Assembly (NCBI GenBank): GCA_023078685.1 | Contig: JALGAS010000004.1 | Location: 2,418,001-2,482,000, forward strand | DNA: 64,000 nucleotides | Direction of reading: 5' to 3' | From: Neopestalotiopsis rosae | Lineage: Eukaryota > Ascomycota > Sordariomycetes > Amphisphaeriales > Sporocadaceae | Shown here: one piece after another, positions 1 through 64,000 of the stretch | Numbering within the stretch: position 1 is the stretch's first letter | How the letters are laid out: the number at the start of each line of letters is the position of its first letter | Position numbers and translations under genes: made by a program | Notes under the pieces: generated by a model | The model's database searches: none | The model's input: only the letters and a program-made list of their open reading frames with translations | Told to the model about the DNA's origin: nothing

Positions 1-2896
1 CGACTGTGAAGATGAAGAGATGTACAGCCTCAGTACCATCATGGCTACTACAGCCCCAGTGAAGCCCAAGGCCACGTCCAAGGTGGTGATCGTTGTGGCG
101 CCACTGGAAAACGACTTATTCGGCGAGTGGCTCGAGTCTCTTAAACTCGCTATTGCCAAAGTCACCGGCCTTGAGCCAGGTGTGGAACCCCTCACATCCG
201 TGGTAGGTGAAAGTGAAAAAACATACGTATTCGTCGGCGAGATTGGCGGCGCTGTGCTGCCTACCCTCGATGAAGTCCAATTCGAGGCTATCCGGACCAT
301 CTGCACCCAGTCTAAGGGCGTGTTGTGGGTGACGCGTGGAGGGGCCATGGACAGTACAGACCCGCACCTCAGCCTAAGTCTCGGCTTTCTCCGGTCCATT
401 AGGAATGAATACAGCGGCAAGCGTCTGATATCGCTAGATCTGGATCCTGAATCAACACTGTGGGATACCGCATCAGCGGACCTCATTGCCAAGGTGTTCG
501 AGAAAGGTTTTGACGAGTCAATAGACGCGGGAGTCAATTGCACTATTGATTTCGAATTCGTTGAGCGTGGGCGTGTCGTGTGCGTTCCACGCTACCGCAA
601 AAATACGGCCCTGAACGAGGAGCTTTTTCCTCCAGCAGACGATGTGTCTTCTTCTCCCGAGTTGAAGTCGTTTGAGCAGCCCGGCCGGCCACTAAGGCTA
701 TCTGTCGGCACGCCAGGCTTTTTGGATACACTGGCATGGGACGACGACCCAGACGCAGGTCTTGAGCTGGATCCGGAGACGGTCGAGGTCGCACCGCGTG
801 CTTTCGGACTCAACTTCCGCGACGTCATGGTGGCCATGGGCCAGCTACAAAGCTCTCTGATGGGCTTCGAATGTGCTGGCCACGTTGTGCGCGTCGGGTC
901 CGCGGTCAAGGGTTTCAAACCCGGCGACCGTGTGGCGATGCTGCTGCGCGGCTACTACGGCAATCTCTCCCGCGTTCACTGGACGAGCGTCGTACATATA
1001 CCCGAAGATATGACCTTTGAGATAGCTGCTAGTTTGCCCGTGTCGTACTGCACAGCTTACGTGTCCGTATACTCACACGCGCGGTTGCAAAAGAACGAAA
1101 CCATTTTGATTCACGCCGCAAGTGGTGCATTTGGACAGGCTGCGCTCATGCTGGCCAAACATATCGGCGCTGAAATCTACGTAACTGTCGGCACACCGTC
1201 TAAGCGCAAGTTTATTATTGAACACTACAACATCGAGCCTGAGCGCATATTTAGTAGCAGGGACACCTCATTCGCGGCCGACCTCCTTGCAGCAACCAAC
1301 GGCCGTGGAGTGGACGTTGTCCTCAACTCACTTGCTGGCTCACTTCTGCAGGAGAGTTTCAACTGTCTAGCCCCGTTCGGACGCTTCATCGAGATTGGTA
1401 AGCGTGATCTGGAACTCAACTCTCAGCTAGCTATGGGTGCCTTTACGCGGGCTGTCAGCTTCACATCTGTCGATCTGCTGGCTTTTGGCAGAGAAAAAGG
1501 CCCCGAGACACAGATCGTGTTTCAAGAGGTCATGCGCCTCTTCCGTGAGAAGGCCATCAAGCCGGTGCAACCAATCACTGTGTACTCTGTGTCTGAGATC
1601 GACCGCAGCTACCGCTTGATGCAAGCAGGCAAGCATATGGGCAAAATTGTCACCGAAATGAGGCCCGACGCACTGGTCCCTGTTCTTCCACAGAAACGAA
1701 CAACAAGACTTCGCGAAGATGGCTCATACTTGATTGTTGGCGGCCTCGGAGGCATCGGAAGCTCTGTCTGCCACTGGTTGGTGGCACAAGGAGCACGAAA
1801 CCTCATCATCGTGTCGCGGAGAAAGAACGCCGAATCCAGCAACAAGAATCTAATCGACGAGCTTCAGAACAAAGGCTGTAGGGTAGAAGTGCTCACATGC
1901 GATGTGACAGATGAGTCTCAGGTATTCAGTGCCGTAAAACTTTGTACAGAAGAGCTAAAATTGCCTCCCATCAGAGGCATAATCCAGGCAGCCATGGTAC
2001 TCAAGGTATGTGCAAATAACCCCCAACAAGATACACCTGCTTACGTGAGTGAATAGGATACAATTCTGGAACGCATGGTGCTACAGGACTACACGGCCAG
2101 TTTGCGACCCAAAATGCAGGGAACATGGAATCTGCACACGCAGACTCTGTCCCAACCACTGGATTTCTTCATCATGCTGTCTTCACTTGTTGGGCAAACA
2201 GGCAACGCCAGCCAAAGCGCTTACTCTGCTGGTGGAGCTTTCCAAGACGCGTTGGCACGACACCGTGTTGCGCTTGGATTGCCGGCCGTGGCCATCGATC
2301 TCGGCCAGGTCAAGTCTGTCGGCTACCTTTCCGAGGCGGAAGACAGCATGGCAGAGCGACTGCTAAAGTTGGGTTTCAGCTTGCTGAGCGAGCACGACGT
2401 GCTTGCGGCGCTCGGGGCTGCCGTACGGTCGCCGCATGCCGCATTGATGGTCATGGGACTCAACGTGGGTAACGGCAAGCATTGGGAGGACGCCCCTTTC
2501 CTGGCACACGATGCACGCTTCAGCGGTTTGCGCGGCCGCGACGGAACGTCTGCTTCTGCGGGTGCGAAGACGGGACTCACAGACTTGGCAGCCAAGATCG
2601 CGGCAGCGGCGACGCTGGAGAGCGCAGCTGCGTCAGTGGTCGAGGTCATTACCAAGAAGTTGGTTGATATCTTTATGACTCCCGAGGAGGAGATCGATGC
2701 AACGAAACCCTTGTCTGCTTACGGCGTGGACAGCCTCGTAGCCGTGGAGCTGCGGAATATGTTGGCTTCCCGAGCATCGGCTGACGTGACAATCTTCGAC
2801 ATCATGCACAGCGGCGCCATTAAAGCACTAGCAATGATTGTTGCTTCGAAAAGCAGTCATATTGATCCGTCTGTGTTGGTCAATGGGAGTGAATAG
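1..2896 (+). CDS. Highly reducing polyketide synthase, C-terminal part (psi-KR, ER, KR, ACP); 5' end outside window
   Basis: The reading frame is open from base 2, so the KS, AT and DH domains lie upstream. A phase-0 intron at 2006-2056 (51 bp, gtatgt...atag) joins AAMVLK to DTILERM. Domain order: a structural pseudo-KR (about residues 10-190 of the visible part), an enoyl reductase (about 225-560; LNFRDVMVAMG and the nucleotide-binding segment HAASGAFGQAA), a ketoreductase (GGLGGIGSS, then MLSSLVGQ and AYSAGGAF) and an ACP with GVDSLVAVELRN, whose Ser takes phosphopantetheine. The protein stops soon after the ACP, so no TE, reductase or transferase domain is present for release. Two deviations: the KR catalytic Tyr is followed by S-A-G-G where Y-x-x-x-N is usual, and the ER glycine motif reads GAFG instead of GGVG. 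The thioesterase at 8801-9855 is a possible trans-acting partner (inference). The assignment to the HR-PKS class is secure; the product is unknown. Confidence 0.95.
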
Positions 2897-4535
2897 TCGA
2901 AGCTTAGGACGCTGATCTGTTTTGCAATGATAGCTGAGCACCTGCCGTTTTGAAAGCTACGTGCTGAGCATGAAGCAAACCCTAGTCTCTACCTGGGGAA
3001 TTAGAACAGCACTAGAACTTATGAAATAGATCTCTCATCTTTTGTTTATTAGGAGTTTGTTAAATAAACGAATGCAGTTTTGTTCTAGGCTTGTGGGAGG
3101 AAAGTATATTGTACATATTTTCGAATAATTATACCTCTCAATGTTCAGAGACCCGTCTTGAAGTGCCAACTTCTGTGGCGTGCTCGCATGCAAATCTGTG
3201 TCAACCTTTGCCCATCCACTGTCCCTGAGTCACACCCCTAACAACAACAACAACAAAGAAAGAAATAATCCCAGAGGAGCAGAAGGCATTGCCCCATTAT
3301 TACATTTTATCTGTGCTCTAGGTAATTGTGAGCTAGTACTAGCATACCGGAAAACACGCCAAAATTAGGAGTTCATAAGGCAGAAGCCGCTGAAACTTAG
3401 TTTTAGTATTTTCTTTGGTTAAGATTAGAGTTCCAGAGACGAGTGTTCCGTGCAGTTACGGCTCCCGGTAAAGGCGACGAGCTTTTAACCATGGCCATTC
3501 TGGTAGCATCGCTTCGCTTATCAAACTTGGTTGTTTAGAGTAGCGAAATACATCTCCCTCTACTGATAATAAATGTCTCGAGTCTCTTTTCAGTCGGTTA
3601 GTGTCACGGGCTACGGCCCGGTAAGTGGCCTCGGCCACCCTCGGCTGATGCCGTTTGCACGGACCCGGAGCTCGGACCCTTTTCAAGACACTAAAAGGGG
3701 CTTGATTAAAACGAAAGGACTCTCTTTCCTTTCCTCCTTTCGCTATATTTAGAATGCTTGTATATAAGGAGGTGGGGAAAGACAATAATTACTGCGACTG
3801 AGTTAAGCCAAGCGACGGAATGCAAGATGCAACACTGAGATTACAGACTAAATTTACTATAATGAAGACAAACTGAATGACCAATTAACCTAGGAAGATG
3901 CATTTCTCAGGTTGTAACTTATTCCTGAATTCCTGCATCGCGCTGGTGAAATGTTGGGCGGCGTTGTCGGCTGGGCAAAGAGCAAGTCAGGTTAGATATA
4001 ACGCATAAAATGCGTACTCGAATGTGCACAGTGGAGTCTTTGTGGGCTGATGGCATGAGAAAGGTAGCGAATCCCTGGCGACATGCTCGTCGACCGTTGG
4101 AATGCAAACTAAATCCTGTGAGATCCTAACGTCTGTCGGTTAGCATAACTAATCGACGTGCAGTGTTGCTCTGTTGGAACTTTCCTGTAGGTGATCCTAC
4201 TGATGACACATTCCAATACATAGATCGAACGTCGGCCACAGATGGACGGATCTGGAAGAGTCTGACCATACCAACACTCAAAAGTCCATAGTCGTAACGC
4301 CTTGCCAAGCCCTCTACCCGATACCCGTAACCTCCGAACGGCATGTTGGGCGAAGGAATCTCCTCGCAAACACAGTTCAGAGGCCCAGACCATTACACGC
4401 CACTTACGATTTGGTGCCTTCCCGACAGCTTTGAGCGCTCTGCATGTTACTGGCCATCCATACGTTGTAGGATTCCATGTAGAATCTGCTTGATTTTGAG
4501 TCTTCTTGTCCACAAGCCAGGATACTTTTCAGCAT
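2897..4535. other. Intergenic, 1.6 kb; possible decayed LTR fragment around 3450-3790
   Basis: No gene recognised; the short ORFs here look random. A short (aac)n tract lies at about 3242-3260. The stretch around 3450-3790 differs from its surroundings: it holds a GC-rich hairpin at 3607-3620 (cgggc-tacg-gcccg), a pyrimidine run and a TATATAAGGA box near 3762. The block starting TGTCACGGGC at 3602 could be an old retrotransposon LTR, but I found no target duplication and no second copy. Confidence 0.4.
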
Positions 4536-6098
4536 TCATCCACGTTTCCAAAATGGCATGTGCGGATTTTCCCAATCTGGCCGTGCAGCTTTGCCGCTGT
4601 CAAACAGATGTTGCGCGGAGAAGCCCCAAGAATTTGCCATAGTCCAAGCTGTTTTGCCAGCGGATTGTCGCTTGACCCAGTCAATCAGACCTTCATTTGG
4701 ATTTCGTACGGAAGCCAGGTAGTGTAGCGGTGTATTTCCGTGGATATCTTGAGCCTGGACCTCCTCGTTCGGTAGAATGCCCACGAGATAGCGTATTACC
4801 TCTTCCTGCTCCTCCATCTGACAAGGAGGAACGTCATGGAAGCGTGGGCTACGACTTGAATAACCTCCCCTACTGCCCCCAGCGCGTCTCCCAGATGAGA
4901 CCCGGGCTGAGATTTGTAGCTGTAGAGGCATCCAGGTGGTGTCGAGCGTTCTAAAATCATGAACAGACATGTAGCATTGCGGCGAGTGCATGTTTAGAAA
5001 TGTGTCATTGAGTGGAAGACTAGCCACATGCAAGAGATTATGTCCGAGAGCAGTTTTGGGGATATCATGTCGCGCAGAATCCTCCGTCCCACCATATCGA
5101 CCTAGTACATGCTTAATCCAGTCCAGGTCAAGTGTTGCGACCGCAAAGTGAACAAGATGACATTCGTATACTGGTGTTATGAGTGACATATGAGCTAGGG
5201 GAGCCACGGAAGCCATCATGTCGAACTCAGCTCCCCACTTCGTCGCAACAGCATATGATAAGGCGTTCCAGGACCGAGTCACGAGGCTGCTGGGAAACAA
5301 ACCAGGTTTATGACCACGTTCCAACAGAAATCGCAACATGTCCTGGTTTTGGTTTCCGACAGCTACCCAGAGTGGTGGAGCGACTGCCCATAACGAAGGC
5401 ACCCCAGCCGCTTGACCATTCAAGATACCATCACCCCTCCAGGCAGATTCATCAGCGCCATGCTCGATGAGCTGCAAATAAAGCAACTTATCTCCAACCG
5501 CAGTGGCGGCAGTAAGGCTCGACAGCGGGTTGTTTGTGGGGAAGTCCGTCATGGGAAAGTCAACCTCGGCCCAAAATCGAGCTCTGCTTGTTCTTCGCAG
5601 CTTCAGCTCAGCGTGTGTCAAAGCGGCCGCCTGACTGATGGCCAGATCAGTGTCGTCATCAGATCTCTGGAGATTGCTCAACACATCTGCTCGGTTGGGT
5701 AGATGACAACCGCCCGTCAGTGTCAGCTCACTGGGACGACCCCGAATGAATCTCGAACTCGCATTCAGAAAACACCAGTCTGGGAATCCATTGGGATTAG
5801 CCCCGTGCTCCAGCAACAGCTTTGCGTTGGTCGGCAGGCACGCCAAGATGGCATTGGTAAGTGCGCTCTCCCAAGGGTTATTCAGAGGCCCGACTATATA
5901 ATTGGTTGCTGGAAATCCGGCCTTGAGCAGACCACGCAGGATGCGGCTGTTAGAGAGGCGCGCTGCTCGTTGTACGGGGCCGGGTATTTCAACGTCGCAT
6001 CCTTCGCTGGTCTGCTCGAGAGCGGCAAGGACATCTGGCGGCGGCACATACTCGGCGGCTGGGTCCGACGGCGGGATCAAAAGAGGGCCTGGCGGCAT
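4536..6098 (-). CDS. Ankyrin-repeat protein, 520 aa
   Basis: Single-exon ORF. Ankyrin-type helices recur: LLEHGANPNG (about residue 93), LIEHGADESAW (about 215), LLERGHKPG (about 265) and a clear C-terminal unit with DIHGNTPLHYLAS (about 455). Intervening units are degenerate. A low-complexity Arg/Gly/Ser stretch (SSGRRAGGSRGGYSSRSPR) precedes the C-terminal repeats. No signal peptide, membrane segment or N-terminal effector domain (HET, NACHT, kinase) is visible, so a cytosolic or nuclear protein-binding role is likely but the partner is unknown. The protein begins with a Pro-rich segment (MPPGPLLIPPSDP). The start is the first Met of the ORF. The stop is TGA at 4536-4538. Fungal ankyrin proteins of this kind are numerous and poorly characterised. 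Confidence 0.8.
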   Translation of the reverse strand: MPPGPLLIPPSDPAAEYVPPPDVLAALEQTSEGCDVEIPGPVQRAARLSNSRILRGLLKAGFPATNYIVGPLNNPWESALTNAILACLPTNAKLLLEHGANPNGFPDWCFLNASSRFIRGRPSELTLTGGCHLPNRADVLSNLQRSDDDTDLAISQAAALTHAELKLRRTSRARFWAEVDFPMTDFPTNNPLSSLTAATAVGDKLLYLQLIEHGADESAWRGDGILNGQAAGVPSLWAVAPPLWVAVGNQNQDMLRFLLERGHKPGLFPSSLVTRSWNALSYAVATKWGAEFDMMASVAPLAHMSLITPVYECHLVHFAVATLDLDWIKHVLGRYGGTEDSARHDIPKTALGHNLLHVASLPLNDTFLNMHSPQCYMSVHDFRTLDTTWMPLQLQISARVSSGRRAGGSRGGYSSRSPRFHDVPPCQMEEQEEVIRYLVGILPNEEVQAQDIHGNTPLHYLASVRNPNEGLIDWVKRQSAGKTAWTMANSWGFSAQHLFDSGKAARPDWENPHMPFWKRG

Positions 6099-6703
6099 TT
6101 CCTAAGATCAAGAACGATGTCTTGTTCCATGAAAAATTCGTATGTCTGCAGGCAATATGTGATGGTGGATGTAGGGTGAAGTCTGATCTAGGCAGAAGAG
6201 TACTAGGTTAGGTTAGGTGTGCAAGGGTGCTAAACGGGATTGCGGGGCTGCATTATGAGCAATCCGGATACCTGCACGACGCCTCTCATAGCGCCACATG
6301 TTTGCAGAATGACCCTTGTGAATTTGAGCCGTTTTGCCAATATGTTTTTGCTAATGATGTTGAATTGTAAGCACCATAAATTCTAACTATAAACCCCAAC
6401 TCCGTGCCTGTAATCCTGTAAAGCGAGCGCCACAATTCCACTCATCACCATCTTGCGGCACTTTGCATGTAGAGGTTCTGAGAATTCAAGGACAAAGGGA
6501 AATGAAACGAGCAAATAACTCAATCTCTGCTGATCGCTGAATTCAAGACAGTGACGAAGAACTTAAAGTTCAGTATGACTCCTCGAGGCTTGAGGCGCAC
6601 GGCCATTGCCTGAAAGTTCAGACTAAACAACAATACCAATCATATCTCCCGAGGACTTTGCTGCCAGAACGAGACACACGCCAACACTGCATGGCCGTTT
6701 CCT
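6099..6703. other. Intergenic, 0.6 kb
   Basis: Shared region between the start of the ankyrin gene and the 3' end of the lectin gene, both on the minus strand. Nothing recognisable apart from a short tract at about 6198-6218 (aggttaggttagg). Confidence 0.5.
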
Positions 6704-7488
6704 TTAGGATGGCGCTACGGTAATAACCTTCCAGTGCTGGTGCGAGTTGTCAGAATAGCCACCGTCACCTCTGAGATCCCAACCACCGATGAAGGTCCTA
6801 TCAAAGAAAACACAAGTCAGATCGTTTTTTCCCTACTCATCTGACATTATTGCTGGACATCTTACCCGTTCGCCTTACCTCCATGAAAGAGGTCAATATA
6901 TGTGCCGGCCTCAATGTTCCTGATACTAGCCGGCCAGTCAGTATAGGTTACGCCATCATTAGGAATTTTCAAACTCACGTAAGGATATTCCCGCCGGGAT
7001 CAGAGGTCACGAATCGCCAGCGTTGGTGGGGGTTTCCGAGATCATGGCCCTCCCACCCGACGATAGGAGTTGATTCGGCCTCCTCCCCGAAAAACAGGTC
7101 CATGTAAGCTATCGAATGTGATGAGTAATATGTCAAGAAGTCAATGACCAATATTTCTTTTGAGGAGACTCACTTCCAGAGGCCTTGTTCTTGATCATGT
7201 AGATAGGCCAAGGGCCAGTCGTGCCGACTTGCTGAAGTTGCCATTTCTGGTTGTCTCCACCATGGCACTGCCATCCGGTAATACGTACATTGTTTCCAGA
7301 TTGACCTATTAAATAACAATGAGAAAATAAAACGATCCTTTCTTTTCCCTGGGGATCGGCAGGATAGGCTTACCACCGGACAGATCCATGCAAGTACCAG
7401 AGCCTAGGTTCATGAATGTAACAACAGATCCATCACCAATTGGTGGATTATGGCAAGTTGGAGACGATAAGTTGGTAATTGGTGACAT
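6704..7488 (-). CDS. Ricin-B-type (R-type) beta-trefoil lectin, 176 aa, five exons
   Basis: Rebuilt from five exons: 7488-7374, 7305-7174, 7108-6979, 6925-6866 and 6797-6704 (total 531 nt, frame closed at every junction, all GT-AG). The product is one complete beta-trefoil with three lobes, each carrying the QxW hallmark: NQKWQLQ, HQRWRFV and HQHWKVI. The lobe-start motif also repeats: TCMDLSGG, TYMDLFFG, TYIDLFHGG. R-type lectins bind galactose or GalNAc-containing glycans. No signal peptide is visible (MSPITNLSSPT...), so a cytoplasmic protein is expected, as for many fungal fruiting-body or defence lectins. The individual exons are too short to show up as long ORFs. In exon 4 the second of two nearby donors (gtaagatg at 6865) is needed to keep frame. 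Family assignment is strong; sugar specificity cannot be read. Confidence 0.85.
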
Positions 7489-8574
7489 ATTGAAAGATGA
7501 GAAATCTTTCTTGGGCGGTGAAAGTGCAGAAGATGTCAATGGTGAAAGATTTCTGTTGGAACAACAGTCGCAGTGGGGCGAAGAGAAATCCTTTTTATAT
7601 CGTAAGTAGGAGTCATTACTCGACGGAAAGATCGTACGATGCGTTTCACTTCCCGAAAAGGTGTCAACATGTACCTTACTTCGTGATGGCTGGTAACGAC
7701 GCAAAGTTAGTCGGCAAATAATTTATAAGGTATTGCAGATACGGGAGCAAGTGAGTCATCGAACGTTGATGTAGTTGGTCCGTTGAAGCACATCGCTCTT
7801 TTCACAATCTCTGCGCCAAGGAAGTCAGCTGATGACGGGCAAAACGTACGGCCAAGTACATGGAATATAGAGGTGGGCCTCGAAACAGAACATTTCTTTC
7901 GGGGCGGGCATGTAGGACATGGGAAATGAGTAGGTATATATGCCGATTGGCTAAATGGACTGCCAGGCGGAATTGGTGCTAGCTGGGAAGGGCCGGAAGA
8001 CGGAGAGGCAGTAGATGCCATAAAACCGTTAGGCCAAGAAACTATGTTGATTGATATTGTTTGTACCTTCTCTAACTCTGCATAAATCCCACCCAAACCA
8101 ACGGGCGGACCAGCTGCATCCAAAACTTAATGCCGACCACAAATGTTTAGGTGTGTGAAAGATGGAAGTACACCTAAATGTTGACACAACTCATCTCTCA
8201 GTAGTCTATTACAGGTTCATTCACGAAAGATACGTAAATTGGGGTAGGTGAGCGCGATTGTTCTTTCAGAACCCCGTACAAGCTGCCGTGACACGAGAGA
8301 GGGTTATGGTTAGGCTGGTCCTGAGCAGACTCAGAGAGGGTGCAGACTATGGTTGAGATGGTACTTGGGCAGTGTTAAAGGAGGTACAAATAACATCAAC
8401 TGACATGGTTTCTTGGCTTAACGGCTCCTCCGCATCTAGTTCCAGCCAATAGACACATGGATATCTTGATGTGTCATTTGTTTCTCGCCTAAATCTCTCA
8501 TCTGCAGAGAGATAACCTTTAGTGGCTTCTGCATCTATTTGAGCTCATTGCACCTTGCCATTCAAAGAAGGTTT
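7489..8574. other. Intergenic, 1.1 kb
   Basis: Upstream region of the lectin. A 138-codon minus-strand ORF (7707-8123), rich in Pro and Ser, has no recognisable motif and no convincing splice link to the lectin, so it is not annotated as a gene. Confidence 0.4.
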
Positions 8575-8734
8575 TGTGACGTGACGTAGTGGTAACTACC
8601 CACCACGGATCACCTGCTCGGGTATGTTAACTAGATAGCTCTGCAGCAATCTCTTTGTAGCTCTCTAGGATCAACCCGATCTTGTTTTGTTGCATTAACG
8701 ATCACTTCTTCCCTTCGTATTTGCTCCGAATAGA
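8575..8734 (+). repeat. Dispersed LTR-like repeat, diverged copy A
   Basis: About 150 bp starting TGTGACGTGACGTAG, homologous along its length to 54443-54598. Shared blocks include ATCACCTGCT, GATAGCTCT, TTGTAGCTCT, AGGATCAAC and ACGATCACTT. Copy A has no target duplication that I can see, so it is probably the older or a partly eroded copy. A solo LTR of a retrotransposon or another short interspersed element would explain it. Confidence 0.7.
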
Positions 8735-8800
8735 CGCGATTGGCGTATGAAATCACGAGAGAATTAGATAATCAAGCAGGATGAATTTCTGTCTTGTAAA

Positions 8801-9855
8801 CTATATTTGGGCTTGTTTGCGCTTGACGATGGCATCTTGGCTACAGTCCATCAAAATCTCGCCACTCGTAGCGCTCCAGAACCGTTGGTAGGTTGTGACG
8901 CGACTACCTTCGGCCCACGAGATACCGCTTTCACAAACCATCCATTCATCCATCCTCGCCATAGGGGCATGAAAGTTGATGTGACTATTCATTGTAGTGC
9001 TCATGGCCAGTGCTTGAGCTTGCTCTGGCATCGACTCCCAATCAGAAATCAATGACAGTTCCAAAAGGGAAATGTCGGACAGAAAAGCCATTGCAGCCAA
9101 GTGCGAGGTTCCAGAACGCACCGACCGCGATTCAGCACGAACGAAGGCGTGTCTACGGATCTGTATAGATTTGGTGTCTAACTTATCCAGAGGCAGGATC
9201 CGCCAATCGAATGGGTCCTCAGCGCCCACACCAAACCTTGATAGGCTCTCAAGACCCTCATCGCTCAACTGAAAAAGCTGCGGTAGTTCCTGCTTTGCGA
9301 TACTCTCGGGTTGGAGCCCACCTAGGTCAGGCAAGCACTCTGCGTACTTCAGGTCTTTCTTCTCGGCGTTGGCCGGCGTAGACAAGTCACGTCTTTGGTA
9401 AGAGATGATGGCCACATAGAGGCAAGGGCCGCCACTCTGGGTTGCCCGTACCACACGTGTGGCAGATGTGCGACCGTCCGAGATGCGCTCGACCTGGTAA
9501 TGAACTTGGCTGCTGGCCTGGACAGGGCGGAGGAACGAAGACTGCGACGAGAAGACATCGAAATGTGGCTGCACTGTTGCCGAGGCTGCAGAGATTGCTT
9601 GGCCGAGGAGGGAACCACCAAAAGCGGCTTCTCCAATTGGTTGCTGGATCAAAGGTCTATCTCATTGTTCAAGCAAATATTGTGAGCAATACTGATAAAT
9701 ACTTAGCAGTTAGATGGACTAGAAAGAAAACCAAGAGGGTCGAAATGAGAGATGGCTGGAGTTCGCACTCACCCCTGATTGACATAAACGTCAGGTCCAG
9801 AGGCAGACACCGGAGCCACTGAAGTGAGCACATCCAGAAGAGATGATGCAGCCAT
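8801..9855 (-). CDS. Acyl-CoA thioesterase, TesB/ACOT8-like double hotdog, 312 aa
   Basis: Exons 9855-9773 and 9656-8801, with a 116-bp intron (gtgagt...gatag). The first exon supplies MAASSLLDVLTSVAPV... and joins in frame to GPLIQQPIGEAAFGGSL. The AAFGGSLLGQA segment (about residue 40) is the first hotdog helix of the TesB family. The second hotdog begins around residue 215 and includes INFHAPMARMDEWMVCESG and the C-terminal strand with DCSQDAIV, where the family has its conserved Gln. The family hydrolyses acyl-CoA thioesters; fungal copies often sit in secondary-metabolite clusters. Here the gene lies 6 kb from a PKS that has no release domain, so a role in chain release or acyl-CoA recycling is plausible but unproven. 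No clear C-terminal peroxisomal SKL signal (it ends KQAQI). Confidence 0.88.
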
Positions 9856-10650
9856 GGGTACTGCTGGTGTCTTGCTGCATTGAACTTATGTCGCGCCGCT
9901 GGTATTGTCTTGAAGATCAAGCAGACAGAAGTTGCATGATCAATTGAAGAATGACACCTGGAGAGATTAGATTCGTTCTTCACTCCAGCTTGATAGTAGT
10001 GTTGCGCATCAAAGCCAGGTGAGAAAGCAATCTGTTAGAGACTCTCGTTGCCCCGCATCTTCGAATGTTGTTGGTCGCAGTTGCAGTGGACCTAGCAGGT
10101 CGGCCGCCCTGCTGTTGGAAGACAGCACGCACTGCAAGGACACGGTACTGTGCTTGGCGGCTGTAGCGCCATATCCCCTGTTTATACTGCAACATAGCGC
10201 TACACAAACGACCCAAAACACTGGGACAGTGCAAGCGATCGAGGCATCAAATTTGTCAGCAGTCTCTCCATATGGCAACTTTGTATACTACGTAGATCTA
10301 TACACTAGATCCGCCTTGGCAGGGGAACAAGCGCTGACCGGAAATGGCGTCATTGTAGCAGATTATAGTGTAATAAAGTAGTGCAAGTATATTGCTACCT
10401 ATTCCCATAATAGGCGGGGACCAAGGTAGTAAAGACTAAAACCCCGCACACCATCCCGCGGCTTCTTCTTCTCTTGACAAGACTGACTGGAAAATACTTG
10501 TGCCTTGCTTAATAATACAACCAAGCAATTGTAGATTATAAATACCAGCTGCGTGGGTATTTATAAATATCTGCAGCCAACGGAGGTGGTGTCCAGTGAA
10601 TATTATTTTGTCATCTCAACCACTTCTTTCCCGCAACTTGAATATCAGCC
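9856..10650. promoter_or_regulatory. Divergent intergenic region with TATA box before the MDR reductase
   Basis: Divergent promoter between the thioesterase (minus) and the reductase (plus). TATAAATA at 10537-10544, about 107 bp before the reductase ATG, is the best core promoter. A second AT-rich box (TTTATAAATA) follows at about 10560. No other structure seen. Confidence 0.5.
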
Positions 10651-11685
10651 ATGGCCTCGAACAAGGCATTCGTCTTCAAGAAAATCCCAAACGGGTGGCC
10701 CGTTGCTGGCGAACACATTACCACGGAGCAGGCAGCCTACGATGCCAATGTAGCCACGCCGGCTGATGGTATCGTGGTTCAGTCGCTCTACGCGAGTTTT
10801 GACCCGTACATGCGGGGCCGCATGCGCTCGGCCGATGTAAAAACATACAACAATCCGTTTCCCATCAACGGGGTTATCGATAATCGGGTCATTGCCAAAG
10901 TGCTGCGTTCCAATAATGCGCAATTCCCCGAGGGAGAGACCGTCATTGGGCGTCTCCCGATTCAGGAGTACGTTGCTGTCGACGCCGAGATGCTGAAGAA
11001 CTTGAAGATCTTGGAGAACCCTCTGGGTATCGAGGACATTCGCGTGTTCTTGGGTGCGCTCGGTATGCCCGGCTTGACCGCGTACTCGTCGCTGTACGAA
11101 ATAGGCAAACCAAAGAAGGGCGAGACCATTTTTGTGTCGGCGGCTAGCGGCGCCGTGGGTGCCCTGGTCGGACAGCTCGCCAAGCTCGAGGGCCTGCGCG
11201 TGATCGGGTCCGTGGGCTCTCAGGAGAAACTGGACTTCATCACGAAGGAGCTGGGCTTTGATGGCGGCTTCAACTACAAGACCGAAAAGCCTGCCGCGGC
11301 GCTGGCGCGCCTCGCACCGCAGGGCATTGATATTTACTACGAAAACGTCGGCGGCGAGCACCTCGTCGCTGCAATCGACGCCTTGAACAATTTTGGTCGC
11401 GTCGTGGTGTGTGGGTTCATATCAGAGTATAACTCGGAGCCGAACCCGCCGCCGAACTTCAACAAGATTCTCTACAAGCGTTTGACCGTGCGCGGCTTCA
11501 TCGTTGGCGATGCCAACATGGGCCCCCTGCACGACAAGGACCACCAGGAAAGGGTGCAGAAATACATCAAGGAAGGCTCATTCAAGGCCATCACTCATGA
11601 AACTGTTGGCATTGATAACGCCGCCGAGGGCTTGATTGGCCTTTTGGCAGGTAAGAATTACGGCAAGGCAGTGCTCAAATTCTAG
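10651..11685 (+). CDS. NADP-dependent MDR-superfamily oxidoreductase (PTGR/LTB4DH-like), 344 aa
   Basis: Single exon. The N-terminal segment (MASNKAFVFKKIPNGWPV) and SLYASFDPYMRGRM are typical of the zinc-independent prostaglandin reductase/leukotriene B4 dehydrogenase branch of medium-chain reductases. The nucleotide-binding motif is AASGAVGALVGQLAKLEG (about 155-172), followed by GSVGSQEKLDF. YYENVGGEHL (about 230) and the C-terminal GLLAGKNYGKAVLKF complete the family pattern. No structural zinc-binding Cys cluster is seen. Such enzymes reduce activated alkenes (enones, enals) with NADPH. Lies between the thioesterase and a PSD-family decarboxylase, which fits tailoring or detoxification within a metabolite cluster, though many are general detoxifying enzymes. 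It is not of the LovC trans-ER type by its N-terminal motif. Confidence 0.9.
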   Translation: MASNKAFVFKKIPNGWPVAGEHITTEQAAYDANVATPADGIVVQSLYASFDPYMRGRMRSADVKTYNNPFPINGVIDNRVIAKVLRSNNAQFPEGETVIGRLPIQEYVAVDAEMLKNLKILENPLGIEDIRVFLGALGMPGLTAYSSLYEIGKPKKGETIFVSAASGAVGALVGQLAKLEGLRVIGSVGSQEKLDFITKELGFDGGFNYKTEKPAAALARLAPQGIDIYYENVGGEHLVAAIDALNNFGRVVVCGFISEYNSEPNPPPNFNKILYKRLTVRGFIVGDANMGPLHDKDHQERVQKYIKEGSFKAITHETVGIDNAAEGLIGLLAGKNYGKAVLKF

Positions 11686-11784
11686 TTAGAGTAGCCTAAG
11701 TAAAGAAAATTTGAGAATACTAAAGACGATCAAGCTGTATTACAGCGCATGTGATAGAAGCAGCGCTCCTAACACTTTTCTCCT

Positions 11785-13278
11785 CTAATTCGAGCCAAGT
11801 GCAGTTGCAATGACAGTGCCCATACGCACTGCATTGGCGGATGCTGGGCTCTTTGCCCAGTCTTCCACAACTACTTTGCCCTCTTCGAACAAGAGCATAT
11901 GCGTCGATCCGCCGTATTCAAAGTGACCGATCTCAACCCCCCTATTGATGCTTTTGGGTTCGTCGCCAGGCTTCACAATCCATTCCTTGTTAATGACACA
12001 TGTCGATACCTCGACCATGCCAATGCAGACCATAGCAATGTAGCCGCATTTTGCATGTCGGAAGATGAAGATGGCCCGGGTGGCGACGTGCGGCAGATAT
12101 GTCTGAGACCCGGTGCCCTCCCATGTACCGGGATTCTGGCCCTGGCTCGGCCGCTGCGCATAGTATGTGCCAGGCTCGACCCAAGAAAGGATAAGCTGCC
12201 CATCGATGGGAGAGTGCCAACGGTGGTAGTGCGTGGCTGACAAATAGCCCTGATAGGCCGGACCGCCAACAAACTGGCTGGCAATTTCTCGCCGGCCGCC
12301 AAAGATGTCGGTGAGTGAATATTGGTCATCCTTGATCCAAAATTCGGATTCTTCCTCGGTGCTTTGCACGTAGGCCCATGGAGCGGTCTCGCAACCCACG
12401 TTGACAGCGTTTGTGGCGTCACCGGAAAAGGGGCGGACGCCAGTGGCGAAGGGACGAATGAAGAAAGAGTTCCATGAGGCGAAGCCATAGCCCGGCTGTG
12501 TAGGGTCGTATTCCATATCTTCCCAGACTCCAGCCTCAAAAGCCGCTTTCGAGATCCATGATCCGGCCTTCTCCGGTTCGGTGATATCGAGCTTATCTAG
12601 AGACTCGGAGCTCTGCAAATAGCTGTTCCAAGCATTGAGAACCTTTCCGAACTGGCTGTTGAATAGTGTATCGTGGAACAGGGAGACTCCGGCCTGTGTA
12701 CCCATACCGACTGCTAGGAAGCCACTCAAGGGGCAGCCACATTGAATAGTATTGTTGAAAGAGGGTGAAGTCTGAATAATTGCACTTATGACATTGAAGA
12801 ACTCGTCATAATCGGAAATCCAGAGGGCATCGCCATCTGCCTCAATCTGGGCCTTGGTAGTTCTGTCCAGTGATGCAATGAATGTGTTGGCTTGTTCAAT
12901 CATCGAGTGAACCCACATTCGGTATATACTATGAGATGTGACCCAATCCTTGAACTCTTGCACATCCGGATGTAATGATATTGATTGGTTCGGTCCTTGT
13001 AGCTGATACACCTCTTTCCGAAGTGGTGTAAGAAATTTGGTGTTTGCATAGACACGGTTGGGCACCCAGAATCCCATCTGTAAAGCCCCGGCGTTCTCGA
13101 GTGTGAGCGAACCACGACTTGTTGTCTCGATTGACAGATGGCCTGGAGCGCGTGAACCAACTCCTGCGATGGACTGTGCCAGCGCTGAGCCATCACTGCA
13201 AATAGAATCTTTATCGTCCTTGGTCGAAGGGCTGTTTCTGGACCAATTACGCAGATACTTTGCCACGAGCAATTGCAT
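11785..13278 (-). CDS. Phosphatidylserine-decarboxylase-family protein (soluble, PsiD-like), 497 aa
   Basis: Single exon. An N-terminal domain of about 240 residues is followed by the family signature GYGFASWNSFFIRPF (about 265), then YHRWHSPIDGQL (about 350) and the C-terminal GGSTHMLLFEEG (about 455), the position at which PSD proenzymes self-cleave at an (L/G)-G-S-T type motif to form the pyruvoyl cofactor. No mitochondrial targeting sequence or membrane segment is evident, unlike the housekeeping phosphatidylserine decarboxylases. The same architecture is found in PsiD, the L-tryptophan decarboxylase of psilocybin biosynthesis, and in many uncharacterised fungal cluster genes. The substrate here may be a free amino acid or a lipid; the sequence alone does not decide. 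Convergent with the reductase, with only 100 bp between their stop codons. Confidence 0.88.
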   Translation of the reverse strand: MQLLVAKYLRNWSRNSPSTKDDKDSICSDGSALAQSIAGVGSRAPGHLSIETTSRGSLTLENAGALQMGFWVPNRVYANTKFLTPLRKEVYQLQGPNQSISLHPDVQEFKDWVTSHSIYRMWVHSMIEQANTFIASLDRTTKAQIEADGDALWISDYDEFFNVISAIIQTSPSFNNTIQCGCPLSGFLAVGMGTQAGVSLFHDTLFNSQFGKVLNAWNSYLQSSESLDKLDITEPEKAGSWISKAAFEAGVWEDMEYDPTQPGYGFASWNSFFIRPFATGVRPFSGDATNAVNVGCETAPWAYVQSTEEESEFWIKDDQYSLTDIFGGRREIASQFVGGPAYQGYLSATHYHRWHSPIDGQLILSWVEPGTYYAQRPSQGQNPGTWEGTGSQTYLPHVATRAIFIFRHAKCGYIAMVCIGMVEVSTCVINKEWIVKPGDEPKSINRGVEIGHFEYGGSTHMLLFEEGKVVVEDWAKSPASANAVRMGTVIATALGSN

Positions 13279-14457
13279 CCTGTATCAATCAATCAGCCGA
13301 TGGACAGCTCTTGTGTAATATGACCAATAGCTTTATTGTTGTGGACAGACTAATATTTCGAACTTGTTTGTTCTGGACTCTTGAGATAGCAAGGGTGCAT
13401 TCCGAATGATATATACGCATGCTCAAAATTTCACACCGCAATCTCCGGGAGGTACAATATCGTGTGTACATGCGACGGAATTGTTTCCCAACAAATAAAT
13501 CGTAATAGCTTCGACTGTGTAACATGAAATACACCACAGAGTAAAGTACTGCAACGAGCCCCCTGTCACATGCAAGCACAACACTAATCTTGCCAGAGAC
13601 ACACGGATTTCAGCTCATGTTGTACACGTGATACAGATCACGCCACGAACAAAATATCGAAGCAAATGCATATTCGTCCTCGGTAGGGGACGGGAAACAT
13701 ATGTCATTGGTCGGCTACAGAGTGGCTGGAGAATGTGGCACCCTTGGGTCGCACGACGGGGACGGCCCATATGTATGTTTGCTCACATATCACATACGAA
13801 TGTGCAGATCATCTCTATTTCTACCCTTTCTATGACTTATAGATCGGAATAATGATCAATATATGAGCTAATCAGCAATGGAATCAGTACTCCCCATTAC
13901 ACTCTCTAGGTTCAGCCAATAGTTGCGGTAGTCAAAGGTTGGGCTGAGCGCTATAGGTCATCGTTTATTAGCTATATTTCCCGTTTTGATTACAGTCGAC
14001 TTCACAGTAGCATGATCACATGATTAACAATATCACAGTGACGATGTTGAGACATGATCAATCAAATCGCAAATGTCGACATCGCAAAGGACCCATATAA
14101 CTCATCCGTATGCCAGCCGCTGCCAGCTGGGATAGGCCTGGCACTGCCAGACTCTGATGCATAACTCAGGCGCCACACCGATAGGCTGCAGACTCGCGCA
14201 CTGGAGTCTGTAAGACTTCTCCGCACTCTCGTACGGGTCCCTGAAATTGAGAATGGTGCCAGGCCCCTGCTCGTCGCGGGAGCACCGTAAGACCCAAAGC
14301 GACAAGTATGGAGTGCAAGGTAATCTTATCGCCAAGAACCCCACCAACGGCTGACGGGCAATTTTCCCTCACCTCTGGGAGGTGTGTCACGCACAGGTTG
14401 CCGCTTACATGCTTCCACGATAGATCAAGTCATTGGACTTCTAGTCATCTTGCAATC
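13279..14457. other. Intergenic, 1.2 kb
   Basis: Divergent region between the PSD-family gene (minus) and the HET gene (plus). AT-rich, with no coding region recognised. The HET reading frame is open upstream to 14308, but the start at 14458 (MRLLQLGKDGE) matches the usual HET N-terminus. Confidence 0.5.
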
Positions 14458-16185
14458 ATGAGGCTCCTTCAACTTGGAAAAGATGGGGAATTGTCTTTGA
14501 CAAGGGATCTCATCACCAACATCCCACCTTATGCCATCCTATCACATACCTGGGGGCAAGGAGATGATGACGAAGTCCTCTTTCGCGATATCATAGGGAA
14601 GACAGGCGAACACAAAGCTGGCTACAAAAAGATCTTGTTTTGCGGGCGGCAGGCGAAACGCGATGGTCTCGACTACTTCTGGGTGGATACTTGCTGTATC
14701 GACAAGACCAGCTCGGCCGAGTTGTCTGAGGCAATCAACTCCATGTTCCGGTGGTATCGAAATGCCCAACGTTGCTACGTATACCTTTCGGACGTATCGT
14801 CTAGCAGTACATCAGACAAGCAAGAGGATGTAGAATGGAAAACCGGCTTTCGGCAGAGCAGATGGTTCACGCGTGGATGGACGTTGCAGGAATTAATTGC
14901 GCCACAAAAGGTCGAATTCTTCTCGTCGGACGGCTCTTGGCTTGGCGATAGGCAATCGCTCGAACAAGAGATCCATGACGTTACGCGTCTTCCGCTTCCG
15001 GCCCTACAAGGAGCGTCTCTTTCCAACTTTGATGTCGAGGAGCGAATATCGTGGTCCGAGCATCGAACCACGACACGTGCAGAGGACAAGGCCTACTCTC
15101 TACTTGGTATCCTGGGTATTCATATGCCACTAATCTATGGCGAGGAAGAGCAAGCGTCCTTTGAGCGATTACAATCGGCACTTTCGATGCACGACATGTT
15201 GACCACGACGAATGGGAAATCTCAAGCTACCCAAACCACTCCTGGACTAGACTCTCGCGACGACTTGAAGAGGCTCTTACTGGAAGATCAGTCTATATAC
15301 AATCACTTTTCTCAACGTTTCCTGTTGGAGAACTTTGATATTGCTGGGCCTTATCAGCGCCGAGTTGTAGCAACAGGCACAAAGTTCGGACTCGAGGACA
15401 ATGGTGTTTGGACGTTTGCCAAGGCAGACCTAGTTTTCATAAAAACCAAAAACACTACGAATGGTAAGGTTGAGGTCCACAAGTCGACCTGGAATACTCG
15501 CTTTCAAGACAAACTTTCAGCGGAGTCTAGTTTTGACGTTGAGGACAATGGCGTTTGGCTGATGCAAGACTATACTGGAGACGGGCGGCCTGATTTGGTC
15601 TACATAAAGACTCGGAATACGCCGGATGGGAACGTCGAAATCCATGCTGCTACTGAAAGAAGTGGGTACAAGGAGCTGCACCACAGGAGGACAAGCATGA
15701 AAAGCGAAGACGATGGTACTTGGACTATGGACGAGAACGGTGATCTGGTCTACCTCAAGACTAGGAATACAGGCACTGCCAAGATCGAGGTTCACGTCTT
15801 GAGCAAAGCCTCAAATTATGAACACTTTACTGTACACTCGGGGACAACATTTAATATGGAAGAGGATGGAGTCTGGGGAATTCAGCTCTCTCCGCGACTG
15901 CCACCTCAGTCGGGCCATACTGCGCCGAGGTACATGGATCTGTACTACATTAAGAATCGCAACACGGGTACTGGCACTGTCGAGGTTCATATGGCTACAG
16001 GCCTTTCGAGATGGAGTGACCATATACTCCATGTCGGGAGTAACTTCCTTCTCGAGGATGATGGGGTCTGGCTGATGGCATACGTTACCCAAGAGGGTGT
16101 CGACCAGAAATATCCTGATCTGGTCTACATCAAGACACGCCACACGGGGGCCGGCTCTGTCGAGGTACATATCAACAAATACTAG
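14458..16185 (+). CDS. HET-domain protein fused to five beta-propeller-like (VCBS-type) repeats, 575 aa
   Basis: The HET domain fills about residues 1-230: YAILSHTWGQGDDDE (motif 1), LDYFWVDTCCIDKTSSAE (motif 2) and WFTRGWTLQELIAPQKVEFF (motif 3). HET domains trigger regulated cell death in vegetative incompatibility. After a linker (about 245-305), residues 310-575 form five units of about 50 residues, each with the pattern (F/M)xxEDxGxW ... DLVYIKTRNTGxGxVEVH. Examples are DLVFIKTKNT, DLVYIKTRNT, DLVYLKTRNT, DLYYIKNRNT and DLVYIKTRHT. Similar DLV-x-IK-x-NTGT-x-EVH repeats occur in secreted bacterial and fungal VCBS or lectin-like propellers. No NACHT or other STAND ATPase lies between, so the propeller may sense a ligand directly (inference). 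Start chosen at 14458, where HET similarity begins; an in-frame ATG at 14308 exists. Confidence 0.9.
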   Translation: MRLLQLGKDGELSLTRDLITNIPPYAILSHTWGQGDDDEVLFRDIIGKTGEHKAGYKKILFCGRQAKRDGLDYFWVDTCCIDKTSSAELSEAINSMFRWYRNAQRCYVYLSDVSSSSTSDKQEDVEWKTGFRQSRWFTRGWTLQELIAPQKVEFFSSDGSWLGDRQSLEQEIHDVTRLPLPALQGASLSNFDVEERISWSEHRTTTRAEDKAYSLLGILGIHMPLIYGEEEQASFERLQSALSMHDMLTTTNGKSQATQTTPGLDSRDDLKRLLLEDQSIYNHFSQRFLLENFDIAGPYQRRVVATGTKFGLEDNGVWTFAKADLVFIKTKNTTNGKVEVHKSTWNTRFQDKLSAESSFDVEDNGVWLMQDYTGDGRPDLVYIKTRNTPDGNVEIHAATERSGYKELHHRRTSMKSEDDGTWTMDENGDLVYLKTRNTGTAKIEVHVLSKASNYEHFTVHSGTTFNMEEDGVWGIQLSPRLPPQSGHTAPRYMDLYYIKNRNTGTGTVEVHMATGLSRWSDHILHVGSNFLLEDDGVWLMAYVTQEGVDQKYPDLVYIKTRHTGAGSVEVHINKY

Positions 16186-16983
16186 AAGATGGGTTCATAT
16201 ATGTAGGCAAGGCCACTTGAAGTGATAAAAGGCACATGCCCTTCCTTTTTGACACCAGTTCGAAGATGAATTCGACGCAACAAAAGTTGTAGACTTCTCT
16301 TGTCAGCCATCAAGGAGTGGTTTTTATTAGGCACGCGGCTTTGACGTCGCCGGTATGTAGCTGAACGTTCGTGATAAATCACTCACTTGCGCAACTGCGC
16401 CGTTTATTGCGCAATCCATGGAAGGACCCCGAGGTTGTGTGTATGAGGCCGATCCATCATTGTTCACGCCTCATCATTGTTCCAAAAACCGACGACACTA
16501 AACTGAAACGCCAGGCATCGACTTTCTGATACAGACGCATCTTTTTCCTACTCACATTCTCCTCTGTCAGCAAGTAGGTATTTTTTTAATTCCTTGACCA
16601 CACAAAAATCGTCTTTGACATCGGATCCCCCTTCCAAAATTCAGTCCCTTGGTCCTACTTCTCATTCACCTTCTACTTTTCAACAGCAGCTGCCAGAGTT
16701 GACCTCCTTTTGCACCATCAACATCGTTCAAGTGAGTCTCCGAGTTCTTCTGATGTAGTCATATTTCTTTCCTTTCACATATGAGCAAATTGCGGATCAA
16801 ACAATTCGACCAAGATCTGCAATTGCCAACCAGTACCACACTCAGCAGTCACTTTCCAAGCGACCACGACCTTTCTCATCTCTTTCCCAACCCCTAGAAA
16901 CTGAGCTTACTAACCCGATCTCTTCACCACACTCAGAACAATCACTCCAAGTCCACATCAAGCCATCATCACCATCGCCCACG
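16186..16983. other. Intergenic / 5' leader of the Myb-like gene
   Basis: 3' region of the HET gene followed by a pyrimidine-rich stretch (16540-16980) typical of a fungal promoter and 5' UTR. A possible leader intron runs from gtgagt at 16732 to an acag or ctcag site before 16940. No protein-coding region recognised. Confidence 0.4.
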
Positions 16984-17520
16984 ATGTCCGAGCCGACCAC
17001 GCCCGACGTCAAGGCCAACACGTCGTCCTGGAGCCCAGACGACGTCTCGATCCTCCTCTTCACTATCATGACGCAGAACAACGAGGACCTGCTCGTCAAG
17101 GGCTGGAACGAGATCGGTCAGAAGCTACAGGCTATCTGGGGCGACAAATACAGCCAGATGGCCGCCAAGTAAGTTTTCTTTCGCTTTTTCTCTTCTCCCT
17201 CCCACGGCCAGATCTCTCCCTTTGAAGACATGTTTTCAAGAGCCTTTCAGTTGTCTAATCAAAATTGTATTCATAGGCTTCGCTTTCAAAAACTGCGCCT
17301 CGCCTACCTGGAGAAGTGCCAGAACGATAACGGTACTGCTGCGCCTACTCCCTCCAAGACCGTTACCCCCCGCAAGCGTGCCGCCAAGGTCAAGGGAGAG
17401 CAAGAGGACGGCGAAGAGACCCCCAAGAAGAAGCGTGGACGCAAGCCCAAGGCACAAGTTGCTCAAGAGGAGGCTGCCGATCAGCTCGAGGCCGAGGATG
17501 CTGATATGGCTGAAGTTTGA
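16984..17520 (+). CDS. Small Myb/SANT-like nuclear protein with AT-hook, 142 aa
   Basis: Two exons, 16984-17168 and 17277-17520, split by a 108-bp intron (gtaagt...catag), phase 2, joining AAK to LRFQKLRLAYLEKC. The N-terminal 60-70 residues (SSWSPDDVSILLFTIM..., WNEIGQKLQAIWGDKYSQMAAKLRFQKLRLAYL) fit a Myb/SANT-like three-helix DNA-binding fold with spaced Trp. The C-terminus is basic then acidic: KKKRGRKPKAQ is a good AT-hook and nuclear localisation signal, followed by EAADQLEAEDADMAEV. The protein is likely a chromatin or DNA-binding factor of small size; its targets are unknown. Codon use is more GC-rich than in the neighbouring HET and GTPase genes, as expected of a well-expressed conserved gene. 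Confidence 0.85.
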
Positions 17521-17828
17521 AGGTTCAGATGGATGATGACATGCGTATGCGTTGCATTGACCAAGGGTAGCAGGATAGAATGTCTTTATCTGGAGCGTGA
17601 CCGAGGCTTTGCCCTTGCATAGGACTGAAGTCGTTCCTGCATATTGCCAAGTCCTTGGCAAGAATGTTCATGTGGGGGGCAACTGAGCAAGGCACACTAG
17701 TCGGTACCCAATACAAAACCATTGATGATACTTGCGAAAACCCAAAAGTGGTCCATCAAGTGACTGAGAAGAGTGACTTTGAGAACACTCAACCTAGACT
17801 GAAACGAGACTGCAGCATTGTAACTTCA
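17521..17828. other. Intergenic, 0.3 kb, convergent
   Basis: 3' ends of the Myb-like gene (plus) and the GTPase gene (minus). Nothing else seen. Confidence 0.5.
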
Positions 17829-19981
17829 TTACCTCCTCACTTTGCTAAAGTGTCTCTCTGCATACTCCCTGAAACTGCTGCTCACAATGTCGTCAACTCC
17901 ACCATGGTATACAGAGCCATCATTTAGGATCAAGGCGAAAGAGCTTTCATCCTCTATGTTCAACGCCAATTCCTGTTCCACGTTAGTGATGATTCGAGTG
18001 GTGATTTACCACGTCATGAGAAGACCATGGGAAATGGGCGTGTTCAGTTCGAACGACCCTTTTCTACTTACTTTGATCTCCTCCTTCCTGCTCTCTAGAA
18101 TAGCTTCTAGCGCTCCATATTGTCCCTTCAAGTCCCAAATCACTTGTTTTGCATAGCCATTGAATTCAAGCACATATGCTCCATTGGCGCCCCACCACAG
18201 GCGACTGGCATCCTCTGCTTGAGCGAAAATCTGCGACTGAGGGTGGCACTTGAACGATATCCTCCCGTCCACATTGATGAAGTAGCTTCCTGCTGGACCC
18301 AGAGAAACAGCAGTGGGACAGGCAGTATTTTTATTTGTGCCAAGGAAATCGTACAACTCGGGATACATTCTCTGGACAGCTCCCCAATCTAAGATCACTG
18401 CCGTGTTAGCAAGCCTCTGAAGCGGTGTAAGGTCTGAATCGCAATCCTGTGATCCGTGTTCGGGCCTTTGTCAACATACAATAACATTTTCTAAACATGC
18501 CACCCTGGTGATAATGTACGAAGTATGAGTTCTCCTCTCCAAGTATCACTCGCTTGATCTTGACATCGGAAGTTCGTTCCAATGTCACCAGATTGTTTCG
18601 CGTTGATTGGGGAAGAAATCTATGAAACGCATCTCAGTTAATCATATGACATGGATGAGAGGGACTGAATAGACTTTCGCGGATTATTGGGTAACCTACG
18701 ATTTTGAATGGACAGGCCCAAGAAAGGAACAATGCCTGCCCTTGAGGCTGAGACTGAATACTTTGGTGCCTCTACTGTACCAGGGATCGCTAATGTCGGC
18801 TCGCTGAGGGTACGATTTACTCCACGACTGCCTTCTATCGAGAAAGAGTTCGGGGCGACTAACAAGAGACACCACAGAGTCTCTGGACAAGTACTGTTTC
18901 TCGAGTCTGGCCTGCTTGTGTTCCTCACCTTCGACATTGACTTGCGCATCTTTATCTAGAAGAAGCTTGTTCAAGGTCGTTGCAAACCCGGTTTCTAGAC
19001 GTTGGTGTAAAAGACGATCTTCTTGGATCTTGATTTCGAGGTCTTCAATCGTTTCCTGCTGTTGAGCTTGGTCTTCCTCATCCCCCGGGTCCTCTTGGGC
19101 CTCTCGGCGGACTTCCTCCAATTCCTTGGTGTTTTTGCTGGTTCTTCTCTTCAATGGTGCCAAGATCTCCTTGGCAGCTTCTGTGCCATTAAGCTCTGTT
19201 TCACTGTTTACCATTTCCCTCTGAATCTGCAGTGGGGTCTGCACAACATCGGCTGACTCACTTGCCTGGATGAGTATTTTCACCAACCTGAGAGCCGAAT
19301 CAGGGTTGTTCCAGCATCGTTCCATGCGGCTTCCCTTCTGTATCATAGAACCCCAGAACTCCTTGGTTGTTCTCAATTCTTCCTCTCGCGCAGCACCTAT
19401 ATCCTCAGATACGTTCTCCCACATTGTGGTCACAAGTAAGACCTTTTTTAGGGCGTCAGGTCCACAGAGCTTCTTAAACACTCTGAGATTTTTCATGCCC
19501 GAGCCGCCCATGCGTGGATCAGATAGGCGATGCAAGTACAGTATGCCATGAAGTGGGATGTCTCTTGAGTACATTGCTGCAAGTCGAGCAGCAAGAGTCC
19601 TGAGAATGTCGCGATCGGATATATCTGTATCATCGAAGCCAGGCGTATCAATCAGGTATACATTTACGGTAGGGGAGTATTCAAATCGAAAGACATCAAC
19701 TTCAGTGGTGCCTGGCGAGCAATTAGTTTCGTCAGTCGTAAGGCCGCTAAAGAATCAAAACATGATCATAGTAAGGAACACCAACATGATCTGAGAGAAT
19801 CCCCGATCTTGGGCTTGACCTCTCCAGTCGTGAGCTTTGAGATAAGGGTACTTTTCCCCGCACCAGTCATCCCCATGACAGCAATGAAGACATCGGTATC
19901 CCGTCCATCGTATCCGTTGCGAAATGAAGACAGATCTTCCACCGTTGGCGGGTCTGATTGCGAAAGCTGATCGTTATCCAT
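17829..19981 (-). CDS. AIG1/IMAP-like P-loop GTPase with coiled coil and C-terminal repeat domain, about 600 aa
   Basis: Proposed exons: 19981-19786, 19711-18700, 18619-18480, 18388-18072 and 17972-17829 (602 aa). G1 is GMTGAGKST (37-45) and G3 is LIDTPGFDDT (about 85). LLVTTMW (about 160) holds the segment equivalent to the paralogue's LVTSMW. A Glu/Lys/Gln-rich coiled coil follows (about 220-320). The last 200 residues hold four short units of the type G-x-x-x-S-Y-F/V (GEENSYFVHY, GPAGSYFINV, GANGAYVLEF, EDESSFALIL), suggesting a small beta-repeat domain. The junction near 18696-18700 is uncertain: donor 18699 keeps the GTPase frame, but in the region 18700-18830 another frame (ending FLGLSIQN) reads more like protein and would splice from 18695. 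The 3' part could therefore be a separate gene or contain a frameshift. The first intron has a weak donor (gttggt). Confidence 0.7.
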
Positions 19982-20585
19982 ACCTGTTGCGATGGAAAGA
20001 CACGAATGCTGCAGTCAGTGTAGTTGAGTGACAACCCGATGATGGTGCAAAGAGGCTGGCCCGGAACGTCTAGGTTAATGCGATTGGAAATCCACCGCAT
20101 TGCAGCAAACGGTTCCAGAGCCTCGCGTGAGATCCCGAAAGGACTTCACATGCAGTTGCATGGGTCATATGGGGGCCATTCGCAGCCTGATGGCTAATAT
20201 TGGATGCAACCACCCACAGACCCCTGTTTCAAATACGATAACAATGCGCGAACCAAAGAAACCCTGTTCAATGGTCTGATTTACCATAACGCCACAAGAG
20301 TAGTCGGTGGTCCCTTCGCGAATTCGAGACGCAGCTCCGAGATGTGGGACAGTACTCGCTCAGCCGCTCAGCACAGTGCGCGGCGGATACAACCCCTAGT
20401 GAAGTAAATATAGTTCGTAGCATCCATCTTAGGGCAACCCACAGAAAGGCTGAGACTAACACGATAGCACCTCGCAATAAGGACGAAAAACACCAAAGTC
20501 ATGGATGCAGGCAGCGAAATTTACCCTCAGGAGATCGGGTTTGTCAATGGCGTATTACGATGAGCAAATGAGTCGTGGCTAAAAC
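19982..20585. promoter_or_regulatory. Divergent promoter region between two GTPase paralogues
   Basis: Head-to-head arrangement of related GTPases. An in-frame upstream exon for the plus-strand gene is possible at 20501-20538 (MDAGSEIYPQEIG) spliced to 20594, so the bidirectional promoter may be shorter than shown. Confidence 0.45.
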
Positions 20586-21909
20586 ATGTACAGGGAAACC
20601 GACACCGTCATTGCTGTCATGGGTATCACCGGATCTGGCAAGAGTACTTTCATCTCCAAGATTGTCGGCGGTGATGTTGTGCCCATTGGGCATACGCTCA
20701 AATCTGGTATGTCGCAAGTGGGCTCGCGCTGGTGTGAGGAATAGTCGTTAAGTATAGTGTTAATGGCGTTGGCGTACGATATTAGAAACGAAACTCACCT
20801 GCGCGTACAAATTCCGCCACAAGACGCAAGGTGATATTCACCTGATCGATACGCCTGGCTTTGACGACACATACACATCCGACGCGGACATCTTGCGAGA
20901 AATTGCCTCTTTCATGTCGCGGGCATATCAAAAGAATGTCAAGCTTGCAGGGATTATATACTTGCATCGCATCTCCGATAACCGTCTGGCCGGATCAGCA
21001 TTGAAGAACCTGAGGATCTTCAAGTGTCTCTGCGGCGAAAATGCGTTCAAACATGTCATGCTGGTTACAAGTATGTGGGACACTGTGAAAACGGCGAAGG
21101 ATGAAGCCCTTGCCGTGGAGCGCGAGACGCAATTAGTCAATGATGATGGGTTCTGGAAAGACATGTATCAACGGGGGAGTCTCGTTGCCCGATGGGCGGG
21201 GTCTGCAGGGTCAGCAAAAGAGATGGTCGAGGATATCCTAGCAACGCGAGATATGCATGGATCGGCAACTCTTCAGATACAGAAAGAATTGGTCGACGAC
21301 GAGAAAGATCTTGACCAAACCACGGCAGGCAGAGAATTGTACAAGGAATTCGAGGAGTTGCAAATGAAGTTTGAGGAGCGTTTGAACGATGTCCTGGAAC
21401 AGACAAAGGAAGCCATACTGAAGAAGGATAGTGAGTGGCGAGAAGAGCTGCAAGAAGAGAAGCTCAAGCTGGAGGAACAGATGCGAAAAGCAGAGAAGAG
21501 CCAACGAGCTCTGCAAGTTGATTTGAGGAGATTAATGGCAGAGACAGAGGAGAAGTATCGTGTGCAGCAGGAGCGTCTGGTGGAGGAGCTCAGGGCAACT
21601 AATGAGAACATTGCCAGGAGCGATGGTGTATATAAACAACTGCAGCAAGAGAATCGCGAAAAGGATGAGGAGCTCAAAGCACGACTTGCTGAGGGCGCGA
21701 AAACAGCGCGAGAAAAGGAGGACCTGGAGGAGAAGATCGCGGAAATGGAGGAGGCGAAAAAGAGAGAAGACGAGCTACGTCAGGAGCTAGAGAAGAAGAA
21801 GCAGAGAAAGAAGACGGTAAAGAGGATCTTGAAGGCGATTCCGAGCATACTCATTCCCATCGGCTCGATTGCATTGTCGTTGCTTGGAGTAGGTCCATTC
21901 GGGTTCTAG
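20586..21909 (+). CDS. AIG1/IMAP-like GTPase with long coiled coil and hydrophobic C-terminus, about 414 aa
   Basis: Exons 20586-20706 and 20786-21909, with a 79-bp intron (gtatgt...attag) at the same place as intron 1 of the minus-strand paralogue. G1 is GITGSGKST (13-21), G3 is LIDTPGFDDT (about 62) and LVTSMWDTV (about 135) follows. From about residue 215 to 385 the chain is a continuous charged coiled coil (KEEKLKLEEQMRKAEKS... type). The last 24 residues are hydrophobic (AIPSILIPIGSIALSLLGVG) and could anchor the protein in a membrane, as in some IMAP GTPases. It shares YLHRISDNRLAGSALKNLR with YLHRLSDPRMGGSGMKNLR of the neighbour, so the pair arose by duplication. An alternative start in an upstream exon (20501) would replace MYR by 13 other residues. 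Confidence 0.85.
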
Positions 21910-22453
21910 CGACAGTGGTTTGCAAGATTCCACTAAGGGATAAGTACGAATGAATAAAAAGTTTCGTCACAATGCTCTGCTACATAATTCCAAATAATCT
22001 ATCGAGTAACGACGTGAAAGAAATTGAGAAAGGTTCCGTTCTTTTCTTTGATGCAAGCTTTGAAATATGGAGTAGGAGACGTCAACGGTGTTTTTGGCAT
22101 GAAGTACCTAGATACCCACTCGACATGAAGACCAAAGTGTCAAGTGCCTGTGTTTTGGGGAAGAGGGGGGAGGGTTGCGACGCACTTACACCCCAAGGTC
22201 GCATTTGCAAGGCCTGGGTTGACCCTTCCTCGCCAAGCGGGGCCCTGCGCTACAGGTTATACAGTATACTGCAGCTTACAGGGACTTGGCACGCTTGAGC
22301 TGTCAGCCGCTCCAGCACCTGTAGGTCTCTCTTGAGTGGTCCACAGGGGGGCACAACCCACTGATCACTTAGCTTTTAGGGGACTCCCCCCCCGCGTCTC
22401 CCCGAACCAAGTTCAAACTCTCAGCACTGCTTCCAATTTTACTGCTGAGAATC
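21910..22453. other. Intergenic, 0.5 kb
   Basis: Holds C-rich tracts near 22380-22400 (aggggactccccccccgcg) close to the next start codon; otherwise nothing recognised. Confidence 0.45.
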
Positions 22454-23059
22454 ATGGGCCAAGAACAGATCTTCGCCAAAACTCTTCATAATTTTCCAGC
22501 TATTGCAAGCTTGGAAATCATTGCGAACTCTCAGCAAGACTCATATGACCCCTGTTCCTTGCCCGTCAAGAGCTTGTTGGAATTCTGCCGTCATGTCTCC
22601 CGCGATTTGGCCTATGTCGCGCGATTGCAAGAGGACGTGCAGGACATCTTGAACACCTGCCCCGAGTACCATGCGACATGGGTTAGCGATGTTCGAGTCG
22701 CTGCTTTTGGAGCGCTCGATCGCGCAAATTCTCACATCACCGCCATTGCACCAGACATTGGCAACAAGTTGGACCCGAAGAATAGTCCTCAAGCGAAATA
22801 CAAGGTCGTGCAGAAAGTGGCAAAGGAAGGCAAGGCTCTAGCAATCTTGGAGCGACAGCTTTCTGTCGCCCATGCGAGCCTACTGGGCGTGTTGGAATTG
22901 ATGCACCGACTCGCTCTACAACGTGGCAAATTGGTGCCAGATCAAATCCAACTTGAACGACTAAAGTCCATGCAGTCGGTATCGTCTTTGGAACGGGCAT
23001 CTACGCACAGTCCTGGTCCAACGCCGATTCCTTTCTTTCGAAGTGCAGGATCAGGGTGA
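22454..23059 (+). CDS. Hypothetical all-helical protein, 201 aa
   Basis: Single ORF with the start in good context (aatcATGGG). The sequence is rich in long amphipathic helices (about residues 30-165), for example LLEFCRHVSRDLAYVARLQ and VGVLELMHRLALQ-like stretches. The last 25 residues are Ser/Pro-rich. Its overall look resembles the helical N-terminal domains found in fungal STAND/NLR-like proteins (SesA and related fungal_N families), but no motif settles it and no NACHT or repeat domain follows. Position next to two AIG1-like GTPases and near HET genes is compatible with such a role. Function unknown. Confidence 0.6.
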   Translation: MGQEQIFAKTLHNFPAIASLEIIANSQQDSYDPCSLPVKSLLEFCRHVSRDLAYVARLQEDVQDILNTCPEYHATWVSDVRVAAFGALDRANSHITAIAPDIGNKLDPKNSPQAKYKVVQKVAKEGKALAILERQLSVAHASLLGVLELMHRLALQRGKLVPDQIQLERLKSMQSVSSLERASTHSPGPTPIPFFRSAGSG

Positions 23060-23191
23060 TTGATGATGGAATTTATTCGAGTGTTTGGGCAGCATGGACG
23101 ATTGGGCTTGGCGCAAGCCATAATTTAGGCAATGATATTCAATTAAGACAATCCGATTACCCTACCGACACTGTACAAGACTTAAAAAATA

Positions 23192-24617
23192 CTACTGGGT
23201 GATAGTCTCCCTGATTATGTCCGGTCTTGACCCTTTTGTTCCTGTCCACTGTCGTATGCCTGGGAAAACCTCCATGTGCTGGGACACTTGAGACGTATGC
23301 CCTTTAGTACTTGTGTCAGACCAGAAGAATTCAGTCAGAGCGGTCTGCATAAAGAGGCGCAAGCCCAACAGGGCTGCCTTGGCCACAAGCTCAATTAGTA
23401 TTTCGTGCTCTCTCGTCTCCGAACCTTGCTGCTTGAGACGAAATGGTTCTAGTGCCTTCATAATGACGGCAACAGTATCTTCAAGTGCACCAGATCGTGG
23501 GTCGGAAGCTCTCAGGGGTATTGTTGATGTCGAGTAGGTAGTGGACAAAAGGTCGGCTGTCAGAGTACGCCAAACATGCTGCATGTGTTCTGCATCTAAG
23601 TTAGTGTTTGTTGTGAAGGATGCTTTTCGAACTATCATGGATGCACTCACCGTCTTTTTCCCGTCCAGCGATAATCTGCTGATACATTTGGAGCATCTCA
23701 GCCGGCAACAGCGTTGACGATGGTTCCCCAGTCGCAGAAGTCCTGAATGCCAAGACACGAGCTATGAACATTCTCAACGCATTATATCGCTTAGAATTCT
23801 CCTGCAGTAGTGTTGCCCATTGCACGCGGTACTGGGAGTATTCGCTGAGGTCCGAGGTATTGAGTTTTGATCCGTCATAGTGTCGTTTCGATGAGGCCTG
23901 GCAGTCGGTGAAGTTCTCGACGTAGTTGCGGATGGCACCCTCGAGACGCGAGGCTTCTTTTTCAATGTCTTTGCGCGTGATGGGTTGGGGCAGCTTGTCC
24001 TGGAGGTAGGCAGAGGATGACGATGACGACGCCTTGGTAGTTGGACCCATCAAGAATTCACCTGTATGCGAAGCATGACGGGGCCTTCTCAAATTCCGTC
24101 GACGCCAAAAACACGCGGCAGCTACGAGCGCTAGGACAGAGGCTGCCGCAATCGCACTGCCAATACCGATACCAACAGCTTTGCCCACGCTGAGGCCCTC
24201 GTTGGAGCTTCCTGGGATTGCCGTGTTAATGATCGTCGTTGTGACGATACTTGAAGAATTTCCGTTGCTTGATTGATTGCCATTGGTTATTGAGGTCGTT
24301 GTCGGTGATGAATTTGAACTTGAATCAGCTGAAGAGCCGGATGGAGAGACCGACGCCGAAGTTATCTGGATATTCACAACGTCCCAATTGTATGACAAGC
24401 TTGGAGCTGAAACAAGAGTCAATACCGAAACGTGCTCAATGACTGTGAGAGCAGGAGATACGCCCCATGTGATAGGAATAGGAGAAAATGTAATTGTGTT
24501 GGGGATGAATGGAACATTAGCCGCTGGGGCAGATGTTATCGTCAGCGGCGGCGTCATTTTCGGCAATTTAGTCTTCCAATGAGGTACCGAAAGAGAACGT
24601 AAGATGTTGGACTCCAA
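23192..24617 (-). CDS. Single-pass membrane protein with Ser/Thr/Asn-rich ectodomain, about 456 aa
   Basis: Exons 24617-23651 and 23595-23192, with a 55-bp intron (gtgagt...cttag), phase 1. Order: about 95 residues with beta-rich character, a Ser/Thr/Asn-rich glycosylation-prone stem (about 95-145), one transmembrane helix (about 150-172, VGIGIGSAIAAASVLALVAA) ended by WRRRNLRRPRH (a stop-transfer), and a cytosolic helical region of about 280 residues. This is the layout of fungal wall-sensor or Mid2-like proteins, but the cytosolic part is larger than usual. No signal peptide is seen at the chosen start, so a 5' exon may be missing. The C-terminal half (ITRKDIEKEASRLEGAIRNY) has no family I can name. 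Confidence 0.7.
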
Positions 24618-25248
24618 ACCAAAGGCTCAGGAGAGTTGTACAATTTGCAGAAGAGGAAGTTTAAGATGGAGGCATAAGAAACAGAGATGGGAGAGACGAG
24701 AACCCCCCCATCATGTCGTTTAACCCAAGACGCAGAGCCTCACCACGTCCGTTCAATCAGGTTTACTTGGCACTATGTTACACGCGAAATTCCCGCGGGG
24801 GACGGTCTCAAAAGTAATTGTCACTCGCAAGGCTGGCTGTGTGATTGATATGCACATGCTCAGCTATTGCAGGGTGTTTGCTACCCGGTGTCGTGTGATT
24901 GGTCTTAGATGTCTAGGTACTGCAATTAGTAGGGTGGGACCGGTATGGTGGATGGTAAGAGGGGGCGGCAGCAGCAATAGACCATACTTACAAGGTAGGT
25001 ACGGGGCCGGGGGGTCTTTCTCAGCTCGCATAACTCTGCCTTTCCCGGGTCTATCCTCATTTCTACGTTCACTTTCTGATCCAAGAATAGCGTCTCCTGG
25101 GTCGTGTTCAATTGCACAGTCAGCGCTTGGTTTCTTACAAAATTTTGTTGCCGGCCCTGAAAGATTCTTGTTTCGAGCTGAGTACTAATCAAACTATCTG
25201 ACATTTGACCAACAAAAACAACACCGTTGAACGAAATCCTCTGCGATA
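24618..25248. other. Intergenic, 0.6 kb, divergent
   Basis: Promoters of the membrane protein (minus) and the Hsp70-like gene (plus). GC-rich patches; nothing specific recognised. Confidence 0.4.
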
Positions 25249-27666
25249 ATGTTTCGAAAAAAGACCAGAGAAGTCAATACTGGCCCAAAACTTTTGTTCG
25301 GGATAGATATTGGAACTAGTTGTGCGTTTATCAAACCCTGTCATATATATGTGATCAGAGCGCCTGCTGACGTCCGTGAATACCTTAGACACCAAAGTAG
25401 CCTACACCCAAATCAATGAAACTTCCAATGAGGAAAGCGTTCCCAGAGTCATTGAAGACTGGTCGGATTTGGGGGGTGTAGCCAACGACACAGCGTATCT
25501 CCCGACTGTCCTGGCGTACAAAAAGGGCGATAGCCTCCTCCACCATACGCCCGCTCACGTTGGATTTCTCAACGAGCAGCAAAGACGCGATAATGATTTG
25601 GAGATATTTGAGTGGTTCAAGGAAAGTTTTCCTGATAACCTGCGGCGTACCCAAGACGGCGATGTGAAAAAGCAAGCCGCCAACTCTGACAGCACCGACA
25701 CCATGATTCTTTACCGGCACTTCCTGGAAAAGCTATACCATGCCATAAAGAGCTACACAACCAGAACCTATAGGTTGAACTGGAACGAAACGCGCATTGA
25801 TTTCATGTTTAGTGTACCTGCCACGTGGAACAGAGTTCATGACATGCTGTCGACCATCACTCAACGTTTTGAAAAGGTCGCCAAAGAAGCCGGTTTTGGC
25901 CACAATCCCGTTCACCCGGAGCTACACAAGATGTTCATTACGCTTACAGAGCCCGAGTCCGCCGCAGCCTTCAGTCTGCAAGCTGAAAATGATCTTTTCA
26001 ATGTACGTAGCAATACTTGTTTACCAAATTTGCGAAAATTGGGCCCAAGTGACTTCGAATACTGACAAATGCCGGCAACAATAGGATGGCAATAGTGTCA
26101 TGGTTGTTGATGCCGGAGGCGGCACGACGGTAAGTTTCAAAACATTGCTCACAATGCTTTCCCTGTGCTCACAGACGCCGGAAACAGGACATCTGCCTTC
26201 TGAAAATCAAACATGCGCACCGCGGCCAGCTAAGCATTGACCCACTGAGTGCGCCTACCGGCGAGGAACTTGGCTCGGCGCATATTGACCGTGGTTTCGA
26301 ACAACTGGCCAAACTCAAGTTGAAGGAATTAGCATATAGGCTCAACGCCCAGTGGGACACTACAAGATTGAGCCATGCAATGCGATTCAGCCGCGATTTC
26401 CAGGAGAGTAAGATGGAACTGACTATGGAAAAAGCAATGAGCAATGAATACTTCACGGTAGCAATACCAAGTATCAATCCACTTCCGGCAGTGTCTAATC
26501 TCGACGACCTGCTTCAGCGCCCGGATCGATTGAAGTTCTATTGGTATGTCCAACTCCCATCCTTCCATTTGGACTCTATGATTATCTTGATCACGGCATT
26601 GTGCCTGTGGAGTAAAGTTGTCTGAATTCAAAGCTGACGAGGGGGAATCATCAGGCGTGAGCTAGCGACAATCTTTGACTCGGTGATTGACGATCGCCAG
26701 GTTGTCAAAAATGGTCGCCCCAAAACTGAAGCTGGTATAGCGAAACTCGTCCATCGGACACGTGACCACATGATCCATCAAGGAATGGAGGGTGGTCCGG
26801 GGAGTGGCAGTCATGGAGGCAAGGGTTTAGTCAAGGACGTCGACATAATCCTGCTCGCTGGTGGACTCGGGCAGTCAGCCTACCTGAGAGACAGAATTCA
26901 AATGAGCTTGGAGGACGAGCAAAACATAGGTGCATCCACACCTCTTGTGTGGACGATGAAGGAGCCTCAATCATGCGTCAGTAAAGGGCTGCTAGAGAAC
27001 AGGCTTTTCGAGATATTCCGCGCCCAGAAATGCAACGCCAATTACGGTGTTCTACAAGACAAGGCACTCAAGCTGTGGAAGCCACTGCATCTCGTGGCCA
27101 AGGCAGCCAATCAATATCGAAACCTTGGCGGTAAACGTTATATGCGACAAGTCGAGTGGCTAGTCGAAAAGGTATACATTTTCCTTCAATCACAGACCGG
27201 ACTAGCCACATGCGCTGACCAGACATAGGGCAGAATCATTCCTGACGAGACCCCAACGTGTACACATGTATTCGAAGGAGGAGAGCAGGATATTGTTGAG
27301 ATAGTCGTCTCACACGATTCCAAAGCGCAGCGATTCACAAAGCCAGGTGAGTCAGCGCTTTGCTTTCTTTTTCTTTTCTTTTTCTTCTTCGAAATTCTTT
27401 AACACTCTATAGGTGACTATATTGCCAAGATATACTGCCAAGATATGGCAGTAGCGCAAGATAAGCGCGGTAAGCCATACTGCGAAGTGGAGGTTATCTT
27501 CAATATTGCCAGTTTCCATGTCAGGTGCTGTGAGTAGAAACCAGCTCATTCTGAGCACTTTGTGCCGTGTACTAACGAAAACGTTACAACAGGGTCGTCC
27601 AAGGATCCAGCGACACGTCAGCTGATCGGGGAGTACAAGACGGTTTTCAACGAGGTTGCACCCTAG
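25249..27666 (+). CDS. Hsp70-like (actin-fold) ATPase, fungal divergent family, 636 aa
   Basis: Eight exons: 25249-25318, 25389-26002, 26085-26129, 26188-26543, 26655-27171, 27229-27346, 27413-27529 and 27593-27666 (1911 nt, frame closed throughout). Actin-fold motifs are in order: phosphate-1 LLFGIDIGT (about 15-23), phosphate-2 VVDAGGGTTDICLLK (about 235-249) and adenosine ILLAGGLGQSAYLRDRI (about 425-441). The canonical Hsp70 substrate-binding domain and C-terminal lid are not recognisable; the last 200 residues are a different beta-rich region. This is the HSPA12-like type of Hsp70 relative that is strongly expanded in filamentous fungi and often found beside incompatibility and NLR genes. 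It probably uses ATP; clients are unknown. Starting at 25249 gives MFRKKTREVNTGPKLL directly before the first motif. Confidence 0.88.
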
Positions 27667-29183
27667 GACTGATGCTTTACACATTGTTTAATTGTTTCAT
27701 ACCCCAATTCGACGGATACTTGATGTGGATGATTCTTGATTTCTAGACTGAGTTAATCTTAACGTATTCGTCTCTTTTCCGTCGTCTCTGGCTAGGGTCT
27801 ACATAATACCGATCAACACGCTCGTGTTGCCTTGATCAGAGAACCCCTTGTACAGTCTCAACGCAGAGCCTCGTCAAAGACTGGCAACTTTTCGCGGAGT
27901 GGGTAGGCTGTGGGGCAGGCTGCAGGTCGATTGGAATGCAATTTGGCACCTGATGTGACCTATTTTACCAGGGATTTCATCCTCGCAACCAAAGGAGCTA
28001 AGGGCAATCTGCAAAGGACCATTTGCATGCAGGGTACCGACCCTTGAAGGAGTCCCTGTCTCATGCGGTATTTTTGTAGGAAATAATAATAGCACAACGA
28101 ATCACTGTACGCATTTGTTTTTCTAAATTTCCAGGGTATGCGTTGACTCAAGAGCCGTAAGGCTGCGGACGGCCCCCACGCAAGCCACCCACCTACCCCA
28201 TGTTGTCGGGCAGGGGGGGCCGCTTCGGGATCGTCACCATTATGGGGCATGAATACGCAGATCGAGTCAGGGCACCTTGCGAGCTGAGAATCACGGACCG
28301 ATGGATTGTACTGTGTAGATAAAGGAACCATGGGATTTTCGGGGGCTGGAAAAATGGGAGCAGCCCCCGTGACTGCCGGCTAGAGACCAGTATCTCAGAG
28401 CCTTACGACGAGGGACGCGATCCGGGCGACTATCCCATCCGCTACTGGGGTTGCCCCACCCATTATAGTTTCTGGTCACAGCATCAGCTTTCAGCACCCT
28501 TCAGCGCTCTCCAATAGTGCGGGACTAACCGACTCTAATTGGCTTGCATTATTCTTGATCTTTGTTGCCATAGATAACTGTACTCTGATACAGGACGTGG
28601 CTTGAGCTTATCAAGTATAGAAAAGATTGTATCTACCGTGTTGGGCACTGTACGGCCAAGTTGCTGAACGCCATCCACTTCTACAAGCATAACTATTATG
28701 TGTTGAATCCCGGATGAGTTCTTACCCAAGTCGGTTGAAATCATTTCCGGTCATCTTTTGTGTGACGTTTCATGAACTGTTAGCCCTGTCGGTCAGCTTG
28801 TTGTTAAGCTCCTCTAGTGCTGTATCTAACTAGAGGTGTTCGCGATGAGTATCTTAGAGAAGCTTACCGGTATCGTCTAGTTCCCCCAACGTGACCTCAA
28901 CTTGAGGTGATACAAATGCACAAATTACGACTTGGACATATCAAACTGACTTTTGCTGCCCTATGAAAAGCACAATCTTTAAAGCAAATGTTAATACAAA
29001 GTGACTTGTAGAAGCACTTTGAAGAGGGTTCCTTACACATTATCACATCAACAAACTTGGGAACAGTTGGTAGATAGGTCGCACCACTGTGTGTGGATGC
29101 GTAAATGATGTTCTAATTTATAAACATGTCTCAAAGTATATACATGAAATATGTGTAGTAAAGCATGATTTTTGATTGGACCC
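27667..29183. other. Intergenic, 1.5 kb
   Basis: No gene recognised. 28130-28500 is unusually GC-rich and G/C-tract-rich, the rest AT-rich. A minus-strand ORF of 69 codons (28535-28744) has no recognisable content. Confidence 0.4.
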
Positions 29184-30224
29184 TTAGACGGTGGGCCAGC
29201 CAGTCGACCAGCTGATTGTGTTCCAACCAAACTTCTTATCGCCATCAGCATAGCCAACCGTGGTATCGACATAGTGGTAGTACAAGACAGCACCATAGGT
29301 AGGATCATCAAAGATGCCTTGGCCGCCAGGACCATACACGGTGCCGTGACTTTCAAGGACCACGGTACCACCATTGGCAGTGCAGGAGGTTCCAGACGAG
29401 TCTATTCGGTGTGTTAGGGCATGTTGATAGTAACGCAAAATGATATGCACAGTGGAAGACTTACCGACGAAACCACTAGTAGGGCTGGTGGATCGGCAGA
29501 CCATGATCTTGTACTCTCCTCCAGTAGCAGGCATAGAAGAGTCGTAGCCACAGCACTGGCCTTCGGACCAGAAGAGATAGTAGTATCCACTGCGATAGTA
29601 CATGAATCCTCCCTCACGAGCTGATGAACCCTCGGATGTGTAAGAGATCTGAGTGGCAGATCCAGCATTCTTAGTGGCGGCCGAATTGAGTTGAGTCTGG
29701 TAGATATCGCCCCAGAAGGACCCAAAGACCATGTAAGAGTTTCCATCTTCAGCGACGATGACGCTCGCATCAATAGCATTGTAATCCTTGCCCGCGCTGG
29801 ACTTGACGCCGGTCGATCCGTGGTCGGTCCAACTTCCGTATTCTAGGGTCGTGGATGTTGCATATCCAATAGCACTGTCTTGCGAACCGAATGAGGAGAC
29901 CGAGTAGTATAAGTGGTACGTGTCGTCGATGAGCAAGACGTCGGGAGCCCACAGATCATCGTTTCCGGTCAGGTCGATCGAGGAGCCGGAGGGAATGGCA
30001 GACCCATCGAGCGTCCAGGGACCAGACAGCGAAGAGGAACTGTAGATTCCAATCTTGTTGCCGGTGCTGAAACGAAAGTAGGTACCGTCACTCCGACGGG
30101 CAACGGCCGGATCGTGTGTCCAACATTCGCCAGAGCAGGCTCCGGGGTCCGCGTAGGCCGCGACGGTGCTGACGAATGCCGTGGAGGCTACAATCAAGGA
30201 CGAGAGAAACATGGTTGCCGGCAC
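29184..30224 (-). CDS. Secreted GH43 endo-alpha-1,5-L-arabinanase, 325 aa
   Basis: Exons 30224-29465 and 29401-29184. The 63-bp intron (gtaagt...aatag) is a multiple of three without a stop, so the unspliced frame is also open. A signal peptide ([21 protein letters not shown], second Met as likely start) leads into a five-bladed propeller glycosidase. The three GH43 acidic positions are visible: the Asp of [11 protein letters not shown], the Asp of [10 protein letters not shown] and the Glu of [13 protein letters not shown]. The SFWGDIY and [10 protein letters not shown] segments are typical of arabinan endo-1,5-alpha-L-arabinosidases. It should cut arabinan side chains of pectin outside the cell and so serves plant cell-wall degradation. 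The retained-intron form would carry 21 extra residues beside the active-site blades and would probably be inactive. Confidence 0.93.
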
Positions 30225-31543
30225 CGTTGAAAAAGAATGACAATATAAAAAAGTAAAAAATAATGAAACGAGTGTAGTCTCAGACCGGGTTGACTAAACA
30301 AAGCTCCATGTTTATGTTGGAGGTTCGATTGAGCTTAAGTATGAAAATCATCAACAAATCGGGGGACGGAACTGTTCGTTTCGTTTTTTGCTGCTCAATC
30401 CAAGCATGCTCGTTCTCGTGATGCGGACGCGCATATGATGGATAGTGCTGCGTGTACCCATCACCAATGGGACGGGCCCATACCCATAGGCGGCTCTTGG
30501 CAGGGATCAAACAAGTGGCGCCGCCGCCAAAAGATCAAATTTAGCATGGATCTGAGAGGAATGGGGTTGTTTCGCGGCCTTTGATTGGTGGGTTTCGGTC
30601 CAATTGTCCGAATCTAGAAACGGAAATAATATATTTGGCGCTGTTTGCGGGGTTATCGGGGTGTTTCAGGCAGGGTGTCGAGGACTTCAGTCATCAAGAA
30701 TGACTGCAATTTAAATCCGTATTCGGGACCAACCGCCATTACTTTGCTTAGGGCAGCAGATCATTGAAAAACCTCCGAGTGTAAGTCTTCCTCTTCTCGG
30801 CGATTCGAGGCACGGGCCAGTGCCCTCCGAGATTCTTGGCGCCCAGCACCGCATGCATTATTAGATGAAAGCTGTTTAGACATCGTTGTGACCAAGCTCG
30901 CAACTTTTGATCAAAATACCAGACAACACACAAGCGAAGTCGAAGATCATGAGCTTGTGTTGCAATTAGGTCATAACGCGGGAATAAATTGTTCCCAGAT
31001 GAAGACTGTGGCTTTGCAGTCACTTCTGAGCTCATCACATTCTTTATTTATTGCCTCCACCAAAGGCCCGTAACCACTGCATAAAGTCCTGCGGCGAATC
31101 TAGAAAAGTTGAGGATGAATGCCTGTTTCCCCTGCTTCCCCTGCAATTTCATCCTCCGTCTTTCAAGTTTGCCTCGGCCCTGCTGGAAGGGAAAGATATC
31201 CATACTGAAGAAATTATATTGCATTGGACCATTCTTGCAACGATCCAGTCTCGGCACCACATTTAACTCTTGACATTATACGAGGATGTTCTGAAGATTG
31301 ATCGGAACAGCATAGGCCACAAGATCTGACAAGGAGGCATACCCCCGTGGCTCATATCACGCTGCGACAAAAGTGTAGTGTCCTTGCCATACAAGTTGTG
31401 TACCGGTTTGTCCAATTTCCTTCTCTCTTATTATTTTCTTTTTATCCTAGACTTTCGGAACTGTCGCCTTGACTGCAAAGAACTGCCATATGATTCACGA
31501 TAACTTACGAAAGTCCGGGCCTCTCATCTCGAACTGATCACAT
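30225..31543. other. Intergenic, 1.3 kb
   Basis: Upstream of the GH43 gene and downstream of the ABC transporter. A 96-codon minus-strand ORF at 30748-31038 has some protein-like composition but no motif or neighbouring exon, so it is not called a gene. Confidence 0.4.
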
Positions 31544-34500
31544 TCAGCCATTTCTGCTGTCCCACAACGCCTTGAACCTTGAGTCAGCCTGTCCCAGCAG
31601 AGCCTTTGGTTCGCCAATCTCCTGGATCTTGCCCGCATCCATAACAGCGATCACGTCGCTATCCAGAATGGTCTCAAGCCTGTGCGCCACCGCAATAACA
31701 GTGCAGTGCTTGAAATCCTCGCGAATGACCTTCATCACCCGCTCGTCCGTCTCCCGATCGATGCTGCTTGTTGGCTCATCTAGAAGCACGATCGTACTGT
31801 CTTTGCGACGCAGGATCGCGCGGGCGAGACAGAAGAGCTGTCGCTGGCCTTGAGACAGTTCCATGTCGCCAAAATCAGCATCAAGCCCGCCGCGCTCCCG
31901 TATCAAGTCCCACATGTCGACTCTGGTCAGGGCCGACTCCAGGCGCTCGTCTTCGTTGCCACCGGCGGTAGCAAGGGAGGAAGCAGCTTCGCCAGGAATT
32001 AGGTTTTGACGCACAGTGCCAGATAGCTTAACGGGGTCTTGAGGCAGGGTAATAATGCGGGTCCGAACCGACTCCCTTGATATTGTGGAGAGGTCCACAC
32101 CATCAATACTGATTGCCCCCGATTCGATCTCAAGGAGACGCAGAATAGTCAAGACGAGAGAGCTTTTTCCACTGCGATGAATGGTCAATGTCCATAGAAT
32201 ACTTCACTGAGTCCCGATCCCTAAACGATCTGTGCGGACTTACCTTCCAGTGCGACCACAAATTCCAATCTTCTGGCCGGGCAGTACACTAAGGGACACG
32301 TTGCGAAGCACGGGATTGTCATTTGCCCTAGTATTGCGAATTAGTATCGATATCTGTGGTAGAGACTCGAGAATTGGTTGCAAACCTATATGCAGCCGAC
32401 AGGCCCTTGAGCTCTACACGGCCTTGGGAGGGCCAGGTCGCATCTGCTGGCGCGACTCTCCCTGGGTCATCTTCCTTTGGAGTATCTTGCAAGAACGAGC
32501 GTAACCTCGCAATAGCGCCCAATGAAGTCTCCAGATCAGCCCAGTTGTTGACAAGCTCGGAAAGCTCTGTATTGAGACCGAGAATATTGACCATGGCAAC
32601 GCCAATGGCACCTTGCGTCGTGGTATTGCGGAATTTCACAGCGAAGGCAACTAGTATAACAGCAATCGCAGCTATGAACAGATCGAGAACGACTGTCAAC
32701 CAGCGCTGAATACAGAAGAGTAAATAATAAGGCTTCTGAGATCCATCAAGAAGTCTGAAGCTTTCCTCGAGAATCGATCGCCTCCAACCGAACGCCCGGA
32801 TGGTACTTAGGCCATCAATTGCTTCGGTCAAAAGGGTGAACAAGGGCGTTTTGGCTTCGAGATCGAGGTAACGTATCTGGCGTGATGTTCGCAGATAATA
32901 CTTCGCAAGAAGGTACAGGGCGATAACGCTGAACGGAATCACTGCTGCCACGTATTGTGCACCCGCAGCAATCAGGGCGGTACTCAGCAGGACAAAGAGG
33001 ACGTCTAAAGTAGTCACCGAATCAGCGCCACCACTCAAGGAATCCCAGTTGTGGTGGGGTGACTTACCGTAGATTGTGTGATATACGGCCACGGGCAGTC
33101 GATTGTCAAGTAGAGTCATGTCTTGAGCAAACCTGTTAAGGGTTACACCGCTATCGGTAGTAGTGAAGAACCACAAAGGTGCCCTAGTAGGATGCGTCAG
33201 CTGCAGGCTCGAATAGCGACAGTCAAGGTCACTTACTTCATCACAGACTCGAGGAAGAGCCAATGGAGATGTTGAGCTGATTTAGGCACAATGACCAGCA
33301 TAAAGAAACTTGAGTTCACTCATTAGTGGCTCGTTTTAGTCGCTGAGAAATGTGTTAGGACTTACCTGACACTAAATGCTGATGCTAAGACGCTCGAGAA
33401 TGACAGCGCAAAATATGATCCGAAGTAATAACCAGAATTGTTGTTCATTCCCTGTTCGGCCCATATTCGGATCCAGACATCTACCGACTCGATCAGCGTC
33501 CTCAAAGACCTTGACGCAGGTGAATGTATACACGTAGGAATGGAGGCACTTACCTGGTATCTTGGAAAGACCGGTGTAAAGGACCGCAAGGGCTAGCCAG
33601 AAAACGGCCAGGAACCAACTGACAGACTTAAAGTAGAATATATACAGGCTTATATCGCCTGTTTGTCGCTTGAGGTCCAACGCCTCAGAGTCTTCTTTGG
33701 CGGCCTCAACTTTCGGTTTGGATTCCGCGCCATCTGTCGTATTTTCGTCTTCCATGGCTTTAGCGCGCGCAATTTGCTCTAGAGCCAGATCTCTAACATA
33801 TCCATCTGTATTTTGCAAGTCGCCAAAGGTGCCTTGTTGAGCAATCTGGCCATCCTTGGCTAGGACAATGATTGCGTCGGACGAAGGTAAATAGTGAACT
33901 GCGTGGGAAAAGTTCAGTAGCCACTCATACGAAACATGACGGAGTTTGAAAATTACCAGAATGTGTTGCAAGCACAACCGTAATATCACTTGACCTGAGA
34001 ATTCCTTCTTTACCTAGTAGCCTCTCAAAGACTATTGAGCCAGTCTCATTATCGAGGGCACTCAAGACATCGTCAAGAATGAGAATGCTCTTGTGTGAGT
34101 ACACTGCACGAGCTAAAGCCTACTGATTTTAGCATCTGGATGTCGATTAGGGCTGGTATCTGCACTTACAACGCGCTGTTTTTGACCACCGCTCAAAGCC
34201 ACGCCCCCACTACCGACAAGAGTCTGATCGCCATTTGGCAGTAGGGATAAATCCTTGTCTAGAGCACAAGCTCGGACAACGGTGGCAAACCACAAGTCAT
34301 CCCAAAGATTCGGACCGACGATGTTATCCCTAACAGATATATTTCGAAGCCACGGCGTCTGGTTACAGTACGCAATCTGGTTGCGGTCGACTTGAACAGA
34401 GCCCTTAGATAGAGGTTTTTCACCAAGTATCATTTTGAGTAGAGTTGTTTTGCCTGAGCCAACCGGACCAGCAATCATCACACACGATGACCAACTGACC

Positions 34501-36715
34501 GAAAGGTTGATACCCTGTAGTATAGGACTCTCAGAATCAGCTGGCGTGTAAAATCCATCTTTCACAATGACCGCAGCCGGACTCGAGGGCGAACGTGACT
34601 GATGCGTTATCATGCCGGTCAATTCGATGGATGCAGACAACGGGAGACCAGACGCTCCTCCCTCTCGTTCTTCGAAGTCGGTGGTATCGTGAGATTTCGA
34701 TGGCTTAAGGCAAGAGCTTCCAATTTCCTCCTCCAATAGATACTCTTGGATTCGGTCGAAGCAAGCTATGGATGCCATGGCATTTGGAAGGCAGGAAATG
34801 AGCTGTGAGATTGGCGACGAGACCAAGGAGATGATCGCAAGGGCAGAAAAAACATCAGCTACAGAGAGCTCTTGATCCTCGGTGCGTTTCGTCCAGAAAA
34901 CTGCACCGGCAATAATGACGACCGGGGTCATTTGGTCGGCAAGACGGCCTGAATGAAACGTTAGCCGGTACGAGACGTTCACCACAGTCTTCTAGCTCTT
35001 ACCCGTAGTCAGAATACGTATCAGTGCTAGACGAAACTTCCTCGACACGTCCAACTCGGCGACACGGAGATTTTGAATAGACGTAGACATGTAGCTGGTT
35101 AAACCCATGGTCTTGAGTGACTTTATCTGTGCTAGCATGTTCGACGAAGCAGACACTCGCTCTTTGATGGCTTTGCCCCAACTCATCCTTGCAGGGCGCA
35201 TTGCCTTCATTAATTGGGAAGTCAACAAGCTCGCACCTTTGTGATATTAGCAAGATGATTTGATAATTTTGAGTCGCGGGACAATAAGTTACCGGCAGCG
35301 GGAATTATCACGAAGAAACAGGCAGCCCCGACTTGCCTTTCCAACAAGTACAAGGCAATGCCAAGTTCAATGATGCTGGCCCATACTTCGTGAATAAGAC
35401 TGATTCCTGGTTCAATGCCTTCAATGTCTGCACTTATAAGACTGATGGCGTCGCCTTCGCTAGCCTTTGTGCTATCAAGCTCCAATGTCTTCTGAAATAT
35501 CAGGGCAACTAGGCCTCCTCGGATCATTGTCGTGAGTTGAAAATTGAGATGTTGATAGTAGGCACGCGTGACCTAGCAGAGACTGAGTAGGTGGTCTTTG
35601 AATGGTGAATGAGGGACAAATATCTTACTGCCATGCCAATATATACTAGAGCTGTGGCTCCAATAAGTCCACTAGCCATCTCACTTGAATTCGTGGTAGG
35701 CGGCTCGCCGACGAAAGTAATGATTCTTTGGATGAGGAACGGTTGGGCAAATCGCAAGGCTGAAAGACATAATCGCGGCAGGACAGTGATTGCACAGGTC
35801 GAGCTGAAAGCACGGAAAGTGGCGATTGTGAGACAGTGTTCTCGCTTCTTGTTGCCTAGAGGGGGACAATCAGTGACTTGAACTCCAAGGATGGGATTTG
35901 AGATCTCTACATTTATTCCACACCGCGCCAAGGCAGTCTTGCAGCTGCCGTGATGTGAACTTGGCCTGAATGATGGACAGGTCTCCAAGGGAGAGTAAGT
36001 CCCCGAACCCTTTACGGAAAAGGCTGTTCAGCCACCAAAATACGGTTCGGCTCAGTGGGCCACTTGTTTTCTCCACGGATGTAGTTTCTTTGAGCCCAGG
36101 TGCCAACAATGATCTCTTGGGGACTTCTTCCAGCAACAGCAACACAAGTTTGATCGACAAACTGGTCACAAAGATCGCTACAAGAGACCGAAGCTCTGCA
36201 CGTTGGAACAACGTTCGAGCTTGGGCGACATCAAGTAATATGGTGAGGAAAAGGTAACCGGAAAGAATCTTGGAGGGTGCAGTTGACCGTCTGTGCTCGA
36301 TGTAGAACAGAGCTCCAACAGCACCGGACGCAATCAAGGACAATGCGGAGGCGGGGATAGAGGCACGTGTCGGTAAGCTGTTGGGTAGAGACCAGAGAAC
36401 TAGAGTAACAAGCTGCAAGCAACACAGGATGCCTGCAGTACCCTGGCGAGTTTTGTCAGTATCGGCGTTCGCCCTTTACTGCGGTAGGGATGCGCATACC
36501 AGTTTTGCTCCCAAAAGCATACCAGCACGAACTTTGACATCTTTGCGACATAGCCAGCCAATGCGCGCGGCAGCAACGCAAATCAGCACCGCAGAAGGCA
36601 AAATTGAAAAAATGCTTTGCTCGAATAGCAAGGTAAAGTCGAACGCGCCCTCGAGGCGAGGCCCGAAGGCATCGTCGGTCGCGTTCATCCTGAGTGGATT
36701 ATCCCACAATGACAA
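31544..36715 (-). CDS. ABCC-type (MRP-like) multidrug ABC transporter, 1469 aa, 14 exons
   Basis: Exons: 36715-36500, 36442-35911, 35855-35629, 35572-35293, 35236-35003, 34948-34170, 34119-33957, 33898-33554, 33480-33366, 33308-33237, 33183-33068, 33004-32386, 32327-32244 and 32171-31544 (4410 nt, frame intact). The N-terminus (DDAFGPRLEGAFDFTLLFEQ) and a TMD0-like hydrophobic region are typical of fungal ABCC proteins. NBD1: Walker A GPVGSGKTT (about 657), signature LSGGQKQRV (about 750), Walker B ILILDDVLSALD with Asp instead of catalytic Glu, the usual degenerate site of ABCC. NBD2: Walker A GRTGSGKSS (about 1256), signature LSQGQRQ, Walker B IVLLDEPTSSID with the Glu present. It exports conjugates or natural products across plasma or vacuolar membrane. 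An in-frame Met at 36688 (MNATDDAFG) may be the real start. Neighbours suggest it could serve the RiPP cluster. Confidence 0.93.
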
Positions 36716-38030
36716 CGAAGGATGCTGAGGTCAAGAAAGAGGATGCTGTCAAACACAAAAACGTCTGATGGTCGTGCTACAGAATCCCACATGCTGTATG
36801 TAGTCTTCTTTTTATCATTATGTCAAGTTGTGTGCTGGAACGCGTGTAGCTGGAAGACGCGTCGGTCGAGGGTTAGCTTGGTAGCAATGGTATCATCTCT
36901 TGGAGCGGCAGATGATTGGCACAGCCCCTGATGATCTGCATAAATGTATGCATCCAGAACAGGCAGGTCTTTGTTTTTGATTCCCCCATCCTGGATCATC
37001 GCTAGGCGTTATGCTCCAAGACAAAGATTCGGCAAAAGGGACCTTGTCAGACAGAGCCTGGAAAGTCAAGGATCGGCCCGCAATGAGGTCCCTTAGAACA
37101 CGGACCGGGGGGCATTCACAATGGCGTTCCATCCATTGGACCTGAAGTCCTCGCTGAATGAATGTGCTTTTTCCGGCCGAAGATATGGCCAAGTTCCAAC
37201 TTTGGCAGGGATGTAAACCTAATCCATGGTACGTGCAATTCCGTGTTGTTTACCAAATGTCGCGGCGCGCGCGACTTGGAAGGATTTACTGTTACATCCT
37301 GCCACATAGCGCGACCGCCAGATAGAGATGTACAGTTGGCGCAGATACGGTGGAACGAATCCAGAAGCACAAATTCGTGAAATTGTTGATGCTGGAGAGA
37401 GACGGGGGTGCAGGCCGAGCTACGAGGATGATTGTTTCCACTTTCACCCCCCCCTCCTTGTACTGGGTTCGCACCCTTCTAGTCCGCGGAGTGAACCGGA
37501 CGTAGGGCCTGCCCAATCGGGTTCCGCAGATAAGATTGCGTGACAGCTGAACCAACCTTATGCACTGTCAAGATTGCGGGGGAACTAAATCACAACACTG
37601 TGATTTGTTCGTGGGGCTCGGCGAAGGTGATTGACTCGACACGAAACGGTGGTATATCGACCAAGCGAGTGTCCTAATCGCGGGCAATTTCCTGAACCGG
37701 ACTCTACATCCTTGGCGATAAGCTCAAGTCATCAGGGTGTCAAAGATTGCTTTCTAAATTGAAATGATTGCGACAAATTTGAAGCTGATTACAGCCATTT
37801 CCATGGTCTGTTTGCCCTGGCGGGTCGGGACTCGATCAGATTCTGAAATTGGGTAGACTTGTCGTTCACACACGACAAGGCGGTATGGTAATAAAATACT
37901 GTAGACTGCTGAAATACATAGTTTGAAAATGCCTGTGGGACAGACTTAACAACCTCTTCCTCAACACAAAAGTGGGTTCAAAAAAACATGCTGACTGTTC
38001 TTCGAGGCTAATCTGTTATTGATGTGATTG
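36716..38030. other. Intergenic, 1.3 kb, between ABC transporter and transposon
   Basis: ABC transporter promoter and transposon flank. GC content varies, but no coding exon or repeat could be supported. Confidence 0.45.
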
Positions 38031-38076
38031 TAACGTCCGTCACCCACTTTTGGCCACCCCCCACATTTGGCCACCC
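38031..38076 (+). repeat. Left terminal inverted repeat
   Basis: 46 bp, exact reverse complement of 39845-39890; identity ends at the following base. Confidence 0.97.
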
Positions 38077-38182
38077 CAAAAATGCCTCACCGCTATAATG
38101 ACTATTAACTTTGAATTTTTACAATTCCACCAATTTTACCTCAATTGATTCCATTTTTTGCAATAACGTTCTTTCAGCCTAT

Positions 38183-39799
38183 ATGCCTCAGTATACAGAA
38201 GAACATATTACCCAGGCACTTGAAGCCGTCGCTAGTGGTGCCAGCGTTAAATCAGCTGCACTGGAATGGGGTATACCACGATCAACGCTGAAGAACCGGA
38301 TCAAGGGTCATCAGGCCAGAGATATAGCCTTTTCTGATTTGCAAAGACTTTCACCAACTGAGGAAAATCATCTGGCTGAGTGGGTTCGAGTTCAGGCTGA
38401 TCTAGGGCTGCCGCCATCCCATCAACAACTGAAGGAATTCGCTGAGCGTATCCTGAAGGTCCATGGAGATGTACAACCTCTTGGAAAGAACTGGGTGCAG
38501 TCCTTTATCAAAAGGAACCCATCAGTAAGGGTCCATAAGAGCAGAGCCATCGATTCACAGCGTGTAAATGGAGCTACAACTAATATTATCAGGCCATGGT
38601 TCAGGCACCTCGCTATACCTGAAATTATGGCTATCAAACCCACGAACCGATACAATATGGACGAGACTGGTATCCTTGAAGGCAGGGGATCAAATGGACT
38701 TGTTCTTGGATCATCAGAAGCTCGTTCTATTCGAAAGAAACAGCCTGGGTCCCGTGCTTGGACCACCCTCATCGAGTGCATCTCCGCAACTGGCAATGAG
38801 CTACCTCCACTTGTGATATATAAGGGGAAGAGTGTTCAGCAGCAATGGTTTCCTTTAGATCTGACCCCATTCCGTTCTTGGAGGTTCACGGCATCAGAAA
38901 ATGGGTGGACTTCAAATCCTACAGCTGTCGAATGGTTAGAAAAGGTCTTTATTCCTTCTACCCAGCCAGCCGACCCTCAAGAGGCCAGATTGCTTATACT
39001 AGATGGCCATGGAAGCCACGAAACCACGGAATTCATGTATATGTGCTTTGAGAACAAGATACACTTGATATTCTTGCCGCCTCATGCGTCGCATGTTCTT
39101 CAACCTCTTGATCAGTCAGTCTTCGGTCCTCTTAAGACAGCATATAAGAAGGAGCTTGGGAACCTTGATCAATGGGATGGTAGCACTGTTGTGGGCAAAA
39201 GGAACTTCCTAGTATGCTATGGCAAAGCTCGGAAAGCAGCCCTGACAAAAAAGAATATCATCAGTGGCTGGAAATGGACTGGGTTATGGCCTGTGAGCAT
39301 GGCTAAGCCCCTGATGAGCCCCTTGTTGCTTGAGAATTCGAAAACACCTGCTAAGCAAGCTGGAGAGGGTCACAAAGGGGATCTCGATAATCAGGGAAGT
39401 GGAAAATGGGCAGCAGATATATCAGCAGTGGCATGGTCGACTCCTCGAAAGAGGGATGAGCTTCGTGATCAATTCAGCTTATTCAGCAAGCTCGATATCG
39501 ATACTCCCACGCAGCGTCTACTATTTCGAAAGGTTCAAAAAGGCTTTGACGGGAAGGCTTACGAATTGGCAGTTGCCCATCGAAAGATCGAGGTATTGCA
39601 GGCACAGGTTGATGCCAGTAGGGCCAGGAAGCGTAGGAAGGTTAAAATAAGCCCAAATTCGAAGTTTGCCGATATTGAAGCTATCCGGAGGACTCAAATC
39701 GAGGTTGGCGAGGTTGACGATAATTCTGATGAATCCAGCGACCTTGAAAACCCCAGTGATCTTGAAGAATGCATTGTTGTAGCATCAGAACCAAGATAG
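38183..39799 (+). CDS. Fot1/pogo transposase (HTH_CENPB-like + DDE_1), 538 aa
   Basis: The N-terminal Psq-like helix-turn-helix (ITQALEAVASGASVKSAA, then WGIPRSTLKNRI) is followed by a CENP-B-type HTH (about 60-135; LGKNWVQSFIKRNPSV). The DDE_1 catalytic core has its three acidic residues: YNMDETGI, LLILDGHGSH and VLQPLDQSVFGPLK. There are 35 residues between the second and third Asp, a DD35D spacing as in Fot1-like elements. The C-terminus is acidic with a basic patch (SRARKRRKVK). The start at 38183 (MPQYTEEHI) is where family similarity begins; the frame is open to an ATG at 38111. No stop or frameshift, so the enzyme could be active. Confidence 0.95.
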   Translation: MPQYTEEHITQALEAVASGASVKSAALEWGIPRSTLKNRIKGHQARDIAFSDLQRLSPTEENHLAEWVRVQADLGLPPSHQQLKEFAERILKVHGDVQPLGKNWVQSFIKRNPSVRVHKSRAIDSQRVNGATTNIIRPWFRHLAIPEIMAIKPTNRYNMDETGILEGRGSNGLVLGSSEARSIRKKQPGSRAWTTLIECISATGNELPPLVIYKGKSVQQQWFPLDLTPFRSWRFTASENGWTSNPTAVEWLEKVFIPSTQPADPQEARLLILDGHGSHETTEFMYMCFENKIHLIFLPPHASHVLQPLDQSVFGPLKTAYKKELGNLDQWDGSTVVGKRNFLVCYGKARKAALTKKNIISGWKWTGLWPVSMAKPLMSPLLLENSKTPAKQAGEGHKGDLDNQGSGKWAADISAVAWSTPRKRDELRDQFSLFSKLDIDTPTQRLLFRKVQKGFDGKAYELAVAHRKIEVLQAQVDASRARKRRKVKISPNSKFADIEAIRRTQIEVGEVDDNSDESSDLENPSDLEECIVVASEPR

Positions 39800-39844
39800 T
39801 TTTTAATTGAAGTTCATGGTTGAAGTATAAGCAAATCTAAATTA

Positions 39845-39890
39845 GGGTGGCCAAATGTGGGGGGTGGCCAAAAGTGGGTGACGGACGTTA
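39845..39890 (-). repeat. Right terminal inverted repeat
   Basis: 46 bp, exact reverse complement of 38031-38076. Confidence 0.97.
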
Positions 39891-40040
39891 AGAGCAAACT
39901 CGAGCATTGATCGCTGACCTGACACTGCTGAAACAGGTCGTGTAGAGCAATACTATGATCTCATTCTTTGGCAACGTTCATACCAGTGAAAGTATGAACA
40001 GCTCGACTATTTCAGAGTCGCCGCAGCTTGCCCCATGTAT

Positions 40041-40914
40041 CTATCCAGCGGCTCCTGTTCCCACAATCAGTTCCAACTTCTGAAATGTAGCGGTTTGAAC
40101 AAGACATTACTTACTCTTCTCACGCACTTCCTCGGGATTGCATATCCATTGATCCCCTTTGGATTTGTGGTAGGGTACTCTAGTCTCATATCCATATTAC
40201 AAAGGATGTGCTGCCGTAGGTAATCGAAGCAGTGCCTGACGTGGTGGATTTCTGCGTCGGCCCCCGAGTCGTTCTCATCGCCATGCGGACTCGGTGTTTC
40301 CAGTGTGAGGTTGTGGAGAGTAGCTTCGAACATATTGTGCAGATAGTCCTTTACGAGGATTGGATTAGTATCGCAGAACAATGGTACTCGTGGATTTGTT
40401 GCGCGTGTTCATACCAGACAGTGATACTGATGGGTCCAAGCCGTACCGTATAGATTGGCTTTCCCATTCATTAGCACACCGGGAGGAAGTCCATACACTT
40501 CAGCATTTTCAATCAACGTGTAGCCATCTCCAGGTGGATAGTCCGATTTTGTGTCCCATTTCTCTATTTTCGAAGAGTCTCTCTCGTACTCCTCGGCAAA
40601 CGACCTAATCTCGTATTCCACTAATACAGTTAGCAAGTGAAGTTCATCCAGATTCCTTACATTTTCCTTTATTTATTTTTGGGGTACTCACGGGAAGGGA
40701 AGGGATTTGGAAATATCGATATGGGTTTCTTTGAGTTCGATAAGAGGTAAATGGAGAGAAGGGCAACGAGATTCAGTGTTACGATCAAGGCCATCCATCC
40801 ACGATGTAGTGATAGACCTTGGCGTTTTCGTGCATGTGACTGAGGCAGAAAGGACTCTCCTTCAGCAATATCCCCTTCACCACTTCTCTCCTCTGCATCT
40901 AAAATTTCTTGCAT
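40041..40914 (-). CDS. UstYa-family (DUF3328) oxidase A, about 233 aa
   Basis: Exons 40914-40692, 40620-40415, 40348-40115 and 40079-40041. Layout: short cytosolic N-terminus, one transmembrane helix (about 50-66, GWMALIVTLNLVALLSIYLL), lumenal domain. It has the two family motifs, HQYHCL and HHVRHCFDYLRQHILC, the H-x-x-H-C pairs thought to bind metal. UstYa-type proteins act in the secretory pathway on ribosomal peptides, forming ether crosslinks or other oxidations. The intron directly follows the codons of HQYHCL, as in the three other family members nearby. The C-terminus after KCVRR is uncertain: a different splice would give a Trp-containing tail. Lies only 150 bp from the transposon end, which has not interrupted it. 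Confidence 0.85.
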
Positions 40915-41981
40915 TATAGAGATTTCTGAAGACAATGTTATGGTATCAATAGCCGTCGTTTCTTAATGGTGCCAATTCAAGATTGTTGTACAAGTAGATG
41001 CCAATACGATTGCTCAGCTTACGTGCCCACAGACCTGGATCACCATCGGTCCGACGATCCTGCAAGCATCTTTGGCCATCTTTCACAAGGCGTTATGTTG
41101 TAGGCTGTAGTAGTCCGGATGAACTCCTAAAACCGGGTCTAGTCGCATGAGGCACAGAAGGAGGAATGTCCGGAAATGCCCGGATGGTTTTCCTTGCCAT
41201 CTCAGTGTTGGTCAAATGTCGCCAAGAGTCAACCCCTGTGATTGACAGATACCGTGGCAGCGAGAGATTTATTTGACGCGATGACAATTGGCCAGAGTCC
41301 TTGGCATTCCCGATGCAACCTTGCCCGGCGCATGTGGATCTTGGCGTGCACACAGTAGCGTAAGCGCTCACCAGATTGACGAGCGTAGTACTCAGTACAA
41401 GTTTCGCGCCTTGCTACCTTGCAAATCCCAAAATAGAGCAACCGTTCATTAAAAGCCTCTTTGGTAGGTTTCCGTAACGGATAAGCGAGGCTCGCCAGTT
41501 CTTGCTTGAGAGGGTTGACGGAGTCCGTTGGTACAGAATCGCCTGCAATAGACAGCATAACGAATGCATTTTGACCGCGGATAAAGCAGTACTATGCGAG
41601 TGTGGTTTACAAGGATACCTGGCACATAGAGCATTAAGCGATGGGCACGTGTGCAAACATTCAGAACGTATACCGAGGCCGCATTTTCCAACCACGCCCA
41701 TGGCCGCTGGGCTGTGCAACAACCCTTCGCATTTTGAACATGATTTTCCTCGACCTTATTAAGTACGCATTGTGACGTAGAGTCCAAAGTTATCCCATTA
41801 TTATCGAGGTTGGTCATCAATTGGCGTGCAGATGATTTTTCTGTTCAGGCGCTACTAGTGTGCTTATTTGCGAAGCCCCTCCTTCTCAAGAACTGTCAGA
41901 TCGAGAACCTTGCTAGATGAGGAAACCTTTGTCTTGGTACTGCCAGCATGTTTGGCGACCATAGCGCTAGATGGGTACCAA
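40915..41981. other. 1.1 kb with no confirmed gene, inside the UstYa cluster
   Basis: Several overlapping minus-strand ORFs of 90-125 codons (41093-41820), some Cys-rich, could be exons of a small gene or a decayed one. None shows a motif and no splice chain could be closed. One frame (41093-41371) ends in a Pro-rich tail. Left unannotated. Confidence 0.35.
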
Positions 41982-42983
41982 TTATCCAAGAATGCCCGTC
42001 AAATTATGATTTGCTTTATGCTCCAGTGTCCATCCCACCATAGCATTCCAGTCTTTGCACTGGTGCTCAACACCCCAACCATCAGTATCAGTACGCTTCT
42101 CTCCAAGAGGGGGTTCTCTCGAATGCTCGAGGGTCATATCGCCAGAACACATAAGGGATTGCCGGATATAGTCGAAACAATGGTTGACGTGATCAGGGAA
42201 CGGGGTGGGATCATGAGTATCCTTGTCTGTGCCGTGATAAAATCGGTGGGGAGCGGTGTTGTTGGCAACTGCTACCATCTCGTAGAACAAAATCCGGATC
42301 ATGCCCTAGATTTGAAACAAATGAGCCATGGTACATTTTACAATGTGTCATGCGAGAGTGTATACATACGAGGCAGTGGAGTTGGTGGTACACAGTCACG
42401 GAGTAGCGATCTATTCCTTCGTCAGTCGGAATACCGGGCTGGAGACCATATCGATCAGCAGCTTCAGGAACAAGGACGTAGCCATGACCTTCTGCCGTGT
42501 GGTTCAGCAAAAAGACTTCCGAGAACGAAGATAAGGACGTGAACTCATACCGGGAATCAAGCTGTCCCAGGCTGCATTACTATCCTTCTCTGGCGGTCTT
42601 GCAAACAGCTCTTGAAGATCAAATTTAACACCGTGGGTCTCGACTAGAAAACTGTCAGTTAGCATGTGCGCTGAAAGTCCCATGGAAACTTCAACTCGCT
42701 GTGACCCACAAGTTGGAACAAATGACTCCCTTTTCCCCGTGTTAGTCTTGACCAGATATGTTGCCCCAAGTACAGTGGCTGGTAGAACGATAATGATCAA
42801 AAGGCAGAGTAACCAGAATCTGCGTCGCTGCTTTTGCGACTCTGGTAGCCCCCCAAACTCTTTCGTAGTTTGAGGGAGTTGATCATCGGAATCATTGGCT
42901 GCCACCGGCCGATAGAATGGTTTCGGCCACAAGAACGAGCGAGACGCTGCTCCTCGAATGAAGTTTGCAATCATGTTCATCAT
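41982..42983 (-). CDS. UstYa-family (DUF3328) oxidase B, 300 aa
   Basis: Exons 42983-42551, 42515-42370 and 42305-41982. Membrane helix at about 67-85 (FWLLCLLIIIVLPATVLGA), then AWDSLIP, the segment usually found before the catalytic region. Motifs: YHQLHCL and HVNHCFDYIRQSLMC, followed by WGVEHQCKDWNAMVGW, the C-terminal HxC(K/R)DW signature. This is the longest and most canonical copy. The phase-0 intron after HQLHCL matches the other copies. An additional in-frame Met at 42980 is equally possible as start. Predicted role: oxidative tailoring of the cluster's peptide. Confidence 0.92.
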
Positions 42984-43834
42984 AGAGGGAAAAGAGCTGA
43001 AAATGGTTTCTCTTGAACGACACAAAACCTTCAGCAGAAGAGAAAAGTTTGATGCTGTGAGTAATGAAGGTTGTTCAAAATGAGTCTCTTGAAGTGTGTA
43101 TGGCAAAAACCATAGGTATTGAGGACTCCAAAGTGTGTTGCCATATGTTGAGAAAATTGTTATTCATTGGCCTAAATTTACTGTCCCTCTTTTTTGAGCT
43201 TCAGGGCTCCACTTGCGGATGATATGATACCATAATTGCATCCATGGATGTCATGCTCCTTCGCTTATGCAGTACCATTTGACTCTAACCAACATTTGCG
43301 CAGAAGTGCCATCCTGTGCGTTATGCTACCCGTTGGCGAGGACTCTTACGCTTCTGAAAATGGGCCTGGAATCTTTGATACAAGGTCCACGTCGTGAACG
43401 ATTTCCCGGAAGTAGAAGCTGAGGCATCCTATTGGTCACAACTCCGCTTGCGGCGCAGAAGTTCACGATGCACTCTTCGGACCTGTCATGTAACGGTGGC
43501 AACTAGCGTCACTTGATATTGGGATTTACCATGAATTCAAGAGGAACAGGGATATTATGGAGCATCTTACTCAAATGTATTCGGACTCCAAAAAGAATGT
43601 CATAACATGTGTCTCTACATGATGAGCGAGATGTATCCACTGACAGACAATTTGAAAGCACAGTTCATCCAATAGCATAACGTGATCATCGGATACAAGG
43701 ATATGCTGAAAATGCATACCTTCTGGTGGAGTCCTCATCATCACGTTATTTCTTGCCTATGTTCAACGAGGTTTCTTATTCTAGCAAACTCATCTTGGTC
43801 TGGGACTTTCATCGTTCTATCATTTCCACACATC
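42984..43834. promoter_or_regulatory. Divergent promoter region between UstYa genes B and C
   Basis: 0.85 kb between outward-facing UstYa genes. No coding exon recognised; presumably shared control, but no specific motif could be singled out. Confidence 0.45.
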
Positions 43835-44856
43835 ATGGCGCTCAACATGGCTGAAAAGGACCAAGAGAAAGATCAGTTGCTTGATTCTCCTCTCCCATCT
43901 GATCGAGCGAGATGGAATCGCGCACAATCAAACCAATGGTCAAGTACTGCTCGAATGTGTCACATTGTATCCTTGTACATCACAAACATTCTGTTCTTGA
44001 CTGGGATTGTCGTGCTGTGCATTAGCAAAGACAATTGTCGCGATCCAAGTCTTCAAACATATTGTGAGTCATGTTCTGCGATAGGAGAGTGGAAACTGTT
44101 AACTACTGACGGTATGTGAGCCCCTGCAATTGAGGCTGTTGAATATGAAGAAGTTGTCTTCCATGATCTTCCGGGAGAGTGGTCTCCGTATTTTGGAAAA
44201 CCAACCGATGAGAAGGATAAGCTTTGGGATGAACTATACGCTGGTCAGTCGAGCTTTATCCATATAATCACCATGGCACTGATGTGTGACGCAGGGACTG
44301 GATTCTTGTTATATACGCCAGAAGAAACGAAAAAGATGCCGAATCAGACTGTGGCACTTTCCGGTCCTGACGGTGACAGTGGTATCTACAACCTCGAAGT
44401 GTTTCATGCGCTTCACTGCCTGGTAGCCAGTCCTTCCTTCGTCTTCGAAGCGTGTTGTGAGGCTAACTCTCAAAGAATGCTATGAGGAAGTCTTTATTCC
44501 CAGAACGCTTTCCCGACTATAATATTTGGCGTCAAAACGGCACGCGAGATGACTTTTGGGAGATCCATCACAGTACGTGATTCTTCGCTCTTCTTACTCA
44601 TACAGAGAACATGGGCTTCTAGCTAAACTGAACAGGTCACTGTATTGATCGTCTGAGACAAAACATTCAGTGCGCAGGGAATATAGGCGCGAATTACTAC
44701 TACTGGAACGGTGACATTGAAGACAAAAGATGGATGATGGACTTGCGTTCTACACAGACATGCCGTAAATTTGAGAGTTTACAGGAATGGGCGAGGTCTC
44801 GAGATTACGTGGGGTGGAATGCAAGAGAAAGGAGCCACTTCACCAATAGTGGTTAA
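43835..44856 (+). CDS. UstYa-family (DUF3328) oxidase C, 265 aa
   Basis: Five exons: 43835-44063, 44121-44243, 44295-44422, 44476-44572 and 44636-44856. Membrane helix at about 47-65 (IVSLYITNILFLTGIVVLC), then FHDLPGEWSPYFGKP and KLWDELYA, the family's pre-catalytic segment. Motifs: FHALHCL, then HHSHCIDRLRQNIQCAGN and TCRKFESLQEWA at the C-terminus. The two H-x-x-H-C pairs are complete. Two more introns than copy B, but the intron after HALHCL is at the same codon. The only one of the four on the plus strand. The first acceptor used (gtgag at 44120) is unusual and could be shifted by a few bases. Confidence 0.88.
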
Positions 44857-46261
44857 AGTGACATCTACGTTTTCTGAACTGAAGCTTGGGTGGTCAAAAA
44901 CCTCTTTACAACATTTGGACTGTGGACACCTACACAAAGGGACAATGATCTCTCCTTATCTCAAGCCACTTCCGCGGCCTTTTTCCTCTCAATGACAAAG
45001 CTGCTCCGGTATCAAAATAAATAAGTTCTGGCACTTGCTATCGACCCTAGCTCTGTTGATCAGATTTCTTCCTTGTGAAAGTCATTGTATCTTTGGTGGC
45101 GCAACGGGGAGAATGCATTCCTCTTCTGCCGAGTCGTAGTCGCATATCATGTGAGCACTCTCGCCGTGTTCGGCACTTGTTACACGTTATGTTCGCGCCA
45201 AGATAAAAAGGATTCGGGCCTTGTACGATGTTCCAACGTGGCTGGGTTCGCGTGGGGGAGACCTGCCGGATCTCGTATTTCGTATTCCACTCAATCATAG
45301 AAACTTTATTGTCATGCCCGCTCGGCCTACCAATCTTGGCGGGCCGAGGAATACTGGTTTTAACTGGAATGTATCCTGTAGACAAATGAAGTCCGGCGTG
45401 GACGTTGTACTAGGAAAGGAAACCGCGGATCTCAGCGTGGGGAATCTAGTAGGGGGACCGCCGTGTCCACGGGGGGTGTTCGACTATTATTTCCGCAATT
45501 GCCGAATTTCGACAACGAAATGCTACCGATATTCTGGTTCAGCTATGAAAAGCTGTATGCAGGTCGGCAGGGTTGTCACCACCCGCACCAATCGGAAAGG
45601 CGATTATTCAAATCCGAAAGCGACGTGAACAGGGCGGTGAGACTAAAATGCGGGCCGCACTTCGACATAATCAAACTTTAATTGAAAGAATAAGTAGCTA
45701 TGGCTGGTGCCTGAATCGTGCCAAGTACTCCGCACACGGATGGATTGCCATTCCAGCATGCTCGGTAGCATTTTCTTGATGGCTGCGCTTCGTAGCCTGT
45801 CAAGATAAGGTCATGCACCAACGGAGCAGCATACCCATTGCCTCGGAAACCCAATCGGGGCCCTCGCCGGGCTTCAATTCAACACAAGATGATACGATCA
45901 ATCCAACTCAAGATGACATGATCTTCATTATCCATAAGCCTAGGCCACCTTGCAGCGTTCCTGTCACCTACACCAATCTATGCTCTCTCCAGTTTCATGC
46001 GACAAGGGGGTACTGCGTTATGCTTGGGTATGCATTGTGCTTTTGTAACGTGCCCATGCGTTTTGCCTGCACACCACGGCCACTCAATATGCTTATGGCA
46101 ACCAATGCTCATCGTCTGCAAGCGCAATTCGAAATTCGATTCAGGCGCAATCTCAAGTGTATCCATTCTAATGCTACGGAATACGAGAGACTGCAGTATT
46201 TCCAGTTTTCCGATATTCCACACCAGGATCGAGTGTATCCTCAACCATAATTGTTTCTAGA
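44857..46261. other. Intergenic, 1.4 kb, convergent
   Basis: Between the 3' ends of UstYa genes C and D. ORFs up to 145 codons exist on both strands without recognisable features. A short imperfect direct repeat (caagatgatacgatca / caagatgacatgatct) lies at about 45886-45922. Confidence 0.4.
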
Positions 46262-47408
46262 TCAAGGGAAGGTCGGCAGCTCATGCGCGACTGACGTCTT
46301 TGTCACGGGTCTAACAACAGGTGCGGCATGCTTTTCAGCTACTTCCAAGATGGCGACAGGATCGCGGCATTGGTGCTTGGCATAGTCTCAGTAAACCGTC
46401 CGTGGAGAGAAAGACACCCACAGAGAGAAGGGGCTGAGGAGAGAAAACAAAGCATGTACTCACTGTCGTGCTGAAATCCGGGTATGGCGCCGGCCCGACA
46501 TTTCGGACCCAATGAAACATAACCAGCCCCATGTCGCCATTGCACATCAGTACCTGGCGCAGGATATCGATGCAGTGGTCTGTGTGTCTGCGCAGCGACT
46601 CGGCTCGATCAAATGTCCATGCGTGATCACGCGTGCTATAGTATTCCGCGTGGGTCCACTTACGGAGCAGATTCTGGGCGACCAACAACCTCATATCAGG
46701 TAGGTGTTGAACACTAATCATGTCTCAAGCGGTGCATAACCGACTTACCAAGCAGTGGAGTTGATGGAACATCTCCAGGGTCGCCATGGCTCCACCGCCA
46801 TTCTCTGCGCCTAGATTCGCCACGGTCGAAGGGGATTCTGCGTTGCCCGAGTCTTTCATTTCTTGCTCCGTGGCTGCAATCACAACTGAGGTTCCGTCGA
46901 TCCATTCTGAAAATGTTAGCTTTTCGTTCCCAACATAACGGTTCCCGGGATGTGATAGGTACGTACTGCTTTGAGTAAAACGATCCCATGCTGCGTCGAG
47001 CTCAGCACTCGGTTGGCCCTTGAACACATTGGTCACATTGATGGATCCTTCGAATCGATGCTGATGTCGGGGGCTAAGTTCGCGCGCTGGGCCTAGAGTA
47101 AACTCACGTCAGCTTGGAAAGGGCCAAGAGACTGGACAAGGAAACGAATTCTTACGCCAAGCAAGGTCGGAATCTTGACAGTGCACGATAGCAATGGAGT
47201 ACTTGGTTACCACGGTACCAAGAAAAAAGGCAATAATGACAGATCCGATCCAGAGAAGCATTGGAAGCAGTGATCTCCAAGTGTTTCGTTTGTACGCAGG
47301 AGATTGTGCCGTAGGTGCGTCAATGTCCCCCGTGTCAAACGGTAGAGAGTCGCTCTGACTGACTCTCTGGTATTTCAAGGGAAGATTGACGTCAAATGAG
47401 GGCGGCAT
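46262..47408 (-). CDS. UstYa-family (DUF3328) oxidase D, 286 aa
   Basis: Five exons: 47408-47156, 47092-46967, 46906-46749, 46673-46464 and 46375-46262. Membrane helix at about 46-66 (LLPMLLWIGSVIIAFFLGTVV), then AAWDRFTQS. Motifs: FHQLHCLNLLRKW (the intron splits between L and N, as in the other copies) and HTDHCIDILRQVLMC, ending with HQCRDPVAILEVAEKH. All H-x-x-H-C residues are present. A Ser/Asn/Gly-rich insert (SPSTVANLGAENGGG) precedes the first motif. The exon-4 acceptor at 46674 was chosen because it restores the consensus NLLRKW. Confidence 0.9.
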
Positions 47409-48736
47409 GATGAAAGCTAAACGTCCCGAAGACGATAGATTGTTGTGCAAAGTGAGAATCAAATGTGCTAGCAAAAGACTTTGGTCTCCTGCCTGGCCGT
47501 ATGTCAATAAGGCCAGCCGTATCAATTGTAAGCAAGAAAATAGCTTTCCTAACGTTGACTACCGTGATTTTAATTGTTACTTTTAAATCTAGATAGTAGG
47601 TTACGGCTGACAAAGCATTAGGAAAAGTTGGCACAGGACTTTGGCTTTTCATTGACTACATACGTAGGAAGTATCTTTCGATGTCTTTTTAGGATTTATG
47701 GCACGGTCAAGTGATAACTGTTTTTCAGTGCAAGAAAGGATATCGTTGCTTTGGTAGGTATCTGGTACATGAGCTCCGATGATCTCAATCAAATATCAAC
47801 CGGCAGCAGTGAGGAGGACTTACAGGGAGCCCAGGTTCATATCTGCGCCGCTCCCTTTAACGTCAAGTCTCGGACATTGGCCTGAATAGGGAATACCTAG
47901 GCCAAGGCATAGTCCATGTTTAGATGCTTCTGTGATATATGATTGGTTCTCACATATCCATGGTTCGTCTCTCTGGTAGACCCAGTCCCGCTTGACTATA
48001 CACCCAACCATGTGGAGTGTGAACCAACCGCATATGCAATGCAGGCCAGCCCTGGGATGAACATTCATGTTTTAGACAACCCAATCCACTTCTGATTCAC
48101 GTGGTATCATCTCTTTGGACTGGACCACATTGATGCATAATCTGGCGGACATGCCTGAATCAGTACTCATATTTTCACTAAACGAAAATTCCTCTCAACA
48201 ACATGACTTGTCAGATCACGGAGTCGAAACTTTGTGGAAATTAATTCTCGTTTATGAGGAAACTGAGCAAGCATTACGTGGAAGTATTCATGATGCTACT
48301 GACGCTACCGCGTAAGTGCATCACGATGTATGAAAGATTATGCAGTGTAGATAGATAATGACCAGACTCAAGTGAATCTCTTTGCTTCAGATACTTGCCC
48401 CTCTTTCGAGATGTTGGTACTCGTTAGGAGGGCTCTCGTGATATGCGAGAATGTGATAGACGAGGATATGGCGATGCACATACATCCAATTCGTAGCGCC
48501 TCCGGGGCGGACATGCTTAGCGACCACTACGGACCGGATCGAACCCCTGACATAACGGCTCGTGTTTCGGTGGATCTCTCATCTACAATATTTCCAGTAG
48601 CTATGCTCTTCCCGAAGTGGTATATGTATATATTCCAGCTTTCGTCACTCGAGATGGTCTCTGAAAAGCAGGAATCCAATCTCAAGTCTCCATCTCTACT
48701 CAAACCCATCTTATTCTGTGTTTCTCAATCATCAAC
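47409..48736. other. Intergenic, 1.3 kb; upstream of the repeat-peptide gene
   Basis: Divergent region between UstYa D and the precursor gene. A small ORF at 48133-48315 (start ATG CAT AAT) continues poorly and has no motif. Nothing else supported. Confidence 0.4.
48621..48634 (+). promoter_or_regulatory. Candidate TATA box of the precursor gene
   Basis: tatatgtatatatt, about 105 bp before the ATG at 48737, a usual distance in filamentous fungi. Confidence 0.35.
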
Positions 48737-49196
48737 ATGGCTTCCCTTTGCAAAATCCTGATCCTTCTTACCGTCGTCCAACTTATCTTGGCTGCCCCAA
48801 CTGTACAGACTGTTGGCGGGATCCAGGCACGGGTATGAAAAACGATGAGACTCTAACTCTATTCTGACATTGGACTGACCTGACCGACAGGAACCATCAC
48901 CCGACAACGACGTCGATGGTGCCAACCTGAGATCATACTGGCCTCGTAAAGCAGCTCCTGACAATGATGTCGATGCCGCGGACCTTCGTTCTTACTGGCC
49001 CCGAGACGCAGCTCCCGACAATGATGTCGATGCTGCCAACTTGAGGTCTTACTGGCCCCGTGACGCGGCTGCCGATAACGACGTTGATGCTGCCAACCTG
49101 AGATCTTACTGGCCTCGAAAGGCGGCTCCTGACAACGACGTCGACGCTGCTGACTTGCGATCGTACTGGCCGCGCGAGGAGGTTTCCAAGGATTAA
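48737..49196 (+). CDS. Candidate RiPP precursor: signal peptide plus five 19-residue tandem repeats, 133 aa
   Basis: Exons 48737-48832 and 48891-49196, 58-bp intron (gtatga...gacag), phase 0. The signal peptide MASLCKILILLTVVQLILA is followed by about 13 residues and then five repeats of DNDVDxAxLRSYWPR with a 4-residue linker (KAAP, DAAP, DAAA, KAAP; EEVS after the last). The segment LRSYWPR is identical in all five. Repeats are acidic at the front and aromatic/basic at the back. Such secreted multi-copy peptides are the precursors (UstA, PhomA, AprA type) of fungal dikaritin RiPPs. The flanking genes, four UstYa oxidases and an S41 peptidase, fit that pathway. No KR or RR site separates the repeats; cleavage after PR or PRK would have to replace it. 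A repeat-containing secreted effector or structural peptide is the alternative. Confidence 0.85.
48903..49187 (+). repeat. Tandem repeat, 5 units of 57 bp, coding
   Basis: Units begin at 48903, 48960, 49017, 49074 and 49131, each exactly 57 bp. Differences are mostly synonymous (for example gac/gat, aac/aat, tct/tca/tcg) with few amino-acid changes: A/G, N/D, K/D/E, P/A. Purifying selection on the repeated peptide is therefore likely. Confidence 0.95.
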
Positions 49197-49655
49197 ATAG
49201 TCCTGTCACTTCTTGATCATTATGACCAATGAGTGTCTTGGTCATCCTAGTATGACCAAGATCTGACCTTACCCCATGGAATACGCTTAACTTCACTCGC
49301 TCTTTTATCATATATACGACATCTTTCTGTTTGTTCGTGTGTTTTCTCTACATGGGGAGAATCGTTACATATAAAAAGCAGGCAAATGAATAAAATTCTC
49401 TATTCCCTGCAGGTCTGAGTCTCTATACAAACTTCTTGTGACAAATTTCTCGGACACAGTCAAATGCGAGATGCCGCGCGAAATCCCGATATCTCATTTT
49501 TATACTGGATTCCCGGATTGGCTTGTTTACTTCTGCAAGTGGGTCCTTCTTGTTATCCAGTGCACGAGCGGTATATAGTTCTGGCTTTCGCTCCTCTTCG
49601 CCCAAGTGTACTATGTCCTTAAATTTCATTCCAAAAACACAAGCTGACAAATATC
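49197..49655. other. Intergenic, 0.46 kb
   Basis: 3' UTR of the precursor and promoter of the peptidase. An inverted repeat near 49218-49254 (tcatTATGACCAATG / tcctagTATGACCAAG region) may form a weak hairpin. A 75-codon minus-strand ORF at 49423-49650 is not supported. Confidence 0.4.
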
Positions 49656-52007
49656 ATGCACTCATTCCTCATCCTGTCAATTTTTAACGCGGCTGCCCAG
49701 GCATGGAATACACCGTGCGCGGAGGTCTCATCGTCATGGGCGACACAAGCCACTGCAGCTTTCACGCGGACCCGCCGAGCTCAAGTCCCAGCTCAACTTG
49801 CATACGAATGTCTCATGTCAGTTCCGGTCGACACAGAAGGTGACATCAAACAAATTGAAGAGCTGAAACATTTCTTGGAATTTCAATCTACACTCAACCA
49901 CCTAAATACTGGTCACTACATCAATATCGAAGGTGCTTTTCACAACAAGCCTCTCAATCTACTAACCGAGCTCGACTATACTGCGCAATCGATTGAAGAC
50001 CGGACATACCATAGCGACTTCGAAGTACAGCTTGCCCTACACTCCTTATTCCGGCGTGCCAAAGACTCTCATCTGCGGATCTTCCCCGATATGCTCGAAG
50101 TTTTCTTATTTGTCCGGCCCGAAACGAAGCTCGTCTCAATATCAGAAGATGGTCTGGATTTGCCTCGGCTATATCTACTCTCAGACCTACATCTTGCAAG
50201 CGCCTCAGGCAATTTTTTGCCATCATGCGTTGAGACTATCAATGGCAAAAATGCTACCGAATATCTGCAAAGCTTATGGACTCACGGTACCTACCACGAC
50301 GAAGATGCGCAGTATAACAGCTTTTTTCCCAACCCTGCCGCTGAGGTGGTGGGGATGGATAGTGGTGGACAGTTTCACCTCACGCAAGGTCTGTACGATG
50401 GACCAGTCACAACGTTTGGATTCATGAACGGCTCGAGGGTAGTGAATGAGAACGTTGCCATGATTCGCGAGTTTTACAACTTCTCCAACATCAATGACGG
50501 CTCCTCTTTCTTTACAAAATTTTGTCAGGGGGACACGAATGAGGTTGAAGCCAATTCCCCGACTCAGACGTCGGCAGAATCGACCGAACCCATCATCTCA
50601 CGTTCAGACACTTACATGCTGCCCGAAGAATATCCAGAACCCCTTATTACTCAAAGTGGGCTCTCAGTCCAAGGTTATCACCTCGAATCTCGTCGACATT
50701 ATGACGTTGCTGTACTCGCTCTTCCAAATTTCAAACCGATTGCGGAACCCAGACAAGACGCGGATGAAACGGTCGCGGGATTCCTCGAAGCCCAAGAAGT
50801 TCTCCAGGATTTCATCATGCAATCGAAACAGAAAGGATTGAAAAAGCTTATTATCGATCTTCGCGGCAATAGCGGCGGAACCATTGACATGGCATTTGAG
50901 TTCTTCAAGCAACTATTCCCAAGTGTGGAACCGTTTGGGGCATCTAGGTTTCGGGCTCATGATGCTTTCTATATGTACAGCAAGTCAGTAGCGGATCTGA
51001 TCGAAAGCGATACAGCCATGGCGATGAGCAACGGGTTGTTTAGTGAAGTGGCAAGGAGCACCGCGAACTTCCAAAATCTTCTGAACATTGAAGGGATGCC
51101 ATTCGTAAATTTTACTACATATTACGGACCATACAGAGAAGAAGGTGATGCTTTCACCGCAATCAGACGATACAACTTCTCGAATCATTTGGGAGGACAC
51201 ACATTAGCGCCGTATGTCAATATTACCGGCTACGATTTTGCCCTGCTCGCATCACCCACCCAACCATTTCTACCTGAGAACATGGTTATACTACAAGATG
51301 GAATCTGCCAATCTGCTTGCGCTATATTTTCGCAGCTGATGAGAGAGCAGGGCCATGTTCAGACAATAGCTATTGGCGGCCGGCCTCGGAAGGAGCCAAT
51401 GCAGGGCGTAGGCGGGACCAAAGGCGCGCAGCTATTAACGTTTGACTCTATCATTAAACACATGCAAACAACTCTTCGCATCACCTCAGTCTTACACGGT
51501 AAGGACGGGGAACGAAAGCTCCTGCAGACGACGCCCGCTGGGAGCCTGCTGAATGCTTCTCAGATACGCCTCCGTTCAGCGCGGTTCAGTGGAGATGGGC
51601 ACGCCAATGGAGCAGTCAACTCACTTGATAATATGGGACGAGTAGCTGGTGAGCTCGTCCCTCTAGAGTTCGTATATGAGGCAGCCGATTGTCGCTTATT
51701 TTACACGGCAGAATCGTATATTAGCCCCACACGGCTGTGGGAAATGGCAGCGGATGCTAAATGGGGCGATTCGAGCTGTGTTGAGGGGAGTATGAGGCAT
51801 GCGACGGCCATTGGATCCATGCGTGGGGAGCCTTTCAATACAAGCGAAAATCTGAAATTCATAGGGTTTGTTCGCTTTTCAATCACGTGTATGATAGTGT
51901 TTACATTCATTGTCGGGGCATTTCACTCGCTACGGAAATCTCCATCTGTTCCAGAGGATGATTGTAAGGGTTACCATCAAATCAATAGCGCCGATTTGGA
52001 CCCTTGA
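49656..52007 (+). CDS. S41-family serine peptidase (UstP/PhomP-like), 783 aa, secreted and membrane-anchored
   Basis: Single exon. Signal peptide MHSFLILSIFNAAAQAW, a large lumenal/extracellular part with many N-glycosylation sites, and one C-terminal transmembrane helix (about 738-758, FSITCMIVFTFIVGAF). The S41 core has LIIDLRGNSGG (about 398-408) and VILQDGICQSACAIFSQL (about 544-561), whose Ser after the Gln-Ser-Ala-Cys context is the expected nucleophile of the tail-specific-protease/CPAF-like family. Fungal S41 peptidases of this size occur in dikaritin RiPP clusters (UstP in ustiloxin, PhomP1 in phomopsin), where a role in precursor processing is proposed. Same strand as, and 460 bp behind, the repeat precursor, which supports joint function. 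Confidence 0.9.
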   Translation: MHSFLILSIFNAAAQAWNTPCAEVSSSWATQATAAFTRTRRAQVPAQLAYECLMSVPVDTEGDIKQIEELKHFLEFQSTLNHLNTGHYINIEGAFHNKPLNLLTELDYTAQSIEDRTYHSDFEVQLALHSLFRRAKDSHLRIFPDMLEVFLFVRPETKLVSISEDGLDLPRLYLLSDLHLASASGNFLPSCVETINGKNATEYLQSLWTHGTYHDEDAQYNSFFPNPAAEVVGMDSGGQFHLTQGLYDGPVTTFGFMNGSRVVNENVAMIREFYNFSNINDGSSFFTKFCQGDTNEVEANSPTQTSAESTEPIISRSDTYMLPEEYPEPLITQSGLSVQGYHLESRRHYDVAVLALPNFKPIAEPRQDADETVAGFLEAQEVLQDFIMQSKQKGLKKLIIDLRGNSGGTIDMAFEFFKQLFPSVEPFGASRFRAHDAFYMYSKSVADLIESDTAMAMSNGLFSEVARSTANFQNLLNIEGMPFVNFTTYYGPYREEGDAFTAIRRYNFSNHLGGHTLAPYVNITGYDFALLASPTQPFLPENMVILQDGICQSACAIFSQLMREQGHVQTIAIGGRPRKEPMQGVGGTKGAQLLTFDSIIKHMQTTLRITSVLHGKDGERKLLQTTPAGSLLNASQIRLRSARFSGDGHANGAVNSLDNMGRVAGELVPLEFVYEAADCRLFYTAESYISPTRLWEMAADAKWGDSSCVEGSMRHATAIGSMRGEPFNTSENLKFIGFVRFSITCMIVFTFIVGAFHSLRKSPSVPEDDCKGYHQINSADLDP

Positions 52008-52429
52008 ACTCAGCCATGACAGCAAATGTTGTATTGGGTTATCGTTTGGACCTGTATAATATACATCACAGTTAACCGGTTCGGGTTTCTTGGGTGGCTC
52101 GAAAGAATCACCTCAAGTTTCTGCCCTCTAGTTCCCATATCCCCTGTTCCATGAGCTCGAGCAATAATTGCAAGGACCAAAATGAGCCACATGAACAACA
52201 GATCTCGCTCAGACACATAAATTATGAATATTCTTTCAAACAGCTGATGAAGGCCATCGCTCAAAATCACTCGTATTCTCGAAATCATCCTTCGAAGTAC
52301 TTGAATCGTGATGGATCAGAATTTCTCCTGACTTGCTCCAGTCACAAATGTCTGCGCCGAAATGCCCCGAGCAGACGAACTTAATCCTTCACCGAGTATC
52401 CCAAGACGACCATTCATTGACACAGTTCC
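52008..52429. other. Intergenic, 0.4 kb, convergent
   Basis: Between the 3' ends of the peptidase and the small secreted protein gene. Nothing recognised. Confidence 0.5.
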
Positions 52430-52819
52430 CTATCCACAGATGTAGTGCTTCCAAACATCATGTGGAGCACCCACGCACATAATAAGCTTCGCATTCACTG
52501 GTCTGCAATTCCCATACACGAACTTGTCGATGCGCCGTTTAACAACCTTCGGATTCTGATTCGTCCCGCTCTGTGGGTCACAGCCTTCGAGGAAGTAGGT
52601 GATCCCATCAAGAATGAAGTCGTGACCACAGGCAGTGCTACCCTCCGAAATGATTGGAGCTGCCCCGACACATGGGGTCAGTCCCTCATGCCAGGCGACG
52701 ATGTAGTTGAGGCCACCTTCTCTCTTTTGTTCGCCGATGGCTATGGCGCCTTGGACGATAGGCAGGACTGATACGACGAGGAGCAAAACTGTACGAGCGA
52801 CAGAGCTTTTTGGATGCAT
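52430..52819 (-). CDS. Small secreted cysteine-rich protein, 129 aa
   Basis: Single exon. Signal peptide (about 1-25: SSVARTVLLLVVSVLPIVQG) and a mature part of about 104 residues with six Cys (contexts PCVG, ACGHD, GCDPQ, NCRPV, MCVG, YICG), enough for three disulfides. A KRR at about 93-95 could be a kexin site. No known family recognised. In size, secretion and Cys content it resembles fungal effectors or antimicrobial proteins, but this is a class description, not a function. Lies next to the RiPP cluster on the opposite strand. Confidence 0.75.
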   Translation of the reverse strand: MHPKSSVARTVLLLVVSVLPIVQGAIAIGEQKREGGLNYIVAWHEGLTPCVGAAPIISEGSTACGHDFILDGITYFLEGCDPQSGTNQNPKVVKRRIDKFVYGNCRPVNAKLIMCVGAPHDVWKHYICG

Positions 52820-54129
52820 CCTGATGGACTTGTTGTTTGGGTCGGTGGTTTGGCGCTTCTTAAACCGAAATCTTGATGTAAGGTTTAATGATGATTTGTA
52901 AAATGGTTTGATCGACTTAATTTATCTCAATCAACATCATCACGGAATCTTTTGTCTTCTTCGTAGTGAGGAACCTGCGTGGGAATAAGAGAAAAAAGAG
53001 AAGAAACAAAGAAAGGATCAGAAGAAAAGGTAAACACGAGCTTTAGAGGTCGATTGCTCAAGTGATACCTACCGGTGGTGCAAACCAAACTGACCAAGTG
53101 GCGTAAGTGGCGTGTATTGTTTGCTTTCATCAATCTTGACAGTTGCCACGTTTGACGCACATGGAAAGTAAGTTTTATAGTTACATCAAAAAAAAAAAAA
53201 AAAAAAAAAAAAAAAGGAAAAGCAAATCGCCTGTATCAAACAAGATATGGGCTTTATACGAACGCCTTTATAGGCTTGCATTGATAATCATAAGATCACG
53301 AGATTATATGCATAATGTCATGATATATCCCCTGTTGGGTCGTTCCGATTTTGTTGGGTCAAGCCTTGATGCAGACCAAACAGCACAAAGTGGAACTCGA
53401 GCGAATTCACCGTACGCTTCATTGAATAAGGTGCAGCTTGAGCCTGGGTCAGCCTTGCCTTCTTTTCCTGACATTACTTCTTGGGTAAACTTTACCAACA
53501 AAGTTAATCCCATCACCCATCAGGTCATATACCCTCTTTTTTTACGGTTTTATCATCATCATCATTTCTAGCTTCCGCCGTGCAATGCACACCCATTTTT
53601 TTTTTACGGGACCTGGCGCAGTGTTCAGCCGATGCAGCATACAGCTAAAGCTGTAGGCCCTGCATATAAAAGCGCCGTGCTTGATGCCCGTTGCAACGCC
53701 CATCGTGGCACATCCACAAATGTAGTCTCAACGGCAACGCCGTAAAACGCCAAACGGAATCACCGTTCAGAATATTCACCGTCGTTTTCGGATTTTGATA
53801 GGCACGACGCGTTGCCGTGTAGCTAAGAGCTTGGTTTGGATTCGCGGCCAACCCCGGGGATCCGAAGCTCAATACTCATCTGCGGCGATAAGACAGCAAT
53901 AATACTCTTCTTCCATTTTAAACCTTTGCTGCAAAATTCTAGCAGTAGATACAGCGCTCTTCAGGTCTTTGCTGCGATTGAAGCAGCTAAATCGGCACCT
54001 TAAAATCTTGACTGCGACCCAAGCAAAAGGCACTACCACAAACGCCGGTCAAAGGGGAACTCCGGCGCCCCAAACCATTGCCAGTCAGAAAGACGTACGG
54101 CACCAGACACCAGACCACCGGTCAGCTCG
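52820..54129. other. Intergenic, 1.3 kb, with an A28 tract
   Basis: 53188-53215 is an uninterrupted run of 28 A. 53570-53620 also has T-rich runs. No tail-like feature (target duplication or LINE ORF) was seen, so the A tract is called simple sequence. The 54 kb end may contain decayed upstream remnants of the oxidoreductase pseudogene. Confidence 0.5.
53188..53215 (+). repeat. Mononucleotide A28 tract
   Basis: 28 consecutive A residues; a hotspot for length polymorphism and sequencing error. Confidence 0.95.
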
Positions 54130-55310
54130 TCCACACAACGACGAAAAAGAACACCACCACGGACGATCCAACAGCTGCAAGAATGTGTCCAAGGGGTTCT
54201 AGAGCGCCGGACTGGCTTTGCGATTGTTGGTGGTGGTTATAGGACCCAGTGCACCTGGCCCAGCGTCATCGCGGTCGATGTGAGCGTTTTCGACTAAGTG
54301 CACATCCTTGATGGACCGTAAACAGGCGTAAATGGCCTGTTGTCTTCGAACGCGTTGGTTATTGCTGAAGCCGGCTATAACACGGGAGATGATATACGCA
54401 AATCTATAGCATTAGGGTTAAACGTGCCGTTAGGCGCTCATCTGTTACGTGACGTTGTATGACCCACCGCAGATCACCTGCTTGGGTATATTAGATAGCT
54501 CTTCAGCGCTTCTCTTTTGTAGCTCTACAGGATCAACTCAATCTACTTTCGTTGCGTTTACGATCACTTATTCCCCTTCGTTATCGGCTCAGGTGAGATC
54601 ATCCAAGTGTGGGAGCTGGGCTATGGTTGCAAGGTGGCATTGGACATTTGTGCCGGATGCACGGACTGACGTGCGATGCGATTCTTCGAGCTGTATTGGT
54701 TAGTGCCGACATTGGTCAACTTCTGTATGTCGGCCATGTCCCGAACGCCTCCTTGCCGGCTGGAGCAGTGCGCCCGGATAACGGAATCGATCTGTTGTGG
54801 TCGTTGAAGGGTGCAGGCACAAACTTCGGTATCGTGGTCAGCGACACTTTCAGAACCTACTCGGCTCCCAGTTCTCTGGTCTGAAGTTGGATACTCCCTA
54901 TCTCGGGCAATCCACAAACGGATCTTAGTCTGGTAGATTTCGACAAGCGCATTGCTTGCGGACAGTATTGGTCTCTTTGACACAGAAATGTACATTTCGA
55001 GCATGTATGAGGGACACGGTGGGGGCACAACCTCCGTGTTCAAGCGGTGTTCGATCTTGAAGAACATCAGGGCAGCAGCAATCGCGAATGTCTTGGACTC
55101 AGCTCTCCAGACTCGCCCTTCACCGTTATGCTACATCTACCTACTTGAGGGTGGTGGAGCGGTGGCTGATGTGCTGTCCAGCTCTTCACCTTTTGGCTGC
55201 CGGGACAGGGATTTTGCCTGCGTGATCACCGGTGTTTGGCTATGTGACCAAGACGGAACTGACATGTCTCGATCCGCTAATATCAATCCTAGTAACAAAG
55301 GACAATCTTA
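54130..55310 (+). pseudogene. Decayed FAD-linked oxidoreductase (BBE-like, PCMH fold), interrupted by an LTR-like insertion
   Basis: Remnants in order: FAIVGGGYRTQ (about 54206-54240, the flavin-binding loop), LNVPLGAH (up to 54442), insertion 54443-54598, VGAGLWLQGGIGHLCRMHGL (from 54609), LLWSLKGAGTNFGIVVSDTF (to about 54865), then in another frame LKNIRAAA, RPSPLCYIYLLEGGGAVADV and FACVITGVW (to about 55300). These are the conserved blocks of berberine-bridge-like FAD oxidoreductases from fungal clusters. In-frame stops occur around 54293 and 54321, and the frame changes near 54885-54950. The gene is therefore dead independent of the insertion. Coordinates of the 5' limit are approximate. 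Confidence 0.85.
54443..54598 (+). mobile_element. 156-bp LTR-like insertion (copy B) with 5-bp target-site duplication
   Basis: Starts tgttacgtgacgtt and is flanked by tcatc on both sides (54438-54442 and 54599-54603). The protein blocks of the oxidoreductase join across it at the duplicated site, which defines its limits. Homologous to 8575-8734. A 5-bp duplication fits a solo LTR; the 3' end (...gaga) lacks the canonical CA, so another short element type is possible. Confidence 0.8.
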
Positions 55311-56162
55311 GGGTCAATATGCAGCAAGTTGTAAGGGATGGGGGGCGGTGTATGGTATACTGTTGTTGCAGGCTACCTCTGTGTGAGTGAGGTTAGGGGC
55401 TCGCCCGTGGCTAGGTACATAACCTAACATAGGTAACTACGGTGGGGGTGCACATGTGCATGAGATGTTGGTCCTACTATGTAAAGCCTTGGCCTAATTG
55501 AATCCATCCAATCCAAATCAATGAGCGCTCCTGCCAACATCTCCCTCGCATCCCTTGCCCCACCATTTTCTTACAAGAGGACAAGGAAGAACACAGACAA
55601 ACTGAGGGGGGAGAAGAAAACTCAAGGCAAAAGAAAAACAGGAAGGGAGGGGGGAACTTTTCCGGCAGCAAAACATCCACAAAGCCTGCCTGATTTGAAC
55701 AGGTCTGCTTATGCGCCAATTTGTACGCTTATCTTAGCCATGTAATACTTATGTAGTTTGAGTATACCGTGAAAGGGCTCACATGCTCACTGCCATGAAT
55801 AATACAACTATGGCAGCTCTGTAACTTTTCTGCTTTTGTGGTGCTGGTGATATAGTATGTATGTATCTTCGGCTCACCGAATCACCATTTCTCAAGCAAC
55901 CTGGGATAAGCCTGGGCGCAGCTGCATCTAAGCATTCCAGCCTGCCTATCACTCACACAAAGAGGACTCACACAAAGAGGATGAGGCGACTCAAGGTTGA
56001 CATACAAATATACTACTCCAACTATATATGGGGACCTTGAGTCTAGTAATTATAACTAGAGGGGACGTAAACTGAGTTTATATGCCAAATTATAGAAAAG
56101 GAAAAAAAGGGGGGAAAAAAAAAGAGAAATCTACACTTTCAAGCCGTAAGATAACGAACCCT
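55311..56162. other. Intergenic, 0.85 kb
   Basis: Low-complexity purine-rich stretches (55600-55670; 56090-56130) and a 15-bp tandem duplication (actcacacaaagagg twice, about 55950-55982). No gene. Confidence 0.45.
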
Positions 56163-57157
56163 TCATTCATAGTTAGAGTGGTCAGATGGCACGCCTACCA
56201 CGTCTGCCTGCCACTGTGCCGTTGCCCCCTTGATCATTTGGCCGCCATATTTTCTCATCATATGATAGGGCTCCTGGTTATCGGGGTCGGAGACAGCCTC
56301 GTCGCTAAACGGGTAAGGAACAGGAACCAGAAGCCCCTTTTAAATAGCAGGGCGTTGCGCGATCTTATCATGCCAAGCCTTTACATGAGGGTAATGATCA
56401 ATATCAATACCGCACCACTTGTTGGAGTGGGCAAAAATGAACACGGCAAGATCCGCAATGGTCAACTGTTTTCCGGCGACAAATGGGGAGACAGACTATA
56501 AAAATTCAGATACTGAGAACGAGAGAAACAGATGTTGAATTGCTAATTAAAATAGAGATTATTACTTACCAGACGTTTATCCAGCACGTCGTTGAGCCGA
56601 CGACATTCAGCCGTGTACCGCCAGCTGGCGAACTTTACTGGTTCAGTGACATAGCGATTGAAATAGGCCGCCTGTCCCATCATTGGGCCGTAGCCGGCAA
56701 CCTGCCACGAAAGCTGTTCCGAATTTTGAATATGTGTACATGTTTGTGAGTGATTGCAGATTAACTTACCCAGGATAGCTGAGTCCAATAATCAGGCGTG
56801 CCGATGGGGTATGACAACTTATGCTCTTTGTCGAACTCGCTTGCGATATACAGCAGACAGGCCGCGCTTTCAAAGACCGTCACAGTTGCACCGTCGTCCT
56901 TGACGTGAACCACAGCGGGCATGCGGCCGTTTGGGTTGATGGAAGCGTACCACTCGGCCTTGGGCTCGCCAGCACCCATGTCCAAGTTGATGTATTTATA
57001 CGGAATGCTGTTCAAACATTAGTTAGGCCTCGAATGATTATTAGATATGCTACCCAAGCTCTTCAGCTGCGATGGTCAGCTTGAAAGGGTTGACAGATGC
57101 ACATCCGTAAATGTTCAGACCCGGTTGTGGAGCCTTTTCCGGAGGGATCTCAGCCAT
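56163..57157 (-). pseudogene. Glutathione S-transferase with in-frame TAA near the C-terminus
   Basis: Exons 57157-57054, 57007-56770, 56713-56570 and 56495-56163. N-terminal thioredoxin-like domain: IYGCASVNPFKLTIAAEELG, NPNGRMPAVVH (cis-Pro loop) and VFESAACLLYIAS, the GSH-contact segment. C-terminal helical domain: WQVAGYGPMMGQAAYFNRY, FVAGKQLTIADLAVFIFAH and YPHVKAWHDKIAQRPAI. After RPAI a TAA codon (56342-56340) interrupts a frame that continues for 58 coherent codons (KGLLVPVPYPF...) to TGA at 56163. The usual residue at that point in Ure2p-like fungal GSTs (RPAV-Q-x-G-x-x-VP) is Gln, so a single CAA-to-TAA change is the simplest explanation. The truncated 213-residue protein retains both domains and might still fold, so the gene may be only partly disabled. 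Confidence 0.8.
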
Positions 57158-57785
57158 GTTGAAGGACTGCAGGGGAGAAATGACGGGGATCAGACTAAGG
57201 GTAACAAGATAGATCGATGCTGATGAGTCAGCTCTTATCTACAATTTGTGCAGCGGTGGATATCAAATAATGCGAAGTCTCGGAGGGGTGGAAGAGTGGT
57301 AGATATCAGGTTTCACGACGCAAAGGATCTGTTGGCTTTATACATCGATGGCCTGCCAGAACCATTGAGCCCTGCATACTTGTGTCACCAAATTTGGCCA
57401 AGACGGTGATGGGTTATATGTGCACAAAATCTTACCAACAACACACTTGCATGATACGTACATCTCGTGACATTTTGAGGGGGTTCTTGGAGCAGCATTT
57501 GGCATAGTTCGATCTAGAAAAGCAGCCTTTTTGAACACGCATGAACGTTGCATAAAGGGAAGAATTGTCAGAAATATGATATGTATGACAGTTCTTGTAT
57601 AGATTGAGTTGCTCTTGTCCAACAGCGGTCGGAATGATCAAATATATGCATGTGGTGGAGAAGCGCTCCACTTATTCCTCCATTTTGACAGCTGACTCGT
57701 GGTAGGAGAGGAACATCGTGCAATCTCTGGCAGATTGCTTCGAGAATTATCATCATACTTGGGAGGAATAACTCTTTCACGTACA
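57158..57785. other. Intergenic, 0.6 kb
   Basis: Promoter of the GST gene and 3' region of the HET gene, both minus strand. Nothing specific recognised. Confidence 0.45.
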
Positions 57786-59744
57786 CTAGACTATGCGCAA
57801 CTCTTGAATACTCCAGCCCTCCTCTCGTAGTGCCGCCGTCTCGTCGCCAAGCTCTGGCAATTCACAATAGCCAATGCGTCGGAAGGTGTCTTTGTCGCCA
57901 TCGACCACCAGCACCAGCCCTCGGAGTAACTGCGAGTCACGTAATACCTGCAGCAAATTTAAATTGAGCGTGCTGATACCGTGGAACTCCGAGGTGTCTA
58001 GCTTGATGGAAATTCCCTTGTGACTGGCAGGTACGGATAAATCATTGGTCTGCGGATTGAGGTCCAATTTCATTGTGGTCGTGGCTCCTGATATCGTCAA
58101 CGAGCCCGCACGATACTTGTTGTATTTTTCATCATCAGACGTAGGTGTGACCTCGACACCGACCAGCACGGCTGTGGCATTTTCGGCTTTCCACCACGCG
58201 TTGTTGAAGACGACCTGGCCATCGATTGAAGCCCACGACCACGACGGTGCTCGGTAGGTCTGCGGACGCGACAGTGGGTCTTGAGAATCTGCGCGCGACC
58301 ACACAAGCTGAGATAGTAGCTCAAAGCTGAACAAGCCAGCAACATACTCGCCGAGTTCTGGTCGATGAAACTTTCTCGCTATCCCGGATATGGCGTTGAG
58401 CCGGTCATCCGGGAACCCTAGACCGCGGGCCGTGTACGCTTCTACGATATTGGCCCATTGAGCAATAATTTGGCTCTTTCCTTCCTGTGCTTCTCCCGTG
58501 AGCTTGAGCGCGAGCGACATCAGTCCCGTACGGTAGAGGAGTGTATTTCGCTTAAAGGTCTTATGGCTTCGCATGTTGGCCATACCGCCGTACTTTGCTG
58601 TGTACAGCACGGAGGCGACTCCGCCCTCGGTAATCGGCATACCCTGCTGCTGCTCGTTCCAGGGCAGCGGAGTGCCTCCATCGCGCTGCCGACCGGACAG
58701 GCAGCGGTACTCCATGCAGAGCGAGCCGAAGGAGAGGAGGCGGGGCGCAAGGAGGTGCTCCTGCATGGTCCAGCCGCGCGTGTGGATTGGCTCGTTGGCG
58801 TGTGGATCAACCATGAGTAGCACGCTGCCAATTTTGCTGCGCGAGAACCTGGCACGGAGTTGTATGGGTTGTTGCTCCAGTATGCGCTGCTGTAGGAATC
58901 CATCTCGACACGTTATGGCAGTGCTAGCAGATATAGTGACATACGCACAATTGTATACTTCAGTCATGCGAGTGATCTCAATTGCTTTGTCGTCAGGACT
59001 GTCCTGGATGATGCAAAGGGCATCGATCCACAGATACTTGAGCTTCAGCCCCCTTGTGACGGTAATAGCATCCTTGATGGTTTGTGGGAGCATTTCTATT
59101 GGCAGGGCGTCTAGATGCTGCTGTAAAGTAGCCTTGGTCGTCTCCACTGGTTGTGGCCCACCCCAACAATAGCTCAGCGCAACATACTTCGCACTGGAAC
59201 CTAGACCGGCGGTACGGCTCTCCACGAGTCGCGGAATATCTTTGGAGATGTCAATCACACGCGTGGGAACACTGCCAGTGCTGCGAGAGAAAGAACAACC
59301 CAGGTGTCCCTTGCCGCATTTGCTCAGCCAACCCCGAGCAACCTTGAAGGCCCTCTCTGAGCCAATATCGATACCGGGAGGCCTGGATGGAACTGCGGTA
59401 GACGCCAGGTCATCCGCTGCAGCATAGACCCGAAACTCCTGAAAATCAGTATCACCGTCATCGTCGTTAAAGCCCTGGCGCATGACATAGGCCCGTAAAT
59501 CTTCGCGACGCCCTCGATATCGGCTCACACCGAGCTCGACACCGGTCTCGGGACCTACCTTACTTTTCGCCGTATATTGCCGAAGAAGCTCGCAGTTCTC
59601 ACCACCGGGTTGTCTCAGGAACTCATCAAGCCGTCCCAACACATGTCGCTGGTTGTTCTGGTCCAGGTCAATCACCATCTGGTCGCAGATGATGCAGGAA
59701 TGGGCGATATTCGCCGCCGCACACTCGGAAGCCGGCGCAGTCAT
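57786..59744 (-). CDS. HET-domain protein, 652 aa
   Basis: Single exon. The HET domain covers about residues 180-345: YVALSYCWGGPQPVETTK (motif 1), LKYLWIDALCIIQDSPDD (motif 2) and HTRGWTMQEHLLAPRLLSF (motif 3). The N-terminal 180 residues include a Cys pair (HSCIICDQMV) and the WLSKCGKGHLGC segment (C-x-x-x-H-x-x-C), common just before this class of HET domain. The C-terminal 300 residues, including YRAPSWSWASIDG, are the standard tail of long HET proteins. This is the common HET-6/tol-like class with no extra fused domain, unlike the HET gene at 14.5 kb. Role: probable trigger of incompatibility-type cell death. Confidence 0.93.
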   Translation of the reverse strand: MTAPASECAAANIAHSCIICDQMVIDLDQNNQRHVLGRLDEFLRQPGGENCELLRQYTAKSKVGPETGVELGVSRYRGRREDLRAYVMRQGFNDDDGDTDFQEFRVYAAADDLASTAVPSRPPGIDIGSERAFKVARGWLSKCGKGHLGCSFSRSTGSVPTRVIDISKDIPRLVESRTAGLGSSAKYVALSYCWGGPQPVETTKATLQQHLDALPIEMLPQTIKDAITVTRGLKLKYLWIDALCIIQDSPDDKAIEITRMTEVYNCAYVTISASTAITCRDGFLQQRILEQQPIQLRARFSRSKIGSVLLMVDPHANEPIHTRGWTMQEHLLAPRLLSFGSLCMEYRCLSGRQRDGGTPLPWNEQQQGMPITEGGVASVLYTAKYGGMANMRSHKTFKRNTLLYRTGLMSLALKLTGEAQEGKSQIIAQWANIVEAYTARGLGFPDDRLNAISGIARKFHRPELGEYVAGLFSFELLSQLVWSRADSQDPLSRPQTYRAPSWSWASIDGQVVFNNAWWKAENATAVLVGVEVTPTSDDEKYNKYRAGSLTISGATTTMKLDLNPQTNDLSVPASHKGISIKLDTSEFHGISTLNLNLLQVLRDSQLLRGLVLVVDGDKDTFRRIGYCELPELGDETAALREEGWSIQELRIV

Positions 59745-60357
59745 ATTTTCAATGAAGTACTCTCAAGACGTAGAAAGGCCGATGCATACTGCAGAGTGAA
59801 ATTCCTGAGAAGAAATAATGTAGCTGGCTCGTAGACTGTGACGGTACTCGGATCAGGAACATGCAGCTTGCCTATGAGGAAGCTTACGTTGGAGCGTAAG
59901 CGTCTCACGTGCGTCCCAATAATCATGCCTGAGCAGATCGATCTTATGCCGCCAATTGACGATGGGCATCACAAAGCAAGGAGCGGCCAGTACATATCAT
60001 AGTGAAGGACTTTAACATCCCAACAATAACCGACGGTCCGAAACTAAATTAGCGGCCGCAAAGAGGGGGACGCGTCTCTTATTTTAGCAACGGGGCAGGG
60101 ATACTGATCCCAAAGTAAGCCGTCTTGTCCTCTTATTGGTCCGTTCGGACTATATACCAAGATCCCCGAGATGAAGCAGGAGCTCGCCATTTCATATATG
60201 CTTTACCGTAACCAACGTCGACTGTTTTCATGCCTATGACGGTATATTATGAAATTTTCATGCTAGTGTCTCATGGAGATGTACTGGAATTTTGTCGAGT
60301 AGATTCTGTGCTGAAAAGTGCAGTAACTGCAGTATATAGCTAGGTACAATGTACTAT
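59745..60357. other. Intergenic, 0.6 kb
   Basis: Upstream of the HET gene, downstream of the SDR gene. Nothing recognised. Confidence 0.45.
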
Positions 60358-61482
60358 TTACGCCTTCTCCTGTCCCAACTTCTCAAGATACTGTGCTGCA
60401 ACCTCCACCACGGCGCTCTCAAAACTCTTGAGCTTTCTGCCGCCTAGCAGCTTTTCCGTGTCGCCAGAGTCATACTCGATGTTCAAAGTGTGCAGTTTTC
60501 CCTTTTTGAACACACCGTCCGCAACAGCCTTGGGAAACGCTTTTTCAACGTGATCAAAGACGATATCGTAATTGACTTTGGTCGAGATACCGTAATCTGC
60601 GGGGCCCTCGCTCGGCTTCTCGAGGAACAAGACACTCAAGTGGATATCCGCCAAATCGTCAATGTGCACAAAGCCCCCATGGATAGGGAATGGCAGTTCC
60701 GCACCCAACATGGGCATCATGAGGAAATTGTTGGAGCTGTTTTCCTGCTGCATCATGCGGGCATCGAGCGCGAGCTCGTTGCGCCCGAAAACGTAGCCAG
60801 GCACCAGGTGAGCAACAGTAAAGTGCGGATTGCGAGTCTTGACGAACTCGTCGGTACGATGGAGTTCGACCATCTTGCTGGTGATGTAGGCACTAAAGAC
60901 ATCGTCGTAGGTCTCAGGCACCGGGTCCGGCAGCGGCACGCGCGTCTTGGCTGAGACGGCCGTTGGTGGTGGTATCAGACCTAGGTTGCCCACAATGGAC
61001 GAGGTAATGACGACGCGCTGCACGCTGGGGGCCTTGAGCGCCGACGCAAGCACGTTGTCGGCAATCTTCAGCGTGGGTTGAAAGACCTGGGTCGTGGGGT
61101 CATAGGCTGCGTTGGCAACGGGAGATCCAGCATGAATGACATGCGTAATGTCCTTCAAGGCTGCGTCAAAAGCACCATCGACTGCAAAGTCGGGGATAAT
61201 GACTGGAGAAAGACGGTCTCCAGGGGCCAACTTCTGGACGGCATGGTTGGACGAAACCGTCTTGGCCTTCTCTTCTGATCGTACCGTGTAACGGACTTTG
61301 TGTCCAGCCTCGAGAGCGGCAACCAGAATACGAAAGCCGATCAAGCCAGTGGCTCCTGTGATCAAGATATGTGAGGTGGCAGCCGTTGCTGCAAGTCCTG
61401 TTTGACTGTGTAGTGTATCAATACTTCTTGACTTTTGTGAATATGGCGGGCACCTGCTCTGATTTTTTAGCAGATTTCGCAT
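60358..61482 (-). CDS. Extended SDR, dihydroflavonol-4-reductase/aldehyde-reductase-like, 374 aa
   Basis: Single exon. Rossmann motif ILITGATGLIGFRIL (about 39-53), VRYTVRSEEKA (NADPH-preferring Arg), HVIHAGSPVAN (about 115), RVVITSSIVGNLG (catalytic Ser region, about 160) and the active-site YITSK (about 197-201), then VPGYVFG. This is the DFR/cinnamoyl-CoA-reductase/Gre2-like group, which reduces ketones or aldehydes with NADPH. The first 36 residues (MRNLLKNQSRCPPYSQKSR...) precede the fold and are basic; they may be a mitochondrial presequence or an over-long start. Neighbouring P450 and GST suggest a second small metabolic group at this end. Confidence 0.92.
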   Translation of the reverse strand: MRNLLKNQSRCPPYSQKSRSIDTLHSQTGLAATAATSHILITGATGLIGFRILVAALEAGHKVRYTVRSEEKAKTVSSNHAVQKLAPGDRLSPVIIPDFAVDGAFDAALKDITHVIHAGSPVANAAYDPTTQVFQPTLKIADNVLASALKAPSVQRVVITSSIVGNLGLIPPPTAVSAKTRVPLPDPVPETYDDVFSAYITSKMVELHRTDEFVKTRNPHFTVAHLVPGYVFGRNELALDARMMQQENSSNNFLMMPMLGAELPFPIHGGFVHIDDLADIHLSVLFLEKPSEGPADYGISTKVNYDIVFDHVEKAFPKAVADGVFKKGKLHTLNIEYDSGDTEKLLGGRKLKSFESAVVEVAAQYLEKLGQEKA

Positions 61483-61756
61483 AAGCTGACGTTAGTGGGG
61501 CAGGCCACTATGTACCAACGGTTCCCTTGCAGCCAGCGTTGTGCCACCCACTGGCATTAGGTCCTAGTTTTGGTCGCGAAGGAAGTTTCTATTGGCCATA
61601 CACAGTATCCATTTTCAGGCCAATAGAGGATCAGCATACTATGTTAGTATAAGTACTATGCATGATGCTAGATCTACTGTATAGGAGCAACACTCAAGTT
61701 GGGGCATGATCGCTTCGAATATACTACCACTAGTGGCTTTCAATGCACCTCCACTT

Positions 61757-62263
61757 TTACACGGCCCTGCCACTCACTCGCCGCACGAGTGGCATCTTTG
61801 AAAGGCCCCCTCCCATCCGGACTTGCTGTATCTGCAAGGACTCCGGTAAATTCACCCAGATTTCTCCTTCATCTTCTATCAAAACCGGAAGATGCAATGC
61901 ATCACGGCGCAAACCCAGTGTCTCGTAGGCCCCGCCAAGAATGCTCAGTGTCAGCCGTATCCCCTCGAGCGTGTTGAGTCCGACATGCCCGCTGTGTCAA
62001 ATGTGCTGGATCAATTCAACGTTTTGGCGACCAAGGAGACCAAAGAATCGAAGCATTGCTTCATGCCGCCCATCGAAGATGCTGTGCGCCAAGAAGATGG
62101 GTAGAGTCTCGGATCGAATCTGGCGAGAGGTCCAGATCAGAGCTGGTTCAGAAACCTGTGGCTTGTGCCCCTGGCTGATTTCGATCACTGTCCCATCGCC
62201 CAAGACAAGTCGCCATATCTCTATGCGCAACTCGGCTGGAATTGAGAGTAGCCCAGAGGACAT
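61757..62263 (-). pseudogene. 2EXR/F-box-like protein gene with in-frame TGA
   Basis: ATG at 62263 begins MSSGLLSIPAELRIEIWRLV, the fungal 2EXR/F-box-like start (P-x-E-x-R-x-x-I-W), followed by WTSRQIRSETLPIFL, its second motif. TGA at 61999-61997 ends the first part after VELIQHI. The same frame stays open for another 79 codons (HSGHVGLNTLEGIRLT... to TAA at 61757) with plausible protein composition. CGA-to-TGA would explain it. If the TGA is real the product is an 88-residue fragment. Function of the family is mostly unknown (possible ubiquitin-ligase adaptors). Confidence 0.55.
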
Positions 62264-62771
62264 AGAAAGGATGTTGCTATTGTTCGCTGAGCTTAGGATG
62301 ACCTCGTCGAAAAGAGGCGGGCGACAATAAAAGCGAATGTGTAAGTTGTAGCCCTTTCGCGACGCGTGTTTTTGGTGCTGAAGAGAGGGATAACTCTGTG
62401 TCAAATATACAATGATAATACGCAAGGCAGCACTGCTGAAGATCATCAACGGTGTTGAACTCAGACGAAGCTTACGTGAGAACACTAGCTTAAACAAGTC
62501 TGGTGCACCGCCCACCTGCCGGTGTGGGGCTTGCAGCATATGCTATTCCAAGCCAGCCGCCGTTGACTCAGTCGGTCAACTAGATCAGGGGTTACTCAAC
62601 CACAGGCTAGTTCCACACCACACAAATCCATTTTATGAAGATAATCGGCCATCAAAGTGATTAATAATAAATAAGTTATTGTTTATATCTGATAGAATTA
62701 GAGGAGCAAGGAGTGCGCGCACGATAGCGCAAGGCTATCCGAAAAGCAATAGTCTCGTGTCGACCAAGAGA
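62264..62771. other. Intergenic, 0.5 kb
   Basis: Between the 2EXR-like gene and the 3' end of the P450 gene. Nothing recognised. Confidence 0.45.
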
Positions 62772-64000
62772 CTAAGCACAGGTTCTGAGAGAGAAGTTGA
62801 GATTCAGCTTGCCTGGCGATGCAGTAAACTGGTCTCTGAGATCATCAAACAGCTTCTCGCTGCTTTCACCGCTAGGAAATGAGACCTCAAATTTCCTGAC
62901 CAACAACGCAATCACAAATCGCATTTCAGACATGGCAAGCGATTTGCCAACGCAATTGAAACGTCCCTGGGAGAACGGAGCAAATCCTCGTGCATCCTTC
63001 ACCATCTCAGGCTTCGTTGTCCATCGTTCGGGAATCCACTTCGTAGGCTCCATGTATGAGGACTCAAGACGTGCAAGGGAGTAGCGTGGTGCGACTATGG
63101 TCACGTTGCCCGGAACATACAGTCCTCCGATATCCATACCCTGTGGGGGCGACTGTCTATAACCGCCTGTGGGGACGGGTGGGTGCAGCCGCAAAGTTTC
63201 GTCGATGACGGCTGTCAAGTGGGAGCATTGTTGCAGGGCAGTTCGGTCGTAGATATCTAAATTTCGAATTTCTTCCAACAATTTTGCCTGTTGGACAGGA
63301 TTACGAGCAAGCTCATAGAAGGCAAACACAAGCGTTGGGGCGATAGTATCACTAGATAATGCGTCAGCCAAAAAGAAAAAGCAATTACTCCAACATTCGA
63401 AGCAGTAATGGTGGAATCATATATTCAGGAAGGATGGGCAAGTAGGTTTCGTTGTACTTACCTTCCCGCGATTATGATCGTGACTGCATCACCATTCAAC
63501 CATTCGCGATCTTCTTCTAGGGATCCTCTTTTCAAAGATGCATCTATAAGCCAATGTGATACATCAGGTTTATCAACTTTCGTCTATTATAAATCAGCAC
63601 TTCTGGTCCCATAAAAATCATCGGATTGTGAATTACCTTGATTCTCTCGCCCATCCGCTCTTTGCACCAATCCATCATGCTGAGCCAGTCCCGAACGATA
63701 TACATCCATGGGACGATATAAAATGCGATTTGAGCTAGCCATGGAACGGGGCTGAAGGGACCGAGTAGGCTCATCGCCCTCCTCAATAGGCGTACCGCAA
63801 AGTGCCACTCTTCGTCTTGGAGCATGCCAAATGATCGAGCAAAGGCAAATTCACCCATTACATCAAATGTGAACCAGTAAAACCAGTCACAGACATTAAC
63901 AGAGACCTGTTGGTCTGCAAGTCCTTCGATCCTAGCAGCCAAGGTTTCCGCGTACTCAACAACGCGTTCCTCGTAAAAGGCCAGCGCCTTTGGGCTGAAT
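62772..64000 (-). CDS. Cytochrome P450, C-terminal about 355 residues; 5' end outside window
   Basis: Exons >64000-63637, 63583-63462 and 63351-62772. The frame is open to the window edge (FSPKALAFYEERVVEYAE), so the membrane anchor lies outside. Helix I: IIIAGSDTIAPTLVF (AGxDT oxygen-activation motif, created across the exon junction). Helix K: ETLRLHPPVP (ExxR). PERF-like region WIPERWTTKPEM. Heme loop: FAPFSQGRFNCVGKSLA with the Cys ligand. All key residues are intact. Class: fungal monooxygenase of the CYP52-unrelated, secondary-metabolism type (for example CYP65/CYP67-like), exact family not assignable. May work with the adjacent SDR. Confidence 0.95.

Follow-up and report, generated by a model that had tools for sequence, protein, structure and literature searches.

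A Neopestalotiopsis rosae locus with four UstYa genes and a repeat precursor devoid of KR and RR, a probable cluster for a dikaritin-like peptide

Genes of the locus

The window, i.e. the whole stretch of 64,000 nucleotides of Neopestalotiopsis rosae DNA that was analysed, contains four UstYa/DUF3328 genes between 40.07 and 47.41 kb, followed by a repeat precursor gene and an S41 peptidase ORF (Table 1). PF11807 scores of 46.4, 99.8, 154.7 and 167.5 bits were obtained for UstYa A, B, C and D, respectively, all above the cut-off of 25 bits. Two HxxHC motifs are invariant in the four proteins, each of which is thus a DUF3328 protein with the motif pair expected of a dikaritin enzyme.

Table 1. 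Features of the locus, in window coordinates.
Feature	Position	Strand	Description
UstYa A	40067..40914	-	236 aa; exons 40914-40692, 40620-40415, 40348-40067; motifs HQYHC, HVRHC
UstYa B	41982..42983	-	270 aa, 4 exons; motifs HQLHC, HVNHC
UstYa C	43835..44856	+	265 aa, 5 exons; motifs HALHC, HHSHC
UstYa D	46262..47408	-	286 aa, 5 exons; motifs HQLHC, HTDHC
Divergent intergenic region, UstYa D (-) / precursor (+)	47409..48736		flanking orthologues tagged consecutively in N. moseri
Precursor gene	48737..49196	+	exons 48737-48832, 48891-49196; 133 aa
Five 57-bp repeats	48891..49175	+	TRF, codon table
S41 peptidase ORF	49656..52007	+	783 aa, single exon; PF23658, PF03572 (Pfam)

The UstYa genes were modelled with introns, and part of the splice sites is tentative: intron 2 of UstYa A has an AAG acceptor, UstYa C has GAG in intron 1 and AAG in intron 3 (the usual acceptors being CAG or TAG), and intron 1 of UstYa D offers two acceptors of equal score, 2 aa apart, the alternative product being 284 aa long. 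The models give open frames, and the possibility that the four genes are fragments was rejected. A sequence-only reading of this DNA had placed four UstYa genes with HxxHC pairs at 40.0-47.4 kb, which is borne out by the PF11807 scores, the motifs and the intron models. It had also reported no tyrosinase, methyltransferase or flavin monooxygenase inside the cluster; Pfam scans of 40 ORF stretches, a part of the ORFs of the window, agree, none of these families having been found there.

The structure model of P0068, the orthologue of UstYa D in Neoarthrinium moseri, was weak (pLDDT 71) and had no match in the PDB with E up to 0.001. The fold alignment comprised 42 of the 57 UstYa matches; of two profile searches against PDB sequences, one gave a single match, to a designed protein (E 0.32), and the other none. 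A search of a plasmid collection returned no match.

UstYa B and UstYa C have a divergent intergenic region in common. When the four intergenic regions of the locus were compared, 1 common seven-mer was found, versus 0.97 in shuffles; restricting the comparison to the A, B/C and D/precursor regions gave 3 common eight-mers versus 0.9, and 16 seven-mers versus 11.3, a slight excess. No convincing promoter motif common to the intergenic regions emerged from this word search. Some 180 bp beyond the point where the coding region of UstYa A stops, a pogo-like element has its end, outside every modelled gene; it is one of seven full-length places at 100% identity.

The repeat precursor and its proposed processing

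The precursor gene has an intron, between 48832 and 48891, that was absent from the sequence-only reading. Its product is composed of a signal-peptide-like leader ending in QAR, five 19-aa repeats of the form xAAPDNDVDAA(D/N)LRSYWPR, and a tail, EEVSKD. The combination of signal peptide and repeated core found in dikaritin precursors is thus present, the hydrophobic leader having been judged by eye. The five-repeat secreted peptide proposed at 48.7-49.2 kb is upheld by the two-exon model, TRF and the codon table, secretion being suggested by the leader, and the proposed core with Tyr-Trp is supported by the LRSYWP of the repeat.

The 57-bp array reached a TRF score of 299, with a pS among repeats of 0.67 and a pN/pS of 0.15. 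Over the 10 repeat pairs, 24 synonymous nucleotide differences were counted in the DNDVD block and 46 in the LRSYWPR block, for a total of 70, versus 0 non-synonymous ones. Since codons vary while residues stay, and given the TRF score, the array is not due to chance; antisense or chance low-complexity sequence was rejected on the codon pattern. The precursor has no paralogue in the genome, where both matches found correspond to its own two exons.

These figures also bear on the possibility that the cluster is a remnant, intact by sequence yet silent, or else disrupted, with the adjacent transposon as one conceivable cause. The closeness of the pogo-like element to UstYa A would fit, but the element lies outside all modelled genes, intron modelling left all six genes with open frames, and the residues of an array that is old, by its pS, have been kept; we regard a remnant as very improbable.

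Within its 133 aa, the precursor has 0 KR and 0 RR, while RK is present at two of the repeat junctions, 1/2 and 4/5; cutting at these two sites alone would not free the repeats. Each repeat ends in Pro-Arg, all five are preceded by Arg, and all five open with a pair of Ste13-like X-A/X-P dipeptides (EP-SP, KA-AP, DA-AP, DA-AA and KA-AP). Processing at single Arg is most likely, as read from the sequence alone. The K1 toxin precursor of yeast is an example of a protein that Kex2 can cut after Pro-Arg; nothing was found on such cutting in the parts of the literature covered here.

Since the precursor lacks dibasic Kex2 sites such as known dikaritin precursors have, a point that the sequence-only reading did not mention, it falls outside the KEP definition of Umemura 2020, which asks for at least 3 tandem repeats between KR, KK, RK or RR (PMC7329392, part cited), and its repeats, having no standard double-basic signal, would be missed by the published precursor search rule. 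Nor are they split by dibasic Kex2 sites, as the precursor-based view of dikaritins would have it. Two points in the cited part of Le Marquer 2019 (PMC6339444) count against the single-Arg reading: the Kex2 sites given there are KR, RR or KK, and no action of Ste13 on RiPP precursors is predicted.

The locus might instead yield unmodified linear secreted peptides, pheromone- or effector-like, matured by Kex2 and Ste13, with UstYa genes that are unrelated to them. Pheromones of Sordariomycetes follow the pattern W-C-xxx-G-Q-x-C-W. LRSYWP does not show it and, judged by this pattern, would not be a pheromone-like core; a search of the genome gave no match to it, so that the genome's own pheromone gene was not located either. 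Ste13-like dipeptides after Arg are typical of alpha-pheromone precursors (PMC6339444, same part), and the absence of a Ste13 prediction for RiPP precursors in that source would also favour linear peptides. Against them stand the counts given in part of PMC7329392, where DUF3328 genes lie near 0/227 alpha-factor-type and 3/216 other pheromone-type KEPs, and the precursor of N. moseri, which is listed together with UstYa genes. Overall, linear peptides are an unlikely explanation.

Conservation in other species

In N. moseri, the precursor homologue P0066 (JN550_013415) has two repeats, in which both blocks are kept, save for D to E at the first position of the second repeat. It contains none of KR, KK, RK and RR; the full dipeptide pattern is found in one of its two repeats (NA-AP), the other having GL-SP. 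JN550_013413 is a fused model of UstYa B and A: UstYa B matches its N-terminal part (73.7% over 251 aa) and UstYa A its C-terminal part (70% over 100 aa). UstYa D is 72% identical, over its full length, to JN550_013414, and 61% to K491DRAFT_694509 of Lophiostoma macrostomum. For UstYa C, no clear N. moseri orthologue was seen among the 57 matches, the best being P0090 (39% over 140 aa).

The fused B+A gene, UstYa D and the precursor of N. moseri thus carry consecutive tags, 013413/013414/013415, each on a 77,807-bp contig, taken as one; gene order was deduced from tags and contig rather than from DNA. Because of these consecutive tags, UstYa A, B and D and the precursor look like a conserved unit. 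N. moseri is the only other species in which the unit was found. The sequence-only reading was to be abandoned if precursor orthologues lacked UstYa neighbours; in N. moseri, going by the locus tags, the neighbours are present.

The S41 peptidase

The large S41 peptidase placed at 49.7-52.0 kb by the sequence-only reading is present according to Pfam. About 460 bp separate the stop of the precursor from the start of its ORF, which lies on the same strand, and the protein has a signal-peptide-like start and a C-terminal hydrophobic helix. In an alignment of 53 rows (52 of 65 matches plus the window protein), H139 is kept in 52 and S553 in 51. An AF2 model (pLDDT 86.9) matched CPAF in Foldseek (3dor, E 2e-9, TM by target 0.58). 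H139 and S553 are probably catalytic, S553 presumably corresponding to CPAF S499, and the protein has the S41 domain, PDZ and conserved putative catalytic residues of a CPAF-like S41 peptidase.

Its place in the pathway is uncertain. In a conventional six-gene dikaritin cluster, the four UstYa enzymes and the S41 peptidase would all act on the precursor, which the peptidase would release or trim. The short distance to the precursor and the seemingly active enzyme, with its CPAF-like predicted fold, are in line with such a cluster; S41 family peptidases are also conserved in phomopsin-type clusters according to the cited part of PMC6514808, and hand arithmetic puts at about 4% the chance of finding one of the five S41 loci no more than 5 kb from any of the 28 UstYa loci. 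However, the 65 matches, drawn from the 7999 candidates sharing most words, include no S41 named for N. moseri, unlike the precursor and the UstYa genes of that species, which are listed. In Pestalotiopsis fici, the S41 is present (PFICI_13922, 95%), but no UstYa or precursor is listed. A quick tree groups the window protein with Pleosporales proteins, outside the groups holding 'ustP'-named Colletotrichum rows, and the lack of a clear N. moseri orthologue of UstYa C among the matches also argues against a six-gene unit. We therefore hold the six-gene cluster to be rather unlikely. The S41 peptidase and UstYa C are less secure members, because both are unlisted in N. moseri and the P. fici S41 is without listed UstYa or precursor. 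Of the earlier proposal that the S41 gene belongs to the cluster, the adjacency to the precursor stands, while the P. fici and N. moseri listings, the tree and the other S41 loci of the genome, all four of them distant from UstYa genes, speak against it.

Other UstYa loci of the genome

UstYa genes are clustered in this genome: at least 78 UstYa exon matches, merged at 20 kb, correspond to 28 loci in 53.8 Mb. Repeat precursors were sought at 20 of them, many with just 1.5 kb flanks, and none was seen at 12 of these 20. KR is present in all seven further repeat precursors detected next to UstYa genes; the KR type is therefore in use in this genome, and the locus departs from it.

Discussion

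The locus is, with a probability of about 0.7, a dikaritin-like cluster, making a ribosomal peptide that is modified by oxidation and whose precursor would be processed differently, at single Arg. The original assignment to the dikaritin type stands in part: it agrees with the four UstYa genes, the repeat-bearing precursor and the unit of N. moseri, but the precursor is without dibasic sites. The product may be cyclic, cyclic peptides being the usual outcome where oxidase genes of this type adjoin a secreted repeat peptide.

In the proposed pathway, the 133-aa precursor would enter the secretory pathway by its leader, and an endoprotease acting at single Arg, Kex2-like at Pro-Arg or another enzyme, would cut behind QAR and behind every WPR to release five 19-mers, as the repeat boundaries suggest. 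A Ste13-like dipeptidyl peptidase would then strip the leading X-Ala/X-Pro dipeptides and a Kex1-like carboxypeptidase the Arg, leaving 14-mers of the form DNDVDxxxLRSYWP, as in DNDVDAADLRSYWP. The UstYa enzymes, whose family is that of copper oxidases, would use the invariant DNDVD block for recognition and oxidise or cross-link LRSYWP, most likely via Tyr and/or Trp, after which peptidases would trim the recognition part, the S41 neighbour being a possible candidate. UstYa A, B and D and the precursor would form the core set, UstYa C and the S41 peptidase being facultative or lineage-specific.

Published data, each cited in part, provide the frame for this scheme. CctR, a DUF3328 enzyme, has two coppers bound via HxxHC(x)nHxxHC and requires O2 (PMC12435403), and a dicopper nature is likewise described for UstY enzymes (PMC12186524). 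DUF3328 is the class-defining enzyme of dikaritins (cited in PMC12048977), while by their precursor dikaritins combine a KEP precursor with UstYa (PMC10512285). The ustiloxin precursor is thought to be cut to 13-14-mers before cyclisation (PMC6514808), close to the proposed 14-mer, which was counted in favour of a dikaritin-like reading.

Tentatively, and at somewhat less than even odds, the precursor would represent a class that is freed at single Arg (Pro-Arg), trimmed by a Ste13-type activity and then oxidised by UstYa enzymes. That such a class is a hybrid of pheromone-style and dikaritin-style maturation is put forward with the same caution. Two surveys sought fungal repeats between dibasic sites (PMC7329392 and PMC6339444, cited parts), and surveys built in this way would miss the class, if it exists; therefore UstYa clusters now taken to be without a precursor may in some cases contain one. 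If the class does exist, the dibasic requirement should be dropped when precursors are sought beside UstYa genes. The two-block repeat (DNDVD, LRSYWPR) is a ready substrate for testing UstYa recognition and action on Tyr-Trp.

In known dikaritins, among them victorin, each repeat has an acidic stretch that is followed by the core as its C-terminal part. Like ustiloxin, phomopsin and asperipin-2a, the locus has UstYa/DUF3328 genes beside a multi-repeat secreted-type precursor with Tyr in the repeat; unlike them, it has neither KR nor RR between the repeats, shows Ste13-like dipeptides, and is without tyrosinase, methyltransferase and flavin monooxygenase among the ORFs scanned. Its core, LRSYWP, resembles neither ustiloxin YAIG nor asperipin FYYTGY (PMC6514808, part cited). 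With KEPs it shares a leader with a signal-peptide-like start and tandem repeats within 8 to 100 aa, but against the rule given in the cited part of PMC7329392 its precursor has two RK only, and that of N. moseri none of the four sites. Ascomycete alpha-pheromone precursors similarly carry X-Ala/X-Pro dipeptides after Arg ahead of their repeats, whereas LRSYWP has no Cys and no GQ; and pheromone-type KEPs almost never have UstYa neighbours, in the part of PMC7329392 cited, while this precursor has four. Within the same genome, the KR-type cluster at C12:2.343-2.370 Mb (L042-L044), about 100 kb away, likewise combines multiple UstYa genes with a repeat precursor, and the hydrophobic leader of the L043 precursor ends in ...AAPxxxxxAR, as in the precursor described here; the KR-type clusters differ in having KR in the array, in all 7 cases, and repeats without homology to that of the locus.

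Gene content of the cluster

Features of the window and of other UstYa loci. Positions are those of the window, except for C12 (the contig carrying the window) and L numbers (stretches around UstYa loci, internal positions). UstYa lengths and PF11807 scores come from intron modelling, with a few tentative splice sites.
Feature	Positions	Strand	Description
ABC transporter exons	31547-36475	-	TMD0-like domain
pogo/Tc1-like DNA transposon	38031-39890		DDE_1; 565-aa open frame; inverted ends of 49 nt, 98% complementary
UstYa A	40067-40914	-	236 aa; 46.4 bits
UstYa B	41982-42983	-	270 aa; 99.8 bits
UstYa C	43835-44856	+	265 aa; 154.7 bits
UstYa D	46262-47408	-	286 aa; 167.5 bits
Repeat precursor	48737-49196	+	133 aa; two exons (96 + 306 nt); intron 48833-48890
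S41 peptidase	49656-52007	+	PF23658 and PF03572 (Pfam)
Small ORF	52433-52921	-	cysteine-containing; secreted-looking by eye
Second UstYa cluster, L042-L044	C12:2343001-2370000		15 UstYa exon matches
Transposon relative within L042-L044	C12:2348925-2350786		73% to the window transposon
L043 precursor	from ~7420	+	KR-type; three ACVSSTEEDGTVVKR-CAIPWTKNYGDYDE units
L046 precursor	~500-1032	+	KR/KKR; DSDYTIYK units
L007 precursor	~1-436	-	KR, Trp-rich; RWAWTKWEDA units
L049 precursor	~8.8-9.5 kb	-	long KR array; at least 15 YLVKYEGD units

The window (C12:2418001-2482000; the assembly has 17 contigs and 53.77 Mb) contains four UstYa genes, all exceeding the PF11807 cut-off of 25 bits. In their alignment H-x-x-H-C occurs twice and is invariant, and D-x-x-R-Q and two additional cysteines are common to the four proteins. 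In CctR, a copper-dependent DUF3328 enzyme, the motif HxxHC(x)nHxxHC provides a binuclear copper site, and the dimer is joined through two cysteines, according to the available text of PMC12435403; by analogy, the two extra cysteines of UstYa A-D may link a dimer as well. By coordinates, one intergenic region lies between the divergent genes B and C, and another between the divergent gene D and the precursor.

Constraint and conservation of the repeats

The precursor is composed of a leader, MASLCKILILLTVVQLILAAPTVQTVGGIQAR, five 19-residue repeats and a final EEVSKD. Of the nucleotide differences over the 10 repeat pairs, 89 were synonymous and 44 non-synonymous (pS 0.67, pN 0.10, ratio 0.15). 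The DNDVD and LRSYWPR blocks showed 24 and 46 synonymous differences, respectively, and no non-synonymous one; residues vary at the four leading positions and at the A/G and N/D linker positions. The sole homologue found (E up to 1), JN550_013415 of Neoarthrinium moseri, has two repeats, both with the LRSYWPR end, with D to E in one DNDVD block and E at the N/D position.

The UstYa profile search returned 57 proteins at E up to 1e-10 (2736 candidates), the best two being N. moseri JN550_013413 and JN550_013414. These are on a 77,807-bp contig, and the contig of JN550_013415 is also of 77,807 bp; by locus tags, N. moseri carries a precursor and UstYa unit. When the window proteins were compared by BLAST with the 57, JN550_013413 appeared as a fused annotation of the orthologues of B (73.7% over 251 aa) and A (70% over 100 aa); their order matches that of B and A along the transcribed strand in the window. 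JN550_013414 is the orthologue of D (72% over 286 aa), which also has a relative in Lophiostoma macrostomum (61%); no clear N. moseri orthologue of C was found among the 57 proteins.

Processing sites

The precursor contains no KR, no RR and two RK pairs, and JN550_013415 has no dibasic pair. Survey rules, in the available texts, are KR/KK/RK/RR (PMC7329392) and KR/RR/KK (PMC6339444); the window precursor falls outside the former. The dipeptides following each Arg are EP-SP, KA-AP, DA-AP, DA-AA and KA-AP in the window repeats, and GL-SP and NA-AP in N. moseri. The accessible part of PMC6339444 gives Ste13 dipeptides as X-A and X-P, and states that RiPP precursors are not predicted targets of Ste13. 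On the basis of these Ste13-like dipeptides, set against that expectation, a combined route is proposed: the precursor would be secreted and cut at single Arg residues, the leading dipeptides would be trimmed, and LRSYWP would be oxidised by the UstYa enzymes acting as copper oxidases, the modified peptide being the putative product.

S41 peptidase and neighbouring elements

The link of the S41 peptidase to the pathway is weak. It shares 95% identity with the Pestalotiopsis fici protein PFICI_13922, which suggests a source fungus in or near Pestalotiopsis. Across the 53 aligned rows, H139 is conserved in 52 and S553 in 51. The AF2 model of the peptidase (pLDDT 86.9) matched CPAF 3dor (E 2e-9, TM by target 0.58), one of 61 matches at E up to 0.001. 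No N. moseri protein is named among the 65 homologues listed, and P. fici has the peptidase with neither UstYa nor precursor among the matches listed; these absences could stem from genes left unannotated in either species. In a quick tree, the peptidase groups with P. fici and three further proteins (value 100), a subgroup nested in a 19-row group with Pleosporales, and the three rows named ustP, from Colletotrichum, are placed in other groups. None of the four other S41 loci of the genome is near UstYa: two are 404 kb and 1.39 Mb away, and two are on contigs devoid of UstYa. The small ORF directly to the right of the peptidase had no Pfam match.

The transposon beside UstYa A is found full-length at seven places genome-wide at 100% identity, window copy included, which suggests recent activity. 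On its far side, the ABC transporter exons, some 3.6 kb from UstYa A to the left, could belong to a transporter serving the cluster or be unrelated.

Repeat precursors at other UstYa loci

As a control, 20 of 28 UstYa loci, with at least partial sequence, were scanned for repeat-bearing open frames. Repeat precursors were seen at 8 (the window locus, L001, L002, L007, L011/L049, L014/L025/L048, L043 and L046) and none at 12, some possibly being missed because many stretches have flanks of just 1.5 kb. All seven precursors other than that of the window carry KR in the array. L042-L044 lies about 100 kb away and is larger than the window cluster; L007 and L049 are near UstYa genes at C10:5.907 Mb and C1:6.47 Mb. 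The L046 precursor, within a UstYa cluster, recalls those of phomopsin/ustiloxin type. Counting that of the window, no fewer than eight repeat precursors adjoin UstYa loci in this genome; the available text of PMC13237565 reports 1-2 RiPP genes in each of ten Pestalotiopsis genomes, by methods differing from ours, and such loci may be under-counted in this group.

Classification

No prior description of the window cluster was found among the papers listed from the open-licence literature on fungal RiPPs, UstYa/DUF3328, S41 peptidases, Kex2, dikaritins and Pestalotiopsis. By the enzyme-based definition cited in the available text of PMC12048977, the cluster is a dikaritin cluster; the definition through KEP precursors, as worded in the accessible part of PMC10512285, includes one tested feature that the cluster lacks. 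It is therefore called dikaritin-like.
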